Of a stretch of DNA of 50,076 bases, positions 1 through 50,076 are shown one piece after another. Source of the stretch: Clostridiaceae bacterium (GTDB taxonomy: Bacteria; Bacillota; Clostridia; DSM-8532); assembly GCA_012839205.1 (NCBI GenBank), contig DUNT01000068.1, forward strand, positions 1-50,076, given 5' to 3'. Position 1 is the stretch's first letter; each line of letters starts with the position of its first letter. The notes beneath the pieces are model-generated. The model saw only the letters and a program-made list of their open reading frames with translations, was not told the origin of the DNA and did no database searches. The position numbers and the translations under genes are program-made.

Positions 1-6
1 CTTTAT

Positions 7-106
7 GTCATCCTGAGCGTCAGCGAAGGATCTTAAACGTCAACGCCAAAGATTCTTCATTACGCTTCGCTCCATTCAGAATGACACGAGGGGCCCAGAA
101 TGACAT
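7..106. repeat. Dispersed inverted-repeat element (REP/MITE-like), copy A
   Basis: The left arm begins GTCATCCTGA (7-16) and the right arm ends TCAGAATGAC (76-85). Between them are an AGCGAAGGATCTT segment and an AAGATTCTTC segment that are complementary. A further AGAATGACA lies at 97-106. Related units occur at 5350-5428 and 5437-5520. No transposase is present, so this looks like a small non-autonomous palindromic repeat upstream of leuD. Confidence 0.7.
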
Positions 107-198
107 CTTTGTTCACATTATTCTTAAACTATGAATTTGTATTAGAATGCTAGAGCTTGAAAGAGATACCCACATCAATTAGAAATGAGGAGGATGTT

Positions 199-681
199 AT
201 GAAAGCAAAAGGTAAAGTTTTCAGATATCAGGATAATGTTGACACCGATGTCATAATCCCTGCCAGACATCTGAATACCAGTGATCCCAAGGAATTGGCA
301 AGCCATTGTATGGAGGATATCGACAAGGATTTTATAAAGAATGTTAAGGATGGAGATATAATCGTAGCAGGCAAAAATTTTGGCTGCGGCTCGTCCAGGG
401 AGCATGCTCCCATAGCTATCAAGGCTTCAGGCATTTCATGTGTAATAGCTTCTTCTTTCGCCCGGATTTTCTTCAGAAATTCCATTAATATCGGTCTTCC
501 TATAATGGAATGTGAAGAAGCCGTTAAGGGAACAGAGCAAGGGGATGAGCTTGAAGTGGATTTTGATACGGGCACAATCCGGAATCTTACGAAGGGTATT
601 ACATTCAGTACACAACCGTTCCCGGAATTCATGCAGAAAATAATAGAGGCTGAGGGACTGGTTAATTATATCAAGAAATAG
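199..681 (+). CDS. leuD: 3-isopropylmalate dehydratase small subunit
   Basis: This is the small swivel-domain subunit of isopropylmalate isomerase. With LeuC it converts 2-isopropylmalate to 3-isopropylmalate in cytoplasmic leucine synthesis. The 160-residue product is normal for the family. It has the early NVDTD segment (13-17) and the [11 protein letters not shown] loop (61-71) that contacts substrate. The start at 199 is chosen because GAGGAGGA (187-194) sits just upstream. An in-frame ATG at 157 lacks a ribosome binding site and would add a non-conserved leader. leuB follows after about 50 bases, so the genes are probably cotranscribed. The partner leuC is not in the window and is presumably upstream of the repeat at 7-106. 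Confidence 0.95.
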
Positions 682-732
682 ATACTAAAAGTTAAATTCA
701 GCCCCTTAAATCTCTACAACAAGGAGGCATTT

Positions 733-1812
733 ATGAGTTATAAAATAGCCGTTATTCCCGGCGATGGAATCGGACCTGAGATTATCAGCCAGGGACTTAA
801 AGTTTTGGATAAAGTAGGCCAAATGTATGGGCATACATTTGAATATAACACTCTTCTGGCAGGCGGATGTGCTATTGATGCCACGGGAGAACCTCTCCCA
901 AATGAAACCATCCAAGTGTGCAAGAAAAGCGATGCTGTGATTCTTGGAGCGGTTGGAGGGCCTAAATGGGACACTCTTCCCGGGAATATGCGGCCTGAAC
1001 AAGCGCTTTTAGGACTTAGAGGCCAGTTGGGATTATTCGCCAATCTCAGACCTGCAGTGATATATAAGGAATTAATAGACGCTTGTCCCTTAAAACCTGA
1101 AATTGTAGGTGACAGTATTGATATCATGGTTGTCCGTGAGCTTACCGGAGGAATTTACTTTGGTGAAAGAGGCCGCCGCCTGGGGATAAAGGGGCAGGAA
1201 GCCTATGATACCGAAGCCTACAGCGTGGGAGAGGTAGAAAGAATAGCAAAAATTGCTTTTGAAATAGCAAGAAAGCGAAATAAGAGGGTTACAAGCATAG
1301 ATAAGGCTAATATTCTTGAAAGCTCAAGATTATGGCGTGAAGTAGTAACTGATATTTCCAGTAATTATCCCGATGTAACACTGGATCATCTATATGTAGA
1401 TAATGCTGCCATGCAGCTAATCAGAGCTCCCCGCCAATTTGATGTTATTGTTACCAGTAATATGTTTGGCGATATATTGTCCGATGAGGCCAGCATGATT
1501 ACCGGTTCTATCGGGATGCTGCCTTCAGCAAGCCTGGGAGAAAACAGCTTTGGCTTATATGAGCCTATACACGGCTCAGCTCCTGATATAGCCGGCCAGG
1601 ATAAGGCAAACCCCATAGCCACAGTTTTATCTATTGCTATGTTTCTAAGATACACTTTAAATCTCGAAAGAGAAGCTCAAACTGTTGAGAATGCTGTTAA
1701 CAGAGTACTTGAAGAGGGTTACAGAACAGGGGATATCATGAGTCCCGGAAAAACACTTGTAGGTACAAATAAAATGGGAGAGCTTATAACAGAAAAATTA
1801 AGTAAAATATAA
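733..1812 (+). CDS. leuB: 3-isopropylmalate dehydrogenase
   Basis: This enzyme oxidises and decarboxylates 3-isopropylmalate to 2-oxoisocaproate with NAD+, the third leucine-specific step. The 359-residue length is typical. GDGIGPE is at 10-16. The middle carries [12 protein letters not shown], the catalytic-lysine segment DKANILESS, the metal-binding [12 protein letters not shown] and the cofactor segment HGSAPDIAG. These residues mark LeuB rather than isocitrate or tartrate dehydrogenase. AAGGAGG at 721-727 supports the start. It lies between leuD and ilvD on the same strand with short gaps, which fits one branched-chain amino acid operon. Confidence 0.97.
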
Positions 1813-1841
1813 AACCTATATAAATGAAAGGAGTGAAAAAA

Positions 1842-3503
1842 ATGCGCAGCAATTCAGTAAAGATGGGCCTGGAGAGAGCCCCCCACAGATCATTGTTTAA
1901 AGCTTTGGGTTTAACCGATGAGGAAATGAAACGTCCGTTAATTGGTATTGTTAATGCCAAGAGCGAGGTTGTCCCGGGACATATGCACCTTGATAAGGTG
2001 GCAGAGGCTGTAAAAGCTGGTGTCCGCATGGCTGGAGGAACACCAATGGAGTTTCCGTCTATTGGAGTCTGTGATGGTATAGCAATGGGGCATATAGGGA
2101 TGCATTATTCATTGCCTTCCAGAGAGCTCATTGCCGACAGTCTGGAATCCATGGCTCTGGCGCAGGGCTTTGACGGATTAGTGCTCATTCCTAATTGCGA
2201 TAAAATTGTTCCCGGAATGTTAATGGGGGCAGCACGATTGAATATACCCACCATTGTTATAAGTGGTGGTCCAATGCTGGCCGGAAGAACAAACGGGAAG
2301 GGTGTAAGTCTTACCAATATGTTCGAGGCTGTAGGGGCGGTACAGGCGGGCAAAATGAGCGAGGAAGAGCTTAACTGTCTGGAAAACAGTGCATGTGCAA
2401 GTTGCGGCTCTTGTTCGGGGATGTTTACTGCTAACAGCATGAACTGCTTGACTGAAGCAATCGGCATGGCTCTGCCGGGCAACGGTACTGTTCCCGCAGT
2501 TTATTCGGAGCGTCTGCGTCTTGGGAAATTGTCCGGAATGAAGATTATGGAGCTTGTTGAAAAGGATATCAAGCCCAGAGACATAATTACTTCTGATGCT
2601 CTTCACAATGCTCTTACGGTTGATATGGCCTTAGGCTGCAGCACCAACAGTATGCTGCATCTTCCGGCAATAGCCTATGAAGCAGGTGTTCATTTTGATT
2701 TGGATATGGCAAACAATATAAGCAAAAAAACACCTAATCTATGCAAGCTGGCTCCTGCAGGAAACCACTTTGTAGAGGATTTATATCATGCCGGCGGAAT
2801 AAGTGCCGTAATGAAGGAATTGTCTAAAAAAGGTCTAATAAATGAAACCTGCTTGACGGTTACAGGCATGACGATGGGTGAAAACATAACAAATGCTGTT
2901 AATAGCAATCCTGATGTCATAAGACCTGTTGATAATCCTTACTCAGAAACAGGCGGAATCGCGGTACTCAGAGGTAATCTTGCCCCTGACGGAAGTGTGG
3001 TAAAAAGAAGCGCCGTAGATGAAAAAATGCTGGTTCATGAAGGTCCAGCCAGAGTATTTGACTCAGAGGATGATGTAATTAAAGCTATTTTAGGCGGCGA
3101 AATAAATAAGGGTGAAGTTGTTGTTATCCGGTATGAAGGACCAAAAGGCGGGCCGGGTATGCGGGAAATGCTTATGCCTACTTCAGTGCTTGTTGGAATG
3201 GGCCTGGATGCAGATGTAGCACTTATTACAGATGGACGGTTCAGCGGAGCAACCAGAGGCGCCTGCATCGGACATGTATCACCTGAAGCCGCTGATGGTG
3301 GCCCCATCGCCCTTGTCAAAGATGGCGATATTATATCTATAAATATGAAGGAATGCAGTCTTAATCTCAAAGTTTCCGATGAAGAACTTGAGAATAGAAG
3401 AAAGAGCTGGGTTTGCCCATCACCCAAGATAAAGACAGGGTATCTGGCACGTTATTCAAAATTTGTCACATCAGCCAGCGAGGGTGCTGTAATGAAGGTA
3501 TAG
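1842..3503 (+). CDS. ilvD: Dihydroxy-acid dehydratase
   Basis: IlvD dehydrates 2,3-dihydroxy-isovalerate and 2,3-dihydroxy-3-methylvalerate to the 2-oxo acids used for valine, leucine and isoleucine. The 553-residue product has the Fe-S and metal residues expected of the IlvD/EDD family: GVCDG (C77), PNCDK (C119) and GSCSGM (C191). The start at 1842 is preferred because AAAGGAGTG lies 7-15 bases before it. The in-frame ATG at 1824 lies upstream of that ribosome binding site. The family also contains sugar-acid dehydratases such as Edd, but the leuB and ilvB neighbours point to amino acid synthesis. This matters because the sugar-acid island further along has no dehydratase of its own. Confidence 0.96.
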
Positions 3504-3515
3504 GAGGATAAAACC

Positions 3516-5198
3516 GTGAAACTGAACGGAGCTGAAATTTTAGTCGAATGTCTGCTTGAACAGGGTGTGGATACCATATTTGGATTTCCCGGGGGAGCAG
3601 TATTAAGTATATATGATGCACTATATAAATATCAGAATAAAATCCGCCATATATTAACCTCCCATGAACAAGGAGCTTCCCATGCAGCAGACGGCTATGC
3701 CAGAGCTTCGGGCAAAGTTGGCGTTTGCCTTGCTACTTCGGGTCCGGGAGCTACTAATCTGGTTACTGGTATCGCTACTGCTTATATGGACTCAATACCC
3801 ATGGTAGCTATAACAGGAAATGTGGCATTGAACCTTCTGGGTAAAGATAGCTTTCAAGAGGTGGATATCACGGGTATAACCATGCCTATTACGAAGCATA
3901 ACTTTATCGTAAAAGATGTTAATGATTTGGCAGATATTGTGAGACGAGCTTTTAAGATAGCCAAAGAGGGCAGGCCCGGCCCGGTTCTCATAGATATTCC
4001 AAAGGATATCACTGTCCAAAAGGCTGAATATGTAAAAAAAGTAGCTGAGGTAATTAGAAGGTCTGTCAAGCATATAAATGATGTTGCTGTTAAAGAGGCA
4101 ATAAACCTTTTAAACAACAGCGAAAGACCGTTAATATACGCAGGCGGAGGGGTATCTGCTTCAGATGCCTGTGATGAGCTGTATGAACTGGCAGAAAAAC
4201 TACATAGTCCTGTAACATTAAGTCTTATGGGAAAGGGAGCTTTCCCTGCAACCCACGAGCTTTATACCGGTATGGTAGGAATGCATGGAACTAAAGCATC
4301 AAATATGGCAGTTACCGAATGTGATCTGCTTGTGGCTATAGGGGCTCGTTTTAGCGACCGGGTTGTAAGTAAACTTGAACGTTTTGCGCCCCATGCAAAA
4401 ATTCTGCATATTGATATTGATGCTGCGGAAGTAAACAAAAACATTAAATCTGAATGCCACATTATAGGTGATGTAAGAGAAGTATTAAGCCGCATTAACG
4501 AAGGCATCAAAACCCGTGACAGAAACAAATGGCTTAGTTTCATAAAAGAATTAAAGGAAAAATATCCGCTGGCCAGAGATTCGGAAGTCTTAACTCCGCA
4601 ATATATCCTGGACAAAATATATGAGATTACTAAGGGAGATGCAATTTTAGCAACCGAAGTTGGTCAGCACCAGATATGGACAGCCCAGTATTACAAGTTT
4701 ACAAAGCCTCGTACACTCATAACCTCGGGTGGATTGGGAACGATGGGCTTTGGGCTGGGGGCATCAATAGGCGCGCAAATTGCAAGACCTGATAAGAGGG
4801 TGTTTAACATAGCTGGTGATGGCAGCTTCAGAATGAATTTAAACGAGCTTGCCACAGCTGTTGAATATAACCTGCCTATCATTGTGGTAATTATGAATAA
4901 TCATGCTTTAGGTATGGTGCGGCAATGGCAGAATATGTTTTATGATAAAAGGTTTTCCCAGACAACTCTGGACAGGGCAACTGATTTTGTCAAACTGGCG
5001 GAAGCCTTTGGCGCATGTGGTTTTAATCTGACTAAAAAAGAAGATGCCGAAAGAATTTTAACTGAAGCATTAAGTCTGAATCGCCCTGTTGTTATCAACT
5101 GCGAGATAGACAAAGATCTGAAGGTTTGGCCCATGGTACCTCCTGGAGCCGCATTGGAAGATATTATGGTGGGAGAATCAGATATAATAAATAATTGA
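3516..5198 (+). CDS. ilvB: Acetolactate synthase, catalytic large subunit
   Basis: This thiamine-diphosphate and FAD enzyme condenses pyruvate with pyruvate or 2-oxobutyrate at the first common step of branched-chain amino acid synthesis. The 560 residues have the three expected parts: an N-terminal TPP pyrimidine domain with the activating glutamate in SHEQGASHAADG (E51), a central FAD-binding domain, and a C-terminal TPP domain with the GDGSF...NN motif near residue 430 and NNHALGMV after it. It starts 12 bases after ilvD, with AGGAGG at 3502-3507. The regulatory subunit gene ilvN and also ilvC are absent here. It may be encoded elsewhere. A catabolic AlsS is less likely given the operon. 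Confidence 0.94.
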   Translation: MKLNGAEILVECLLEQGVDTIFGFPGGAVLSIYDALYKYQNKIRHILTSHEQGASHAADGYARASGKVGVCLATSGPGATNLVTGIATAYMDSIPMVAITGNVALNLLGKDSFQEVDITGITMPITKHNFIVKDVNDLADIVRRAFKIAKEGRPGPVLIDIPKDITVQKAEYVKKVAEVIRRSVKHINDVAVKEAINLLNNSERPLIYAGGGVSASDACDELYELAEKLHSPVTLSLMGKGAFPATHELYTGMVGMHGTKASNMAVTECDLLVAIGARFSDRVVSKLERFAPHAKILHIDIDAAEVNKNIKSECHIIGDVREVLSRINEGIKTRDRNKWLSFIKELKEKYPLARDSEVLTPQYILDKIYEITKGDAILATEVGQHQIWTAQYYKFTKPRTLITSGGLGTMGFGLGASIGAQIARPDKRVFNIAGDGSFRMNLNELATAVEYNLPIIVVIMNNHALGMVRQWQNMFYDKRFSQTTLDRATDFVKLAEAFGACGFNLTKKEDAERILTEALSLNRPVVINCEIDKDLKVWPMVPPGAALEDIMVGESDIINN

Positions 5199-5233
5199 TA
5201 GCTTAGCGTACACTTGCTTAGCGACTGTAGCCT

Positions 5234-5315
5234 GCTGCGATTTAGCGCTCCATTTCTAACATCCAGTTTCTAGTCGCGCCCGCTACGCAATCCGTGTTCC
5301 GCTTTAAATCGCAGC
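5234..5315. repeat. Long-spaced inverted repeat in the ilvB-glmM gap
   Basis: GCTGCGATTTA (5234-5244) is matched by its exact complement TAAATCGCAGC (5305-5315). Shorter nested complementary pairs such as GCGACT and AGTCGC lie nearby. It adjoins the repeat units at 5350-5520, so the 355 bases after ilvB look like an accumulation of small palindromic elements. No gene is visible here. Confidence 0.5.
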
Positions 5316-5349
5316 CAGCCACGCCGCTTAATTGCGTTTAAACAAGCTG

Positions 5350-5428
5350 CATCCTGAGCGGAGCACAGCGGAGTCGAAGGTCTTATTATGTCACCGCAAA
5401 AGATTCTTCGCTGACGCTCAGAATGACA
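5350..5428. repeat. Dispersed inverted-repeat element, copy B
   Basis: The left arm CATCCTGAGCG...TCGAAGG faces a right arm containing AAAGATTCTTCGCTGACG and CTCAGAATGACA. The right arm is the complement of the left arm of copy A (7-34). The left arm carries the CGGAGCACAGCGGAGTCGA variant, which is shared with copy C. Confidence 0.7.
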
Positions 5429-5436
5429 GGGAGAGT

Positions 5437-5520
5437 GTCGTCCTGAGCGGAGCACAGCGGAGTCGAAGGATCTTTTCCATGAACTGATAAAGATTCTTTG
5501 CTCTTTTCAAAGTGCAGGAT
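5437..5520. repeat. Dispersed inverted-repeat element, copy C
   Basis: The left arm (5437-5476) is nearly identical to that of copy B, including the CGGAGCACAGCGG stretch. The right arm (5489-5520) begins AAAGATTCTT and then diverges, so this copy is partly decayed. Confidence 0.6.
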
Positions 5521-5553
5521 AAATCGGAATAAACGCACCAATCCAGCAATTTC

Positions 5554-5582
5554 TTGACAAATATTTAAATCAGTCATAACAT
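5554..5582 (+). promoter_or_regulatory. Sigma-A type promoter for glmM
   Basis: A perfect -35 TTGACA (5554-5559), a 17-base spacer and a -10 TAACAT (5577-5582) predict transcription starting near 5590, leaving a leader of about 130 bases before glmM. Confidence 0.75.
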
Positions 5583-5589
5583 ATTAATG

Positions 5590-5698
5590 TTGGGGGAGCC
5601 GCTTTATGCTGCATAATACCATCTTAATAAGGTATGATTTCCGGTGCAGAACCGGTATTCCCCATCATCCGGGCTCTCAGTGGGGAGTCCTTTTTTGT
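5590..5698 (+). promoter_or_regulatory. Candidate attenuator/riboswitch leader of glmM
   Basis: The leader ends in an intrinsic terminator: ATTCCCCA (5657-5664) pairs with TGGGGAGT (5681-5688), followed by CC and six T. Its first transcribed bases, TGGGGGAG (5591-5598), nearly duplicate the terminator 3' arm and can pair with CCCCA (5660-5664). GGGAGCC (5594-5600) can also pair with GGCTCTC (5672-5678) inside the terminator loop. Two small hairpins lie between (ATACC/GGTAT at 5616-5635 and CCGGT/ACCGG at 5641-5655). Such exclusive pairings are typical of a regulated attenuator. I do not recognise a known riboswitch class. Confidence 0.55.
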
Positions 5699-5719
5699 TT
5701 AACTAATGGAGGTTTTAGT

Positions 5720-7069
5720 ATGGGAAGACTATTTGGGACAGACGGTGTCAGAGGTATTGCAAATACAGAATTAACAGGAGAAATGGCATATAATCTGGGC
5801 AGGGCAGGAGCCTATGTCTTGGCAAGTGAAACTTCACATATGCCGCGAATCTTGGTAGGCAAGGATACCCGCAGATCGGGTGATATGCTGGAAAAAGCTT
5901 TAGTTGCAGGAATCTGTTCAGCAGGGGCTGAGGCTGTACTGGCCGGTTTTATCCCGACTCCGGCAATAGCTCATTTAGTACGCCAACATGATTTTGATGC
6001 AGGGGTAATGATTTCGGCTTCACATAATCCCGCAGAATTTAACGGTATTAAATTTTTCAATTCTGAGGGGTATAAGCTGTCAGATGCGCTTGAAGACAGG
6101 ATTGAGGCCATAATTTTAGATAATGCCGAGACAATACCCTGTCCACAAGGACTGGATGTAGGTATAACATCCCAGCTGGTTACGGCTGCAGATGACTATG
6201 CAGAATTTGCCGCAAGCACTATAAAAGGTGATCTAAAGGGATTGAAAATAGCAATGGATTGTGCAAATGGCGCATCATATATTGCATCTCCGGCAGCAGT
6301 AAGAAAACTCGGCGCAGAACTTCTGGTTATTAACAACAATCCTGACGGACTAAATATAAATAAGGATTGCGGCTCAACCCATCTTGATATGTTAAAGAAT
6401 TTCACCCGTGAAAATGGCTGTGATGTTGGAATAGCATTTGATGGCGATGCTGACAGAGTACTTTTTGTGGATGAAAATGGTCAGTTTGTTGATGGAGATA
6501 AGGTAATGGCTATTATTGGACTCTATCTTAAAAAGAATAATCTTCTTAAGAATAATACCATTGTAGCTACAGTTATGAGCAATCTTGGATTTGATATTAT
6601 GGCCAGAGATAACGGGATTAATTTAGTTAAGACAGCTGTCGGAGACCGGTATGTTCTCGAAAAAATGCTTGAGGGAGACTTTATTGTCGGAGGAGAGCAA
6701 TCGGGACATATTATCCTGCGCAGCTTTAATACTACAGGAGACGGTCTTGTAACTGCATTACAAGTATTATCCATAATGAAAGAATCCGGCAAAAAACTTT
6801 CTGAGCTGGCAAGTGTAATGCAAGTATTCCCCCAGGTTCTAAAAAACGCAAAGGTGTGTAACAGTAAAAAATATAGTTATCTGGATGATGATGTTATTGC
6901 CAGGAAATGCAGCGAACTGGAAGAAACATTCCATGGTGAAGGCCGTGTCTTAATAAGACCTTCAGGTACTGAGCCCTTAATCAGAGTAATGATTGAAGGC
7001 AGAGAACAAGAATATATCACAAAAAAGGCAATAGAACTGGTAAATATTATTGAGGAGCGGCTGGCATAG
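5720..7069 (+). CDS. glmM: Phosphoglucosamine mutase
   Basis: GlmM isomerises glucosamine-6-phosphate to glucosamine-1-phosphate for UDP-GlcNAc and peptidoglycan synthesis in the cytoplasm. The 449-residue product has the phosphoserine loop ISASHNP (S101), the Mg-binding DGDADR motif in the middle and the C-terminal phosphate-binding loop RPSGTEPLIRV. The N-terminal RLFGTDGVRG is diagnostic of GlmM against other phosphohexomutases. The start at 5720 is supported by ATGGAGG at 5705-5711. An in-frame ATG at 5606 would translate through the terminator leader and is rejected. It is followed by glmS, the enzyme that makes its substrate. glmM often neighbours cdaA-cdaR, but neither is visible here. 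Confidence 0.96.
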   Translation: MGRLFGTDGVRGIANTELTGEMAYNLGRAGAYVLASETSHMPRILVGKDTRRSGDMLEKALVAGICSAGAEAVLAGFIPTPAIAHLVRQHDFDAGVMISASHNPAEFNGIKFFNSEGYKLSDALEDRIEAIILDNAETIPCPQGLDVGITSQLVTAADDYAEFAASTIKGDLKGLKIAMDCANGASYIASPAAVRKLGAELLVINNNPDGLNINKDCGSTHLDMLKNFTRENGCDVGIAFDGDADRVLFVDENGQFVDGDKVMAIIGLYLKKNNLLKNNTIVATVMSNLGFDIMARDNGINLVKTAVGDRYVLEKMLEGDFIVGGEQSGHIILRSFNTTGDGLVTALQVLSIMKESGKKLSELASVMQVFPQVLKNAKVCNSKKYSYLDDDVIARKCSELEETFHGEGRVLIRPSGTEPLIRVMIEGREQEYITKKAIELVNIIEERLA

Positions 7070-7095
7070 TTATTCGTTAAAACATTTATTATACG

Positions 7096-7130
7096 GGCAG
7101 GGGTTTTGAAACTTCCTGCCTTTTAATTTT
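7096..7130 (+). terminator. Intrinsic terminator after glmM
   Basis: GGCAGG (7096-7101) pairs with CCTGCC (7115-7120), followed by TTTTAATTTTT. It separates glmM from the glmS transcription unit. Confidence 0.8.
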
Positions 7131-7140
7131 TAAACTCATA

Positions 7141-7169
7141 TAGTCAGAATACCCATTTTAGAATATAAT
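7141..7169 (+). promoter_or_regulatory. Promoter for the glmS ribozyme transcript
   Basis: A perfect -10 TATAAT (7164-7169) lies 17 bases after a weak -35 TAGTCA (7141-7146). A start near 7176 places the whole ribozyme in the 5' leader. Confidence 0.55.
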
Positions 7170-7224
7170 AGAAATGAAATGCGAAGTATCTGTCGGAAAG
7201 GAGTGGTATTTCAAAAGACAGAAT

Positions 7225-7372
7225 AAAAAGCGCCAGAACTAAGATTATTCTTAGTTGACGAGGAGAGGGAGGTTATCGAAGCATTCGGCGGAAACCCTCC
7301 GGTGTGCCACCATCGAAAATGCACCAACAAATCCTGTCGGTGACGACAGGGACAGAAAGTGTTAAGTGGCCT
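7225..7372 (+). ncRNA. glmS ribozyme: glmS self-cleaving ribozyme/riboswitch
   Basis: The conserved core is present in order: AGCGCC followed by AGAACT around the cleavage site, GACGAGGA, GGTTATCGAA, CGGCGG, CTCCGG and ACCATCGAAAATGC. A stable P4 hairpin (7333-7350) has a GTGA tetraloop. Cleavage is expected just 5' of G7230. Family knowledge: glucosamine-6-phosphate bound as cofactor triggers self-cleavage, and the mRNA is then degraded, giving product feedback on GlmS. Complementary arms at 7176-7185 and 7374-7383 flank the element. Confidence 0.95.
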
Positions 7373-7545
7373 TTTCGCATTTCTTATAATTCACGCTGTC
7401 AAAAATAAAGTTTAATTCGAAGCTGCTTATAAAAGCGGTTAAATTTGTTGCTGTAATAACACCAACGCCAAATATCAGTTCAGGTATTTGTAATTTGGTT
7501 GCTCTTAATGTTTTTTGCCCTTAAATTATTAAGGAGGATTTATTT

Positions 7546-9372
7546 ATGTGCGGAATTGTAGGATATATAGGGAAAAGAGATGTTACACCTGTTCTTGTAA
7601 ATGGACTTAAAAAACTGGAATACAGAGGTTATGACTCTGCTGGAATCGCTATACTTAATGATAATCAGATATCTGTTGTTAAAACTAAGGGTCGCCTGGC
7701 CACCCTTGAAGAAAGACTATCCAATATAAAACTAAATGGCCATTTAGGAATTGGTCACACCAGATGGGCTACCCATGGAGAACCCAATGATGTCAACTCC
7801 CATCCACACCTTAGCAATAGTGGTAATATTGCAGTTGTACATAATGGTATAATTGAAAACTATATGCAGCTTAAGAGCTTTCTTACCGGAAAAGGATATA
7901 AGTTTATTTCTGATACCGATACAGAGGTTATTGCTCATTTGATAGATTACAACTATAAGGGGGATTTACTCAAAGCAGTAATGAATACCATGAACGATGT
8001 TGAAGGTGCATATGCTTTGGGTGTAATATGCTCTGAATACCCCGACAGATTTATAGCGGCAAGAAAGGACAGTCCATTAATCGTTGGTCTGGGAGAAAAT
8101 GAAAACTTCATAGCATCGGATATTCCAGCGATTTTAGAATATACCCGGGATATTTATATTCTTGAAGATAAGGAGGTTGTAAGCATTACTGCAAATGGGG
8201 CAGAGATATACAACCTTTTGGGAGAGAGAATTTACCGGGATATTTTTCATGTTGACTGGGATGTGTCATCAGCTGAAAAGGGTGGATATGAGCACTTTAT
8301 GATGAAGGAGATATGTGAGGAACCAAATGCACTTAAAGCCACCATAGGCCCGAGGATACAGAATAATCAGATCGTTTTGGATAGATTTAATATTGACGGT
8401 GGATTCATTAAAAGCTGCGAAAAAATAAATATAATTGCTTGTGGAACGGCTTATCATGCAGGGGTAGTCGGAAAATATGCAATCGAAAAGCTAGCCCGTA
8501 TACCCGTTGAAGTTGATTTAGCATCCGAATTTCGTTACCGGGACCCTATTATCAATAAAAAACAGCTGACCATTGTCATCAGTCAATCGGGAGAAACCCT
8601 GGATACTCTTATGGCCATGAGAGAGGCTAAGAAAAGAGGATCAAGAATAATTGCCATTGTCAATGTTGTAGGCAGCTCCATAGCAAGAGAAGCCGACGAT
8701 GTTTTATATACATGGGCCGGACCTGAGATAGCTGTCGCATCAACCAAGGCATATAATACCCAGCTTGCGGCCATATATCTTTTTACGTTAAACCTTGCCA
8801 AACAGAAAGGAGAACTGGACGAGGAATCATACCAGCATTATATCACTGAACTTCAAAAACTGCCCCAGCAGGTTGAGGCAGTTCTGGGTGACAGAGAGTT
8901 AATTCAAAAGTTTGCGTATGAACATTTTAATGCAAAAAGCATATTCTTTATTGGCAGAAACATGGATTATGCGCTTTCCATGGAAGGTTCCCTAAAGCTA
9001 AAGGAAATCTCTTACATACATTCGGAGGCCTATGCAGGCGGCGAATTAAAGCATGGTACAATTGCTCTTATTGAAGAAGGCACTTTGGTAATATGTCCAT
9101 TAACTCAGGATTATTTAATGGATAAAATGATAAGTAATATTCGCGAAATAAAAGCCAGAGGCGGCGTTGTACTGGCAATAACCACGAAGAAGAACGAAGA
9201 TGAAATAAAAAAGGCAGCAGACACCGTAATAACCATACCGGATATGGACAATATCTTTGCACCGGTAGCGGCTGTTACACCAATGCAGCTTTTTGCATAC
9301 TATGTTTCGGTTATGAAAGGCAACGATGTGGATAAACCCAGAAACCTTGCAAAAAGTGTTACGGTGGAATGA
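7546..9372 (+). CDS. glmS: Glutamine-fructose-6-phosphate aminotransferase (isomerising)
   Basis: GlmS makes glucosamine-6-phosphate from fructose-6-phosphate and glutamine, the committed step to UDP-GlcNAc. The 608-residue length is standard. Processing exposes the nucleophile Cys2 in MCGIVGY. The N-terminal glutaminase domain (about 1-220) carries the YRGYDSAG, HTRWATHG and HNGIIENY motifs. Two SIS sugar-isomerase domains follow, with SQSGETLDT and AGGELKHGTIAL. The C-terminus KPRNLAKSVTVE closes the active site. AAGGAGG at 7531-7537 supports the start. Regulation by the upstream ribozyme is direct from sequence. glmM just upstream performs the next reaction. Confidence 0.98.
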   Translation: MCGIVGYIGKRDVTPVLVNGLKKLEYRGYDSAGIAILNDNQISVVKTKGRLATLEERLSNIKLNGHLGIGHTRWATHGEPNDVNSHPHLSNSGNIAVVHNGIIENYMQLKSFLTGKGYKFISDTDTEVIAHLIDYNYKGDLLKAVMNTMNDVEGAYALGVICSEYPDRFIAARKDSPLIVGLGENENFIASDIPAILEYTRDIYILEDKEVVSITANGAEIYNLLGERIYRDIFHVDWDVSSAEKGGYEHFMMKEICEEPNALKATIGPRIQNNQIVLDRFNIDGGFIKSCEKINIIACGTAYHAGVVGKYAIEKLARIPVEVDLASEFRYRDPIINKKQLTIVISQSGETLDTLMAMREAKKRGSRIIAIVNVVGSSIAREADDVLYTWAGPEIAVASTKAYNTQLAAIYLFTLNLAKQKGELDEESYQHYITELQKLPQQVEAVLGDRELIQKFAYEHFNAKSIFFIGRNMDYALSMEGSLKLKEISYIHSEAYAGGELKHGTIALIEEGTLVICPLTQDYLMDKMISNIREIKARGGVVLAITTKKNEDEIKKAADTVITIPDMDNIFAPVAAVTPMQLFAYYVSVMKGNDVDKPRNLAKSVTVE

Positions 9373-9484
9373 GAATACAGAATTATTGCTTTTTAAAACA
9401 GTTTCCTTTTCTTCACCGGAAATGTACTTTTAACCGGGAAACAAACTATATATAGCAATAGGATTTCTTTTTAAGATGTGAGTT

Positions 9485-10585
9485 ATGAATAGATTTCTTA
9501 TTGCTATATTAGCTTTATCGATTTTTCCTTTTAACGTATCTTCTTTTCCGTTAAAGAATAATCAAGACAGAATAGAGGTAACGGCGTCAAAGATTTCACC
9601 GGAAGAATCGTTATTTTTAATTAATCTGACAAACGTTAGTACAGAACAAATTTCGCTGGACGTGCGTCCAAAAATCGAAACCATTATCCTTTCTTTTGTC
9701 GGGGATTGCACAATAGGCAGTGATGAAAGCTACAAAAGCTATACTTTTCATAAAGTTTACAGAGAAGTAAATGATCCGGCATATTTTTTTAATGGAGTAA
9801 ACAGTATATTCTCCAATGACGATTATACATTTATAAATCTGGAAGGTGTCTTCACCAACGAAACCAGGAAGGCGGAAAAAGAGTTTCGGTATAAAGGGCC
9901 TCCAAAGTATTGTGAAATTCTAAAAAAAGGCAGTATTGAGGGGGTTACACTTGCAAATAATCATACCCTGGACTATTTACAAAGCGGATATGATGAAACG
10001 GTAAGAACACTGAATGAATGGGGTATTGATTATACAAATGAAGATAAATATCTCATTAAGGAAATAAAAGGTGCGAAAATAGGCTTTTTAGGATATAAAG
10101 GCTGGTCCCATGAAAAGAAATCCAATGAACTTTTAGTTAAGCATGTGAAGAAAATGCGTGAGCAGGAAGTTAATTTTATAGTTGTAAATTACCATTGGGG
10201 AGATATGTATAGTTATAAACCTAATACACAACAAAAATCCATGGCCCGATTTGCTATTGATAACGGAGCCGACCTGGTTATAGGGCATCACCCTCATGTT
10301 CTGCAAGGTATGGAGATATATAAGGGAAAGGCTATTGTTTATAGCTTGGGGAATTTTTGTTATGGAGGTAATATGAACCCCAAGGATAAGGATACTATAA
10401 TATTTCAGCAATTGATAACTTTTGACGCAGCCATAAGCGAAATTGTTGGAACCGAATGCAGGATTATACCTGCCCGTATATCGTCAAGAACAGACATTAA
10501 CAGTTTTCAGCCAGTAATTGCTGTGGAAGATGAGGCAGAGCGTATTATTTTGAAGTATAAAACGTTGAGTGAAGAATTAAACTGA
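9485..10585 (+). CDS. CapA-family (PGA_cap) metallophosphatase-like exported protein
   Basis: The first 20 or so residues form a hydrophobic signal sequence ending near VSSFP, so the protein is probably exported or anchored. The remainder matches the CapA fold: a first metal motif FVGDCTIG, then NLEGVFT, LANNHTLDY, NYHWGDMY and GHHPHVLQ, all typical of calcineurin-like PGA_cap proteins. Family members take part in poly-gamma-glutamate capsule export or have unknown envelope roles. No capB or capC is nearby, so a capsule function is unproven. Length (366) is normal. The start has only a weak ribosome binding site (GATGTGAG). It stands between glmS and a phosphoribosyltransferase with no obvious operon partner. 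Confidence 0.85.
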   Translation: MNRFLIAILALSIFPFNVSSFPLKNNQDRIEVTASKISPEESLFLINLTNVSTEQISLDVRPKIETIILSFVGDCTIGSDESYKSYTFHKVYREVNDPAYFFNGVNSIFSNDDYTFINLEGVFTNETRKAEKEFRYKGPPKYCEILKKGSIEGVTLANNHTLDYLQSGYDETVRTLNEWGIDYTNEDKYLIKEIKGAKIGFLGYKGWSHEKKSNELLVKHVKKMREQEVNFIVVNYHWGDMYSYKPNTQQKSMARFAIDNGADLVIGHHPHVLQGMEIYKGKAIVYSLGNFCYGGNMNPKDKDTIIFQQLITFDAAISEIVGTECRIIPARISSRTDINSFQPVIAVEDEAERIILKYKTLSEELN

Positions 10586-10664
10586 TTTTTGTCCCGAGTA
10601 TCCTATTTTTTCAAGACTGTTTAATATTCTACATAAAAACTGTCGAAATAGTGCAAACCTTTAA

Positions 10665-10692
10665 TTGACAGGGAGAACAAATTTGGTACAAT
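10665..10692 (+). promoter_or_regulatory. Promoter for the phosphoribosyltransferase gene
   Basis: A perfect -35 TTGACA (10665-10670), a 16-base spacer and a -10 TACAAT (10687-10692) lie 36 bases before the chosen start codon. Confidence 0.7.
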
Positions 10693-10727
10693 AAATGAGT
10701 GTAGAATTAAACAGCGGAGGGACAAAA

Positions 10728-11285
10728 ATGAGAGAATACTATGAAATGAACATTGCCGGACTGACGAGAAAACTTCCTCTTTGCCCAATAAATGAAGATT
10801 TATATATAGGTGCATTTGTATTGTTTGGTGATGTTGAACTTACAGTTGCATGTGCAAAAGAATTGCTTAAAAAGGCTCCGGAACATGATGTGATGATTAC
10901 AGCTGAGAGTAAGGGCATTCCACTTGTTTATGAAATGACAAAACAAGCCGGATTGAATAAATATCTTTTGGCAAGAAAGTCCGCAAAACTATATATGAAA
11001 GATGTTGTCAAGGTTGACGTGCAGTCAATAACAACCGCAAGATTACAATCTCTGTATATTGACAGGGAAGATGCAGAATATATGAAGGGCAAAAGAGTCC
11101 TTATTGTTGACGATGTTATAAGCACCGGTGAGTCGGTCAAGGCTGTTGAGAAACTTGTACATGATTCAGGGGGCATTGTTGCCGGAAGAATGGCTATATT
11201 AGCTGAAGGTGACGCAAATAAGAGAGACGATATTATTTACCTGGAGCATCTGCCGCTGTTTGATAAAGATGGTACTATATTATAG
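10728..11285 (+). CDS. Purine-type phosphoribosyltransferase (adenine PRTase-like)
   Basis: The PRPP-binding signature VLIVDDVISTGES lies in the second half, preceded by an AESKGIPLVYEM segment that matches the adenine/xanthine PRTase group. Such enzymes salvage purine bases to nucleotides using PRPP, or serve as regulators with the same fold. The 185-residue product starts at 10728, supported by CGGAGGG (10714-10720). The in-frame ATG at 10695 lies upstream of that site and inside the promoter. It has its own promoter and terminator and is monocistronic. The exact base cannot be decided: classical Apt is slightly shorter and the N-terminus is unlike Xpt or Hpt. Confidence 0.85.
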   Translation: MREYYEMNIAGLTRKLPLCPINEDLYIGAFVLFGDVELTVACAKELLKKAPEHDVMITAESKGIPLVYEMTKQAGLNKYLLARKSAKLYMKDVVKVDVQSITTARLQSLYIDREDAEYMKGKRVLIVDDVISTGESVKAVEKLVHDSGGIVAGRMAILAEGDANKRDDIIYLEHLPLFDKDGTIL

Positions 11286-11299
11286 GTAAGATATGATTT

Positions 11300-11322
11300 A
11301 GCCGCTTTTAACAGCGGCTTTT
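11300..11322 (+). terminator. Intrinsic terminator after the phosphoribosyltransferase gene
   Basis: AGCCGCT (11300-11306), a six-base loop and AGCGGCT (11313-11319) form a perfect stem followed by a T run. Confidence 0.85.
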
Positions 11323-11496
11323 CAAATTTTTATATGTGTATAGCATATAGACATATTATTGAAAACTATGGTTTTAATTACAATTCTTTAAGAACCCGAT
11401 AGCAGCTCTATGCTACGCCATACTTCGGTTATTGAAGAGTTTTCACATTTACTTGACTACGCAATTGGCACATTTTCACAAACCCGTCAGTCAGTA

Positions 11497-11525
11497 TTGA
11501 CAGCAGTTCAAATACATAATATCAT
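11497..11525 (+). promoter_or_regulatory. Strong promoter at the start of the catabolic island
   Basis: A perfect -35 TTGACA (11497-11502), a 17-base spacer and a -10 TATCAT (11520-11525) lie within the 389-base gap 11286-11674. The leader to the next gene would be about 140 bases. Apart from this promoter, the terminator at 11300 and a small repeat TAGCCATttaaaATGGCA just before the ribosome binding site, I see no gene in the gap. Confidence 0.7.
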
Positions 11526-11674
11526 GTATATACAAGTAATTACGGATATAGTACAGGTAAAGTATTTTTATTATGTTCATAAAACTCTATTCTTGCAAAT
11601 GATCATTCGGTAAATCGTACACCATTACCATTACTATTTGTGTAGCCATTTAAAATGGCAGAAAGGAGAGTTCT

Positions 11675-12592
11675 ATGTTTGATATGACAAATTTGCAGGG
11701 TGTATTTGCCCCAATAGTAACACCATTTAATGAGGATGAAGAAATACTATTTGATGATATTGCATATAACATTGATGTTTATAACAATACAAAACTGCGT
11801 GGCTATATGCCTTTAGGCAGTAATGGCGAATTCCAGGGTCTTACTGACGAAGAGTCAATTAAAGTATTAAAAATAGTATGCAAGCATAAAAAGAAGGACA
11901 AAATCATTGTAGGTGGATGCGGACGGGAGTCGATGTATAAAACTGTTGAATTTATTAAAATGGTTGCTGACTATGGATTGGATCTTGCTTTTATTCTCCC
12001 GCCACATTATTTTTTGAGTAAAATGACCGAAGATGTTCTATCGGAGTATTATATTAAAGTAGCAGATAAATCTCCGATTCCGATAGTTATTTATAATGCA
12101 CCGAAGTTCTCTGCAGGACTTAATTTGTCTCCCAAATTAATCAGTGAGTTAGCTAAGCACCCAAATATAATAGCAATAAAAAACTCATCGGACACACCAA
12201 ACTTAGAGTATACCAAGAAAATATCAGGTCTTGAGTTTTCTGTTATTGCAGGAAACATAAAAACGTTTTATCAGGGGCTTTGTGATGGCGCAATAGGTGG
12301 AGTGCTATCAACTGCCAGTGTTTTCCCTGAGTATTGCTGCAGCCTTTACGAATACTTTAGAGCCGGTGATTTAGATGAGGCCAAAAAATTGCATTCTTTC
12401 CTGCATAATCTATCTATGAATACAGTAGGCCCATTAGGTGTATCGGGAGTAAAAGCCGGAATGACACTAAGGGGATTGAAGGGTGGAAATGTCAGATTGC
12501 CTTTAATGAACGCCACCGCAGATGAGTTTAATAATATAAAAGATTGGTTTGAAAAGGAAGGGATAAAACCATTAAAATGGAATTATGCTTAA
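11675..12592 (+). CDS. DapA-family aldolase/dehydratase (copy 1 of island)
   Basis: This is a class I pyruvate-type aldolase fold of the dihydrodipicolinate synthase / N-acetylneuraminate lyase / 2-keto-3-deoxygluconate aldolase superfamily. The Schiff-base lysine is K169 in IAIKNSS and the catalytic tyrosine is Y140 in IYNAP. The substrate loop reads GSNGE (48-52) rather than the GTTGE of true DapA. The arginine of the DapA YNVPxR motif is replaced (YNAPKFSAG), which argues against lysine synthesis. Length 305 is normal. AAAGGAGAG at 11660-11668 supports the start. It lies directly before the YesN/YesM pair and has a paralog at 20771, so a role in cleaving or dehydrating a 2-keto-3-deoxy sugar acid is inferred. 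Confidence 0.87.
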   Translation: MFDMTNLQGVFAPIVTPFNEDEEILFDDIAYNIDVYNNTKLRGYMPLGSNGEFQGLTDEESIKVLKIVCKHKKKDKIIVGGCGRESMYKTVEFIKMVADYGLDLAFILPPHYFLSKMTEDVLSEYYIKVADKSPIPIVIYNAPKFSAGLNLSPKLISELAKHPNIIAIKNSSDTPNLEYTKKISGLEFSVIAGNIKTFYQGLCDGAIGGVLSTASVFPEYCCSLYEYFRAGDLDEAKKLHSFLHNLSMNTVGPLGVSGVKAGMTLRGLKGGNVRLPLMNATADEFNNIKDWFEKEGIKPLKWNYA

Positions 12593-12711
12593 TTAGTTTG
12601 TTTAGCATAGTCTGTCCACTTTTACATCGTTTGTTAATGGTACGAAAGAACGCATGCATTCCCGTTGTAAAAAATTTAAAGTTGCCCCTTTTTGCGTAGT
12701 ATTAAGATTAT

Positions 12712-12738
12712 ATTCGGAGGTTAACAAAAAATCCGAAT
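12712..12738 (+). promoter_or_regulatory. Stem-loop upstream of the regulator promoter
   Basis: ATTCGGA (12712-12718) and TCCGAAT (12732-12738) form a perfect 7-base inverted repeat shortly before the promoter at 12750. It could be a weak terminator for the preceding gene or a regulator site. No T run follows it. Confidence 0.35.
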
Positions 12739-12749
12739 GAAAAATGTGA

Positions 12750-12779
12750 TTGGAATTATTCTGCCATTAAGTATATAAT
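12750..12779 (+). promoter_or_regulatory. Promoter for the yesN/yesM-type pair
   Basis: A -35 TTGGAA (12750-12755), an 18-base spacer and a perfect -10 TATAAT (12774-12779) lie 33 bases before the response-regulator start. Confidence 0.6.
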
Positions 12780-12812
12780 GGTTATGTGTTGTAATCTGGA
12801 GGGGGTGCAGGA

Positions 12813-14399
12813 ATGTACAAGGTGATTGTTGTGGACGACGAGACTTGGATATGCGAGCTTATTCGTAAAATTGTAGATTGGGAAGCAGCAGGTTTTCAGA
12901 TTATTGCAGATGTCCAAGAAGGTCAATACGCACTGGAACTGATTGAACAACAAAAGCCTGATTTAGTTATTACCGATATCCGGATGCCAGGTCTTGATGG
13001 TATTAGTCTTATCAAATCGGTGAGAGAAAAAGACATAGACACCGAGTTTATTATTATAAGTGGTTACAGTGATTTTGAATATGCGCAAAGTGCCGTTTAT
13101 AACAATGTGTTGGGATACCTGTTAAAACCAATTAGCAAAGAGGATCTAGAAAAAATACTGGAAAAAGCTAAGAAGCAAATCAGATATAAACAAATGTTAC
13201 ATGACAAAATTGAAGCCAGTGCTACATATATGCTGGAGCATGACATTTGGAAGATTATTGACAGAACCGAAACAAACGTTTTAGCTGATAATTTCAATGA
13301 ACGATATAACACAAATTTTGCAGATGGGAAATTCCGAATTGCAATATTCAAGATAGACAGCGACCAAAAGAATACAAGCGAAAACTCAAATACAAATCAG
13401 TTTCCTTCATTTCTTGCCAATATAAAAGAGAAGTATAAGGATTTATTTGAGGAATTTATTATCATTTCAAACGATTTTAATGATAGAGCCATAGCTTTAT
13501 TTAATTACAATGAAAAAAAACTTGCTGAAATAGAAAGTAGTTTCCGAAATGTAATTGTGTCCTTTAATTCTTCTGCCGATATTGGCAATAGTGAATTGAC
13601 AATTGGGCTTGGTTGCGAAACGTCCAACCTAGGGGACATTGGCAAATCATACGATAGTGCAGTCAATGCGGTAAAAGCCAGGATTAGTATGGGGACAGGC
13701 CGTGTTATTGATGCCAACAAAGAAGCCGGGCTTCAGCCTCTCAAGACTGTTATTGATGCACGAAATGAAAAGAAACTGGCCACGTTGTTTGACGTTTTTA
13801 ATACAGATGGCGCAGCAGACGAAATATCAAAAATACTTGAAACCTCAGAGAGGGAATATCCAAACAGTCATCTTGCATATAACAATGCAGCATGTGAAGT
13901 AATAAAGATTTTATTCTCTGTAATGCAGCGTAAAGGTCTTGAATTAGAGGAAGGATTCTCTCTCGAGAAAGCAATACAGATAATCGATGATTGCTCAACA
14001 AAGGAACAAATCAAGGAAGCTATTTATCGGATGGCAAGAGATTTTAGCAGTGAATATGCCAAGCTGAAGCAAAGCAGCGGTAGCCAGATTATAAATGAGA
14101 TTAAGGCTTTTGTAGCCGAGAATTATATGAAAGATATCGGCCTGGAAGATGTGGCGAAACTGGTATGTCTAAACCCAACATATGTCAGCGAGATTTTTAA
14201 GAAAAATAAGGGTGAGAATTTCAGTGAGTTTTTAATTGGTTATCGTATTGGAATTGCAAAGGAACTGCTTAAAGATGTTAGATATAAGATTGTTGATGTT
14301 TCCAATATGGTCGGATATAAGGACGCAAAATATTTTAGTCGTTTATTTAAGGAAAAAGTTGGCGTAAATCCAACGAATTATAGAAAACTCTATGTTTAG
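12813..14399 (+). CDS. YesN-type response regulator, receiver plus AraC DNA-binding domain
   Basis: This is a cytoplasmic transcription regulator. The receiver domain (about 1-120) has the acidic pair VVDDE (D8, D9), the phospho-acceptor D55 in ITDIRMPG and the SGYSDFEYA switch region. A long middle segment of about 280 residues links it to a C-terminal AraC-type double helix-turn-helix (about the last 100 residues). That domain ends with VSNMVGYKDAKYFSRLFKEKVGVNPTNYR, summarised here by its Y-FSR-FK-GV-P-YR signature. At 528 residues it is typical of the YesN group. GGAGGGGG at 12799-12806 supports the start. The kinase gene follows 57 bases later. By analogy the pair senses an extracellular carbohydrate and activates the island. 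Confidence 0.93.
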   Translation: MYKVIVVDDETWICELIRKIVDWEAAGFQIIADVQEGQYALELIEQQKPDLVITDIRMPGLDGISLIKSVREKDIDTEFIIISGYSDFEYAQSAVYNNVLGYLLKPISKEDLEKILEKAKKQIRYKQMLHDKIEASATYMLEHDIWKIIDRTETNVLADNFNERYNTNFADGKFRIAIFKIDSDQKNTSENSNTNQFPSFLANIKEKYKDLFEEFIIISNDFNDRAIALFNYNEKKLAEIESSFRNVIVSFNSSADIGNSELTIGLGCETSNLGDIGKSYDSAVNAVKARISMGTGRVIDANKEAGLQPLKTVIDARNEKKLATLFDVFNTDGAADEISKILETSEREYPNSHLAYNNAACEVIKILFSVMQRKGLELEEGFSLEKAIQIIDDCSTKEQIKEAIYRMARDFSSEYAKLKQSSGSQIINEIKAFVAENYMKDIGLEDVAKLVCLNPTYVSEIFKKNKGENFSEFLIGYRIGIAKELLKDVRYKIVDVSNMVGYKDAKYFSRLFKEKVGVNPTNYRKLYV

Positions 14400-14462
14400 T
14401 TAATGAAGAATAAAATGTTAATGTGTATTTGGGTGTCAAAAGTATAACACCTTGGGGTGCAT

Positions 14463-16286
14463 ATGGTTGAAAAGTTATTTGTAAAATGGATTCCTCGTAT
14501 AAAAGCTTTTATTAAGCAAGCAAATGAGTTCAGAATAAAATCAAATATGGTTGCGATTATCGGCGGGTATTTCATTTGTGTTTTGATTATACTGATTGTA
14601 TGCGGTGTAATCAATATTAACTATTCTTTACAATATCACAAAGAACAGAAAATATTAGCTGTGACCCGTTCTGTCAACCAAGCAGCAATCAGTATCCGAA
14701 AAGAGCTTGAAAGTATCTATAAAATGTCGGATACATTATACGAAGAATCAGATTTAATAATTAAGAGAAACAGCACTAAAAACCTTGATGACATAAATAA
14801 TGAACTGGATACCATTACTAAGCCGGTTTTTAAGTTGAGAAAAGATATCTCAGGTATGTCGATATATGGACCTGAGGACTATATGTTTTCTCTCGCCAAT
14901 TTGTATAGCCCATATTATTTTTTAAGCGGAACAAAATCACGTTATGACGAGCTTATTGCACAGAAAAAAGATGATGTCATGCTAATACGCAGCGAAAATG
15001 ATATGTTGGGGCAGAGCATGCTGGCAGTAAAATTCTATTTAACAGGAGTACTAGAGCCTAAGTATACCATAATAGCATTGGAGAAGAACTGGGAAGCGAA
15101 CCGCGAATTGTTTAAAGAACTTGGGTTGGCGGAAAATGGTTCAATTGTATTGACAAACGATGTCAGGGAGATACTGATGTTTTTCAGGAAGGAAAATGCC
15201 ATTGGTGACGAGGACCTAATCAGAAGAGGAAAGTTCACCGGTGATCTCATGAAAACATCGGGTATGCTGGAAACACAAGCACACGGGGAAGATAAATATA
15301 TTTTTTACGACAGGTCAGTTGGATCAGGATGTACGCTCTTTTATGTAGCAGACAGCAATTTGTTCTTGCATCAGGAGCATGGCGAATACTATGTAATAAT
15401 TCTTGCAAGTTTATTACTGTTGCTAATCACTTTTGTTGTTATAATACTTTTTATAAAATATATTTACCGGCCTATAACAAACGTAGAAAGTGCATTGCAT
15501 GCAATTGTCAATGGGGAAACAGACTTAAAACTGAAAAACATCCAGGAGAAGAGCGAAAAGCATCCTATGTACGACAACTTAAATTCGCTGATAATACGGT
15601 TAAAGCAATTGATAGACAGTGAATATACCGCTGGTATTATGAAGAAACAAGCCGAGATTGATGCTCTGCAAAGCCAGATTAACCCGCATTTTCTTTATAA
15701 TACGCTTGAATCCATCAGAGGCCAGGCGATAGTGCAAGGTGTTTCGGGAATTGAAAAGATGGTAAAAGCAATGGCCGATATATTCAGATATAGCATTACC
15801 AACAAAAATGCGATGGTTACGTTAGAAGAAGAAATAAAGAATATTGATAACTATCTTAATATCCAGCAATTTAGATTCAATAACAAGTTTATTGTGATAA
15901 AAGAACTGGAGGAAGATACCCTTAGCTGTTTGATCCCCAAGCTCACACTACAACCGTTGGTTGAAAATACAATCATTCATGGACTAGAAACAAAACCAGG
16001 CAAGGGCACCATTAAGATTTCCTCGGAATTGACTATCGACAGTATAATTATCAGAGTCGAGGACGATGGCGTTGGTATTGACCAGCAGACATTGGAATTA
16101 ATTAACACAAGTCTTGCCGGAAATACAGGTGTCAGGCATGAAGACAGCTCGAGAATCGGCTTGGGTCTTAATAACATTAATCAAAGGATTAAACTTATAT
16201 TTGGTGACAGATATGGACTCCATGTTTATAGTATGAAGGATATTTGTACAATAATAGAATTAAGGGTACCGAAAACCTCAAGATAG
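14463..16286 (+). CDS. YesM-type membrane sensor histidine kinase
   Basis: This is the sensor partner of the upstream regulator. A first membrane helix (about residues 29-52) and a second (about 310-336) bracket an extracytoplasmic sensor region of about 250 residues. A HAMP-like linker follows, then the His_kinase domain with the phospho-acceptor in QINPHFLYNTLE. The ATPase domain has the N box LVENTIIHG and G boxes DDGVGID and GLGLNNI. The 607-residue length fits the family. The start is ambiguous: ATG 14463 is taken, but GTG 14457 in the same frame is possible, and only a weak TTGGGG lies upstream. The signal sensed is unknown. Linkage suggests the sugar handled by the genes downstream. 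Confidence 0.92.
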   Translation: MVEKLFVKWIPRIKAFIKQANEFRIKSNMVAIIGGYFICVLIILIVCGVININYSLQYHKEQKILAVTRSVNQAAISIRKELESIYKMSDTLYEESDLIIKRNSTKNLDDINNELDTITKPVFKLRKDISGMSIYGPEDYMFSLANLYSPYYFLSGTKSRYDELIAQKKDDVMLIRSENDMLGQSMLAVKFYLTGVLEPKYTIIALEKNWEANRELFKELGLAENGSIVLTNDVREILMFFRKENAIGDEDLIRRGKFTGDLMKTSGMLETQAHGEDKYIFYDRSVGSGCTLFYVADSNLFLHQEHGEYYVIILASLLLLLITFVVIILFIKYIYRPITNVESALHAIVNGETDLKLKNIQEKSEKHPMYDNLNSLIIRLKQLIDSEYTAGIMKKQAEIDALQSQINPHFLYNTLESIRGQAIVQGVSGIEKMVKAMADIFRYSITNKNAMVTLEEEIKNIDNYLNIQQFRFNNKFIVIKELEEDTLSCLIPKLTLQPLVENTIIHGLETKPGKGTIKISSELTIDSIIIRVEDDGVGIDQQTLELINTSLAGNTGVRHEDSSRIGLGLNNINQRIKLIFGDRYGLHVYSMKDICTIIELRVPKTSR

Positions 16287-16619
16287 TACAACAAATATGA
16301 AAATAACCTAATTGCAAAAAGTCTGCAGAAAGTATAGTTTTATATTATAGTATATTTTAGTCCTACAAATATCGCTATTAGCATGTTAACAAGTAGGATC
16401 AGATTGAAAAGAAAAGAGATAAAGAAACGATTCAGAGTTTATTTGCTGCTATTATTAAGGCAGGCACAAGTTTTAGACAAGCTGTTCGTAAAGTGTGATG
16501 AGTAGCGAGATGTAAGTTTGTTTCCTATAAAGTAGATATGGGAATCATCATATGCCAACAAAGACGGTTTCTATAAGTTAAGTAAGGATAAAATAAAAAA
16601 ACAGGAAGGGTGAGCATTT
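16287..16619. other. Intergenic region before the DUF4432 operon, no gene seen
   Basis: This 333-base AT-rich gap has no convincing ORF. A spaced inverted repeat TCCTAC...GTAGGA lies near 16361-16398 and AT-rich stretches could hold a promoter, but I cannot place a good -35/-10 pair. It is a reasonable place for a YesN-type regulator to bind. Confidence 0.4.
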
Positions 16620-17678
16620 ATGATCAACGCGTATGGAATGCAATTGACCAGGGAAGAGCTTCTTGAAAGAGTAAGCAGCATGTCCCAGATTGCAGGAGCA
16701 CGTGTTTTTCAGTATACTGAAGGAAAAGCCTGCGGAGTGAAAGCGGTGGAAGTAAACACCGGGGATGGTCTTGTATTCACAGTGCTGCCCGATAGGGGTA
16801 TGGATATTGGTGCGGCTCGTTTCAGGAACATACCGGTATCCTGGCAAAGTAAAGTTGGTGTTGTCAGTCCTAAGTTTTTTGAAAACCAGGGTCATGAATG
16901 GTTACGGAGCTTTTATGGCGGACTGCTGGCAACATGCGGCCTAAAGCATGTAGGCGAACCGGTTCAGGACGGCAATGTATTTCATGGGTTACATGGCCGT
17001 GTGTCCAATACGCCTGCCGAGAGATTCTGGATTGATGAGTACTGGGATGGTGACGATTATGTTATTAAAGTGACCGGAAAAGTACGCGAAACGGTGATAT
17101 ATGGAGAGAATTTAGTGCTCACCCGTGAAATAAAATGCATTTATGGTCAGAATAGAATATTTGTTAAAGACTCGGTTCAAAATGAGGGATATACAGATTC
17201 TCCGTTTATGATCATGTACCACATAAATCAGACATTTCCTATCGTAAGTGAATATTCAAGGTTTTACACTTCAGCAGATAATGTAGAAGCAGCTAATGAT
17301 GCCGCTAAAGAAACAGGGGATGATTTCAGCAAAATTGATGCCCCGATAAAAGACTATCAATTCAAAACATTTATCCACAACATGCCAATGGACAGAGACA
17401 AAGTTTATCAAGCTATTATTAACGAAAACTTAGAGCTTGGCGTGTATATTGCATATAATCCAAAAACACTACCGGTTGGCAATCAGTGGAAACAGCTGGG
17501 ACAGCAGGACTACGCAGTAGCTATGGAACCGGCAAACACCTACAATGTCGGTATTGTAGAAGCAAGGAAAAACGGATGGCTCCCCGTATTAAAGCCGGGT
17601 GAAACAGCAGAGATTAATCTGGAAATCGGCGTTCTTTCAGGAGCTCAGGAAATAGAGAGTTTTAAAGCTAAGCTATAG
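16620..17678 (+). CDS. Aldose-1-epimerase-like protein (DUF4432)
   Basis: The protein has a galactose-mutarotase-like beta-sandwich layout: an early TVLPDRGMDIGAARF segment, then CGLKHVGEP, HGLHGRVSNTPAE, a central YHINQTFP and a late AMEPANTYNVG. These match the DUF4432 branch of the aldose epimerase superfamily. Histidines in HGLHGR and YHIN are plausible sugar-binding or catalytic residues. Length 352 is typical. GGAAGGGTGAG at 16604-16614 supports the start. It is followed after 17 bases by a zinc alcohol dehydrogenase and then a cyclase-family hydrolase, with one terminator after all three. An anomer interconversion feeding the dehydrogenase is inferred. The substrate is unknown. Confidence 0.85.
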   Translation: MINAYGMQLTREELLERVSSMSQIAGARVFQYTEGKACGVKAVEVNTGDGLVFTVLPDRGMDIGAARFRNIPVSWQSKVGVVSPKFFENQGHEWLRSFYGGLLATCGLKHVGEPVQDGNVFHGLHGRVSNTPAERFWIDEYWDGDDYVIKVTGKVRETVIYGENLVLTREIKCIYGQNRIFVKDSVQNEGYTDSPFMIMYHINQTFPIVSEYSRFYTSADNVEAANDAAKETGDDFSKIDAPIKDYQFKTFIHNMPMDRDKVYQAIINENLELGVYIAYNPKTLPVGNQWKQLGQQDYAVAMEPANTYNVGIVEARKNGWLPVLKPGETAEINLEIGVLSGAQEIESFKAKL

Positions 17679-17695
17679 GGAAAGGAGTAAATACT

Positions 17696-18742
17696 ATGAA
17701 AGCAATTGTGATTCATGGACCTAATGATGCAAGGTATGAAGAGGTTCCTGTAAAAAAACCACAGGATGGCGAGGTTGTTATAAAAATAAAAGCTGCCGCT
17801 CTTTGTGGTACTGACTACGAACTTTATACCAACGATATGGTTTATATCAAGGAAGGGCTGTGTAAACTGCCTATGATACCCGGGCATGAATGGTCCGGTG
17901 TTATTACAGAAGTCGGCCCCAATGTTGAAGGTTTTAAAGTGGGCGATAAAGTTTCGGGTGAATGTACTGTGAGTTGCGGCAAGTGCAGTTTTTGTAAAAA
18001 AGGCCAATACAATATGTGTATCAACCGGACAGAAACAGGTGTTTTAAGCAGGGATGGCGCGTTTGCAGAATACATTACATTCCCGGTTTCACACCTGCAT
18101 AAATTTGAAAACATATCTTTTGAAGAAGCTGCATTAATTGAACCGACCGGGATTGCACTTTATGCAGTCATGCGTTCACACATTTCTCCCCTTGATAATG
18201 TTCTTGTAATGGGACCAGGTCCCATCGGACTGCTTGCGGCACAGATAGTTAAAAAAGTTTACGGTGCGAAGCGGGTTATTCTTTCCGGCACAAGAAAAGA
18301 CCGTTTGGACAGAGCCAAGGGATATGATCTTGACGGGCTTATCAATGTACGTGAAGAAGATTTAGTTGAACGTGTACGTGAGATTACAAACGGAGAGATG
18401 ATAGACACTGTAGTTGAGACATCGGGTGGTAATTCCACGTTAGAGGATATTAAAAAGGTAATAAATCCATGTGGAAAAGTCGGAATGGTTGGCTTCTTCG
18501 GAGCAAAAAGGCCTGAATGTGACTGGGATTCATTTATTACCAGGGATATAGCCATATACGGCTCATTGGGAAGTCCAAACGTATGGGGCGATGTCATCAG
18601 CATGCTGGAGAGCGGAAAACTGGAAGTTAAGAGCATAATATCCCACATTATGGACATGAAGAGCTATGACGACTTCAAGAATGCAATGGATATGATGGTA
18701 GAAAGACGCGATAATGCTTGTAAGATTATATTAAAACCATAA
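17696..18742 (+). CDS. Zinc-dependent medium-chain alcohol/sugar dehydrogenase
   Basis: An NAD(P)-dependent dehydrogenase of the MDR family, close to sorbitol, threonine or galactitol dehydrogenases. Catalytic zinc ligands are in LCGTDYE (Cys near 38) and the GHEWSG motif. Structural zinc cysteines follow the pattern CGKCSFCKKGQYNMC. The Rossmann segment VLVMGPGPIGLLAA lies near residue 170. Length 348 is standard. The gene begins after GAAAGGAG and lies between the DUF4432 gene and the cyclase-family gene with gaps of 17 and 10 bases. It probably oxidises a sugar or polyol hydroxyl group at the start of the island pathway. Neither substrate nor position of oxidation can be read from the sequence. 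Confidence 0.92.
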   Translation: MKAIVIHGPNDARYEEVPVKKPQDGEVVIKIKAAALCGTDYELYTNDMVYIKEGLCKLPMIPGHEWSGVITEVGPNVEGFKVGDKVSGECTVSCGKCSFCKKGQYNMCINRTETGVLSRDGAFAEYITFPVSHLHKFENISFEEAALIEPTGIALYAVMRSHISPLDNVLVMGPGPIGLLAAQIVKKVYGAKRVILSGTRKDRLDRAKGYDLDGLINVREEDLVERVREITNGEMIDTVVETSGGNSTLEDIKKVINPCGKVGMVGFFGAKRPECDWDSFITRDIAIYGSLGSPNVWGDVISMLESGKLEVKSIISHIMDMKSYDDFKNAMDMMVERRDNACKIILKP

Positions 18743-18752
18743 GGAGAAAGAA

Positions 18753-19388
18753 ATGAAAAGAATCATTGATTTATCCCACGATATCTTTCATCAAATGCCT
18801 GTATTTCCTGCTGACCCTGCAGTCGGGGTATTGAAGCATCACGATTATCAAAACGGTTATTTTGTGAGCCAGGTTATTTTTGGAACACATACGGGCACTC
18901 ATATTGACGTACCGATACATAAGCTAAAGGGCGGAAAATCTATTGATGAAGTGCCGATCGATGCTTTTGTGGGTAAGGCATATGTGATGGATCTTACATC
19001 CTTAAAACCACTTGAAGAGATTGGAAGAAAACACCTTGATCCATATGCTGAAAAGCTAAAGAATATAAATGCGGTCATCATTAAAACCGGATGGGCTTCG
19101 CATTTTGGCAAAGACGATTTTTTCACTTCTTTTCCCGGTCTCAGTGAAGAAGCGGTTGACTGGTTGGCAGAGCACGAAATCAGATTAATAGCTCTTGAGA
19201 GTCCTTCAGTCAATGCAATCAAGCATGCGGAAATACATACACTGCTGTTGGAAAAAGAAATATACATTGTTGAAAGCATCGCAAATGTCGAACAAATCAA
19301 AAACGATTATGTTGAATTGTTTGCGGTACCGTTGAAACTTAAAGGCCTTGATGGTTCTCCTGTGAGAGCATTTGCTATTGAAGAATAA
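18753..19388 (+). CDS. Cyclase-family metal-dependent hydrolase (kynurenine formamidase-like)
   Basis: The N-terminal IIDLSHDI and the metal-binding motif HTGTHIDVPIHK near residue 48-59 define the cyclase family (PF04199 type). Known members hydrolyse formylkynurenine or isatin, and some act on lactone or amide bonds. The acidic ESPSVNAIKHAEIH segment completes the usual pattern. Length 211 is normal. It starts 10 bases after the dehydrogenase with AAGGAG in front. Next to a sugar dehydrogenase, opening a lactone product would be logical, but this is inference. No kynurenine pathway gene is nearby. An intrinsic terminator follows. Confidence 0.85.
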   Translation: MKRIIDLSHDIFHQMPVFPADPAVGVLKHHDYQNGYFVSQVIFGTHTGTHIDVPIHKLKGGKSIDEVPIDAFVGKAYVMDLTSLKPLEEIGRKHLDPYAEKLKNINAVIIKTGWASHFGKDDFFTSFPGLSEEAVDWLAEHEIRLIALESPSVNAIKHAEIHTLLLEKEIYIVESIANVEQIKNDYVELFAVPLKLKGLDGSPVRAFAIEE

Positions 19389-19423
19389 GGCAGTGTCACA
19401 GAGCTTGTTTTAATTGTTTACCA

Positions 19424-19457
19424 AACGAGGCTGTTTGTTTACAGACAACCTCGTTTA
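19424..19457 (+). terminator. Intrinsic terminator after the DUF4432-dehydrogenase-cyclase genes
   Basis: AAACGAGG (19424-19431) pairs with CCTCGTTT (19450-19457), with an inner CTGT/ACAG pairing, followed by a T-rich tail. It separates the three-gene unit from the permease. Confidence 0.75.
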
Positions 19458-19484
19458 TTCTTATATAAAAACAAGAGGTGAAGA

Positions 19485-20471
19485 ATGGAGAATAAAGGTC
19501 AAACGCATTCAACTGAAAGCAAAAAGATATTAAAAAAATTAAAAGTATTAGAAAATATAATACTGCTTGTTGTCTTCCTTTTCATCGCCTATTCACTGGA
19601 TAATTATTTCTTTACAATTCCCGTCATCGTTAGTGTGCTGAAGGGTACAGCTTTAATATCAGTGCTTGCAATGGCGGAGAGTATTGTATTAGCAGCAGGT
19701 GGTATAGACTTGTCAATTGCAAGCATCGGACTGTTATCTTCCAGCATCATGTTTTTCTTTGTGGAAGCCGAATTAACAGGGGTAGTACCGGCCATAATTG
19801 TCAGTATTATTGCCGGGGGATGTATTGGCCTTATTAATGGTATATTTGTGTCCAAGCTACGGATTAATCCTATTATTGTGACAATGAGTACCGCACTGTT
19901 TGCCAGAGGCGTTTCGGGATCGATATCAAACAATATTGCAATATTTAATACCAAACCGGAATTTGCGTTTTTTAAATCGGTATACTTCAGTATTATACCG
20001 GTATCGTGTATCTTCACCCTGGGTATCATGGTTTTCTGTTACTTGATATTTCGTTTTACTGTAGTGGGACGGCAGATTTTTGCCGTTGGTGGCAGTGAGG
20101 AGTCTTCCAGATTATGTGGTTTAAAAGTGGACCGGATTAAGACATTAACATATACCGTCGCAGGATTTATTGCCGGCATTGGTGGTATTTTAGTAATGTC
20201 CGATACTTTGCTGGCCACAAGGTTTTTTAGTGCCAGCGCTGATATTGAGGTGATATTGGCTGCTATTATTGGTGGTGTTTCTCTTTTCAGCCGAGCAAAT
20301 ATATTCTTTCGCGCATGTGCAGGCGCAGCAATTATAGCCATATTGAATCGTATCTTATACGGGTTGTTTGTATTTGACTATATGCGCGCAATTTTCATTG
20401 GAATTATTGCTCTGATTATAATCGCAACAAAAAACAGTATGTTTAAACACAAAAACCAGAGCAACTATTAA
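19485..20471 (+). CDS. Ribose/galactose-type ABC transporter permease (third permease)
   Basis: This is a membrane subunit of the BPD_transp_2 family (RbsC/MglC-like). The 328 residues contain about eight to ten hydrophobic helices, beginning at about residue 27. They include the typical ESIVLAAGGIDLSIASIG segment and the cytoplasmic GRQIFAVGGSEESSRLCGL loop that meets the ATPase. The start follows AGAGGTGAAG. It stands alone after a terminator and some 5 kb away from the main transporter genes, without an ATPase or receptor of its own next to it. It may partner one of the two ATPases at 25552 or 29216. Confidence 0.9.
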   Translation: MENKGQTHSTESKKILKKLKVLENIILLVVFLFIAYSLDNYFFTIPVIVSVLKGTALISVLAMAESIVLAAGGIDLSIASIGLLSSSIMFFFVEAELTGVVPAIIVSIIAGGCIGLINGIFVSKLRINPIIVTMSTALFARGVSGSISNNIAIFNTKPEFAFFKSVYFSIIPVSCIFTLGIMVFCYLIFRFTVVGRQIFAVGGSEESSRLCGLKVDRIKTLTYTVAGFIAGIGGILVMSDTLLATRFFSASADIEVILAAIIGGVSLFSRANIFFRACAGAAIIAILNRILYGLFVFDYMRAIFIGIIALIIIATKNSMFKHKNQSNY

Positions 20472-20770
20472 CCTAACCGAAATATGTCCTCCTAATACGA
20501 ATATAGACTCATTGTTTATATCAAGATTAGGAATTACAATGTAAATAATTAATAAATGTTTACTTTCTAAACTTAGCTTTTTTGTTAGTTACTACTAGTT
20601 ATGTAAAGAAGTTAGTGTATTCTTATCGCAAATAATAGGGAAGGATGTAGCAGAATTCATTTGATGATAACATCGGTACCGTGATATCATACAATTCAAG
20701 TCAACTATTCACATATTTTTAAAAAAGATTATAAACGCCAATTAAGGCGCATAAAAAAGGAGCGAATGAA
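20472..20770. other. Intergenic region before the second DapA-family gene, no gene seen
   Basis: About 300 AT-rich bases without a credible ORF. Near the end CGCCaattaaGGCG forms a small hairpin just before the AAAAGGAG ribosome binding site of the next gene. It could affect translation or be a processing site. No clear promoter was placed. Confidence 0.4.
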
Positions 20771-21667
20771 ATGAAAGAAATGAATGAAAAACTAACAGGT
20801 ATATTTGCACCAATTACCACACCATTTACAAGCGACGGCGAAGTAGACTATACCGGCCTTAAAAAGAACATGGAATTTTACGCAAAGTCTGGTATTAAAG
20901 GATATTTAGCACTGGGCTCCAACGGAGAGAACAAATCATTGACCAATGAAGAGAAACTCAAAGTTTTAAAGACAATAATTGACAACAAGGGCGAAGATCA
21001 AATCGTCATGGGTGGATGTATATTTGAGTCGACATATGAAACGATAGAGTTTGCAAAAAAATTCGAGGAACTTGGTGTTGATTTTATTACATTGCTCCCT
21101 CCTTCTTATTTTAAAAAGCAAATGACTGAACCTGTACTGGTTAAATACTTTAATGATGTAGCAAATGCGGTTGACACACCTTGCCTTTTATACAATGCAC
21201 CACAGTTTTGTGGTGGTACCACGCTTTCTGTAAATTTGGTTGCAGAATGTGCAAAAAATCCAAAAATTGTAGGTATTAAAGACTCCTCTACAGGTAACAT
21301 AGAAAACTTCCTATTCGGCTTGAGAGATAAAATAAGCGTCATGGCAGGATCTGCCAACTTCTTTATGAGGACTGTAATTATGGGCGGAAGTGGTGGAATA
21401 GTATCACTTGCCAACATTTTCCCCGGAATTGTTTGTGAGCTTTACCAGTTAATTCTTGACAAGAAATATGAAGAGGCTTTTGCGCTTAATGATAAGGTTT
21501 TACGCCTCAACAAAGGAGTATCAGGCGCAGGTGGTGTAGCTGCAGTTAAATACGCAATGGATCTTGCCGGCCTAAAGGGCGGAGACCCAAGACTACCCTT
21601 ATTACCATTACCTCAGGATAAGCGTGATAAAGTGAAAAAACTGCTTGAAGAAAATGGCATGATATAA
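20771..21667 (+). CDS. DapA-family aldolase/dehydratase (copy 2 of island)
   Basis: A paralog of the protein at 11675, with the same modified loop GSNGE, Schiff-base K170 in VGIKDSS and Y141 in LYNAPQFCGG. As in copy 1, the DapA arginine is missing, so this is probably a 2-keto-3-deoxy acid aldolase, dehydratase or relative rather than dihydrodipicolinate synthase. Length is 298. AAAAGGAG lies 8 bases before the start. It opens a tight run of genes with a 2-hydroxyacid dehydrogenase, KDG-kinase-like protein, MocA-type oxidoreductase and AllA-like protein. Having two such enzymes in one island suggests two different keto-acid steps, or one aldolase and one dehydratase. Confidence 0.88.
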   Translation: MKEMNEKLTGIFAPITTPFTSDGEVDYTGLKKNMEFYAKSGIKGYLALGSNGENKSLTNEEKLKVLKTIIDNKGEDQIVMGGCIFESTYETIEFAKKFEELGVDFITLLPPSYFKKQMTEPVLVKYFNDVANAVDTPCLLYNAPQFCGGTTLSVNLVAECAKNPKIVGIKDSSTGNIENFLFGLRDKISVMAGSANFFMRTVIMGGSGGIVSLANIFPGIVCELYQLILDKKYEEAFALNDKVLRLNKGVSGAGGVAAVKYAMDLAGLKGGDPRLPLLPLPQDKRDKVKKLLEENGMI

Positions 21668-21697
21668 ATAGAAATAAGCTGTACGTGGGGTTTTGAG

Positions 21698-22651
21698 ATG
21701 AGAAAAATAATATTGACTAAGAAATTAAATGAAAAGAATTACCAACTGTTACAGGATATAAATGATATTGAAACAGTATACGTACTTGACGGAAATGAAG
21801 AGGCGTTTAATGAACATATAAAGGATGCTGAAGCAATATTGTTGAGTACGGCATACAAGATGACAAGAGAAGTTATTGATAATGCTAAAAACTTAAAAGT
21901 TATCAGCAGGACCGGAGCAGGTGTAGACAATGTAGACGTTGAAGCGGCTTCAGAAAAAGGTATTTTGGTACTCAATACGCCTACTGCCAATTCTATATCG
22001 GTGGCTGAACATACTATTACCCTTATTTTAGCTATTACAAAGCAGATTATTATGTATGACAGTAATCTTAGGGACGGGAACTTTAAAATACGCCGTAGTG
22101 GAAAAACACGCGATATAGACGGTAAGACATTGGGACTTATCGGATGTGGCAGAATTGGTCAGTTTGTGGCAAATAAATGTAAAGCTGCATTTGGTATGGA
22201 AGTCATAGGATACGACCCATATATTAAAGAATTGCCGGGTATTCTGATATACGAAGATATTGAAGAAGTATTTAAACGAGCAGACTACATATCATTGCAC
22301 CTGCCGCTGACTTCAGAAACAAAGAATTTAGTCGGAGAAAGATTACTTGGGCTCATGAAACCGACGTCATATCTTGTTAATACAGCGCGGGGAGGAATCG
22401 TAGATGAATACGCACTGGCTGAAAAGCTTAAAAACGAAGAAATTGCCGGTGCAGCACTTGATGTATTTGAAACCGAACCTCCTGGCATGGACAATCCTCT
22501 ATTACAACTGAAAAACGTGATACTGACGCCGCATTCTGCAGCTTTGAGTAAAGAGTGTTCTGATAGGGTAGCATATGAGGCGACATTGGGTATAGCTGAT
22601 TACTTAAAAGGTAATACACCAAAATTTATAGTCAACAAGAGTATTTTATAG
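21698..22651 (+). CDS. D-isomer-specific 2-hydroxyacid dehydrogenase
   Basis: An NAD-dependent reductase of the SerA/glyoxylate-reductase family. The Rossmann fingerprint LGLIGCGRIGQF lies near residue 148. The catalytic Arg, Glu and His are in NTARGGIVDE, FETEPPG and LTPHSAAL. Length 317 is typical for hydroxypyruvate, glyoxylate or lactate-type enzymes and too short for a SerA with an ACT domain. It sits 30 bases after the DapA paralog and 18 bases before the kinase gene. In this setting it may reduce a 2-oxo acid or aldehyde-acid fragment released by the aldolase, or oxidise the reverse. Substrate not readable. Confidence 0.9.
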   Translation: MRKIILTKKLNEKNYQLLQDINDIETVYVLDGNEEAFNEHIKDAEAILLSTAYKMTREVIDNAKNLKVISRTGAGVDNVDVEAASEKGILVLNTPTANSISVAEHTITLILAITKQIIMYDSNLRDGNFKIRRSGKTRDIDGKTLGLIGCGRIGQFVANKCKAAFGMEVIGYDPYIKELPGILIYEDIEEVFKRADYISLHLPLTSETKNLVGERLLGLMKPTSYLVNTARGGIVDEYALAEKLKNEEIAGAALDVFETEPPGMDNPLLQLKNVILTPHSAALSKECSDRVAYEATLGIADYLKGNTPKFIVNKSIL

Positions 22652-22669
22652 AGATTAGGAGGAAACAAA

Positions 22670-23728
22670 GTGGCTAAAAAATTTGATTTAGTAGGTTTTG
22701 GGGAGGCAATGGTACGTTTTAATTCTCCCGAGCATGTGAGACTCGAACAAGCTCAGTATATGAATCTTGCGATTGCAGCAGCAGAGTTAAACGTTTGTGT
22801 AAACACTTCAACACTTGGGCTGAAAACTAAATGGGTGTCAAAACTGGTTGATACCTGGTCTGGTAAATATGTGGTTAATAAAGGACGAGAGCATAATGTA
22901 AATATGGATGATGTCATTCTTGAACCTTATGACGGTTCGGGAAGAAAGGCGCGTAACGGATTGTGCTTTATCGAAGTCGGTATTGGGCCTCGTGCATCCA
23001 GACAGATTTATGATAGAGGCAATAGTGCGATTTCGCAGATACAACCCGGAGAAATTGACTGGAAGGAAATCTTTTCGGATGCTGGTTGGTTCCATACGAC
23101 TGGTATTACATGTGCAATTTCACCAGAAGCAGCAAATGAAGCGATACGTTCATTAAAAATAGCAAAAGAATGTGGATTGACAACAAGCTTTGACTTAAAC
23201 TACAGATCAACACTTTGGTCACCGGAAGAAGCTCAGGCAGTTATGGAAAAAGCCATGCCATACATTGATGTTTTGATTGGAAATGAAGAAGATTTTGAAA
23301 CTATGCTTGGTATTAAGGCAGAAGGCACCACAAAAACGTATTCAAAACTTGATCCTATGAATTATAAAAATGTTGCCAAAATGGTTTGTGATAAGTATCC
23401 AAATGTGAAAACAGTTGGTACAACACTCCGTGAAGTAAAAACCGCACTTCTGAACGACTGGAGAACAGTTGCATACCACAATGGTGAATTCTATGTATCC
23501 AAAAAGTACGAGAATCTTGAGATATACGACAGAACAGGCGGCGGCGACAGTTTTGCATCGGGTATAATATATTCCCTTATAAGTGGTGAGTACAAGGGAC
23601 AAGACATGATTGAGTTTGCAGCAGCGTACAGTGCATTATGCCATGGCTTTATGGGAGACTGGAACTGGGCATATAAAGAAGAGGCAGAGAGCTTAATGAA
23701 GGGTGGAAGTGCAAGAGTTAAGCGTTAA
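22670..23728 (+). CDS. PfkB-family sugar kinase, 2-keto-3-deoxygluconate kinase-like
   Basis: Ribokinase-fold kinase. The ATP/anion hole is DRTGGGDSF near residue 290 (the usual DTxGAGD with R in place of the second residue's neighbour and G for A). Sugar-acid kinases of the KdgK type share the SFDLNYRSTLW and late GDWN elements seen here. The N-terminal GGA-x-N-A motif of many PfkB proteins is replaced by YMNLAIAAAELN. Length 352 is slightly long. The start codon is GTG at 22670 with TAGGAGG before it. Phosphorylation of a 2-keto-3-deoxy sugar acid before aldol cleavage is the best inference. Confidence 0.87.
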   Translation: MAKKFDLVGFGEAMVRFNSPEHVRLEQAQYMNLAIAAAELNVCVNTSTLGLKTKWVSKLVDTWSGKYVVNKGREHNVNMDDVILEPYDGSGRKARNGLCFIEVGIGPRASRQIYDRGNSAISQIQPGEIDWKEIFSDAGWFHTTGITCAISPEAANEAIRSLKIAKECGLTTSFDLNYRSTLWSPEEAQAVMEKAMPYIDVLIGNEEDFETMLGIKAEGTTKTYSKLDPMNYKNVAKMVCDKYPNVKTVGTTLREVKTALLNDWRTVAYHNGEFYVSKKYENLEIYDRTGGGDSFASGIIYSLISGEYKGQDMIEFAAAYSALCHGFMGDWNWAYKEEAESLMKGGSARVKR

Positions 23729-23799
23729 ATTGAAGACAATTTAAGGTGCCTGTATGAATTGCGATAAATAAAAAATAAATGAAAGTGGTGATTTGATTA

Positions 23800-24951
23800 A
23801 TGAAGAAAATCAATGTTGCGCTTGTTGGTCATAAGTTTATGGGACGTACGCATACACATGCAATAACAGACGCTCCAATATTCTTTGACTTGGGTGTGGA
23901 GATTAACAAAAAAATAATCTGTGCGAATGAAGATTCAGTTTTTGATGTAGCCAAGAGATGGGGATGGGAAAAAGCTGTTCTTGATTGGAGAGAGATTATT
24001 GAGGACAAAGAAATCGATTCTGTCAGTATTGCTGCACCCAGTAAGGTTCATGCAGAAATAGCTATTGCTGCGGCTAAAGCAGGGAAGCATGTATTCTGCG
24101 AAAAACCATTGGCACTGGATATGGAAGATGCAGAGGCCATGGTGAAAGCAGTAGAAGAAGCAGGCGTTGTTAACATGGTTGGATTTAATTTCCGTAGAGT
24201 TCCTGCATTGTGCCTTGCAAAACAACTGATTGAAGAAGGTGTGCTGGGAGAGTTGTACCATTTCAGGGCAATCTGGTCACAGGATTGGCTGACTGACCCC
24301 AAATTCCCAATTGCATGGCGTTTAAAAAAGGCCTTGGCTGGTTATGGAACACACGGAGATTTAGGCGCTCATCTTATTGATATTGCACGTTTTCTGGTTG
24401 GTGACATAGACGAAGTATGCTGTGTGCAGAAAACATTTAACAAAATGCGTCCTGTGGCGGTATTTGAGGATGGTTTATATGCCGAAGCCGGAGAAGATAT
24501 GGCAGAAGTTGATGTTGACGATGCGTCACAGATGCTCGCAACATTTAAAGACAAGAACATGATGGCATATTTCGAGAGCACCAGAAATGGTACAGGTCAT
24601 AAGAACCAGAACCGCATCGAAGTTGCCGGAAGCAAAGGTGCGATTATCTGGGACGAAGAGAAACTTAACGAGCTCGAATACTACAACGATGGAGATCCTG
24701 CACATGTGAGAGGTTTCAGGAGAGTAATGGTAGGAGAGGCTATACATCCGTATATGGCCAATTGGTTCCCGGTAGGGCATATTATTGGATACGGTGATAC
24801 ATTTGTCAATGAGTATTACGATTACTTTACCGCAATTAAAAATGGCGAAGGAGTAACACCTAATTTCAGAGACGGTTTAATGGTGCAAAAAGTACTGGAT
24901 GCAGCAGAGCAATCAGCAATCGAAAGAAAGTGGAAGAAAGTCCAGTATTAA
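23800..24951 (+). CDS. Gfo/Idh/MocA-family oxidoreductase
   Basis: NAD(P)-dependent sugar oxidoreductase. The N-terminal nucleotide-binding strand VALVGHKFMGRTH has GH in place of the common GxGxxG spacing. The family hallmark EKPLALD (101-107, with K102) is intact. The later GTHGDLGAHLIDIARFLVG provides the expected histidines. Length 383 is normal. AAGTGG precedes the start at modest strength. Family members oxidise inositols, levoglucosan, glycosides and many sugars. Here it follows the kinase gene and precedes the AllA-like gene by 21 bases. It offers a second oxidation chemistry in the island beside the zinc dehydrogenase. Confidence 0.92.
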   Translation: MKKINVALVGHKFMGRTHTHAITDAPIFFDLGVEINKKIICANEDSVFDVAKRWGWEKAVLDWREIIEDKEIDSVSIAAPSKVHAEIAIAAAKAGKHVFCEKPLALDMEDAEAMVKAVEEAGVVNMVGFNFRRVPALCLAKQLIEEGVLGELYHFRAIWSQDWLTDPKFPIAWRLKKALAGYGTHGDLGAHLIDIARFLVGDIDEVCCVQKTFNKMRPVAVFEDGLYAEAGEDMAEVDVDDASQMLATFKDKNMMAYFESTRNGTGHKNQNRIEVAGSKGAIIWDEEKLNELEYYNDGDPAHVRGFRRVMVGEAIHPYMANWFPVGHIIGYGDTFVNEYYDYFTAIKNGEGVTPNFRDGLMVQKVLDAAEQSAIERKWKKVQY

Positions 24952-24972
24952 GAATAGGAGTTGAATTCTGTT

Positions 24973-25458
24973 ATGAAAACATTAGTGACAAAGCGCCTGA
25001 CACCAGAAAATGTTGAGATGTTCGGAAAAGCTATAAAAGTTGATGACACATTGACTTTAAATGCTGGTGAACATAAATACGTCGGTCAGCTTGCTATTCT
25101 TTCCTGTGAAGATTCATTGCAGGTTGGCATACACTCTGCTGGAAACCAAGGTTTTGTTGTCAGTCAACTCGAACAGCATGCGGATACACCAGAACTTCTT
25201 GCAGCACTGAAAGGTGATTTTATAGTACCTGTCACAAATTCAATTGAAGTTGAAGGCAAACAGGTTCCGGATATGGCAAACATTAGTGCTATCCGGGTTA
25301 ATCAAGGCGAGGGTATCGTATTTGAAAAGGGAGTTTGGCATTGGTCGCCCTATCCTGCTGGAGATTACTGTGATGTACTGGTTATCTTCAAGAAAGATAC
25401 ACCGGACAATGATTTCATCTCATTTAAGCTGGAAGAAGAAATTAGAATAATACCATAA
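24973..25458 (+). CDS. Ureidoglycolate-lyase-like (AllA-fold) protein
   Basis: A small cytoplasmic beta-barrel protein of 161 residues. The GEGIVFEKGVWHWSPYP segment near the C-terminus resembles the conserved metal/substrate motif of AllA, and the LEQHADTPELL segment resembles the central region. True AllA cleaves ureidoglycolate in allantoin degradation, but no allantoin gene is present. The sugar-acid setting makes another lyase or dehydratase reaction more likely. The ATG at 24973 is taken. AGGAG lies 12 bases upstream, a rather long distance, and a TTG at 24961 directly abuts that site. The function is an open question. Confidence 0.7.
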   Translation: MKTLVTKRLTPENVEMFGKAIKVDDTLTLNAGEHKYVGQLAILSCEDSLQVGIHSAGNQGFVVSQLEQHADTPELLAALKGDFIVPVTNSIEVEGKQVPDMANISAIRVNQGEGIVFEKGVWHWSPYPAGDYCDVLVIFKKDTPDNDFISFKLEEEIRIIP

Positions 25459-25551
25459 ACTGGCTTGCTGTAAAATTATGCTTGTTGCGACATTTTCCCT
25501 CGAATCGCAGATTTACTTAGTTAACTGCTTGAAAACACAGTGGAGGAAATC
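25459..25551. other. Gap containing one copy of a 12-base repeat before the ATPase gene
   Basis: TTGTTGCGACAT at 25482-25493 recurs exactly at 27053-27064, before the permease gene at 27107. Each copy is 54-70 bases before a start codon. It may be an operator or coincidence. Confidence 0.3.
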
Positions 25552-27042
25552 ATGAGAAAGGAAATTCTGCGTTTAGAGAACATTTGCAAAACAATAGATG
25601 GCGTAAAAGTATTGAAGAATGTATCTCTTAATCTATACGAGGGAGAAACAGTAAAACTGTATGGTGATGAGGGGAGATCCCTTTCATCGATTGTAGGTTT
25701 GTTTGGTGGTGTCATTAAACCCGATTCTGGCAGAATCTATATCGATGGTAAGGAAATAAAATTGGCCAGTCCTCTCGACGGGAAAAAGGCGGAAATTAGT
25801 ATTATTCATAAAAAGAGCGACTTGATCCCAAACCTGACAGTGATGGAAAATCTGTTTTTAGAAAGGAAGAACTATGCCAGAGGGTTGTTCTTAAAAGAAA
25901 AAAAACAGCGAGCCAGAGCGGTGGAACTTTTAGAGATTTTAGGACTAGATATTTCACCGGATATGATGGCAAGTGATCTGAAATTAGAGCAGATGCAAAT
26001 CGTTCAACTCGGAAAGGCGCTGCTTGACGATCGGAAAATTATAATAATGGATCATACTCATATCCTTTTGGACAAGGAACAGATTAAACTTTTTGAAGGA
26101 GTTTTTAATGAACTGGCAAAAAGAAATGTAGGTATACTGATTCTTGCTCAAAACTTAAGGGATTTTACTTCGGTTTCAGACCGGATGTACATTATGAAAG
26201 AAGGTAGTATAATTGGTAATCTAATGACATCCGAAATGGAAAAAGATAAGATAATTCAGATGATTGCCAAGGACTATTATTCGGAAAAGAGTGGGATTTA
26301 TTTAAATCAAACATCAGAAGAGGTACTTCGTGTTGAAGGTCTGTCAACAAAGAATATGTTGAGAAATGTGAGCTTCTCACTGAATAAAGGTGAGATTGTA
26401 AGTATAACAGGATCATACGGGTCAGGGAAATACGAAGTGGGATATGCGCTTTATGGCATGGAAAGAACTTTAGGTGGTAAAATTTATCTTCATAACAAAC
26501 GAATTAAGATTAAAAATCCCTCAGATGCAATAAAGCGAAAAATTGTATTATTATCATTTGAGAAAAAAGAAAACGGATTACTCTATAATTTGAGTGCAAA
26601 AGAGAATATAACCATATCCCGATTGGGTAATATCAGTAATTTCGCCATCATCCGAAAGGAACTGGAGAATTGGTTGATTAAAACGGTATATAATGATCTT
26701 TCACTTAATATTGAAGATGACAACATAGCAATCGAAGGCCTCTCTCTGGTGAATCAGAGAAAAGTCAGCCTCGCAAGGGCAATTAGTTGTAATCCTGATG
26801 TTTTGATACTTATTGATCCTACAAAAGGACTTGAGAATGAAAGCAAAAAACAGATACTTGAACTGCTCGTATCATTTTCTGACAGAGGTATTGCAATATT
26901 ACTGATTTCATCCAACCTGCACGAGATTTTGCAGGTGTCGCATAGAGTATGGTTATTCAGTAATGGTACAATTACAGGTTGTATTGATAGAGATATGATA
27001 GAATCCAGAGAGCAGATGAATATATTGAGTAGTTTTATTTAA
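25552..27042 (+). CDS. Degenerate double-domain ABC ATPase of sugar-importer type (pseudoenzyme)
   Basis: The 496-residue protein aligns along its length with RbsA/MglA-type ATPases, but its working motifs are lost. In the first half, Walker A is GDEGRSLSS (38-46, no lysine), the Q-loop is HKK (86-88), the signature is LKLEQ (143-147), Walker B ends MDH (D167, H168 replaces glutamate) and the H-loop position is Q200. In the second half, Walker A is GSYGSGKYE, the signature LSLVNQ, and DEPT has become IDPT. The frame is intact and the start has GGAGG at 25542-25546, so this is not simple decay. A canonical ATPase is encoded at 29216. A regulatory or structural role in a mixed ATPase complex is inferred. 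Confidence 0.85.
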   Translation: MRKEILRLENICKTIDGVKVLKNVSLNLYEGETVKLYGDEGRSLSSIVGLFGGVIKPDSGRIYIDGKEIKLASPLDGKKAEISIIHKKSDLIPNLTVMENLFLERKNYARGLFLKEKKQRARAVELLEILGLDISPDMMASDLKLEQMQIVQLGKALLDDRKIIIMDHTHILLDKEQIKLFEGVFNELAKRNVGILILAQNLRDFTSVSDRMYIMKEGSIIGNLMTSEMEKDKIIQMIAKDYYSEKSGIYLNQTSEEVLRVEGLSTKNMLRNVSFSLNKGEIVSITGSYGSGKYEVGYALYGMERTLGGKIYLHNKRIKIKNPSDAIKRKIVLLSFEKKENGLLYNLSAKENITISRLGNISNFAIIRKELENWLIKTVYNDLSLNIEDDNIAIEGLSLVNQRKVSLARAISCNPDVLILIDPTKGLENESKKQILELLVSFSDRGIAILLISSNLHEILQVSHRVWLFSNGTITGCIDRDMIESREQMNILSSFI

Positions 27043-27106
27043 AAACAACTATTTGTTGCGACATAGCAGCAGGGTAAAGAATTTTTAGTGAAAAGAGGTT
27101 TTACCA

Positions 27107-28222
27107 GTGATTAAGAAAGGATTAGTGAATTTTGTCAAAAATGATTTGGCAAGTATATCCGTAGTTCTTATCGTGCTTTTGACTTTTGTTATAACAAAGT
27201 CGAATCCGAGCCGGTTGTCGTTCACGATGGTATCGTTATCAAAAGACATTGCAATATTTACAATTGTTGGAATGGCTCAGATGGCGACGCTTGCCGTTGG
27301 ACAATTTAATCTTGCCGTTGGTGCCATGGGGGGCGTAGCCGGGATGGTATGTGGTTATCTTATCAACATTCCTTATGAAGGTTCTATGAATGTTGATACC
27401 TATGCTCAGGCTGAAATCGGGCTTGCGCTACCTTGGTACGTTGGTGTTATTGCCGCTTTAATTATTGGATTTATTGTGGGGGCCATTCAAGGAGGAATGA
27501 TTGTAAAGACAAAAATTAATCCTTTTATCATTACCCTGGCACTGATTAGTGTTCTTCACGGCCTTAACATGGCTGTAACCAGAAATATCTATTTTAGAAA
27601 TCTGCCAGAAGTTTTTAAAGCAATTAATAAGAACACCATTCCAGCGACAACAACACCTGATGGAGGTCAGGCGACAACATACGGAGTGCCTGTCATGTTT
27701 ATAGTTACATTAGTTGTTATGGTAGTCGTTTGGATGTTATACAACAGAACGATTCTCGGCAGAAAGATGCTTGCAACAGGTGTAAATACAAGAGCAGCAG
27801 ATTTTGCAGGAATCAATTCTGGCAGGTACATAACACTCGCCCATGGCATCAGTGGAATGCTATGTGCATTAGCAGGTGTACTGACAGTATCCAAACTTGG
27901 TGCAGCTCAAACCTCCATTGGAGACAACTGGATGTTATATTCATTTGCATCGGCAATCCTTGGGGGCACTTTATTAAATGGTGGTAAAGTATCTATCTTC
28001 GGCACCATGATTGGCGCCGGGATAATGATGGTTGTAAATACCGTGCTGACATTATTAAAAATAAGCGCTTTTTCCCATCAAATATTCATCGGAGCCCTTC
28101 TATTAATTGCGTTTATGCTCAATAAAGGTAGAGAAGCGCTTATTAGACAACAAGAAAGGGCCGCAGTAAAAGTGCAAGACGATGTACAAAGTGGAGGTAG
28201 CAAGAATGAAGAATTCGCTTAA
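27107..28222 (+). CDS. Sugar ABC transporter permease 1
   Basis: BPD_transp_2 family membrane subunit of 371 residues with about ten hydrophobic segments. It carries GMAQMATLAVGQFNLAVGAMGG in the core and the ATPase-contacting loop GRKMLATGVNTRAADFAGI. A longer periplasmic loop rich in polar residues (about 80-105) and a charged C-terminal tail set it apart from the next permease. The start is GTG 27107 with AGAGG eight bases upstream. The next permease gene overlaps its end by 17 bases, so the two are translationally coupled and probably form a heterodimeric channel. Confidence 0.93.
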   Translation: MIKKGLVNFVKNDLASISVVLIVLLTFVITKSNPSRLSFTMVSLSKDIAIFTIVGMAQMATLAVGQFNLAVGAMGGVAGMVCGYLINIPYEGSMNVDTYAQAEIGLALPWYVGVIAALIIGFIVGAIQGGMIVKTKINPFIITLALISVLHGLNMAVTRNIYFRNLPEVFKAINKNTIPATTTPDGGQATTYGVPVMFIVTLVVMVVVWMLYNRTILGRKMLATGVNTRAADFAGINSGRYITLAHGISGMLCALAGVLTVSKLGAAQTSIGDNWMLYSFASAILGGTLLNGGKVSIFGTMIGAGIMMVVNTVLTLLKISAFSHQIFIGALLLIAFMLNKGREALIRQQERAAVKVQDDVQSGGSKNEEFA

Positions 28223-29219
28223 AAAACAAGGCGCTGCCGAAAGAAATCAACAAATTTCTAATACAATTGGAATTCTTATAGTAATTATAATTTTATCTGT
28301 GTTCGTTTGGACAAAAAGCAGTAATTTCTTCTCCCGGGATAATATCATCACCTTAGCCAGGATGTGCAGCGTGACAATTCTTGTAGGGTATGCCCAGATG
28401 GTTGTTATCGCAGGCGGAGGACTAAATGTATCCATAGGTGCCATCGGCGGTATGTCTGCGGTAATTGTCGGTGCACTGATTAAAAGGGCAGGCGTCCCAT
28501 GGGGATATGCAATTATAATTGCAATACTGATTGGTGCAGTATGTGGTGCCTTTAATGGTATTTTAATAACACGGCTTGGTGCGACAGGAGAAATTTCTTG
28601 GTTGGTAACACTTGCTACAATGAGTATATTTACAGGAATCTCACTGACTATAACCAAAGCAAACCCGTTCTACAACCTTCCCAAAGGATATGTATGGATT
28701 GGCGCACATAATGTCTTTGGCTGGATTCCGGTTATGATTATTATAGCGGTTGTAGTATCGGTATTATTGTGGTATCTGTTTAAATATGCAAGTTTTGGCA
28801 GACAAATACTTGCGGTAGGTTCCAATCAAAGAGCAGCAGAGCTTTCAGGTGTAGACGTTGGCAGGGTTATGATTTTTAAACACATTTTTTCTGCAGTGAT
28901 TGCGGCGGTTGCCGGTATTCTGTTCAGCACAAGGCTGGGGTCCATTGGTTCTGATATTGGTGGAGACTGGATGCTATTCTCCTTTGCTGCTCCGTTAATC
29001 GGTGGCACAAGAATGGCAGGAGGTCGTGTAAACGTTGCTGGTGCATTTCTTGGCGGACTATTATTGACGATTGTTTCCAACGGTGTTGTGCACTTGCAGG
29101 TTAACGTATATATTGTCGAACTTTTGGAAGGCATTATAATATTGCTTGCGGTGGGTCTTGATAGGATCAGAGAAATGAGAGAGGAGCGCCGTGAGAGATT
29201 GGAGCGTGCTGCGATATGA
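28206..29219 (+). CDS. Sugar ABC transporter permease 2
   Basis: Second BPD_transp_2 permease, 337 residues. It has the core segment GYAQMVVIAGGGLNVSIGAIGG and the coupling loop GRQILAVGSNQRAAELSGVDVG. It is recognisably related to permease 1 but clearly different in sequence. The ATG at 28206 is chosen over 28182 because GTGGAGG lies at 28191-28197. It overlaps permease 1 at the front and shares an ATGA overlap with the canonical ATPase gene at its end, which indicates a coupled operon. Confidence 0.93.
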   Translation: MKNSLKKQGAAERNQQISNTIGILIVIIILSVFVWTKSSNFFSRDNIITLARMCSVTILVGYAQMVVIAGGGLNVSIGAIGGMSAVIVGALIKRAGVPWGYAIIIAILIGAVCGAFNGILITRLGATGEISWLVTLATMSIFTGISLTITKANPFYNLPKGYVWIGAHNVFGWIPVMIIIAVVVSVLLWYLFKYASFGRQILAVGSNQRAAELSGVDVGRVMIFKHIFSAVIAAVAGILFSTRLGSIGSDIGGDWMLFSFAAPLIGGTRMAGGRVNVAGAFLGGLLLTIVSNGVVHLQVNVYIVELLEGIIILLAVGLDRIREMREERRERLERAAI

Positions 29220-30742
29220 GAGGCGATACAATTCTTGAATTAAAAAATGTAACAAAGGTTTTTCCAGGCGTAGTTGCATTAGACAATGTAGACTTTACCC
29301 TGAAAGAAGGGGAAATACATGCGCTAATGGGTGAGAATGGTGCCGGAAAGAGCACACTAATTAAGATAATCACAGGTGTTCACTGTCAAACTAAAGGTAA
29401 GATGTTTGTGAACGGTGAAGAAGTAATATTTAATAGCCCAATGGATGCGTTCGCAGCAGGAATAAATGTTGTGCATCAGGAAAGAAACCTTTTTCCTACA
29501 TTTACAGTAGCAGAAAACATTATGATTGAACATTACAGCAATAAATTAATAGGAAAAGTCGATCAAAATGTTATTAATAAGGAAGCCCAAAAATATATCG
29601 ATTTGGTTGGTCTGGATGTTCCTCCTACAAAGAATGTAGAAGCACTAAGTGCAGGGCAGAAGCAGTTAATAGAGATTGCAAAAGCACTTTCTTCAGATGC
29701 CAAGATTATACTTCTTGATGAGCCAACGGCGTCAATTTCAGTAAATGAGGCAAATATGCTCATAAAACTTATTAAAAAGCTGCGTGACGAGGGACTGACC
29801 TTCATATTTGTTTCACATAAAATTGAAGAAATTTTTGAAGTTGCAGATATGGTCACTGTACTACGAGATGGTAAAAATGCGGTTGACACCAATACCGGTG
29901 AAATATCTACACCTATAGAAAAGATAACAAGAAATGAGCTTATTAACAGAATGGTAGGCAGAACCGAGGAGTTTGAATCTCTTGAAATAAGAGACTTCTC
30001 TGATGCTGAGGTAGTGTTGGAAGCAAAAGGACTTAGAAGTACAGATTCGCCAAAGCCAAAATCTTTCTACCTGAAAAAAGGTGAGCTTTTAGGGTGGTAC
30101 GGTTTAGTTGGAGCTGGGCGTACAGAATTTGCCCGGACGCTTATTGGTTACGACCCTGCCATTGAGGGAGAGCAGATTATAAATGGCGAAAAGGTGAAGA
30201 TAACCAGTATTGCTCAAGCACAGCATAAATATAAACTTACCTATTTGAGCGAGAATCGAAAAGAGGAAGGACTTTTCCTGGACCACGATGTTAAAGTCAA
30301 CCTGACCTCAACGATTTTTGATAAAATCAAAGGTCTGTTCGGGTTTGTTAAACTAAAAGAAGAGCAGGAGATTGCTGAGAAATATAAGAATGAATTGCAG
30401 GTTAAAACTCCCAGCTTAAAACAGCATGTTAGAAACTTAAGTGGTGGAAATCAGCAGAAAGTAAGCCTTGGTAAAGGACTTGCCGTACAGCCTGACATTC
30501 TGATTATTGACGAACCCACAGTTGGTATTGATATCAAGACTAAGAGTGAAATACATAGGTTGATGCACGATTTGACCAAAGAAAACAAATCAGTGATATG
30601 TATAACATCAGATATGGCTGAAATGATTCAGATTGCTGACAGAATCCTTGTTTTTAAGGATGGAGAAATTGTAGGTGAACTTATAAACACAAAATCTTAT
30701 GATGAAATGAGTAAAAAGATCATGAGCATGATCATGAACTAA
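29216..30742 (+). CDS. Sugar ABC transporter ATP-binding protein (canonical RbsA/MglA type)
   Basis: Double-domain ATPase of 508 residues that powers import. The first domain is fully intact: Walker A GENGAGKST (39-47), Q-loop VVHQE, signature LSAGQ (144-148), Walker B ILLDEPTAS and H-loop VSHK. The second domain has the usual family variant GLVGAGRTE with signature LSGGNQQK and IIDEPTVGID. The family normally shows this asymmetry. Translation couples to permease 2 through ATGA. The receptor gene follows. It is the likely energy source for both permeases and possibly the permease at 19485. Confidence 0.95.
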   Translation: MRGDTILELKNVTKVFPGVVALDNVDFTLKEGEIHALMGENGAGKSTLIKIITGVHCQTKGKMFVNGEEVIFNSPMDAFAAGINVVHQERNLFPTFTVAENIMIEHYSNKLIGKVDQNVINKEAQKYIDLVGLDVPPTKNVEALSAGQKQLIEIAKALSSDAKIILLDEPTASISVNEANMLIKLIKKLRDEGLTFIFVSHKIEEIFEVADMVTVLRDGKNAVDTNTGEISTPIEKITRNELINRMVGRTEEFESLEIRDFSDAEVVLEAKGLRSTDSPKPKSFYLKKGELLGWYGLVGAGRTEFARTLIGYDPAIEGEQIINGEKVKITSIAQAQHKYKLTYLSENRKEEGLFLDHDVKVNLTSTIFDKIKGLFGFVKLKEEQEIAEKYKNELQVKTPSLKQHVRNLSGGNQQKVSLGKGLAVQPDILIIDEPTVGIDIKTKSEIHRLMHDLTKENKSVICITSDMAEMIQIADRILVFKDGEIVGELINTKSYDEMSKKIMSMIMN

Positions 30743-30756
30743 GCCTTTTAATTTGT

Positions 30757-30773
30757 TTAAGCTAAATGCTTAA
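30757..30773 (+). promoter_or_regulatory. Small hairpin between ATPase and receptor genes
   Basis: TTAAGC (30757-30762) and GCTTAA (30768-30773) form a 6-base stem with a 5-base loop. In such operons a hairpin here can protect or process the abundant receptor mRNA. That role is inferred from position. Confidence 0.35.
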
Positions 30774-30810
30774 TATAAAAAATCAAAAAGGAAAGAGAGG
30801 AAGAAAAAGA

Positions 30811-31932
30811 ATGAAGAGAGTTTTAGCACTCGTACTGGCAGTATGTATGCTGGTGGTATTCTTACCAGCATGTGGTTCTTCTACACCACAACCTGCTCCA
30901 GAAACACCGAAAGCACAAACCGCAGAAGATCTTGGTGTGGATTTGAGCAAAGAAGTCGTAGGCGGCCAAAAAGAGGGCGCAGAGTACAACTTTGCCATCG
31001 TTTACGGAGGTGTCCACCCGTTCTTTGATCCATGGCTATTTGGTGCACAACAAGCAGCTTTGGACCTTGGTATCCCGATTCCTATCGTAACAAGTCCTCA
31101 GAACTGGGATCAAACCGAACAGAATGTCATCATTGACGGTCTTGTTGCCGGTGGTATCAATGGTATCGGTATGTTCCCTTCAGACGCAGTTGCTGGTAAT
31201 GAAAAGATTAGCGAACTGGTTGGAATGGGAATCGACGTTGTTACCTTGGGAGGATCTCCTGCTACTCCTTCAGACGCAACATTCTGCTATGCTACTGACG
31301 TTGGTGCATCTGTTGCATTTGCAACTCAGGCTATCATCGACGAGCTGAAAGCACAGGGCAAAACTGAAGGAAAACTTCTGCACCTTTGCTCTTCATTAGC
31401 TGACACCAATACTCAGAAGAGACAGGCTGCTATTAATGAAGTATTGGCTAAGCCTGAAAATGCTGGTTTTGTCCTTGAATGGGAATTGGCAGACACAGAC
31501 GCTACAGAGCCTGCTGAAGAAGCAATCTCTGCAATGTATGCATCTTACATCGACCAGGTTGACGGTATCGTTTGTACAGGCTATGTAAACGCACAAGTTC
31601 TTGGTAAGACAATGAACGAAAGAGGAACAAATGACGGTGTTGTAGCAATTGGTATCGACGACAGTGCAGACGTTCTCGCCGCTATTGATAATGGCTATAT
31701 GAAGGGAACAATGACACAGAGCGCTTGGGCTATGGGTTATGTTGGAATATATGCTCTGAAGCTGTTAGCTGATGGCTACACCATCAAGCCTGATGCTCCA
31801 TTCTTCATTGACTCCGGCTATTTCCTCCTCACACAAGAGGGACTGCCTGCTTACGCAGAATCTCAACAGAAGATGGCTTATGACTTCGTGTCAACCATGG
31901 CCGACAAATACTTCAATCCTCCGGCAAATTAA
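30811..31932 (+). CDS. Sugar-binding lipoprotein receptor 1 of the ABC transporter
   Basis: A type I periplasmic-binding-fold receptor (Peripla_BP_4 group), 373 residues. The first 20 residues are a lipoprotein signal with lipobox LPAC and modified C21, so it is anchored outside the membrane. Conserved stretches include FAIVYGGVHPFF, MFPSDAVAGNE, TLGGSPATPSD, DTNTQKRQAA and GIDDSADVL. The ATG at 30811 is chosen over 30766 because it begins the signal peptide and GAGAGGAAG precedes it. Many codons end in C (ATC, GAC, TTC), unlike neighbouring genes, which suggests selection for high expression. It is followed by a terminator and then a close paralog at 32157. Confidence 0.95.
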   Translation: MKRVLALVLAVCMLVVFLPACGSSTPQPAPETPKAQTAEDLGVDLSKEVVGGQKEGAEYNFAIVYGGVHPFFDPWLFGAQQAALDLGIPIPIVTSPQNWDQTEQNVIIDGLVAGGINGIGMFPSDAVAGNEKISELVGMGIDVVTLGGSPATPSDATFCYATDVGASVAFATQAIIDELKAQGKTEGKLLHLCSSLADTNTQKRQAAINEVLAKPENAGFVLEWELADTDATEPAEEAISAMYASYIDQVDGIVCTGYVNAQVLGKTMNERGTNDGVVAIGIDDSADVLAAIDNGYMKGTMTQSAWAMGYVGIYALKLLADGYTIKPDAPFFIDSGYFLLTQEGLPAYAESQQKMAYDFVSTMADKYFNPPAN

Positions 31933-32017
31933 TTATTAAACAGAATTTATACCCGAGAGGGAAAAAAGAGGTTAACACTATCCGGCTAGTCTAATAGTGT
32001 CAACCCGCACAACAAGT

Positions 32018-32054
32018 GCCCCAATAGTTTATTATACTGTTGGGGCTGCTTTTA
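32018..32054 (+). terminator. Intrinsic terminator between the two receptor genes
   Basis: GCCCCAATAGT (32018-32028) pairs with ACTGTTGGGGC (32036-32046) through one G-T pair, followed by TGCTTTTATT. It ends the main transporter transcript. Confidence 0.85.
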
Positions 32055-32074
32055 TTAAATAACATCTGCAAAAC

Positions 32075-32103
32075 TATGTCAAGGGACTTTTTTGATGTAT
32101 AAT
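32075..32103 (+). promoter_or_regulatory. Probable promoter for receptor 2
   Basis: A perfect -10 TATAAT (32098-32103) lies 53 bases before the receptor 2 start. The -35 (TATGTC at 32075-32080) is poor, so activation by a regulator is possible. Confidence 0.45.
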
Positions 32104-32156
32104 TAATATAGTGATTGTTTGTTACACCGTATCCATAATTGATTGGAGAATACAAT

Positions 32157-33269
32157 ATGAAAAAAGTGTTATCTATATTATTAATAATTGTAATAATGGC
32201 TACGTATGCAGGTTGCCAGCTGTTTGATAGTAATAGAAAAAATTTAGAATATGATGGTATAGTAATTGGTCCCAATAAAAATGCGATGGTGGAAGATTCG
32301 GGATATATCGCCGATCCCGCATATTATCAGTTTGCAATTGTTTACGGAGGAGAGCACCCCTATTTTATGCCATATGAACCGGGTGCAAAGGCAGCGGCAG
32401 AGGACCTCGGTATCGTAGACCCTTATATCGTGTCCCCGCAGGCATGGGATCAGGTAGAGCAGAATAAGGTGCTTGATGAAGTAATTGCCAAGGGAGCAGT
32501 AGGTATTGCAATGTTTCCGTCAAATGCAGATGCAGGAAATGAACAGATTACAAAAATGGTTAATAATAATATACCTGTTGTTACACTCGGTGGTTCCCCG
32601 TCTGAACCTTCCGATGCAGTTTTTTGTTTTGCCACCGATGTCGGCGCTTCCGTGGCGTTGGGAACACAAAAATTGATTGATAAGTTAAAAGAGAATGGAT
32701 TAACGCAAGGTAATATTGTACATCTATGCAGCGCCCTGGGCGATACAAACACGCAAAAAAGACAGGCTGCGATTACTGAAGTTCTGGCAAGACCGGAAAA
32801 CGAAGGGTTTGTTTTATATAAGGAACTTGCCGATACCGATGTGATTGAGCACGCTGAGAGGGAAATAAGTATAATGTATGCCTCTTATATCGATGAAGTG
32901 GACGGCATAATCTGCACCGGGTATGTGAATGCACAAGTGCTTGCGAAAACTATGATGGCTGTGGATGAAACCCGGGTCGTAGCTATCGGGATTGATGATT
33001 CAAAAGAAGTACTTGATGCAATTGATGCAGGGGTTATGTACGGTACTATGACGCAAAACCCTTGGGGTATGGGATATGTGGGTGTTTATGCACTAAAGCT
33101 CCTCCAAGACGGATATACTTATAAGAAAGAAAAAGGTTTTTTTATTGATTCCGGATATTATTTACTAACTAAGGAAGGACTGCCAACATACCAAGAAACA
33201 ATTGAGGCCAAAACCAAAGAATTTGTATCTACTATGAAGGAAAAATATTTTAATCCCCCAGCTCAATAA
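32157..33269 (+). CDS. Sugar-binding lipoprotein receptor 2 (tandem paralog)
   Basis: A receptor of 370 residues, very like receptor 1 over its whole length. Shared blocks include FAIVYGGEHPYF, MFPSNADAGNE, TLGGSPSEPSD, DTNTQKRQAA and a C-terminal KYFNPPAQ. The signal peptide ends in lipobox YAGC with C20. The ATG at 32157 is used because TTGGAGA precedes it. Unlike receptor 1 it uses AT-ending codons like the rest of the window, and it is a separate transcription unit with its own -10 and terminator. It may bind a related ligand, or serve as a sensor for the YesM kinase. Both ideas are inference. Confidence 0.95.
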   Translation: MKKVLSILLIIVIMATYAGCQLFDSNRKNLEYDGIVIGPNKNAMVEDSGYIADPAYYQFAIVYGGEHPYFMPYEPGAKAAAEDLGIVDPYIVSPQAWDQVEQNKVLDEVIAKGAVGIAMFPSNADAGNEQITKMVNNNIPVVTLGGSPSEPSDAVFCFATDVGASVALGTQKLIDKLKENGLTQGNIVHLCSALGDTNTQKRQAAITEVLARPENEGFVLYKELADTDVIEHAEREISIMYASYIDEVDGIICTGYVNAQVLAKTMMAVDETRVVAIGIDDSKEVLDAIDAGVMYGTMTQNPWGMGYVGVYALKLLQDGYTYKKEKGFFIDSGYYLLTKEGLPTYQETIEAKTKEFVSTMKEKYFNPPAQ

Positions 33270-33328
33270 TCACTTTAGTTTTTTGTTTTCTAAGAAACAG
33301 CACACAATACAAGCAACGTTATTTAACG

Positions 33329-33378
33329 CAGGGTTATGTAAATGCACCGATGCATTTGAAAAAGAAATCCCTGTTTTA
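33329..33378 (+). terminator. Intrinsic terminator after receptor 2
   Basis: A perfect inner hairpin AAATGCA/TGCATTT (33340-33357) lies within an outer CAGGG/CCCTG pairing (33329-33333 and 33369-33373), followed by TTTTAATT. Confidence 0.7.
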
Positions 33379-33397
33379 ATTGTGCTTAAAAAAGTAT

Positions 33398-33431
33398 TGT
33401 ATTATTATACATTGTAATGTATAATAATACA
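33398..33431 (+). promoter_or_regulatory. Perfect tandem ARG box (ArgR operator) over the argF promoter
   Basis: TGTATTATTATACATT (33398-33413), a GT spacer and its exact reverse complement (33416-33431) make a 34-base perfect palindrome. Each half contains a TGTAT-N4-ATACA-type ARG box, the binding unit of ArgR/AhrC, with the two boxes set apart as in tandem operators. A TATAAT (33420-33425) inside the second half is a candidate -10. Arginine-dependent repression of argF is inferred. Confidence 0.75.
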
Positions 33432-33459
33432 CATATTATTAATAGTGATGGTGTTTAAT

Positions 33460-34380
33460 ATGAAGCATTTGTTGTGTTTAAGTCAATGGACCAGTAAAGA
33501 GATAAATGAGACTTTAAAGTTGGCTGAAGAGCTGAAATATGAAAACAAAAATGATATAAGACATAATCATCTTCTTAAAGGTAAGTCTTTAGGTTTGATA
33601 TTCAGCAAGTCTTCCACCAGAACAAGGGTTTCTTTTGAAGTGGGTATGTATCAGTTAGGCGGATACTCTTTATTCCTAAGTGCAAATGATATTCAGCTTG
33701 GCAGAGGAGAAACAGTTTCTGATACAGCAAGGACTTTGTCCAGATATTTGGATGGAATTATGATAAGGACATATAAACAAAGTGATGTGGAACAACTGGC
33801 CGCATGCGGGAACATACCCATTATTAACGGGCTGACAGACAGCCAGCATCCATGCCAGATTCTGGCTGATCTTCAGACAATTAAGGAATACAAGGGCAAA
33901 TTCAAAGGGCTAAAACTGGCTTATGTAGGAGATGGCAACAATGTAGCCAACTCACTTATGATAGGATGTGCCAAGGTAGGCATGAACATTTCAGTAGCTA
34001 CACCAAAGGGATATGAATGTGATGAGGAATCTATTAAACTTGCAAAGGATGCCGCATCCCATACAGGAGCCATTGTGATTAATGGTTATGATCCAATTGA
34101 GGCGGTTAAAGATGCCGATGTGGTTTATACCGATACATGGGTTAGTATGGGAATGGAATCTGAAAAAGAACAAAGACTAAGAGTTTTTATGCCCTATCAG
34201 GTTAATAAAGAGCTTATGCAAAAGGCAAAGAATGATGCGATTTTTATGCATTGTTTACCTGCCTACAGAGGTTATGAAGTGGATGCAGATGTTATTGACG
34301 GACCTCAATCTGTAGTGTTTGAGGAAGCGGAAAACAGGCTTCATGCCCAAAAAGCTGTACTTGTAAAACTTATGGGGTGA
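33460..34380 (+). CDS. argF: Ornithine carbamoyltransferase
   Basis: The enzyme makes citrulline from ornithine and carbamoyl phosphate in arginine synthesis. Motifs are STRTR (52-56, carbamoyl phosphate), HPCQ (130-133), the ornithine SMG loop in DTWVSMG, and HCLPAYRG near the end. These distinguish it from aspartate carbamoyltransferase. The 306-residue start at 33460 matches the family's usual beginning. The GTG or ATG at 33445/33448 in the same frame is possible since the ribosome binding site is weak. The ARG-box palindrome upstream supports an anabolic role over the catabolic arcB. The GNAT gene begins 5 bases after its stop. Confidence 0.95.
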   Translation: MKHLLCLSQWTSKEINETLKLAEELKYENKNDIRHNHLLKGKSLGLIFSKSSTRTRVSFEVGMYQLGGYSLFLSANDIQLGRGETVSDTARTLSRYLDGIMIRTYKQSDVEQLAACGNIPIINGLTDSQHPCQILADLQTIKEYKGKFKGLKLAYVGDGNNVANSLMIGCAKVGMNISVATPKGYECDEESIKLAKDAASHTGAIVINGYDPIEAVKDADVVYTDTWVSMGMESEKEQRLRVFMPYQVNKELMQKAKNDAIFMHCLPAYRGYEVDADVIDGPQSVVFEEAENRLHAQKAVLVKLMG

Positions 34381-34385
34381 TAAAA

Positions 34386-34853
34386 ATGTCCGGCAGGTTA
34401 ATTATTAGGCGCGCAACTGTAAATGATGCGCCTTCTGTTTTTTCTATAATTCAAAAGGCATTTAATGAATACAGCAAGATTACAGGCCAAACTAACCTGG
34501 ATGCTCTGGCCGAGACGGTGGAGGATATTACAAAGGAAATACAAACTAAAGCTGTTTTTATTGGGATCATAAACGATAATATCGTAGGAACAGTTAGGGT
34601 AAGTATTAATGGTGATGAAGCATACCTAAGCAGATTCGCTGTTGACCAAAACAGCCAGAAGACCGGGATTGGCAAATCTCTTATGAATGCAGTAGATACA
34701 TATCTTAAGAAAATGCATGTAAAAAAGGTTACTCTGCACACATCATCAAAGCATGATGTTCTGATGCGCTTCTATTATGGAATAGGTTTTTTTGTGGAAG
34801 CAATTGAAACTGATAAAGGCTATCTAAGAGCACGTATGATAAAAGAATATTAA
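34386..34853 (+). CDS. GNAT-family N-acetyltransferase
   Basis: A 155-residue single-domain acetyltransferase. Beta strands and the acetyl-CoA loop are visible in YLSRFAVDQNSQKTGIGKSLM, with the Q/R-x-x-G-x-G/A pattern as QKTGIG. The start at 34386 is favoured by GGGGTGA overlapping the end of argF. It is almost certainly cotranscribed with argF under the ARG box. A short-form N-acetylglutamate synthase supplying the arginine pathway is an attractive reading, but the GNAT fold is common and substrate residues cannot be judged here. Confidence 0.85.
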   Translation: MSGRLIIRRATVNDAPSVFSIIQKAFNEYSKITGQTNLDALAETVEDITKEIQTKAVFIGIINDNIVGTVRVSINGDEAYLSRFAVDQNSQKTGIGKSLMNAVDTYLKKMHVKKVTLHTSSKHDVLMRFYYGIGFFVEAIETDKGYLRARMIKEY

Positions 34854-34914
34854 TATTTACAAAATTGTGGTAGAATATTAATATAGTATTTTAACAAGAT
34901 TATTTTGTAAATAT
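34853..34914 (+). repeat. 13-base inverted repeat ending at a ribosome binding site
   Basis: ATATTTACAAAAT (34853-34865) and its exact complement ATTTTGTAAATAT (34902-34914) are separated by 36 bases. The stem starts at the GNAT stop codon and ends directly against AGGAGG (34915-34920) of the lipoprotein pseudogene. It may be an RNA stem or a DNA operator. Confidence 0.55.
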
Positions 34915-34924
34915 AGGAGGAAAA

Positions 34925-35547
34925 ATGATGAGTACAATCAATAAACTTCTTGTTGCATTGTTTATTTTTACGCTTCTATTTACCGGATGCAGTCGAAATG
35001 TTTCCAATAATGAAGATTCGATTAAAATTAGTGATAAGCAGTAAAAGAAGGATAAGGATAAAGATGAGCCAAAAAAACCCGGAAAGGATGAATCCGAAAA
35101 GGAAGAGCTGAAAGCTTCAAAAGGTGGTATTTACACAGAGCCGGGAATGGAAATGAATGATTTTTACGATGCATTTAATGAAGCTATGAGTAGTTTTGAA
35201 AGGGCAGTCAATAGCTATGAACCAGATGATTTTGATTTATTTGATGTCGGATTTGACTACATTGCTGCTACGGCTAATAACCCGACGGCACTTTTTTGGC
35301 ACAAATTCTAGAAAAGCCCAAGAAGCCTTCTGATGACAGAATCGAGGACAAAGGAACTGCACATTTTATCTATTGCTCAGAAGATAAACTTGAGATAATA
35401 ACGGCTCATTTTGATCCTGATGTTAATTTTACCTATGAATCCATTACTGGAAATCCCGATGCAATACCTGAAACCATGTCGGAAGGTTATAATAAAGTCA
35501 GACAACTCTTAGTCGAGGACGATATAGCCACAGCTATGAAATATTGA
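34925..35547 (+). pseudogene. Broken lipoprotein gene (stop plus frameshift)
   Basis: AGGAGG and ATG 34925 start a lipoprotein signal with lipobox FTGC and about 39 codons. Then TAA at 35042-35044 interrupts. The same frame continues as a charged, protein-like stretch (KDKDKDEPKKPGKDE, later MNDFYDAFNEAM) to a TAG near 35309. At the CTTTTTTGG run the coding potential moves to another frame, giving an acidic C-terminal part (IEDKGTAHFIYCSEDKLE and so on) ending at 35547. Two independent lesions point to gene decay rather than programmed recoding. The intact ancestor would have been about 205 residues, of unknown function. I do not recognise the family. Confidence 0.7.
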
Positions 35548-35690
35548 TAAAAAAATAGATCTTGATGGGCCTACATAGTCATATTTATTATAAGGGATAA
35601 TTAATATACCTAATACTAAAAGACTAATAGTTTTATATTTTAAAGGAAATACTACTCCTGACACAATAATATGTGAAAGGGGTAGTTTTT

Positions 35691-37178
35691 TTGGATTTAT
35701 TTAGAAGTTACCAATTGGTCGAATCACAAGATGGCTATGATCTCATTTTGTATATTGATACTAATATGAATGATGTCGAATTTGCTGATGAATTTGGCAA
35801 AATTGATGGGGATAATAAAAAGCGCCTTAATGAAAATATTATTGACTATATTAAAGATAAATTCCCGGATATAAAGATCAATATGGTAAAAATAATGGCA
35901 GGAACAGTTTTACTGTCTTCCTTTATTTTAACCGCCCCAATTAAAGCACATGCAGCGCAAAATCCTGCTTCAAGCTTAACATATACCCAGAGTGCCTATA
36001 ACTATAATGTTAAGGTTGCAGTAAATGGTAATTTGCAAAGTTTCAGCGCTCGCCCGTTTATATACAATAACACAACTTATGTTCCGCTCTATGATTTAGG
36101 AAAAGCAATAGGAGGCAGCGTATGGTGGAATAATACTTCTAATACTGTCGGTATTAATAAAAATAATAATATGATTGCATTTATACGTGGTTCAAGCCTT
36201 GCCAGAGTTAATGGTGTTCAGATGAAAATGCCGGTATCAATTGTTATCGATGATGTCACTTTTGCTCCATTGAGATTCATAGCTGAGAATCTGGGTTATA
36301 AAGTTGAGCTTGATACCACTACTCAAACAGTCCATATAACAAACCAGGCAATTAAAAAACATAACACATATACAGTGGTGCCAGGTGATTCCCTTTGGTT
36401 AATTTCAAGAAAATTTGGTGTTTCCATTGACAGCATCAGAAATGCTAACAATATCTCCGGTGATATTATCTATCCGGGGCAATCATTGATTATTCCGGAC
36501 AAGGCTGCAGACACTGCACCGGCACCTTCACCGGGACAAACCCAGCCCCCCGCACCAAATGACAATACAAAATGGCCGAATATTACCTATATTGTCCAGC
36601 CGGGTGATACTGCCACATCAATAGCAAAGAAGTTTGGAGTATCGGTACAAGATGTTTTGAAATATAACTATATGGAGCCTGATGAATGGTTTAATGCAGG
36701 GGATAAAATTGCAATATCAGGTTATGCTCCCAGAGTGACCACAGTAAGACAAGGAGAAAATTCTGCTCCTGCCAGACATGGTACTGCTGTAGACTGGAAT
36801 TTGGAAGGGCAGTATTTAGTTAAGAGAGGCGATGTATTTACCATTGTTGATGTAGATACCGGCAAACAATTTAAGGCCAAAATGATTGGAGGCTATAATC
36901 ATGCCGATATTGAACCTCTTACAACCACAGACACAAATATAATGAAATCTCTCTTTGGAGAATGGAAATGGTCTCCGAGAGCAGTAGTTATCTATCATAA
37001 CGGGATGAATATTGCTGCGTCTTTATCGGGGATGCCCCATGGAGTCGATACTATAGAAAATGGAGTTAACGGACATTTTGACTTATATATGAAAAACAGT
37101 ACTTCCCACAGCACCTCAACTTCAAAAGTGTATATACAGGAACATCAGAATATGGTTATGAAGGCTTCAGGTAAATAA
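35691..37178 (+). CDS. Surface protein with copper-amine-oxidase N-like domain and two LysM domains
   Basis: The product is about 495 residues. An N-terminal polar segment of about 65 residues precedes one hydrophobic helix (VKIMAGTVLLSSFILTAPI) ending in AHA-A, a possible cleavage site. Then comes a copper-amine-oxidase N-terminal-like domain, a fold common in clostridial wall proteins, with NNTTYVPLYDLGKAIG and VTFAPLRFIAENLGY. Two LysM peptidoglycan-binding repeats follow (TYTVVPGDSLWLISRKFGV and ITYIVQPGDTATSIAKKFGV), split by a proline-rich linker. The C-terminal 140 residues are unassigned. A TTG start at 35691 is preferred because AAAGGGGT precedes it. GTG 35673 is upstream of that site. 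A wall-associated or spore-related role is plausible. Confidence 0.85.
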   Translation: MDLFRSYQLVESQDGYDLILYIDTNMNDVEFADEFGKIDGDNKKRLNENIIDYIKDKFPDIKINMVKIMAGTVLLSSFILTAPIKAHAAQNPASSLTYTQSAYNYNVKVAVNGNLQSFSARPFIYNNTTYVPLYDLGKAIGGSVWWNNTSNTVGINKNNNMIAFIRGSSLARVNGVQMKMPVSIVIDDVTFAPLRFIAENLGYKVELDTTTQTVHITNQAIKKHNTYTVVPGDSLWLISRKFGVSIDSIRNANNISGDIIYPGQSLIIPDKAADTAPAPSPGQTQPPAPNDNTKWPNITYIVQPGDTATSIAKKFGVSVQDVLKYNYMEPDEWFNAGDKIAISGYAPRVTTVRQGENSAPARHGTAVDWNLEGQYLVKRGDVFTIVDVDTGKQFKAKMIGGYNHADIEPLTTTDTNIMKSLFGEWKWSPRAVVIYHNGMNIAASLSGMPHGVDTIENGVNGHFDLYMKNSTSHSTSTSKVYIQEHQNMVMKASGK

Positions 37179-37199
37179 TAAAAATCCGACCTTTTGTTT

Positions 37200-37241
37200 A
37201 ACAGGGTATCATGTGCAATTCGATGCATTTGATACCCTGTT
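37200..37241 (+). terminator. Long stem-loop after the LysM gene
   Basis: AACAGGGTATC (37200-37210) pairs perfectly with GATACCCTGTT (37231-37241). The T run after it is weak, so it may act as a terminator or an mRNA 3' end. Confidence 0.6.
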
Positions 37242-37297
37242 GCTAATTTAATACTGTTTTCACCACATTAATTACACAGTCATATCTTAGTGTAGGG

Positions 37298-37330
37298 AAA
37301 CCGTTCAGTTTATGCAAAACCGGTTTTTTT
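37298..37330 (+). terminator. Intrinsic terminator or attenuator before feoA
   Basis: AAACCG (37298-37303) pairs with CGGTTT (37321-37326), followed by a seven-T run, 25 bases before the feoA start. Its position so close to the gene leaves open an attenuator role. Confidence 0.55.
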
Positions 37331-37355
37331 ATTGTTAATTATAAGAGGTATTGCT

Positions 37356-37595
37356 ATGGAAAAAAGTATTTTCCCTTTGAATTACTTACAATTAGGTAAA
37401 AAAGCGAGGGTCAAAGACTTAATCTCCAATGGAAACACCAGAAGACGAATGCTGGATTTAGGCATTATTTCCAATACAGAAGTGGAAGCCCTGCAAAAAA
37501 GTCCGTCGGGAGATCCAATAGCATATAGTATCAGAGGAGCGGTAATAGCACTGCGTTCTGAGGAAGCCTCACAGATATTGGTGGAGGAAATATGA
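37356..37595 (+). CDS. feoA: Ferrous iron transport protein A
   Basis: A small SH3-like cytoplasmic protein of 79 residues that assists FeoB. It shows the family features: an opening LNYLQLGKKARV, a central RRRMLDLGI and a closing AYSIRGAVIALRSEEA. The ATG at 37356 is used, with AGAGG upstream. The in-frame TTG at 37332 lacks a site. Its stop overlaps an 8-codon ORF (37593-37619), and feoB begins 42 bases later. Its partner gene identifies it securely. Iron-responsive control is expected, but I see no clear Fur box. Confidence 0.9.
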   Translation: MEKSIFPLNYLQLGKKARVKDLISNGNTRRRMLDLGIISNTEVEALQKSPSGDPIAYSIRGAVIALRSEEASQILVEEI

Positions 37596-37637
37596 AGAAG
37601 ACGGCCTATATCACATAATAGCAGGGGTGTGAAACAA

Positions 37638-39785
37638 ATGGGGATTAAAAAACAATCCATGGCACCAGTTAATTCTGAAAATCAATTAATCTTAATAAAA
37701 AGTAATCCCGATGATAAGATAATTGCTCTTGCCGGAAATCCAAATGTAGGAAAAAGTACGGTATTTAACGGCTTGACAGGATTAAACCAGCATACTGGAA
37801 ACTGGCCGGGAAAAACCGTTACTAATGCTCAAGGCAGATATTTACATAAAGGAAAAGGATTTATATTGGTAGACCTTCCGGGCATATACTCCCTTATGGC
37901 CAATTCCGTTGAAGAGGAAGTAGCCAGGGATTTTATATGTTTTGGAAATCCCGATACAACTGTGATTGTGGCTGATGCCACCTGTCTTGAAAGGAATCTT
38001 AATTTGGTTTTACAGACCCTTGAGATAACTAACACAGCAGTTCTATGTGTAAATCTTTTGGATGAAGCCAAAAGTAAAAAAATAAAAATAGATTTAAAGG
38101 AATTGTCAAAGCAACTGGGAATACCTGTAGTTGGCACCTGCGCCAGGAACGGAAAGGGCTTATACGAGCTGATGGATGAGGTTTATAACCTTACATCAAA
38201 GAAATCATTAAAAGCAAATTATATTATAAAATATGATAAACCCATCGAGGAAGCTATTGCAATACTGGAGCCTTCTGTAAGAGAACTTATTGGAGACTTC
38301 AACAGCAGATGGATAGCTTTAAAACTATTGGACGGAGATAAAGTTCTGATCAACTCAATTAATCAGTTTTTGAAAATTGATATCCTGGAAGAAACAGAAA
38401 TAGTAGAAAAATTGCAATTAGCGAGGGAAGTTTTAATAAACTCCGGAATTGATAATAATCTTTTCCGGGATAAAGTAGTATCCCGTATTATAATAAAAGC
38501 TGAAGAAATAAGCAGAAAAGCTGTTTCATATGAAAATGAAAAGTATAATCTCAGAGACAGAAAAATAGATAGAGTTTTAACCTCAAAGGCATTTGGCATA
38601 CCTATTATGCTGGCTCTTCTGGGGTTTGTGTTCTGGCTTACTATTATAGGGGCAAATTATCCATCCCAAATATTATCCGATGGCCTATTCTGGCTGGAGG
38701 GCATAATAAACGAATTTTTAACATCTATAAGTTTTCCTGTGGTTTTAAGAAATTTACTGGTTGAAGGAGTTTACAGAACCCTTGCATGGGTTATATCGGT
38801 TATGCTTCCACCAATGGCAATCTTCTTCCCGCTTTTTAGCCTGCTTGAGGATTTAGGATATTTGCCCAGAATAGCATTTAATCTGGATAATTTTTTCAAA
38901 AAGGCCTGTGCTCATGGCAAACAGGCATTGACTATGTGTATGGGCTTCGGCTGTAATGCCGCCGGAGTAGTTGGGTGCAGAATTATTGATTCGCCCAGGG
39001 AAAGACTAATTGCAATAATAACAAATTCTTTTGTTCCTTGCAACGGCAGATTTCCAACCATTATTACCACCATAACTATATTCTTTGCGGGTTATTTTTC
39101 AAGGGCTTTTCAGTCTTTGGTATCAGCACTTATTCTTACTGGGCTTATTGTGTTAAGTGTTGTCATGACATTGTTATTATCAAAGATTCTTTCGAAAACA
39201 ATACTTAAAGGGTTACCTTCATCGTTTACACTTGAGCTGCCACCATACAGGAAGCCTCAAATAAGCAAAGTTATTGCCAGGTCGATATTTGACAGAACTC
39301 TATTTGTTCTTGGAAGAGCTGTTATCGTGGCAGCTCCTGCAGGACTTATTATATGGATTATGGCTAATATAACAATTGGTAATATTAGCGTGCTGTCTCA
39401 CTGTGCAAATTTTTTAAACCCATTAGCTCAACTTATAGGGCTGGATGGCTATATTTTGATGGCCTTTATCCTTGGGTTTCCTGCCAATGAAATTGTAATG
39501 CCTATTATAATAATGAGTTACATGTCAAAAGGGAGTCTGTTGGAATTAGAGAATCTATATCAGCTGAGTGAATTATTAACAAATAATGGATGGACATGGC
39601 TTACCGCTGTTTGTTTCATTATTTTTACATTAATGCACTGGCCTTGCGGCACCACTTGCCTGACAATAAAAAAGGAGACACAAAGCCGGAAATGGACAAT
39701 AGTATCATTTCTTGTTCCAACAATAACCGGAGCAGTATTTTGTTTCATTATCACAACTATTGTGAGAGTTTTGGGTATTATATAA
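37638..39785 (+). CDS. feoB: Ferrous iron transport protein B
   Basis: Membrane Fe(II) importer of 715 residues. The N-terminal GTPase domain has G1 GNPNVGKST (33-41), G3 DLPG (79-82) and G4 NLLDEA. An unusual charged N-terminal extension of about 28 residues precedes it. A helical spacer follows, and then two Gate-type membrane regions with CMGFGCNAAGV and the conserved cysteine segment FVPCNGRFP, plus the late ILGFPANEIVMPI and MHWPCGTTC. The start at 37638 has AGGGGTG before it. GTG 37629 in frame is the alternative. It pairs with feoA immediately upstream. No feoC-like gene was found. Confidence 0.96.
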   Translation: MGIKKQSMAPVNSENQLILIKSNPDDKIIALAGNPNVGKSTVFNGLTGLNQHTGNWPGKTVTNAQGRYLHKGKGFILVDLPGIYSLMANSVEEEVARDFICFGNPDTTVIVADATCLERNLNLVLQTLEITNTAVLCVNLLDEAKSKKIKIDLKELSKQLGIPVVGTCARNGKGLYELMDEVYNLTSKKSLKANYIIKYDKPIEEAIAILEPSVRELIGDFNSRWIALKLLDGDKVLINSINQFLKIDILEETEIVEKLQLAREVLINSGIDNNLFRDKVVSRIIIKAEEISRKAVSYENEKYNLRDRKIDRVLTSKAFGIPIMLALLGFVFWLTIIGANYPSQILSDGLFWLEGIINEFLTSISFPVVLRNLLVEGVYRTLAWVISVMLPPMAIFFPLFSLLEDLGYLPRIAFNLDNFFKKACAHGKQALTMCMGFGCNAAGVVGCRIIDSPRERLIAIITNSFVPCNGRFPTIITTITIFFAGYFSRAFQSLVSALILTGLIVLSVVMTLLLSKILSKTILKGLPSSFTLELPPYRKPQISKVIARSIFDRTLFVLGRAVIVAAPAGLIIWIMANITIGNISVLSHCANFLNPLAQLIGLDGYILMAFILGFPANEIVMPIIIMSYMSKGSLLELENLYQLSELLTNNGWTWLTAVCFIIFTLMHWPCGTTCLTIKKETQSRKWTIVSFLVPTITGAVFCFIITTIVRVLGII

Positions 39786-39947
39786 CTGATTTGCCAGAGA
39801 AATGGGATATGGCTTTGGACTTTTTATAATGAGGTTATAAAGCCTATAATATATAGTATATAAACAGGCATATTGTGGACATGCCGTTATCAATGATATT
39901 ATTAAACTAATTACAAAGAAAAAATAAAAAATATTGGAGGATCAGAT

Positions 39948-41821
<1,874 letters not shown>

Positions 41822-41855
41822 CGAAGAAAAGTATTATATAAAATTATTTTTATAA

Positions 41856-41884
41856 TTGATAACCTGTTTCAAATACTGTATAAT
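41856..41884 (+). promoter_or_regulatory. Promoter for yajC
   Basis: -35 TTGATA (41856-41861), a 17-base spacer and a perfect -10 TATAAT (41879-41884) lie 53 bases before the start codon. Confidence 0.75.
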
Positions 41885-41937
41885 GTCGTTGTATTAAGCG
41901 AACTAAGTTCATTTATCAAATATTTTGGAGGTTGTAT

Positions 41938-42294
41938 ATGAGATTTTTATCAAGCTTATTGCTTTTTGCCGCAGAAGCACCTGCAGTGGATCCTAATGCT
42001 TCCGGTGCCGATCTTGCTGGTGCTGGAAACTGGATGTCAATGTTAGTTATTATTGTTCCATTGGCTCTGATGTACGTTATTTTAATTGTTCCTCAAAAGA
42101 AGAAAGAAAAGAAGCTTAGAGAGACAATTGCCGGTGCCGTTGTAGGTGATCAGATTACCACAATTGGCGGGCTTACCGGGAAAATCGTAAATCTAAAGGA
42201 TGATGATGTAACCTTTGAAACAAGCGTAGAACGTACAAAGATTACAATAAAAAAATGGGCAATAAAAGATGTAATCAAACCCATTGAAAGCTAA
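41938..42294 (+). CDS. yajC: Preprotein translocase subunit YajC
   Basis: A small accessory protein of the SecDF complex. One membrane helix (about residues 35-55, MLVIIVPLALMYVILIV) is followed by the family signature PQKKKEKKLRE. The cytoplasmic domain contains GDQITTIGGLTGKIVNL. Length 118 is typical. TTGGAGG at 41925-41931 marks the ATG at 41938. tgt upstream is its classical neighbour, but secD and secF do not follow here. The gene has its own promoter and a terminator at 42310. Confidence 0.93.
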   Translation: MRFLSSLLLFAAEAPAVDPNASGADLAGAGNWMSMLVIIVPLALMYVILIVPQKKKEKKLRETIAGAVVGDQITTIGGLTGKIVNLKDDDVTFETSVERTKITIKKWAIKDVIKPIES

Positions 42295-42309
42295 TTGATT
42301 TTATTAAAT

Positions 42310-42334
42310 AATCCCCGGAAAATCCGGGGATTTT
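42310..42334 (+). terminator. Intrinsic terminator after yajC
   Basis: AATCCCCGGA and TCCGGGGATT form a ten-base perfect stem with an AAA loop, running into a short T run. Confidence 0.85.
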
Positions 42335-42445
42335 GAATATAGATTAAGTGTTTTCCGCTTATTACGGCAGTATTTATGTATTCCTGCCGAAGAATAATCT
42401 ATGCATTGTAATATCTTAGTTGATATCAGGACGAGGAGCAGGCTT

Positions 42446-42961
42446 ATGAAAAACGATTATCTTGTGGTTGGAAAAGTAGTTAACACCCATGGTGTTAAAG
42501 GTGAGCTTAAGGTATTGCCAATAACATCGGATATATCACGTTTTGATTACCTTTTATTTGTAACGGCAAACTATGAGGGAGTGTTAAAGGAGTTCAGGGT
42601 TTTAAGCAGCAGAATCCATAAGGGATGTGTTCTTATGAAACTCAAAGGAATTGACACCATGGATGATGCCGAAAAACTAAAAGGCCAGGACATTTATGTT
42701 CAGCGCAAGCATGCAATTGAACTGGAAGAAGATGAATACTTCATGTGTGATTTGATTGGGATGGATGTTTACGAAGAGGATAAGCTGCTGGGGCAGCTTA
42801 CAGATGTTTTGGAGACCGGGAGTAATGATGTTTACATTGTTCAGGACAGCGATAAAAAAGAACTCCTTATCCCAGCCTTAAAGTCTGTAGTTGAAAGTGT
42901 TGATATAAAAGGAAAACGGATGCAGGTAAAACTTCCGGAGGGGTTAATTGATGATATTTGA
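42446..42961 (+). CDS. rimM: Ribosome maturation factor RimM
   Basis: RimM helps assemble the 30S subunit head by binding ribosomal protein S19. The N-terminal barrel opens with VVGKVVNTHGVKGELKV and has the SSRIHKGCVLMKL segment. The PRC-barrel half includes the conserved YFMCDLIGMDVY and the late LLIPALKSVV. Length 171 is normal. CGAGGAG at 42432-42438 marks the ATG at 42446 over the in-frame 42401. It overlaps trmD by 11 bases, the usual rimM-trmD arrangement, although rpsP and the KH-domain gene are not directly upstream here. Confidence 0.94.
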   Translation: MKNDYLVVGKVVNTHGVKGELKVLPITSDISRFDYLLFVTANYEGVLKEFRVLSSRIHKGCVLMKLKGIDTMDDAEKLKGQDIYVQRKHAIELEEDEYFMCDLIGMDVYEEDKLLGQLTDVLETGSNDVYIVQDSDKKELLIPALKSVVESVDIKGKRMQVKLPEGLIDDI

Positions 42962-43745
42962 TGTATTGACCCTCTTCCCCGAGAGTATTGACAGATTTCT
43001 AAATGAGAGCATTATCGGAAGAGCAAGGAGAAATGGAATAATAACGGTAAATACCATTAATATCAGAGATTTTTCTTTAGATAAACATCGAAAGGTGGAT
43101 GACTACCCCTATGGGGGAGGAGCCGGGATGGTTATGACACCGCAGCCTTTATACGATGCATGGGAATATGTGGTAAAACAAAGCCCGATAAAGGCAAAAA
43201 CTATTTATATGAGTCCTCAGGGAAGAGTATTAACACAGGATCTTGTGCAGGAACTTAAAAACGAAGAACGTCTGATAATTATCTGTGGTCATTATGAAGG
43301 AATTGATGAAAGAGTTTTAGAAGAAGTGGTTGATGAGGAAATCTCAATAGGGGACTATGTTTTAACTGGCGGGGAGCTGCCGGCCATGGTTCTGATTGAT
43401 TCTGTAAGCCGGCTTATAGATGGTGTTTTGGCCTCTGATGAATCTTATCTTAAAGAGTCTCATTATAATGGTCTTTTAGAGTTTCCCCAATATACCAGAC
43501 CTTATGAGTTCAGAGGAAAAAAAGTCCCGGAGGTATTAATATCGGGTCATCATGCGAATATTGATAAATGGCGATATCTAAAGATGCTGGAGAGAACAAG
43601 AGATAAGCGACCGGACATGTTTGAAAAATATGAAAAAGAGAATAAGCAGAAAGTATTAGAGGCATTTGGTTTACTGCCCAAGAAAAAAAACAGGAAAAAG
43701 GCTGGTGGTGTAATTGACGGTAAAAAAGGAACCTCTGGCGTATAG
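42951..43745 (+). CDS. trmD: tRNA (guanine-N1)-methyltransferase
   Basis: TrmD methylates G37 of tRNAs with SAM to prevent frameshifting. The trefoil-knot SAM site is visible in ICGHYEGIDERV and DYVLTGGELPAMVLIDSVSRL. The early VDDYPYGGGAGMVM and the C-terminal-domain LISGHHANIDKWR are conserved. Length is 264, with a lysine-rich C-terminal extension of about 20 residues. GGAGGGG (42936-42942) inside rimM supports ATG 42951. The next gene overlaps its end by 32 bases. rplS, which often follows trmD, is absent. Confidence 0.96.
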   Translation: MIFDVLTLFPESIDRFLNESIIGRARRNGIITVNTINIRDFSLDKHRKVDDYPYGGGAGMVMTPQPLYDAWEYVVKQSPIKAKTIYMSPQGRVLTQDLVQELKNEERLIIICGHYEGIDERVLEEVVDEEISIGDYVLTGGELPAMVLIDSVSRLIDGVLASDESYLKESHYNGLLEFPQYTRPYEFRGKKVPEVLISGHHANIDKWRYLKMLERTRDKRPDMFEKYEKENKQKVLEAFGLLPKKKNRKKAGGVIDGKKGTSGV

Positions 43746-45021
43746 GATGTCACCACGAAACTTGGATGAGTTTGTAGGACAGGAACATATAATAGGTCAT
43801 GGCAAGCTGCTTAACAGAATGATTAAAGCAGATAAAATATCTTCTATCATACTATTTGGCCCTCCCGGAACAGGCAAAACTTCAATTGCCAGAATTATAG
43901 CCAATACAACCAAGGCTGCTTTTTTCAGGCTAAATGCAGTTACTGCGGGGGTAAAGGATATCAAGCAGGTAGTCGAAGATACCCAGAATACCTTTTTAAA
44001 CCCGAACGGCAAGTCGGTTCTGTTTGTAGATGAAATCCACCGCTTCAACAAGGCACAACAGGATGCACTCCTTCCTTTTGTTGAGGATGGCACTGTTGTA
44101 TTAATTGGAGCCACAACTGAAAACCCGTTTTTTGAAGTCAATAAAGCCCTGATATCCAGGTCTACAGTTTTTAAGCTGGAACCGTTAAAAAAAGAGGATA
44201 TTACTAAAATTATAAAAATGGCTGTTACCGACAATGACAGGGGGTTAGGCAACTTCAAGATAGACATTGATGAAGAGGCAATTTCGCTGCTTGCCGATAT
44301 GTCAGAAGGAGATGCACGTATAGCTTTAAATGCGCTGGAATTAGCCGTGCTGACTACAGATATGAATGAAAACGGGGCTTACAGTATAACCACAGATGTT
44401 ATAATGGATTGTATACAGAAAAAGGCAGTCAGATTTGATAAATCATCGGAGCAGCATTACGATAACATCAGTGCTTTTATTAAATCAATGAGAGGCAGCG
44501 ACCCTGACGCAACACTCCTGTATTTGGCTAAGGCACTTTATGCAGGAGAGGACCCTGAGTTTCTGGCCAGACGTATAATGATTTGTGCCTCCGAGGATGT
44601 GGGTATAGCAAATCCAAATGCACTGATACTGGCAGTGGCCGCAGCCCAGGCAATACATATGATAGGAATGCCGGAGGCAAGAATATTATTGGCACAGGCT
44701 GCGGTAATGGTTGCTACAAGCCCAAAATCCAATTCTACCTATAAGGCTCTTGACCAGGCTCTTTATGATGTAGAACATAAAAACACCGGAGAAGTTCCCA
44801 TGTATCTTCGTAATGCCCCAGCCAAAGGAATGGAAAGCCTGGGCTATGGAGTCGGATATAAATACCCCCATGATTATCCGGGTAATATTGTAAATGATGT
44901 AGAATACATGCCTGAACTGATGCGGGGTACGTATTATTATCATCCTACAGCCAACGGATATGAAACGAGAATAAAGGAATGGCTTGAAAAACGCAGAAAT
45001 GCGAAAAATAAAGAGAATTAA
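43714..45021 (+). CDS. rarA: Replication-associated recombination protein RarA (MgsA) AAA ATPase
   Basis: RarA is a clamp-loader-like ATPase acting at stalled forks. The 435 residues show RMSPRNLDEFVGQEHI, Walker A FGPPGTGKTS, Walker B LFVDEIHRFNKAQQD and sensor ATTENPFFEVN. The C-terminal tetramerisation region contains HYDNISAFIKSMRGSDPDA and RRIMICASEDVGIANP. The product lacks the N-terminal extension of some homologs. The start is a TTG at 43714 inside trmD, with GGTGGTG upstream. An ATG at 43747 in the same frame is a weaker alternative because it falls in the conserved start region. Overlap suggests coupling to trmD. Confidence 0.93.
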   Translation: MTVKKEPLAYRMSPRNLDEFVGQEHIIGHGKLLNRMIKADKISSIILFGPPGTGKTSIARIIANTTKAAFFRLNAVTAGVKDIKQVVEDTQNTFLNPNGKSVLFVDEIHRFNKAQQDALLPFVEDGTVVLIGATTENPFFEVNKALISRSTVFKLEPLKKEDITKIIKMAVTDNDRGLGNFKIDIDEEAISLLADMSEGDARIALNALELAVLTTDMNENGAYSITTDVIMDCIQKKAVRFDKSSEQHYDNISAFIKSMRGSDPDATLLYLAKALYAGEDPEFLARRIMICASEDVGIANPNALILAVAAAQAIHMIGMPEARILLAQAAVMVATSPKSNSTYKALDQALYDVEHKNTGEVPMYLRNAPAKGMESLGYGVGYKYPHDYPGNIVNDVEYMPELMRGTYYYHPTANGYETRIKEWLEKRRNAKNKEN

Positions 45022-45032
45022 GGTGATGACGT

Positions 45033-45776
45033 ATAGATAAGCGTGTAAAACGTCAGATAAATACACGGAAAATTCTCTCAGCAGTATTAATACTGGCAGG
45101 AATACTCTTTATTGCGATACCTGCTGTTAAGACTTATATAAATACAAAGCGAAATAATGATGTCATTGATGAGTTTTTAAGACATTCAGAAGATGCGTTG
45201 TCTGCCATTGATTATTATAAGGATGAAGAGGTGGAAACTTTTTATATTCCCCCTGAATTAAGTGAAAATAATCAAACAGCTCCAACCATTACCACGTCAC
45301 CGGAAATACCTGAAGAAGATGAACCGGCAGATTCGCCGGCACCAGCCAAAAAACCGAAAATGAGCAAGGAAGAAATGCTGAGCCGTACAAAAGGGATATT
45401 ATCTATACCAAAAATAGATGTAAAAATGCTGATAATGGACGGGGTTGATGATGAAACCCTTCGGGTAGCAGTCGGCAGGCTTCCATATACAGATGATTTG
45501 GATGAGATTGGCAATTGTGTATTGGCGGGACATCGCAGCTATACCTTTGGTAAATATCTGAACCGTTTAAATGAATTAGTAACAGGGGATAAAATAACTG
45601 TTCAGACTAAGAACAAGACATTGAATTATACTATTTATAAAATGCAAATCATAGAGCCTGACGACTTTTCAATCATAGAAAAGAATGGTACCGACAAGAT
45701 ATTAACCGTGTTTACCTGTGACCCGCCTGGAATAGGCTCCCACAGATTAGTGGTACAGGCTAAGCAGGATGAGTAA
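45033..45776 (+). CDS. Class D-like sortase with apparent ATA start codon
   Basis: A membrane-anchored transpeptidase of about 247 residues. The catalytic set is His167 in LAGHRSYTFG, Cys229 in VFTCDP and Arg238 in SHRLVV. LSIPKIDV opens the sortase barrel. The frame is open upstream of the first normal start (TTG 45198) and encodes basic residues and a helix (about 13-31, RKILSAVLILAGILFIAIP), which is the anchor sortases need. No ATG, GTG or TTG exists upstream of it in frame. AAGGTGATG (45020-45028) lies ideally before ATA 45033, so that codon is proposed as the start. A mutated start is the other option. No LPxTG-type substrate gene is nearby. Confidence 0.7.
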   Translation: MDKRVKRQINTRKILSAVLILAGILFIAIPAVKTYINTKRNNDVIDEFLRHSEDALSAIDYYKDEEVETFYIPPELSENNQTAPTITTSPEIPEEDEPADSPAPAKKPKMSKEEMLSRTKGILSIPKIDVKMLIMDGVDDETLRVAVGRLPYTDDLDEIGNCVLAGHRSYTFGKYLNRLNELVTGDKITVQTKNKTLNYTIYKMQIIEPDDFSIIEKNGTDKILTVFTCDPPGIGSHRLVVQAKQDE

Positions 45777-45820
45777 AAATGGGATGTTTCAGAATCTATA
45801 TTCTAAAACATCCCTTTTAT
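45776..45820. terminator. Bidirectional terminator between the sortase gene and gltX
   Basis: GGGATGTTT-AGAAT and ATTCT-AAACATCCC (45781-45814) form a 14-pair stem with one C/A mismatch. It is flanked by an A run on the left and a T run on the right, so it can stop transcription from both converging genes. Confidence 0.85.
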
Positions 45821-45825
45821 TAATA

Positions 45826-47298
45826 TTAGTCAGCTATGGTTAATGCTTTTTCCAATCGTTCAATTCCTATTCTTATTCTTCTTAAAGTCTCGTTTTTCCC
45901 AAGTATATCTGCAATTTCTATTGCTCCTCCGGGAGTGACCTGCCAGCCTGAAATGGCGGTACGTACCGGCCACAGCATTTGTCCGTTTTTTATTCCCAGG
46001 TTTTTTGCCAAGTCTAATAGATTATCATGGAGAGAGGGTTCATTCCAATCTTCTATACTTTCTAACACAGGCAGAGCTTCCTTTAAACTATTAAGAGAAA
46101 TTTCCAAAGTCGTTTTCATTTTTTTGTGGACATAGATATTAAGATCATAATCACACAATTCATTGAAGAATCCTACTTTGGAAGGTATGTCGGTCAGAAC
46201 CTCGGTTCTGGCTTGCAATATTTTGCTTACCTTGAATAAATCAATATCCTTATTAGTTATGCTTTCAGTAAGATAGGGCAGAGCCAGTTTATGGAATTCC
46301 TCAGCACTCTTTGCTCTGATATACTGAGCATTAAACCATCTTAACTTATCCATATCAAAAGAGGATGGGGATTTACTTATGTTCTTAATGTTAAATACTT
46401 TTTCCAGCTCAGAAAGTGTAAAAATTTCCTGATTTGAGTCAGGAGCCCAGCCCAGAAGTGCAATATAATTGATTATGGCTTCAACAAGAAAACCCATTTC
46501 CAGTAAATCCTCAAAACCAGCATCACCTTTACGTTTTGAAATCTTCGATCCATCAGGCTTAACTATAAGGGGCAGGTGAATGTAAACAGGAATTTCCCAG
46601 CCAAATGCTTCATACAGAAGATTGTATTTAGGTGTTGAGGAAAGATACTCGCTTCCTCTTACAACATGAGTAATATCCATAAGATGGTCATCAATTACAT
46701 TGGCAAAATTATATGTGGGAAGACCATCGCTTTTAATTAAAATCTGATCCTCCAGCATATTGTTTTCAATGGTAATAGTGCCATAAACAACATCTTCAAA
46801 AGTTGTTGTACCTTTTCTGGGCATCTTCTGGCGAATGACACAGGGTTCTTTATTCTTTAATTTTTCAGCTATTTCGTCCTTTGAAAGATCCAGACAATGA
46901 CGGTCATACATAAAGGTTTGATTTTTTTTCTCACATTCAGACCGCAGAGAGTCCAGCCTTTCTTTAGAGCAAAAACAATAATAGGCATGTCCTTTTTCGA
47001 TTAATTCCTCGGCATAGGGCATATAAGTATCTTTTCTTTCGCTTTGAATATATGGAGCATACGGGCCGCCTATATCTGGCCCTTCATCATGCTTCATACC
47101 GCATAATTTCAAAGTATTATAAATAATATCAACAGCGCCTTCTACCAAACGTTCCTGATCAGTATCTTCAATACGAAGAATGAATTTACCGTTTTGGGAT
47201 TTTGCAACCAGATACTCATATAATGCAGTGCGCAGATTTCCAATATGCATGTATCCGGTAGGGCTTGGTGCAAAGCGGGTTCTTACTTGACGTTTCAT
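45826..47298 (-). CDS. gltX: Glutamyl-tRNA synthetase
   Basis: Class I synthetase that charges tRNA-Glu, and in many Firmicutes tRNA-Gln as well. The 490 residues begin [18 protein letters not shown] with the HIGH-type motif HIGN, and the KMSKS-type motif is SKISKRKG. The C-terminal anticodon-binding helical region includes [17 protein letters not shown]. The ribosome binding site GGAAGGAAAG precedes the start on the minus strand. It is the only minus-strand gene in the window. An extended -10 is seen at 47389-47397. An adjacent palindrome may be an operator. Confidence 0.97.
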
Positions 47299-47603
47299 AG
47301 TATCTTTCCTTCCGTTAAAGTGTGTATTCTTTTTGTGTAAATCAAAATTAATTCTGCTTTACTTAAATTATCAATAATAATATAAATGATTATACCACAA
47401 GTTCAGCCATGACAGTATATCTGTCATTAGCCGTCATCTGATGATATTGCAGCATAATATTTATAAAATGATTCCCCGGCTCTTTATGACACTTTATATA
47501 GTATAATAAGTCTGTTAAATAATGTCGTATTAAAGTATAATTATATTTGTGAACCTAAACTGATATTATTCGTCAAATTAAATGAAGGATGGAGGCAGGG
47601 AGA
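47299..47603. other. Divergent control region between gltX and the sigma-factor gene
   Basis: On the minus strand an extended -10 TGGTATAAT (47389-47397) serves gltX. A perfect palindrome ATGACAG-TATAT-CTGTCAT (47409-47427) overlaps its -35 region. On the plus strand a TATAAT (47502-47507) is a candidate -10 for the sigma gene, without a clear -35. No gene is present. Confidence 0.5.
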
Positions 47604-48119
47604 TTGACTCCTTCGGAAATCAACAAAGAGATATCTCGACTGGTCGAGGAATATGGTAATGATGTTTTAAGAATAGCTACAGTAATACTAAAATCCAAAG
47701 AGCTGGCAGAGGATGTGTTTCAGGAAACGTTCTTAAGGGTTGTTCGCTCTTATTCTGGCTATCGCCGGGAGAGCAGTGAGAAAACCTGGATTATCAGTAT
47801 TGCCGTAAACATTTGCAGAGATTATATGCGAAGTGCCTGGAAAAGACGCGTGGTTGTTACAGATGATTTTCTTACATATACTGCCGACAGCGATACTGAA
47901 GAGATAATTGAAAAAAGAAGTGAAAAACAAGCTCTGATAAATTCTATTATGAAACTGCCTGACAAATACAGAGAAGTTATTCATCTCTTCTATTATCAGG
48001 AGATGGGAGTTAAAGATATTGCAAAAGTTTTAAAGATTCCGGGGGGAACTGTGAAAAGTAGGCTGTTCAAAGCGAGGACACTGCTTCACGATATGATGGG
48101 AGGTGAGGCTCATGGCTGA
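47604..48119 (+). CDS. ECF-type RNA polymerase sigma factor
   Basis: The 171-residue product has the sigma-70 region 2 segment DVFQETFLRVVRSYSGYR and, after a charged linker, region 4 with LPDKYREVIHLFYYQEMGVKDIAKVL and a helix-turn-helix ending GTVKSRLFKAR. The size and two-region layout define the extracytoplasmic-function group. A TTG at 47604 is favoured, 8 bases after GGAGG (47591-47595). The in-frame ATG 47589 would have its site too close. Its end overlaps the next gene, a single-pass membrane protein that is the likely anti-sigma factor. The stress signal and regulon are unknown. Confidence 0.9.
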   Translation: MTPSEINKEISRLVEEYGNDVLRIATVILKSKELAEDVFQETFLRVVRSYSGYRRESSEKTWIISIAVNICRDYMRSAWKRRVVVTDDFLTYTADSDTEEIIEKRSEKQALINSIMKLPDKYREVIHLFYYQEMGVKDIAKVLKIPGGTVKSRLFKARTLLHDMMGGEAHG

Positions 48120-49107
48120 ATCATACAATAGAAAGACATCACTTTCTGTCACTGATGACATGATTAAAGAGGCTTTAAAGTCAGGACTATCCAGCATTAA
48201 AGCCTCAGAAAATCTCATTAATCTGACTTTAGAAAAATGTCAAACAGAAATAATAAAAGATAGCCAAAAGAAAAAATCAAAAAACTTCATTACTATGACA
48301 TACAAGCTGGGTGTTCCACTGGCGGCAGGTGCTCTGGTTTTACTGCTTATTTTTATGATGCCCGGAGTTTATAATTTAAAAAAGGCCTCCAGTGCAATGC
48401 CTAAGGAAGCAGCTTCTGCCGCTTATGATACCGGTTTTGATAACAGCATCTCGGAAGCTGCACCAGAAGCACCGGCACAAGCACCGAATTATAATGCTGA
48501 AATCTCAATTACATCAGGTTATGGAGCAAGCACCTATTCTACTGATGAACAAGATGCAGAGAATAAAGATGATGCCGGACCATTGCAGGGAGAGGATGAG
48601 CTTTTTGCCAGCGGAGCACAATTTGCCAGGGAATCTGATTTTGCCCCACAGGATGCAAATGAATTTTCGGTTTTCCTGGGTGACAGGTTTATTTCATTAG
48701 ATGACAGAGGTACTGATGATTACCTTGTTAGTGTTCTGAATAGTGTCCTGGGGAACCCTGATAGTGAGTCTGTGAGGGTGTTGGATGAATCTTCCGACAC
48801 TTTTGAAGGTATGACCGTAAAAACACTGGAATATGACGGTATAACAGTTATAATTTCAGGCATGAGAACTTTTTCAATAAGCAGCATGGAGATTACACAT
48901 AATAAATATAGTACCTATAGAGGAATTTCCGTAGGTATGCCCGTGAATGATCTAAAGGCGAAATATGAAAATATTACTATGGCTCTTGACGGGCGTACCG
49001 ATCCTGACAATTGCGTGTATGTAATAGAGGAAAGTGTTTATTTTATCCGGTTTGAGGTGAAAGAAGGTATTATCACAAGTATTAAGTATTATAGTGAGAA
49101 AGGTTAA
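48112..49107 (+). CDS. Probable membrane anti-sigma factor
   Basis: Of about 331 residues, the N-terminal 60 are cytoplasmic and would bind the sigma factor. One membrane helix (about 65-88, LGVPLAAGALVLLLIFMMP) follows. The outer part is acidic and low in complexity (AAPEAPAQAP and nearby), then a folded domain rich in strands with GISVGMPVNDLKAKYENI near the end. It overlaps the sigma gene by 8 bases, with GGGAGGTGAGG upstream, so both are coupled. No zinc-binding HxxxCxxC anti-sigma motif was seen. The role therefore rests on gene order and topology. I do not recognise the outer domain. Confidence 0.72.
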   Translation: MAESYNRKTSLSVTDDMIKEALKSGLSSIKASENLINLTLEKCQTEIIKDSQKKKSKNFITMTYKLGVPLAAGALVLLLIFMMPGVYNLKKASSAMPKEAASAAYDTGFDNSISEAAPEAPAQAPNYNAEISITSGYGASTYSTDEQDAENKDDAGPLQGEDELFASGAQFARESDFAPQDANEFSVFLGDRFISLDDRGTDDYLVSVLNSVLGNPDSESVRVLDESSDTFEGMTVKTLEYDGITVIISGMRTFSISSMEITHNKYSTYRGISVGMPVNDLKAKYENITMALDGRTDPDNCVYVIEESVYFIRFEVKEGIITSIKYYSEKG

Positions 49108-49216
49108 ATAAAACCGGATGTCCAGCTTAGCTGAAACTTATTAGTTGTTCTATTTAAGCATGTAATTTTTGATAAAAAACACTATTAATAACGGCTGAAA
49201 AAAGTTGATAAAGGGG

Positions 49217-49246
49217 TTGACAAGAGATATAAACCTCATGTAATAT
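49217..49246 (+). promoter_or_regulatory. Promoter for tRNA-Tyr
   Basis: A perfect -35 TTGACA (49217-49222), an 18-base spacer and -10 TAATAT (49241-49246) place the start about 30 bases before the tRNA. Confidence 0.65.
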
Positions 49247-49284
49247 AGTAAATGCGGTTCCGAGAGAGCCAATAAAAAGGATAT

Positions 49285-49370
49285 GGGAGAATTCCCGAGT
49301 TGGCCAAAGGGGGCAGACTGTAAATCTGTTGTCACTGACTTCGGTGGTTCGAATCCACCTTCTCCCACCA
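49285..49370 (+). tRNA. tRNA-Tyr: tRNA-Tyr (anticodon GTA), CCA encoded
   Basis: The acceptor stem is GGGAGAA/TTCTCCC, the anticodon stem GCAGA/TCTGT with loop CTGTAAA (GTA at 49320-49322), and the T arm GGTGG-TTCGAAT-CCACC. The long variable arm is typical of bacterial tRNA-Tyr. The 3' end is ACCA. A stand-alone gene with its own promoter and terminator. Confidence 0.97.
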
Positions 49371-49378
49371 AAACTTAT

Positions 49379-49423
49379 ACCGCAGAAAAATACGATGTAT
49401 TTTTCTGCGGTATTATTATTTTA
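49379..49423 (+). terminator. Intrinsic terminator after tRNA-Tyr
   Basis: ACCGCAGAAAAATAC and GTATTTTTCTGCGGT (49379-49411) form a 15-base perfect stem with a GAT loop, followed by ATTATTATTTT. Confidence 0.9.
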
Positions 49424-49600
49424 TCCTTTAATATCTTTTTAACCTGACTTAAACGTTTCGATCTTCTATAATTCTTCTGGCTAATTCCTCGATAATATGT
49501 CTAATTTGTTGTTTTTATGTTTGTTTTTAGGGTAAAATCTTATATAAAGAACCATTTCAATTGATTATATTAAATTATTAAAAAATCTCCTGACATAGTG

Positions 49601-49701
49601 TTGATATTTGTTAAAAAAATATCAAATATATGATATATAGCAACAGAAAATAATCAGGAATTGCCTGTAGTAATCATACTTTAAGTGATTCCTGAATTAT
49701 T
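49601..49701 (+). promoter_or_regulatory. Nested inverted repeats upstream of the aconitase-X gene
   Basis: In the 366-base gap after the tRNA, TTGATATTT (49601-49609) and AAATATCAA (49617-49625) form a perfect 9-base repeat with a 7-base spacer. TTGTTA (49608-49613) and TGATAT (49631-49636) are a possible promoter overlapping it. Downstream, AATAATCAGGAAT (49649-49661) and ATTCCTGAATTATT (49688-49701) form a stem with a one-base bulge before the ribosome binding site. The rest of the gap is AT-rich without a gene. Confidence 0.45.
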
Positions 49702-49736
49702 GATTTAGTAATTTATCATGAAAGGAGATACTAAGC

Positions 49737-50076
49737 ATGATTCTCACGAAAGAGCAGCAAGCCCTGCTTGACGGTGAAAAAGGCGAAACCATGGCAAAGG
49801 TTATGAAGACTTTAATTATGTATGGTGAAGCTTTTTCTGCTGAAAGAATGGTTCCAGTCACCAGCGAATATGGGCATAGTGTCATCAGCTTTGGAATAGG
49901 TGTTATGGAACCGGTTTATGACCTGTATAGCAAACTACTCGAGGAAAACGTGGTCAGTAAGCAAAAATTCTCTGCAGATCCAAGACCTCTTGATAACAAG
50001 GTACCATCATCTTTCCTGCAGAATATTGTATTCAAAATTATGTACAGTAAACAGAACCGTCTGGAAGAACAGCTTA
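49737..50076 (+). CDS. Aconitase-X family protein (partial, runs off the window)
   Basis: The first 113 codons of a large enzyme. The opening MILTKEQQALLDGEKGE and the following GEAFSAERMVPVTSEYGHS match the N-terminus of the aconitase-X catalytic domain. Family members dehydrate substrates such as cis-3-hydroxyproline or mevalonate-5-phosphate. AAAGGAG at 49720-49726 supports the start. The iron-sulfur residues lie beyond the window, so the substrate class cannot be judged. Unusual inverted repeats precede it, which suggests regulated expression. Confidence 0.82.
   Translation, partial: MILTKEQQALLDGEKGETMAKVMKTLIMYGEAFSAERMVPVTSEYGHSVISFGIGVMEPVYDLYSKLLEENVVSKQKFSADPRPLDNKVPSSFLQNIVFKIMYSKQNRLEEQL

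Follow-up and report, generated by a model that had tools for sequence, protein, structure and literature searches.

A catalytically degenerate RbsA-type double ATPase beside an intact sugar importer in a Clostridiaceae bacterium

How does a full-length importer ATPase stripped of its catalytic residues come to stand beside an active one of the same type, and is it kept for something or merely left over? RbsA-type importers are thought to use one active and one degenerate ATP site, and a full-length RbsA with neither, encoded next to an active counterpart, sets the docking function of such an ATPase apart from its function as a power source. The gene in question occupies positions 25552-27042 (+ strand) of the window, i.e. 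the whole stretch of 50,076 nucleotides analysed, which is an entire contig of a 2.3-Mb genome; its product, a pseudo-ATPase of 496 aa, is referred to here by its first position, as 25552. We give about an even chance to the reading that 25552 is a maintained pseudo-ATPase, one that would partner an RbsC-type permease without hydrolysing ATP and would report or gate sugar occupancy.

Fold and nucleotide sites of 25552

As the preliminary description had stated, the gene is intact: the frame of 496 codons holds no premature stop, and a ribosome binding site (GGAGG, 25542-25546, + strand) precedes the ATG, which lies 5 nt downstream. The protein matches PF00005 twice and, over its full length, the RbsA, AraG and XylG profiles (the best being NF008030, residues 4-484 of 496, 299 bits), and its predicted structure comprises two complete ABC domains (mean pLDDT 78.5, pTM 0.57, from an alignment of only 6 sequences). 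On these profile matches it belongs to the RbsA-type importer ATPases as a homologous fold family, with two fused ABC domains. Searches of solved structures and fold searches returned generic ABC proteins only. Its two-domain architecture, full-length homology and gene position adjoining RbsC-type permeases are common to RbsA (NF008030), AraG, XylG, MglA and NupO. The score lies below the curated equivalog cut-off of NF008030 (299 vs 745 bits), which alone says little because the active neighbouring ATPase, 29216, falls short as well; with a score under the cut-off and no complete catalytic site, 25552 does not appear to be a functional RbsA equivalog.

For the motif comparison, 66 canonical paralogues served as reference, mostly from the source genome and related genomes. 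In the first domain (all positions + strand), Walker A reads GDEGRSLSS instead of GENGAGKST (25663-25689; K44L, G43S), the Q-loop HKK (Q87K, codon at 25810-25812), the signature DLKLEQMQ and Walker B IIIMDH, ending in DH for DE (residues 167-168, 26050-26055; E168H, D167 retained); the H-loop histidine is replaced by glutamine (residue 200, 26149-26151), and the A-loop aromatic is lost too (F15I). In the second domain, the signature is LSLVNQR for canonical LSGGNQQ (residues 397-403, 26740-26760, + strand; G399L, G400V) and Walker B is LILIDPT for LILDEPT, with ID for DE at residues 421-422 (26812-26817, + strand; D421I, E422D). These are the substitutions that had been claimed for domain 1 (GDEGRSLSS, HKK, LKLEQ, MDH, Q200) and for the DEPT and LSGGQ motifs of domain 2, and the comparison agrees with them throughout. 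Besides D167, the protein has kept S45, S398 and the glycines of the second Walker A. Counted over the conserved nucleotide-site columns, 25552 retains 15 of 36, as against at least 86% (median 100%) in the 66 canonical paralogues, and five out of five catalytic-site elements are substituted (Walker A, Q-loop, Walker B glutamate and H-loop of domain 1, LSGG of domain 2), all of which are intact in 66/66 canonical paralogues checked.

In ABC dimers of the RbsA type, the site that remains is made up of the domain-1 motifs and the LSGG of domain 2. Known members keep canonical motifs in this one site, the other of the two being degenerate already in canonical RbsA (PMC11466899); the key loss in 25552 is therefore that of the composite site (NBD1 motifs with NBD2 LSGG), which is destroyed on both faces, so that the normally intact site is gone as well. 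Judged from these residues, 25552 is almost certainly unable to hydrolyse ATP. Catalytic residues have likewise been lost from an ATP site in degenerate-site ABC transporters such as the heterodimeric exporter TM287/288, yet there the partner site stays active, whereas 25552 has lost both sites within one protein. The non-canonical ATP site of such transporters has been described (PMC5216877).

The second Walker A of 25552, GSYGSGKYE, carries a lysine (K293) at the position of the canonical RbsA arginine. This residue would suit a nucleotide sensor in which domain 2 still binds ATP; such a role is very unlikely all the same, given the two replacements in the second Walker B, an opposing domain-1 signature that reads LKLEQ, and an H-loop position in domain 2 that is serine, as throughout the RbsA-type family.

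Decay or maintenance of the frame

The preliminary description had proposed a search for orthologs, either with the same substitutions or, in close relatives, with intact motifs; the search was run, and neither kind was found in 32 genomes of the family and 391 of the class by protein searches, nor any ortholog by peptide patterns in genomes of the species. Peptide patterns in viral contigs and a protein search in plasmids likewise gave no ortholog of 25552. No match in any of these searches exceeded 35% identity, and the matches examined, the closest (L037) included, carry canonical motifs. An ortholog may exist elsewhere, as the peptide-pattern search detects close relatives only.

Occurrence in a single species is one of the points that speak for a decaying gene, i.e. 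for 25552 as the former RbsA of a lost ribose-type importer, with the permease encoded at 19485-20471 as a second relic that is still open. Both proteins sit on very long branches, and 25552 has lost conserved columns outside its active site too. Against this, we simulated neutral drift of a canonical gene, free of selection, until 21 of the 36 site residues had changed (400 runs; substitutions only, indels would worsen the outcome). The loss cost about 0.41 substitutions per site and brought in a mean of 16 premature stops, with a minimum of 4 in the 400 runs, where the real gene has 0. By this simulation, passive decay with an open frame is very unlikely. The intact ribosome binding site, a normal codon usage (r 0.80 vs other window genes) and the intact predicted fold also argue against decay, and we regard the relic scenario as a whole as unlikely. 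A loss confined selectively to the active site was considered and set aside as weakly supported: nucleotide-site columns were kept in 15/36 cases vs 32/57 for other conserved columns (p 0.21), and in 14/35 vs 27/41 at a 90% threshold (p 0.04).

The simplest reading is that the frame was maintained during or after the loss of catalysis; decay may have begun recently. Maintenance, as had been proposed at the outset, is thus favoured by the stop-free frame measured against the simulation, by codon usage, by the predicted fold and by the separate pseudo-RbsA family under purifying selection described below.

Pseudo-RbsA proteins that form a distinct, conserved family

Three RbsA proteins more degenerate than 25552 were found in the source genus, a fourth by search and nine more by their profile. 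This pseudo-RbsA family occurs in 13 of 391 class genomes, spread over six genera and five families; a 14th class match of the profile (G085) has a score typical of a canonical paralogue and was left out of the count. The loci include L114:8996-10471, L115:7672-9141, L117:6807-8279, L133:8894-10492, L135:9430-10944, L137:9310-10824, L139:9302-10855 and L141:9066-10484. Walker A, Walker B, signature and H-loop motifs are lost in the family and the frames are intact. Close pairs have dN/dS values of 0.07-0.18; for comparison, one pair of active RbsA proteins from the same operons gives 0.06. A conserved family under purifying selection means that maintained pseudo-RbsA subunits do exist.

Gene order is constant in 12/13 genomes, where the pseudo-RbsA comes immediately behind a response regulator of AraC type and a histidine kinase of 334-368 aa; downstream of it, where contigs allow, genes for an active RbsA, permease and binding protein usually follow. 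In the kinases of these operons, two hydrophobic segments lie side by side and leave almost nothing outside the cell. Two kinases seen near other RbsA operons were complete or nearly so; they measure ~600 aa, with ~240 residues between their membrane segments. In G009, the pseudo-RbsA (L116:8115-9569) lies away from the operon, beside unrelated genes, and the short-type kinase stays with the importer (L052:134-6606). It is natural to infer from this arrangement that the pseudo-RbsA of this family would couple the importer to a sensorless kinase, and its members are probably regulatory couplers; this suggests that dead RbsA-type engines are retained for a controlling function and not as a power source. 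A comparable logic is known from BceAB-BceRS, where an ABC transporter signals to a kinase that has no extracellular sensing domain (PMC7828314). Unlike the pseudo-RbsA operons, however, BceAB is an antibiotic-resistance transporter, with BceA as an active ATPase and no dead ATPase subunit. Literature searches, in which most subscription journals were not covered, returned no description of a conserved pseudo-RbsA family. The family could be tested by genetics as a concrete example of a dead transporter ATPase that may supply the sensor link which a sensorless kinase is missing; this kinase-linked, conserved set of dead RbsA proteins strengthens the interpretation of 25552 and is the more interesting part of the result. 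As a separate observation, two genomes hold tandem RbsA pairs (L065:1429-2955, L073:1026-2615) where the second domain of one copy is unusual (GSGRRTL, VTGIGT) and its first domain intact.

On the other hand, 25552 was rejected as a member of this family. On the family profile it reaches 199.7 bits, where members score 613-789 and canonical RbsA up to 253, and its gene does not directly follow a response regulator and a short histidine kinase. The window does encode a two-component system (12813-16286, + strand), composed of an AraC-type response regulator (12813-14399) and a histidine kinase (14457-16286), yet this is a long-type kinase whose membrane segments are separated by a large segment, and the pair lies ~9 kb upstream of 25552. 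Given the score and the kinase type, the family serves as a precedent for a maintained pseudo-RbsA and not as an annotation of 25552, which is, by profile score, a lineage distinct from it. The thirteen proteins (P0002, P0003, P0004 and ten others) resemble 25552 in being derived from RbsA, in having lost the nucleotide motifs with frames intact, and in their association with an active RbsA importer; they differ in spanning six genera and in their linkage to a response regulator plus a kinase that lacks an extracellular sensor, whereas 25552 is found in one genome.

These data also bear on whether 25552 might be a signalling adaptor that links an importer to the two-component system of its own cluster, as proposed for the pseudo-RbsA family. 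The position of the family members directly behind regulator and kinase, the lack of an extracellular sensor in those kinases, and the fact that the regulator and kinase of the window belong to the same protein families lend this idea some appeal. It nonetheless seems improbable for a protein that falls so clearly outside the family by score, with a kinase that has its own large segment between the membrane segments and is encoded 9 kb away. Between the two-component system and 25552 (16620-25458) there is a catabolic set of sugar-acid type, with epimerase-like, Zn dehydrogenase, cyclase, DapA-like, 2-hydroxyacid dehydrogenase, KDG-kinase-like, levoglucosan-dehydrogenase-like and ureidoglycolate-lyase-like genes.

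Origin, partner and possible role of 25552

Directly downstream of 25552, on the same + strand and after a gap of 64 nt, begins an intact importer. Profiles and trees identify its permease 1 (27107-28222) and permease 2 (28182-29219, which may in fact start downstream of 28182), and profiles together with the motif comparison its active RbsA-type ATPase (29216-30742), in which every canonical motif is present, in keeping with the active first domain it had been credited with. This one importer is followed by two tandem genes (30766-33269) for sugar-binding proteins 1 (30766-31932) and 2 (32139-33269), assigned by profiles and 58% identical to each other; all of these genes are on the + strand. 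Among the relatives searched for orthologs of the operon permeases and ATPase, none close was found, and the nearest were rhizobial.

This neighbourhood would suit a direct modulation of uptake, in which 25552 replaces 29216 on 27107/28182 and thereby limits or tunes transport, with the permease 19485 unrelated. Besides the adjacency, the pseudo-RbsA family, too, usually precedes an active RbsA and a permease, and 25552 is not rejected as a sister of 29216 (p-AU 0.23). The trees point elsewhere, though. In the RbsA tree, 25552 forms the longest end branch and groups not with 29216 but with the RbsA of ribose operons (SH-aLRT 99), in which a LacI-type regulator and ribokinase-like genes adjoin RbsA. 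The kin of 29216 are rhizobial, and both permeases, 27107 and 28182, cluster with that rhizobial system too (support 100). We therefore consider direct modulation of this importer to be a poor bet. An origin of 25552 as a recent duplicate of 29216 was likewise disfavoured, at ~25% identity and with the two proteins grouping apart, short of a formal rejection (the same p-AU).

A different candidate partner is the orphan RbsC-type permease at 19485-20471 (+ strand; profiles, conserved columns, tree), which has no ATPase of its own. As divergent as 25552, it forms the longest branch of the permease tree and, with 31/55 conserved columns kept, ranks in the bottom three of 74 permeases (median 84%); the cytoplasmic coupling loop is kept and the GG-G-GT segment lost. 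The best tree found joins 19485 to the RbsC of the same ribose operons, with a log-likelihood 7.1 above that of the free search (p-AU 0.69), although this pairing with 25552 rests on long branches and the p-AU marks it as compatible, not as proof. As 25552 goes with the RbsA and 19485 with the RbsC of the same operons, the two may be what is left, altered together, of a single ribose-type importer. This weakly favours 19485, rather than the adjacent 27107/28182 pair, as the original partner of 25552.

We thus return to 25552 as likely a non-hydrolysing docking or regulatory subunit. In such a scheme, the protein would have kept its two-domain fold, lost ATP hydrolysis and been retained by selection. 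It would dock on the cytoplasmic coupling loops of an RbsC-type permease, most likely the orphan 19485, with which it has perhaps co-descended from one ribose-type importer, and would report or gate sugar occupancy as a receptor or regulator that does not itself drive transport; uptake via 27107/28182 would be powered by 29216. A regulatory subunit that docks on one permease, as suggested in the preliminary description, is accordingly the best-supported reading, the part concerning the permease being only weakly indicated, for 19485, by the nearest canonical relatives and its orphan status. Our literature searches (most subscription journals not covered) found no description matching a pseudo-ATPase of the 25552 type.

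A broader and more tentative proposal, which we hold to be possible though somewhat doubtful, is that Clostridia have made the fused ribose-type importer ATPase, independently and at least two times, into an ATP-independent reporter of importer state: once towards a sensorless histidine kinase, in the conserved operon type, and once as 25552 with the altered permease 19485, which together would form a transporter-derived receptor.

Finally, the element TTGTTGCGACAT, an imperfect palindrome, has exactly 2 copies genome-wide, one on each side of the 25552 gene: copy 1 at 25482-25493 and copy 2 at 27053-27064, between this gene and permease 1 (both + strand). By sequence and position, the pair may represent operators, or else the trace of an insertion or duplication.
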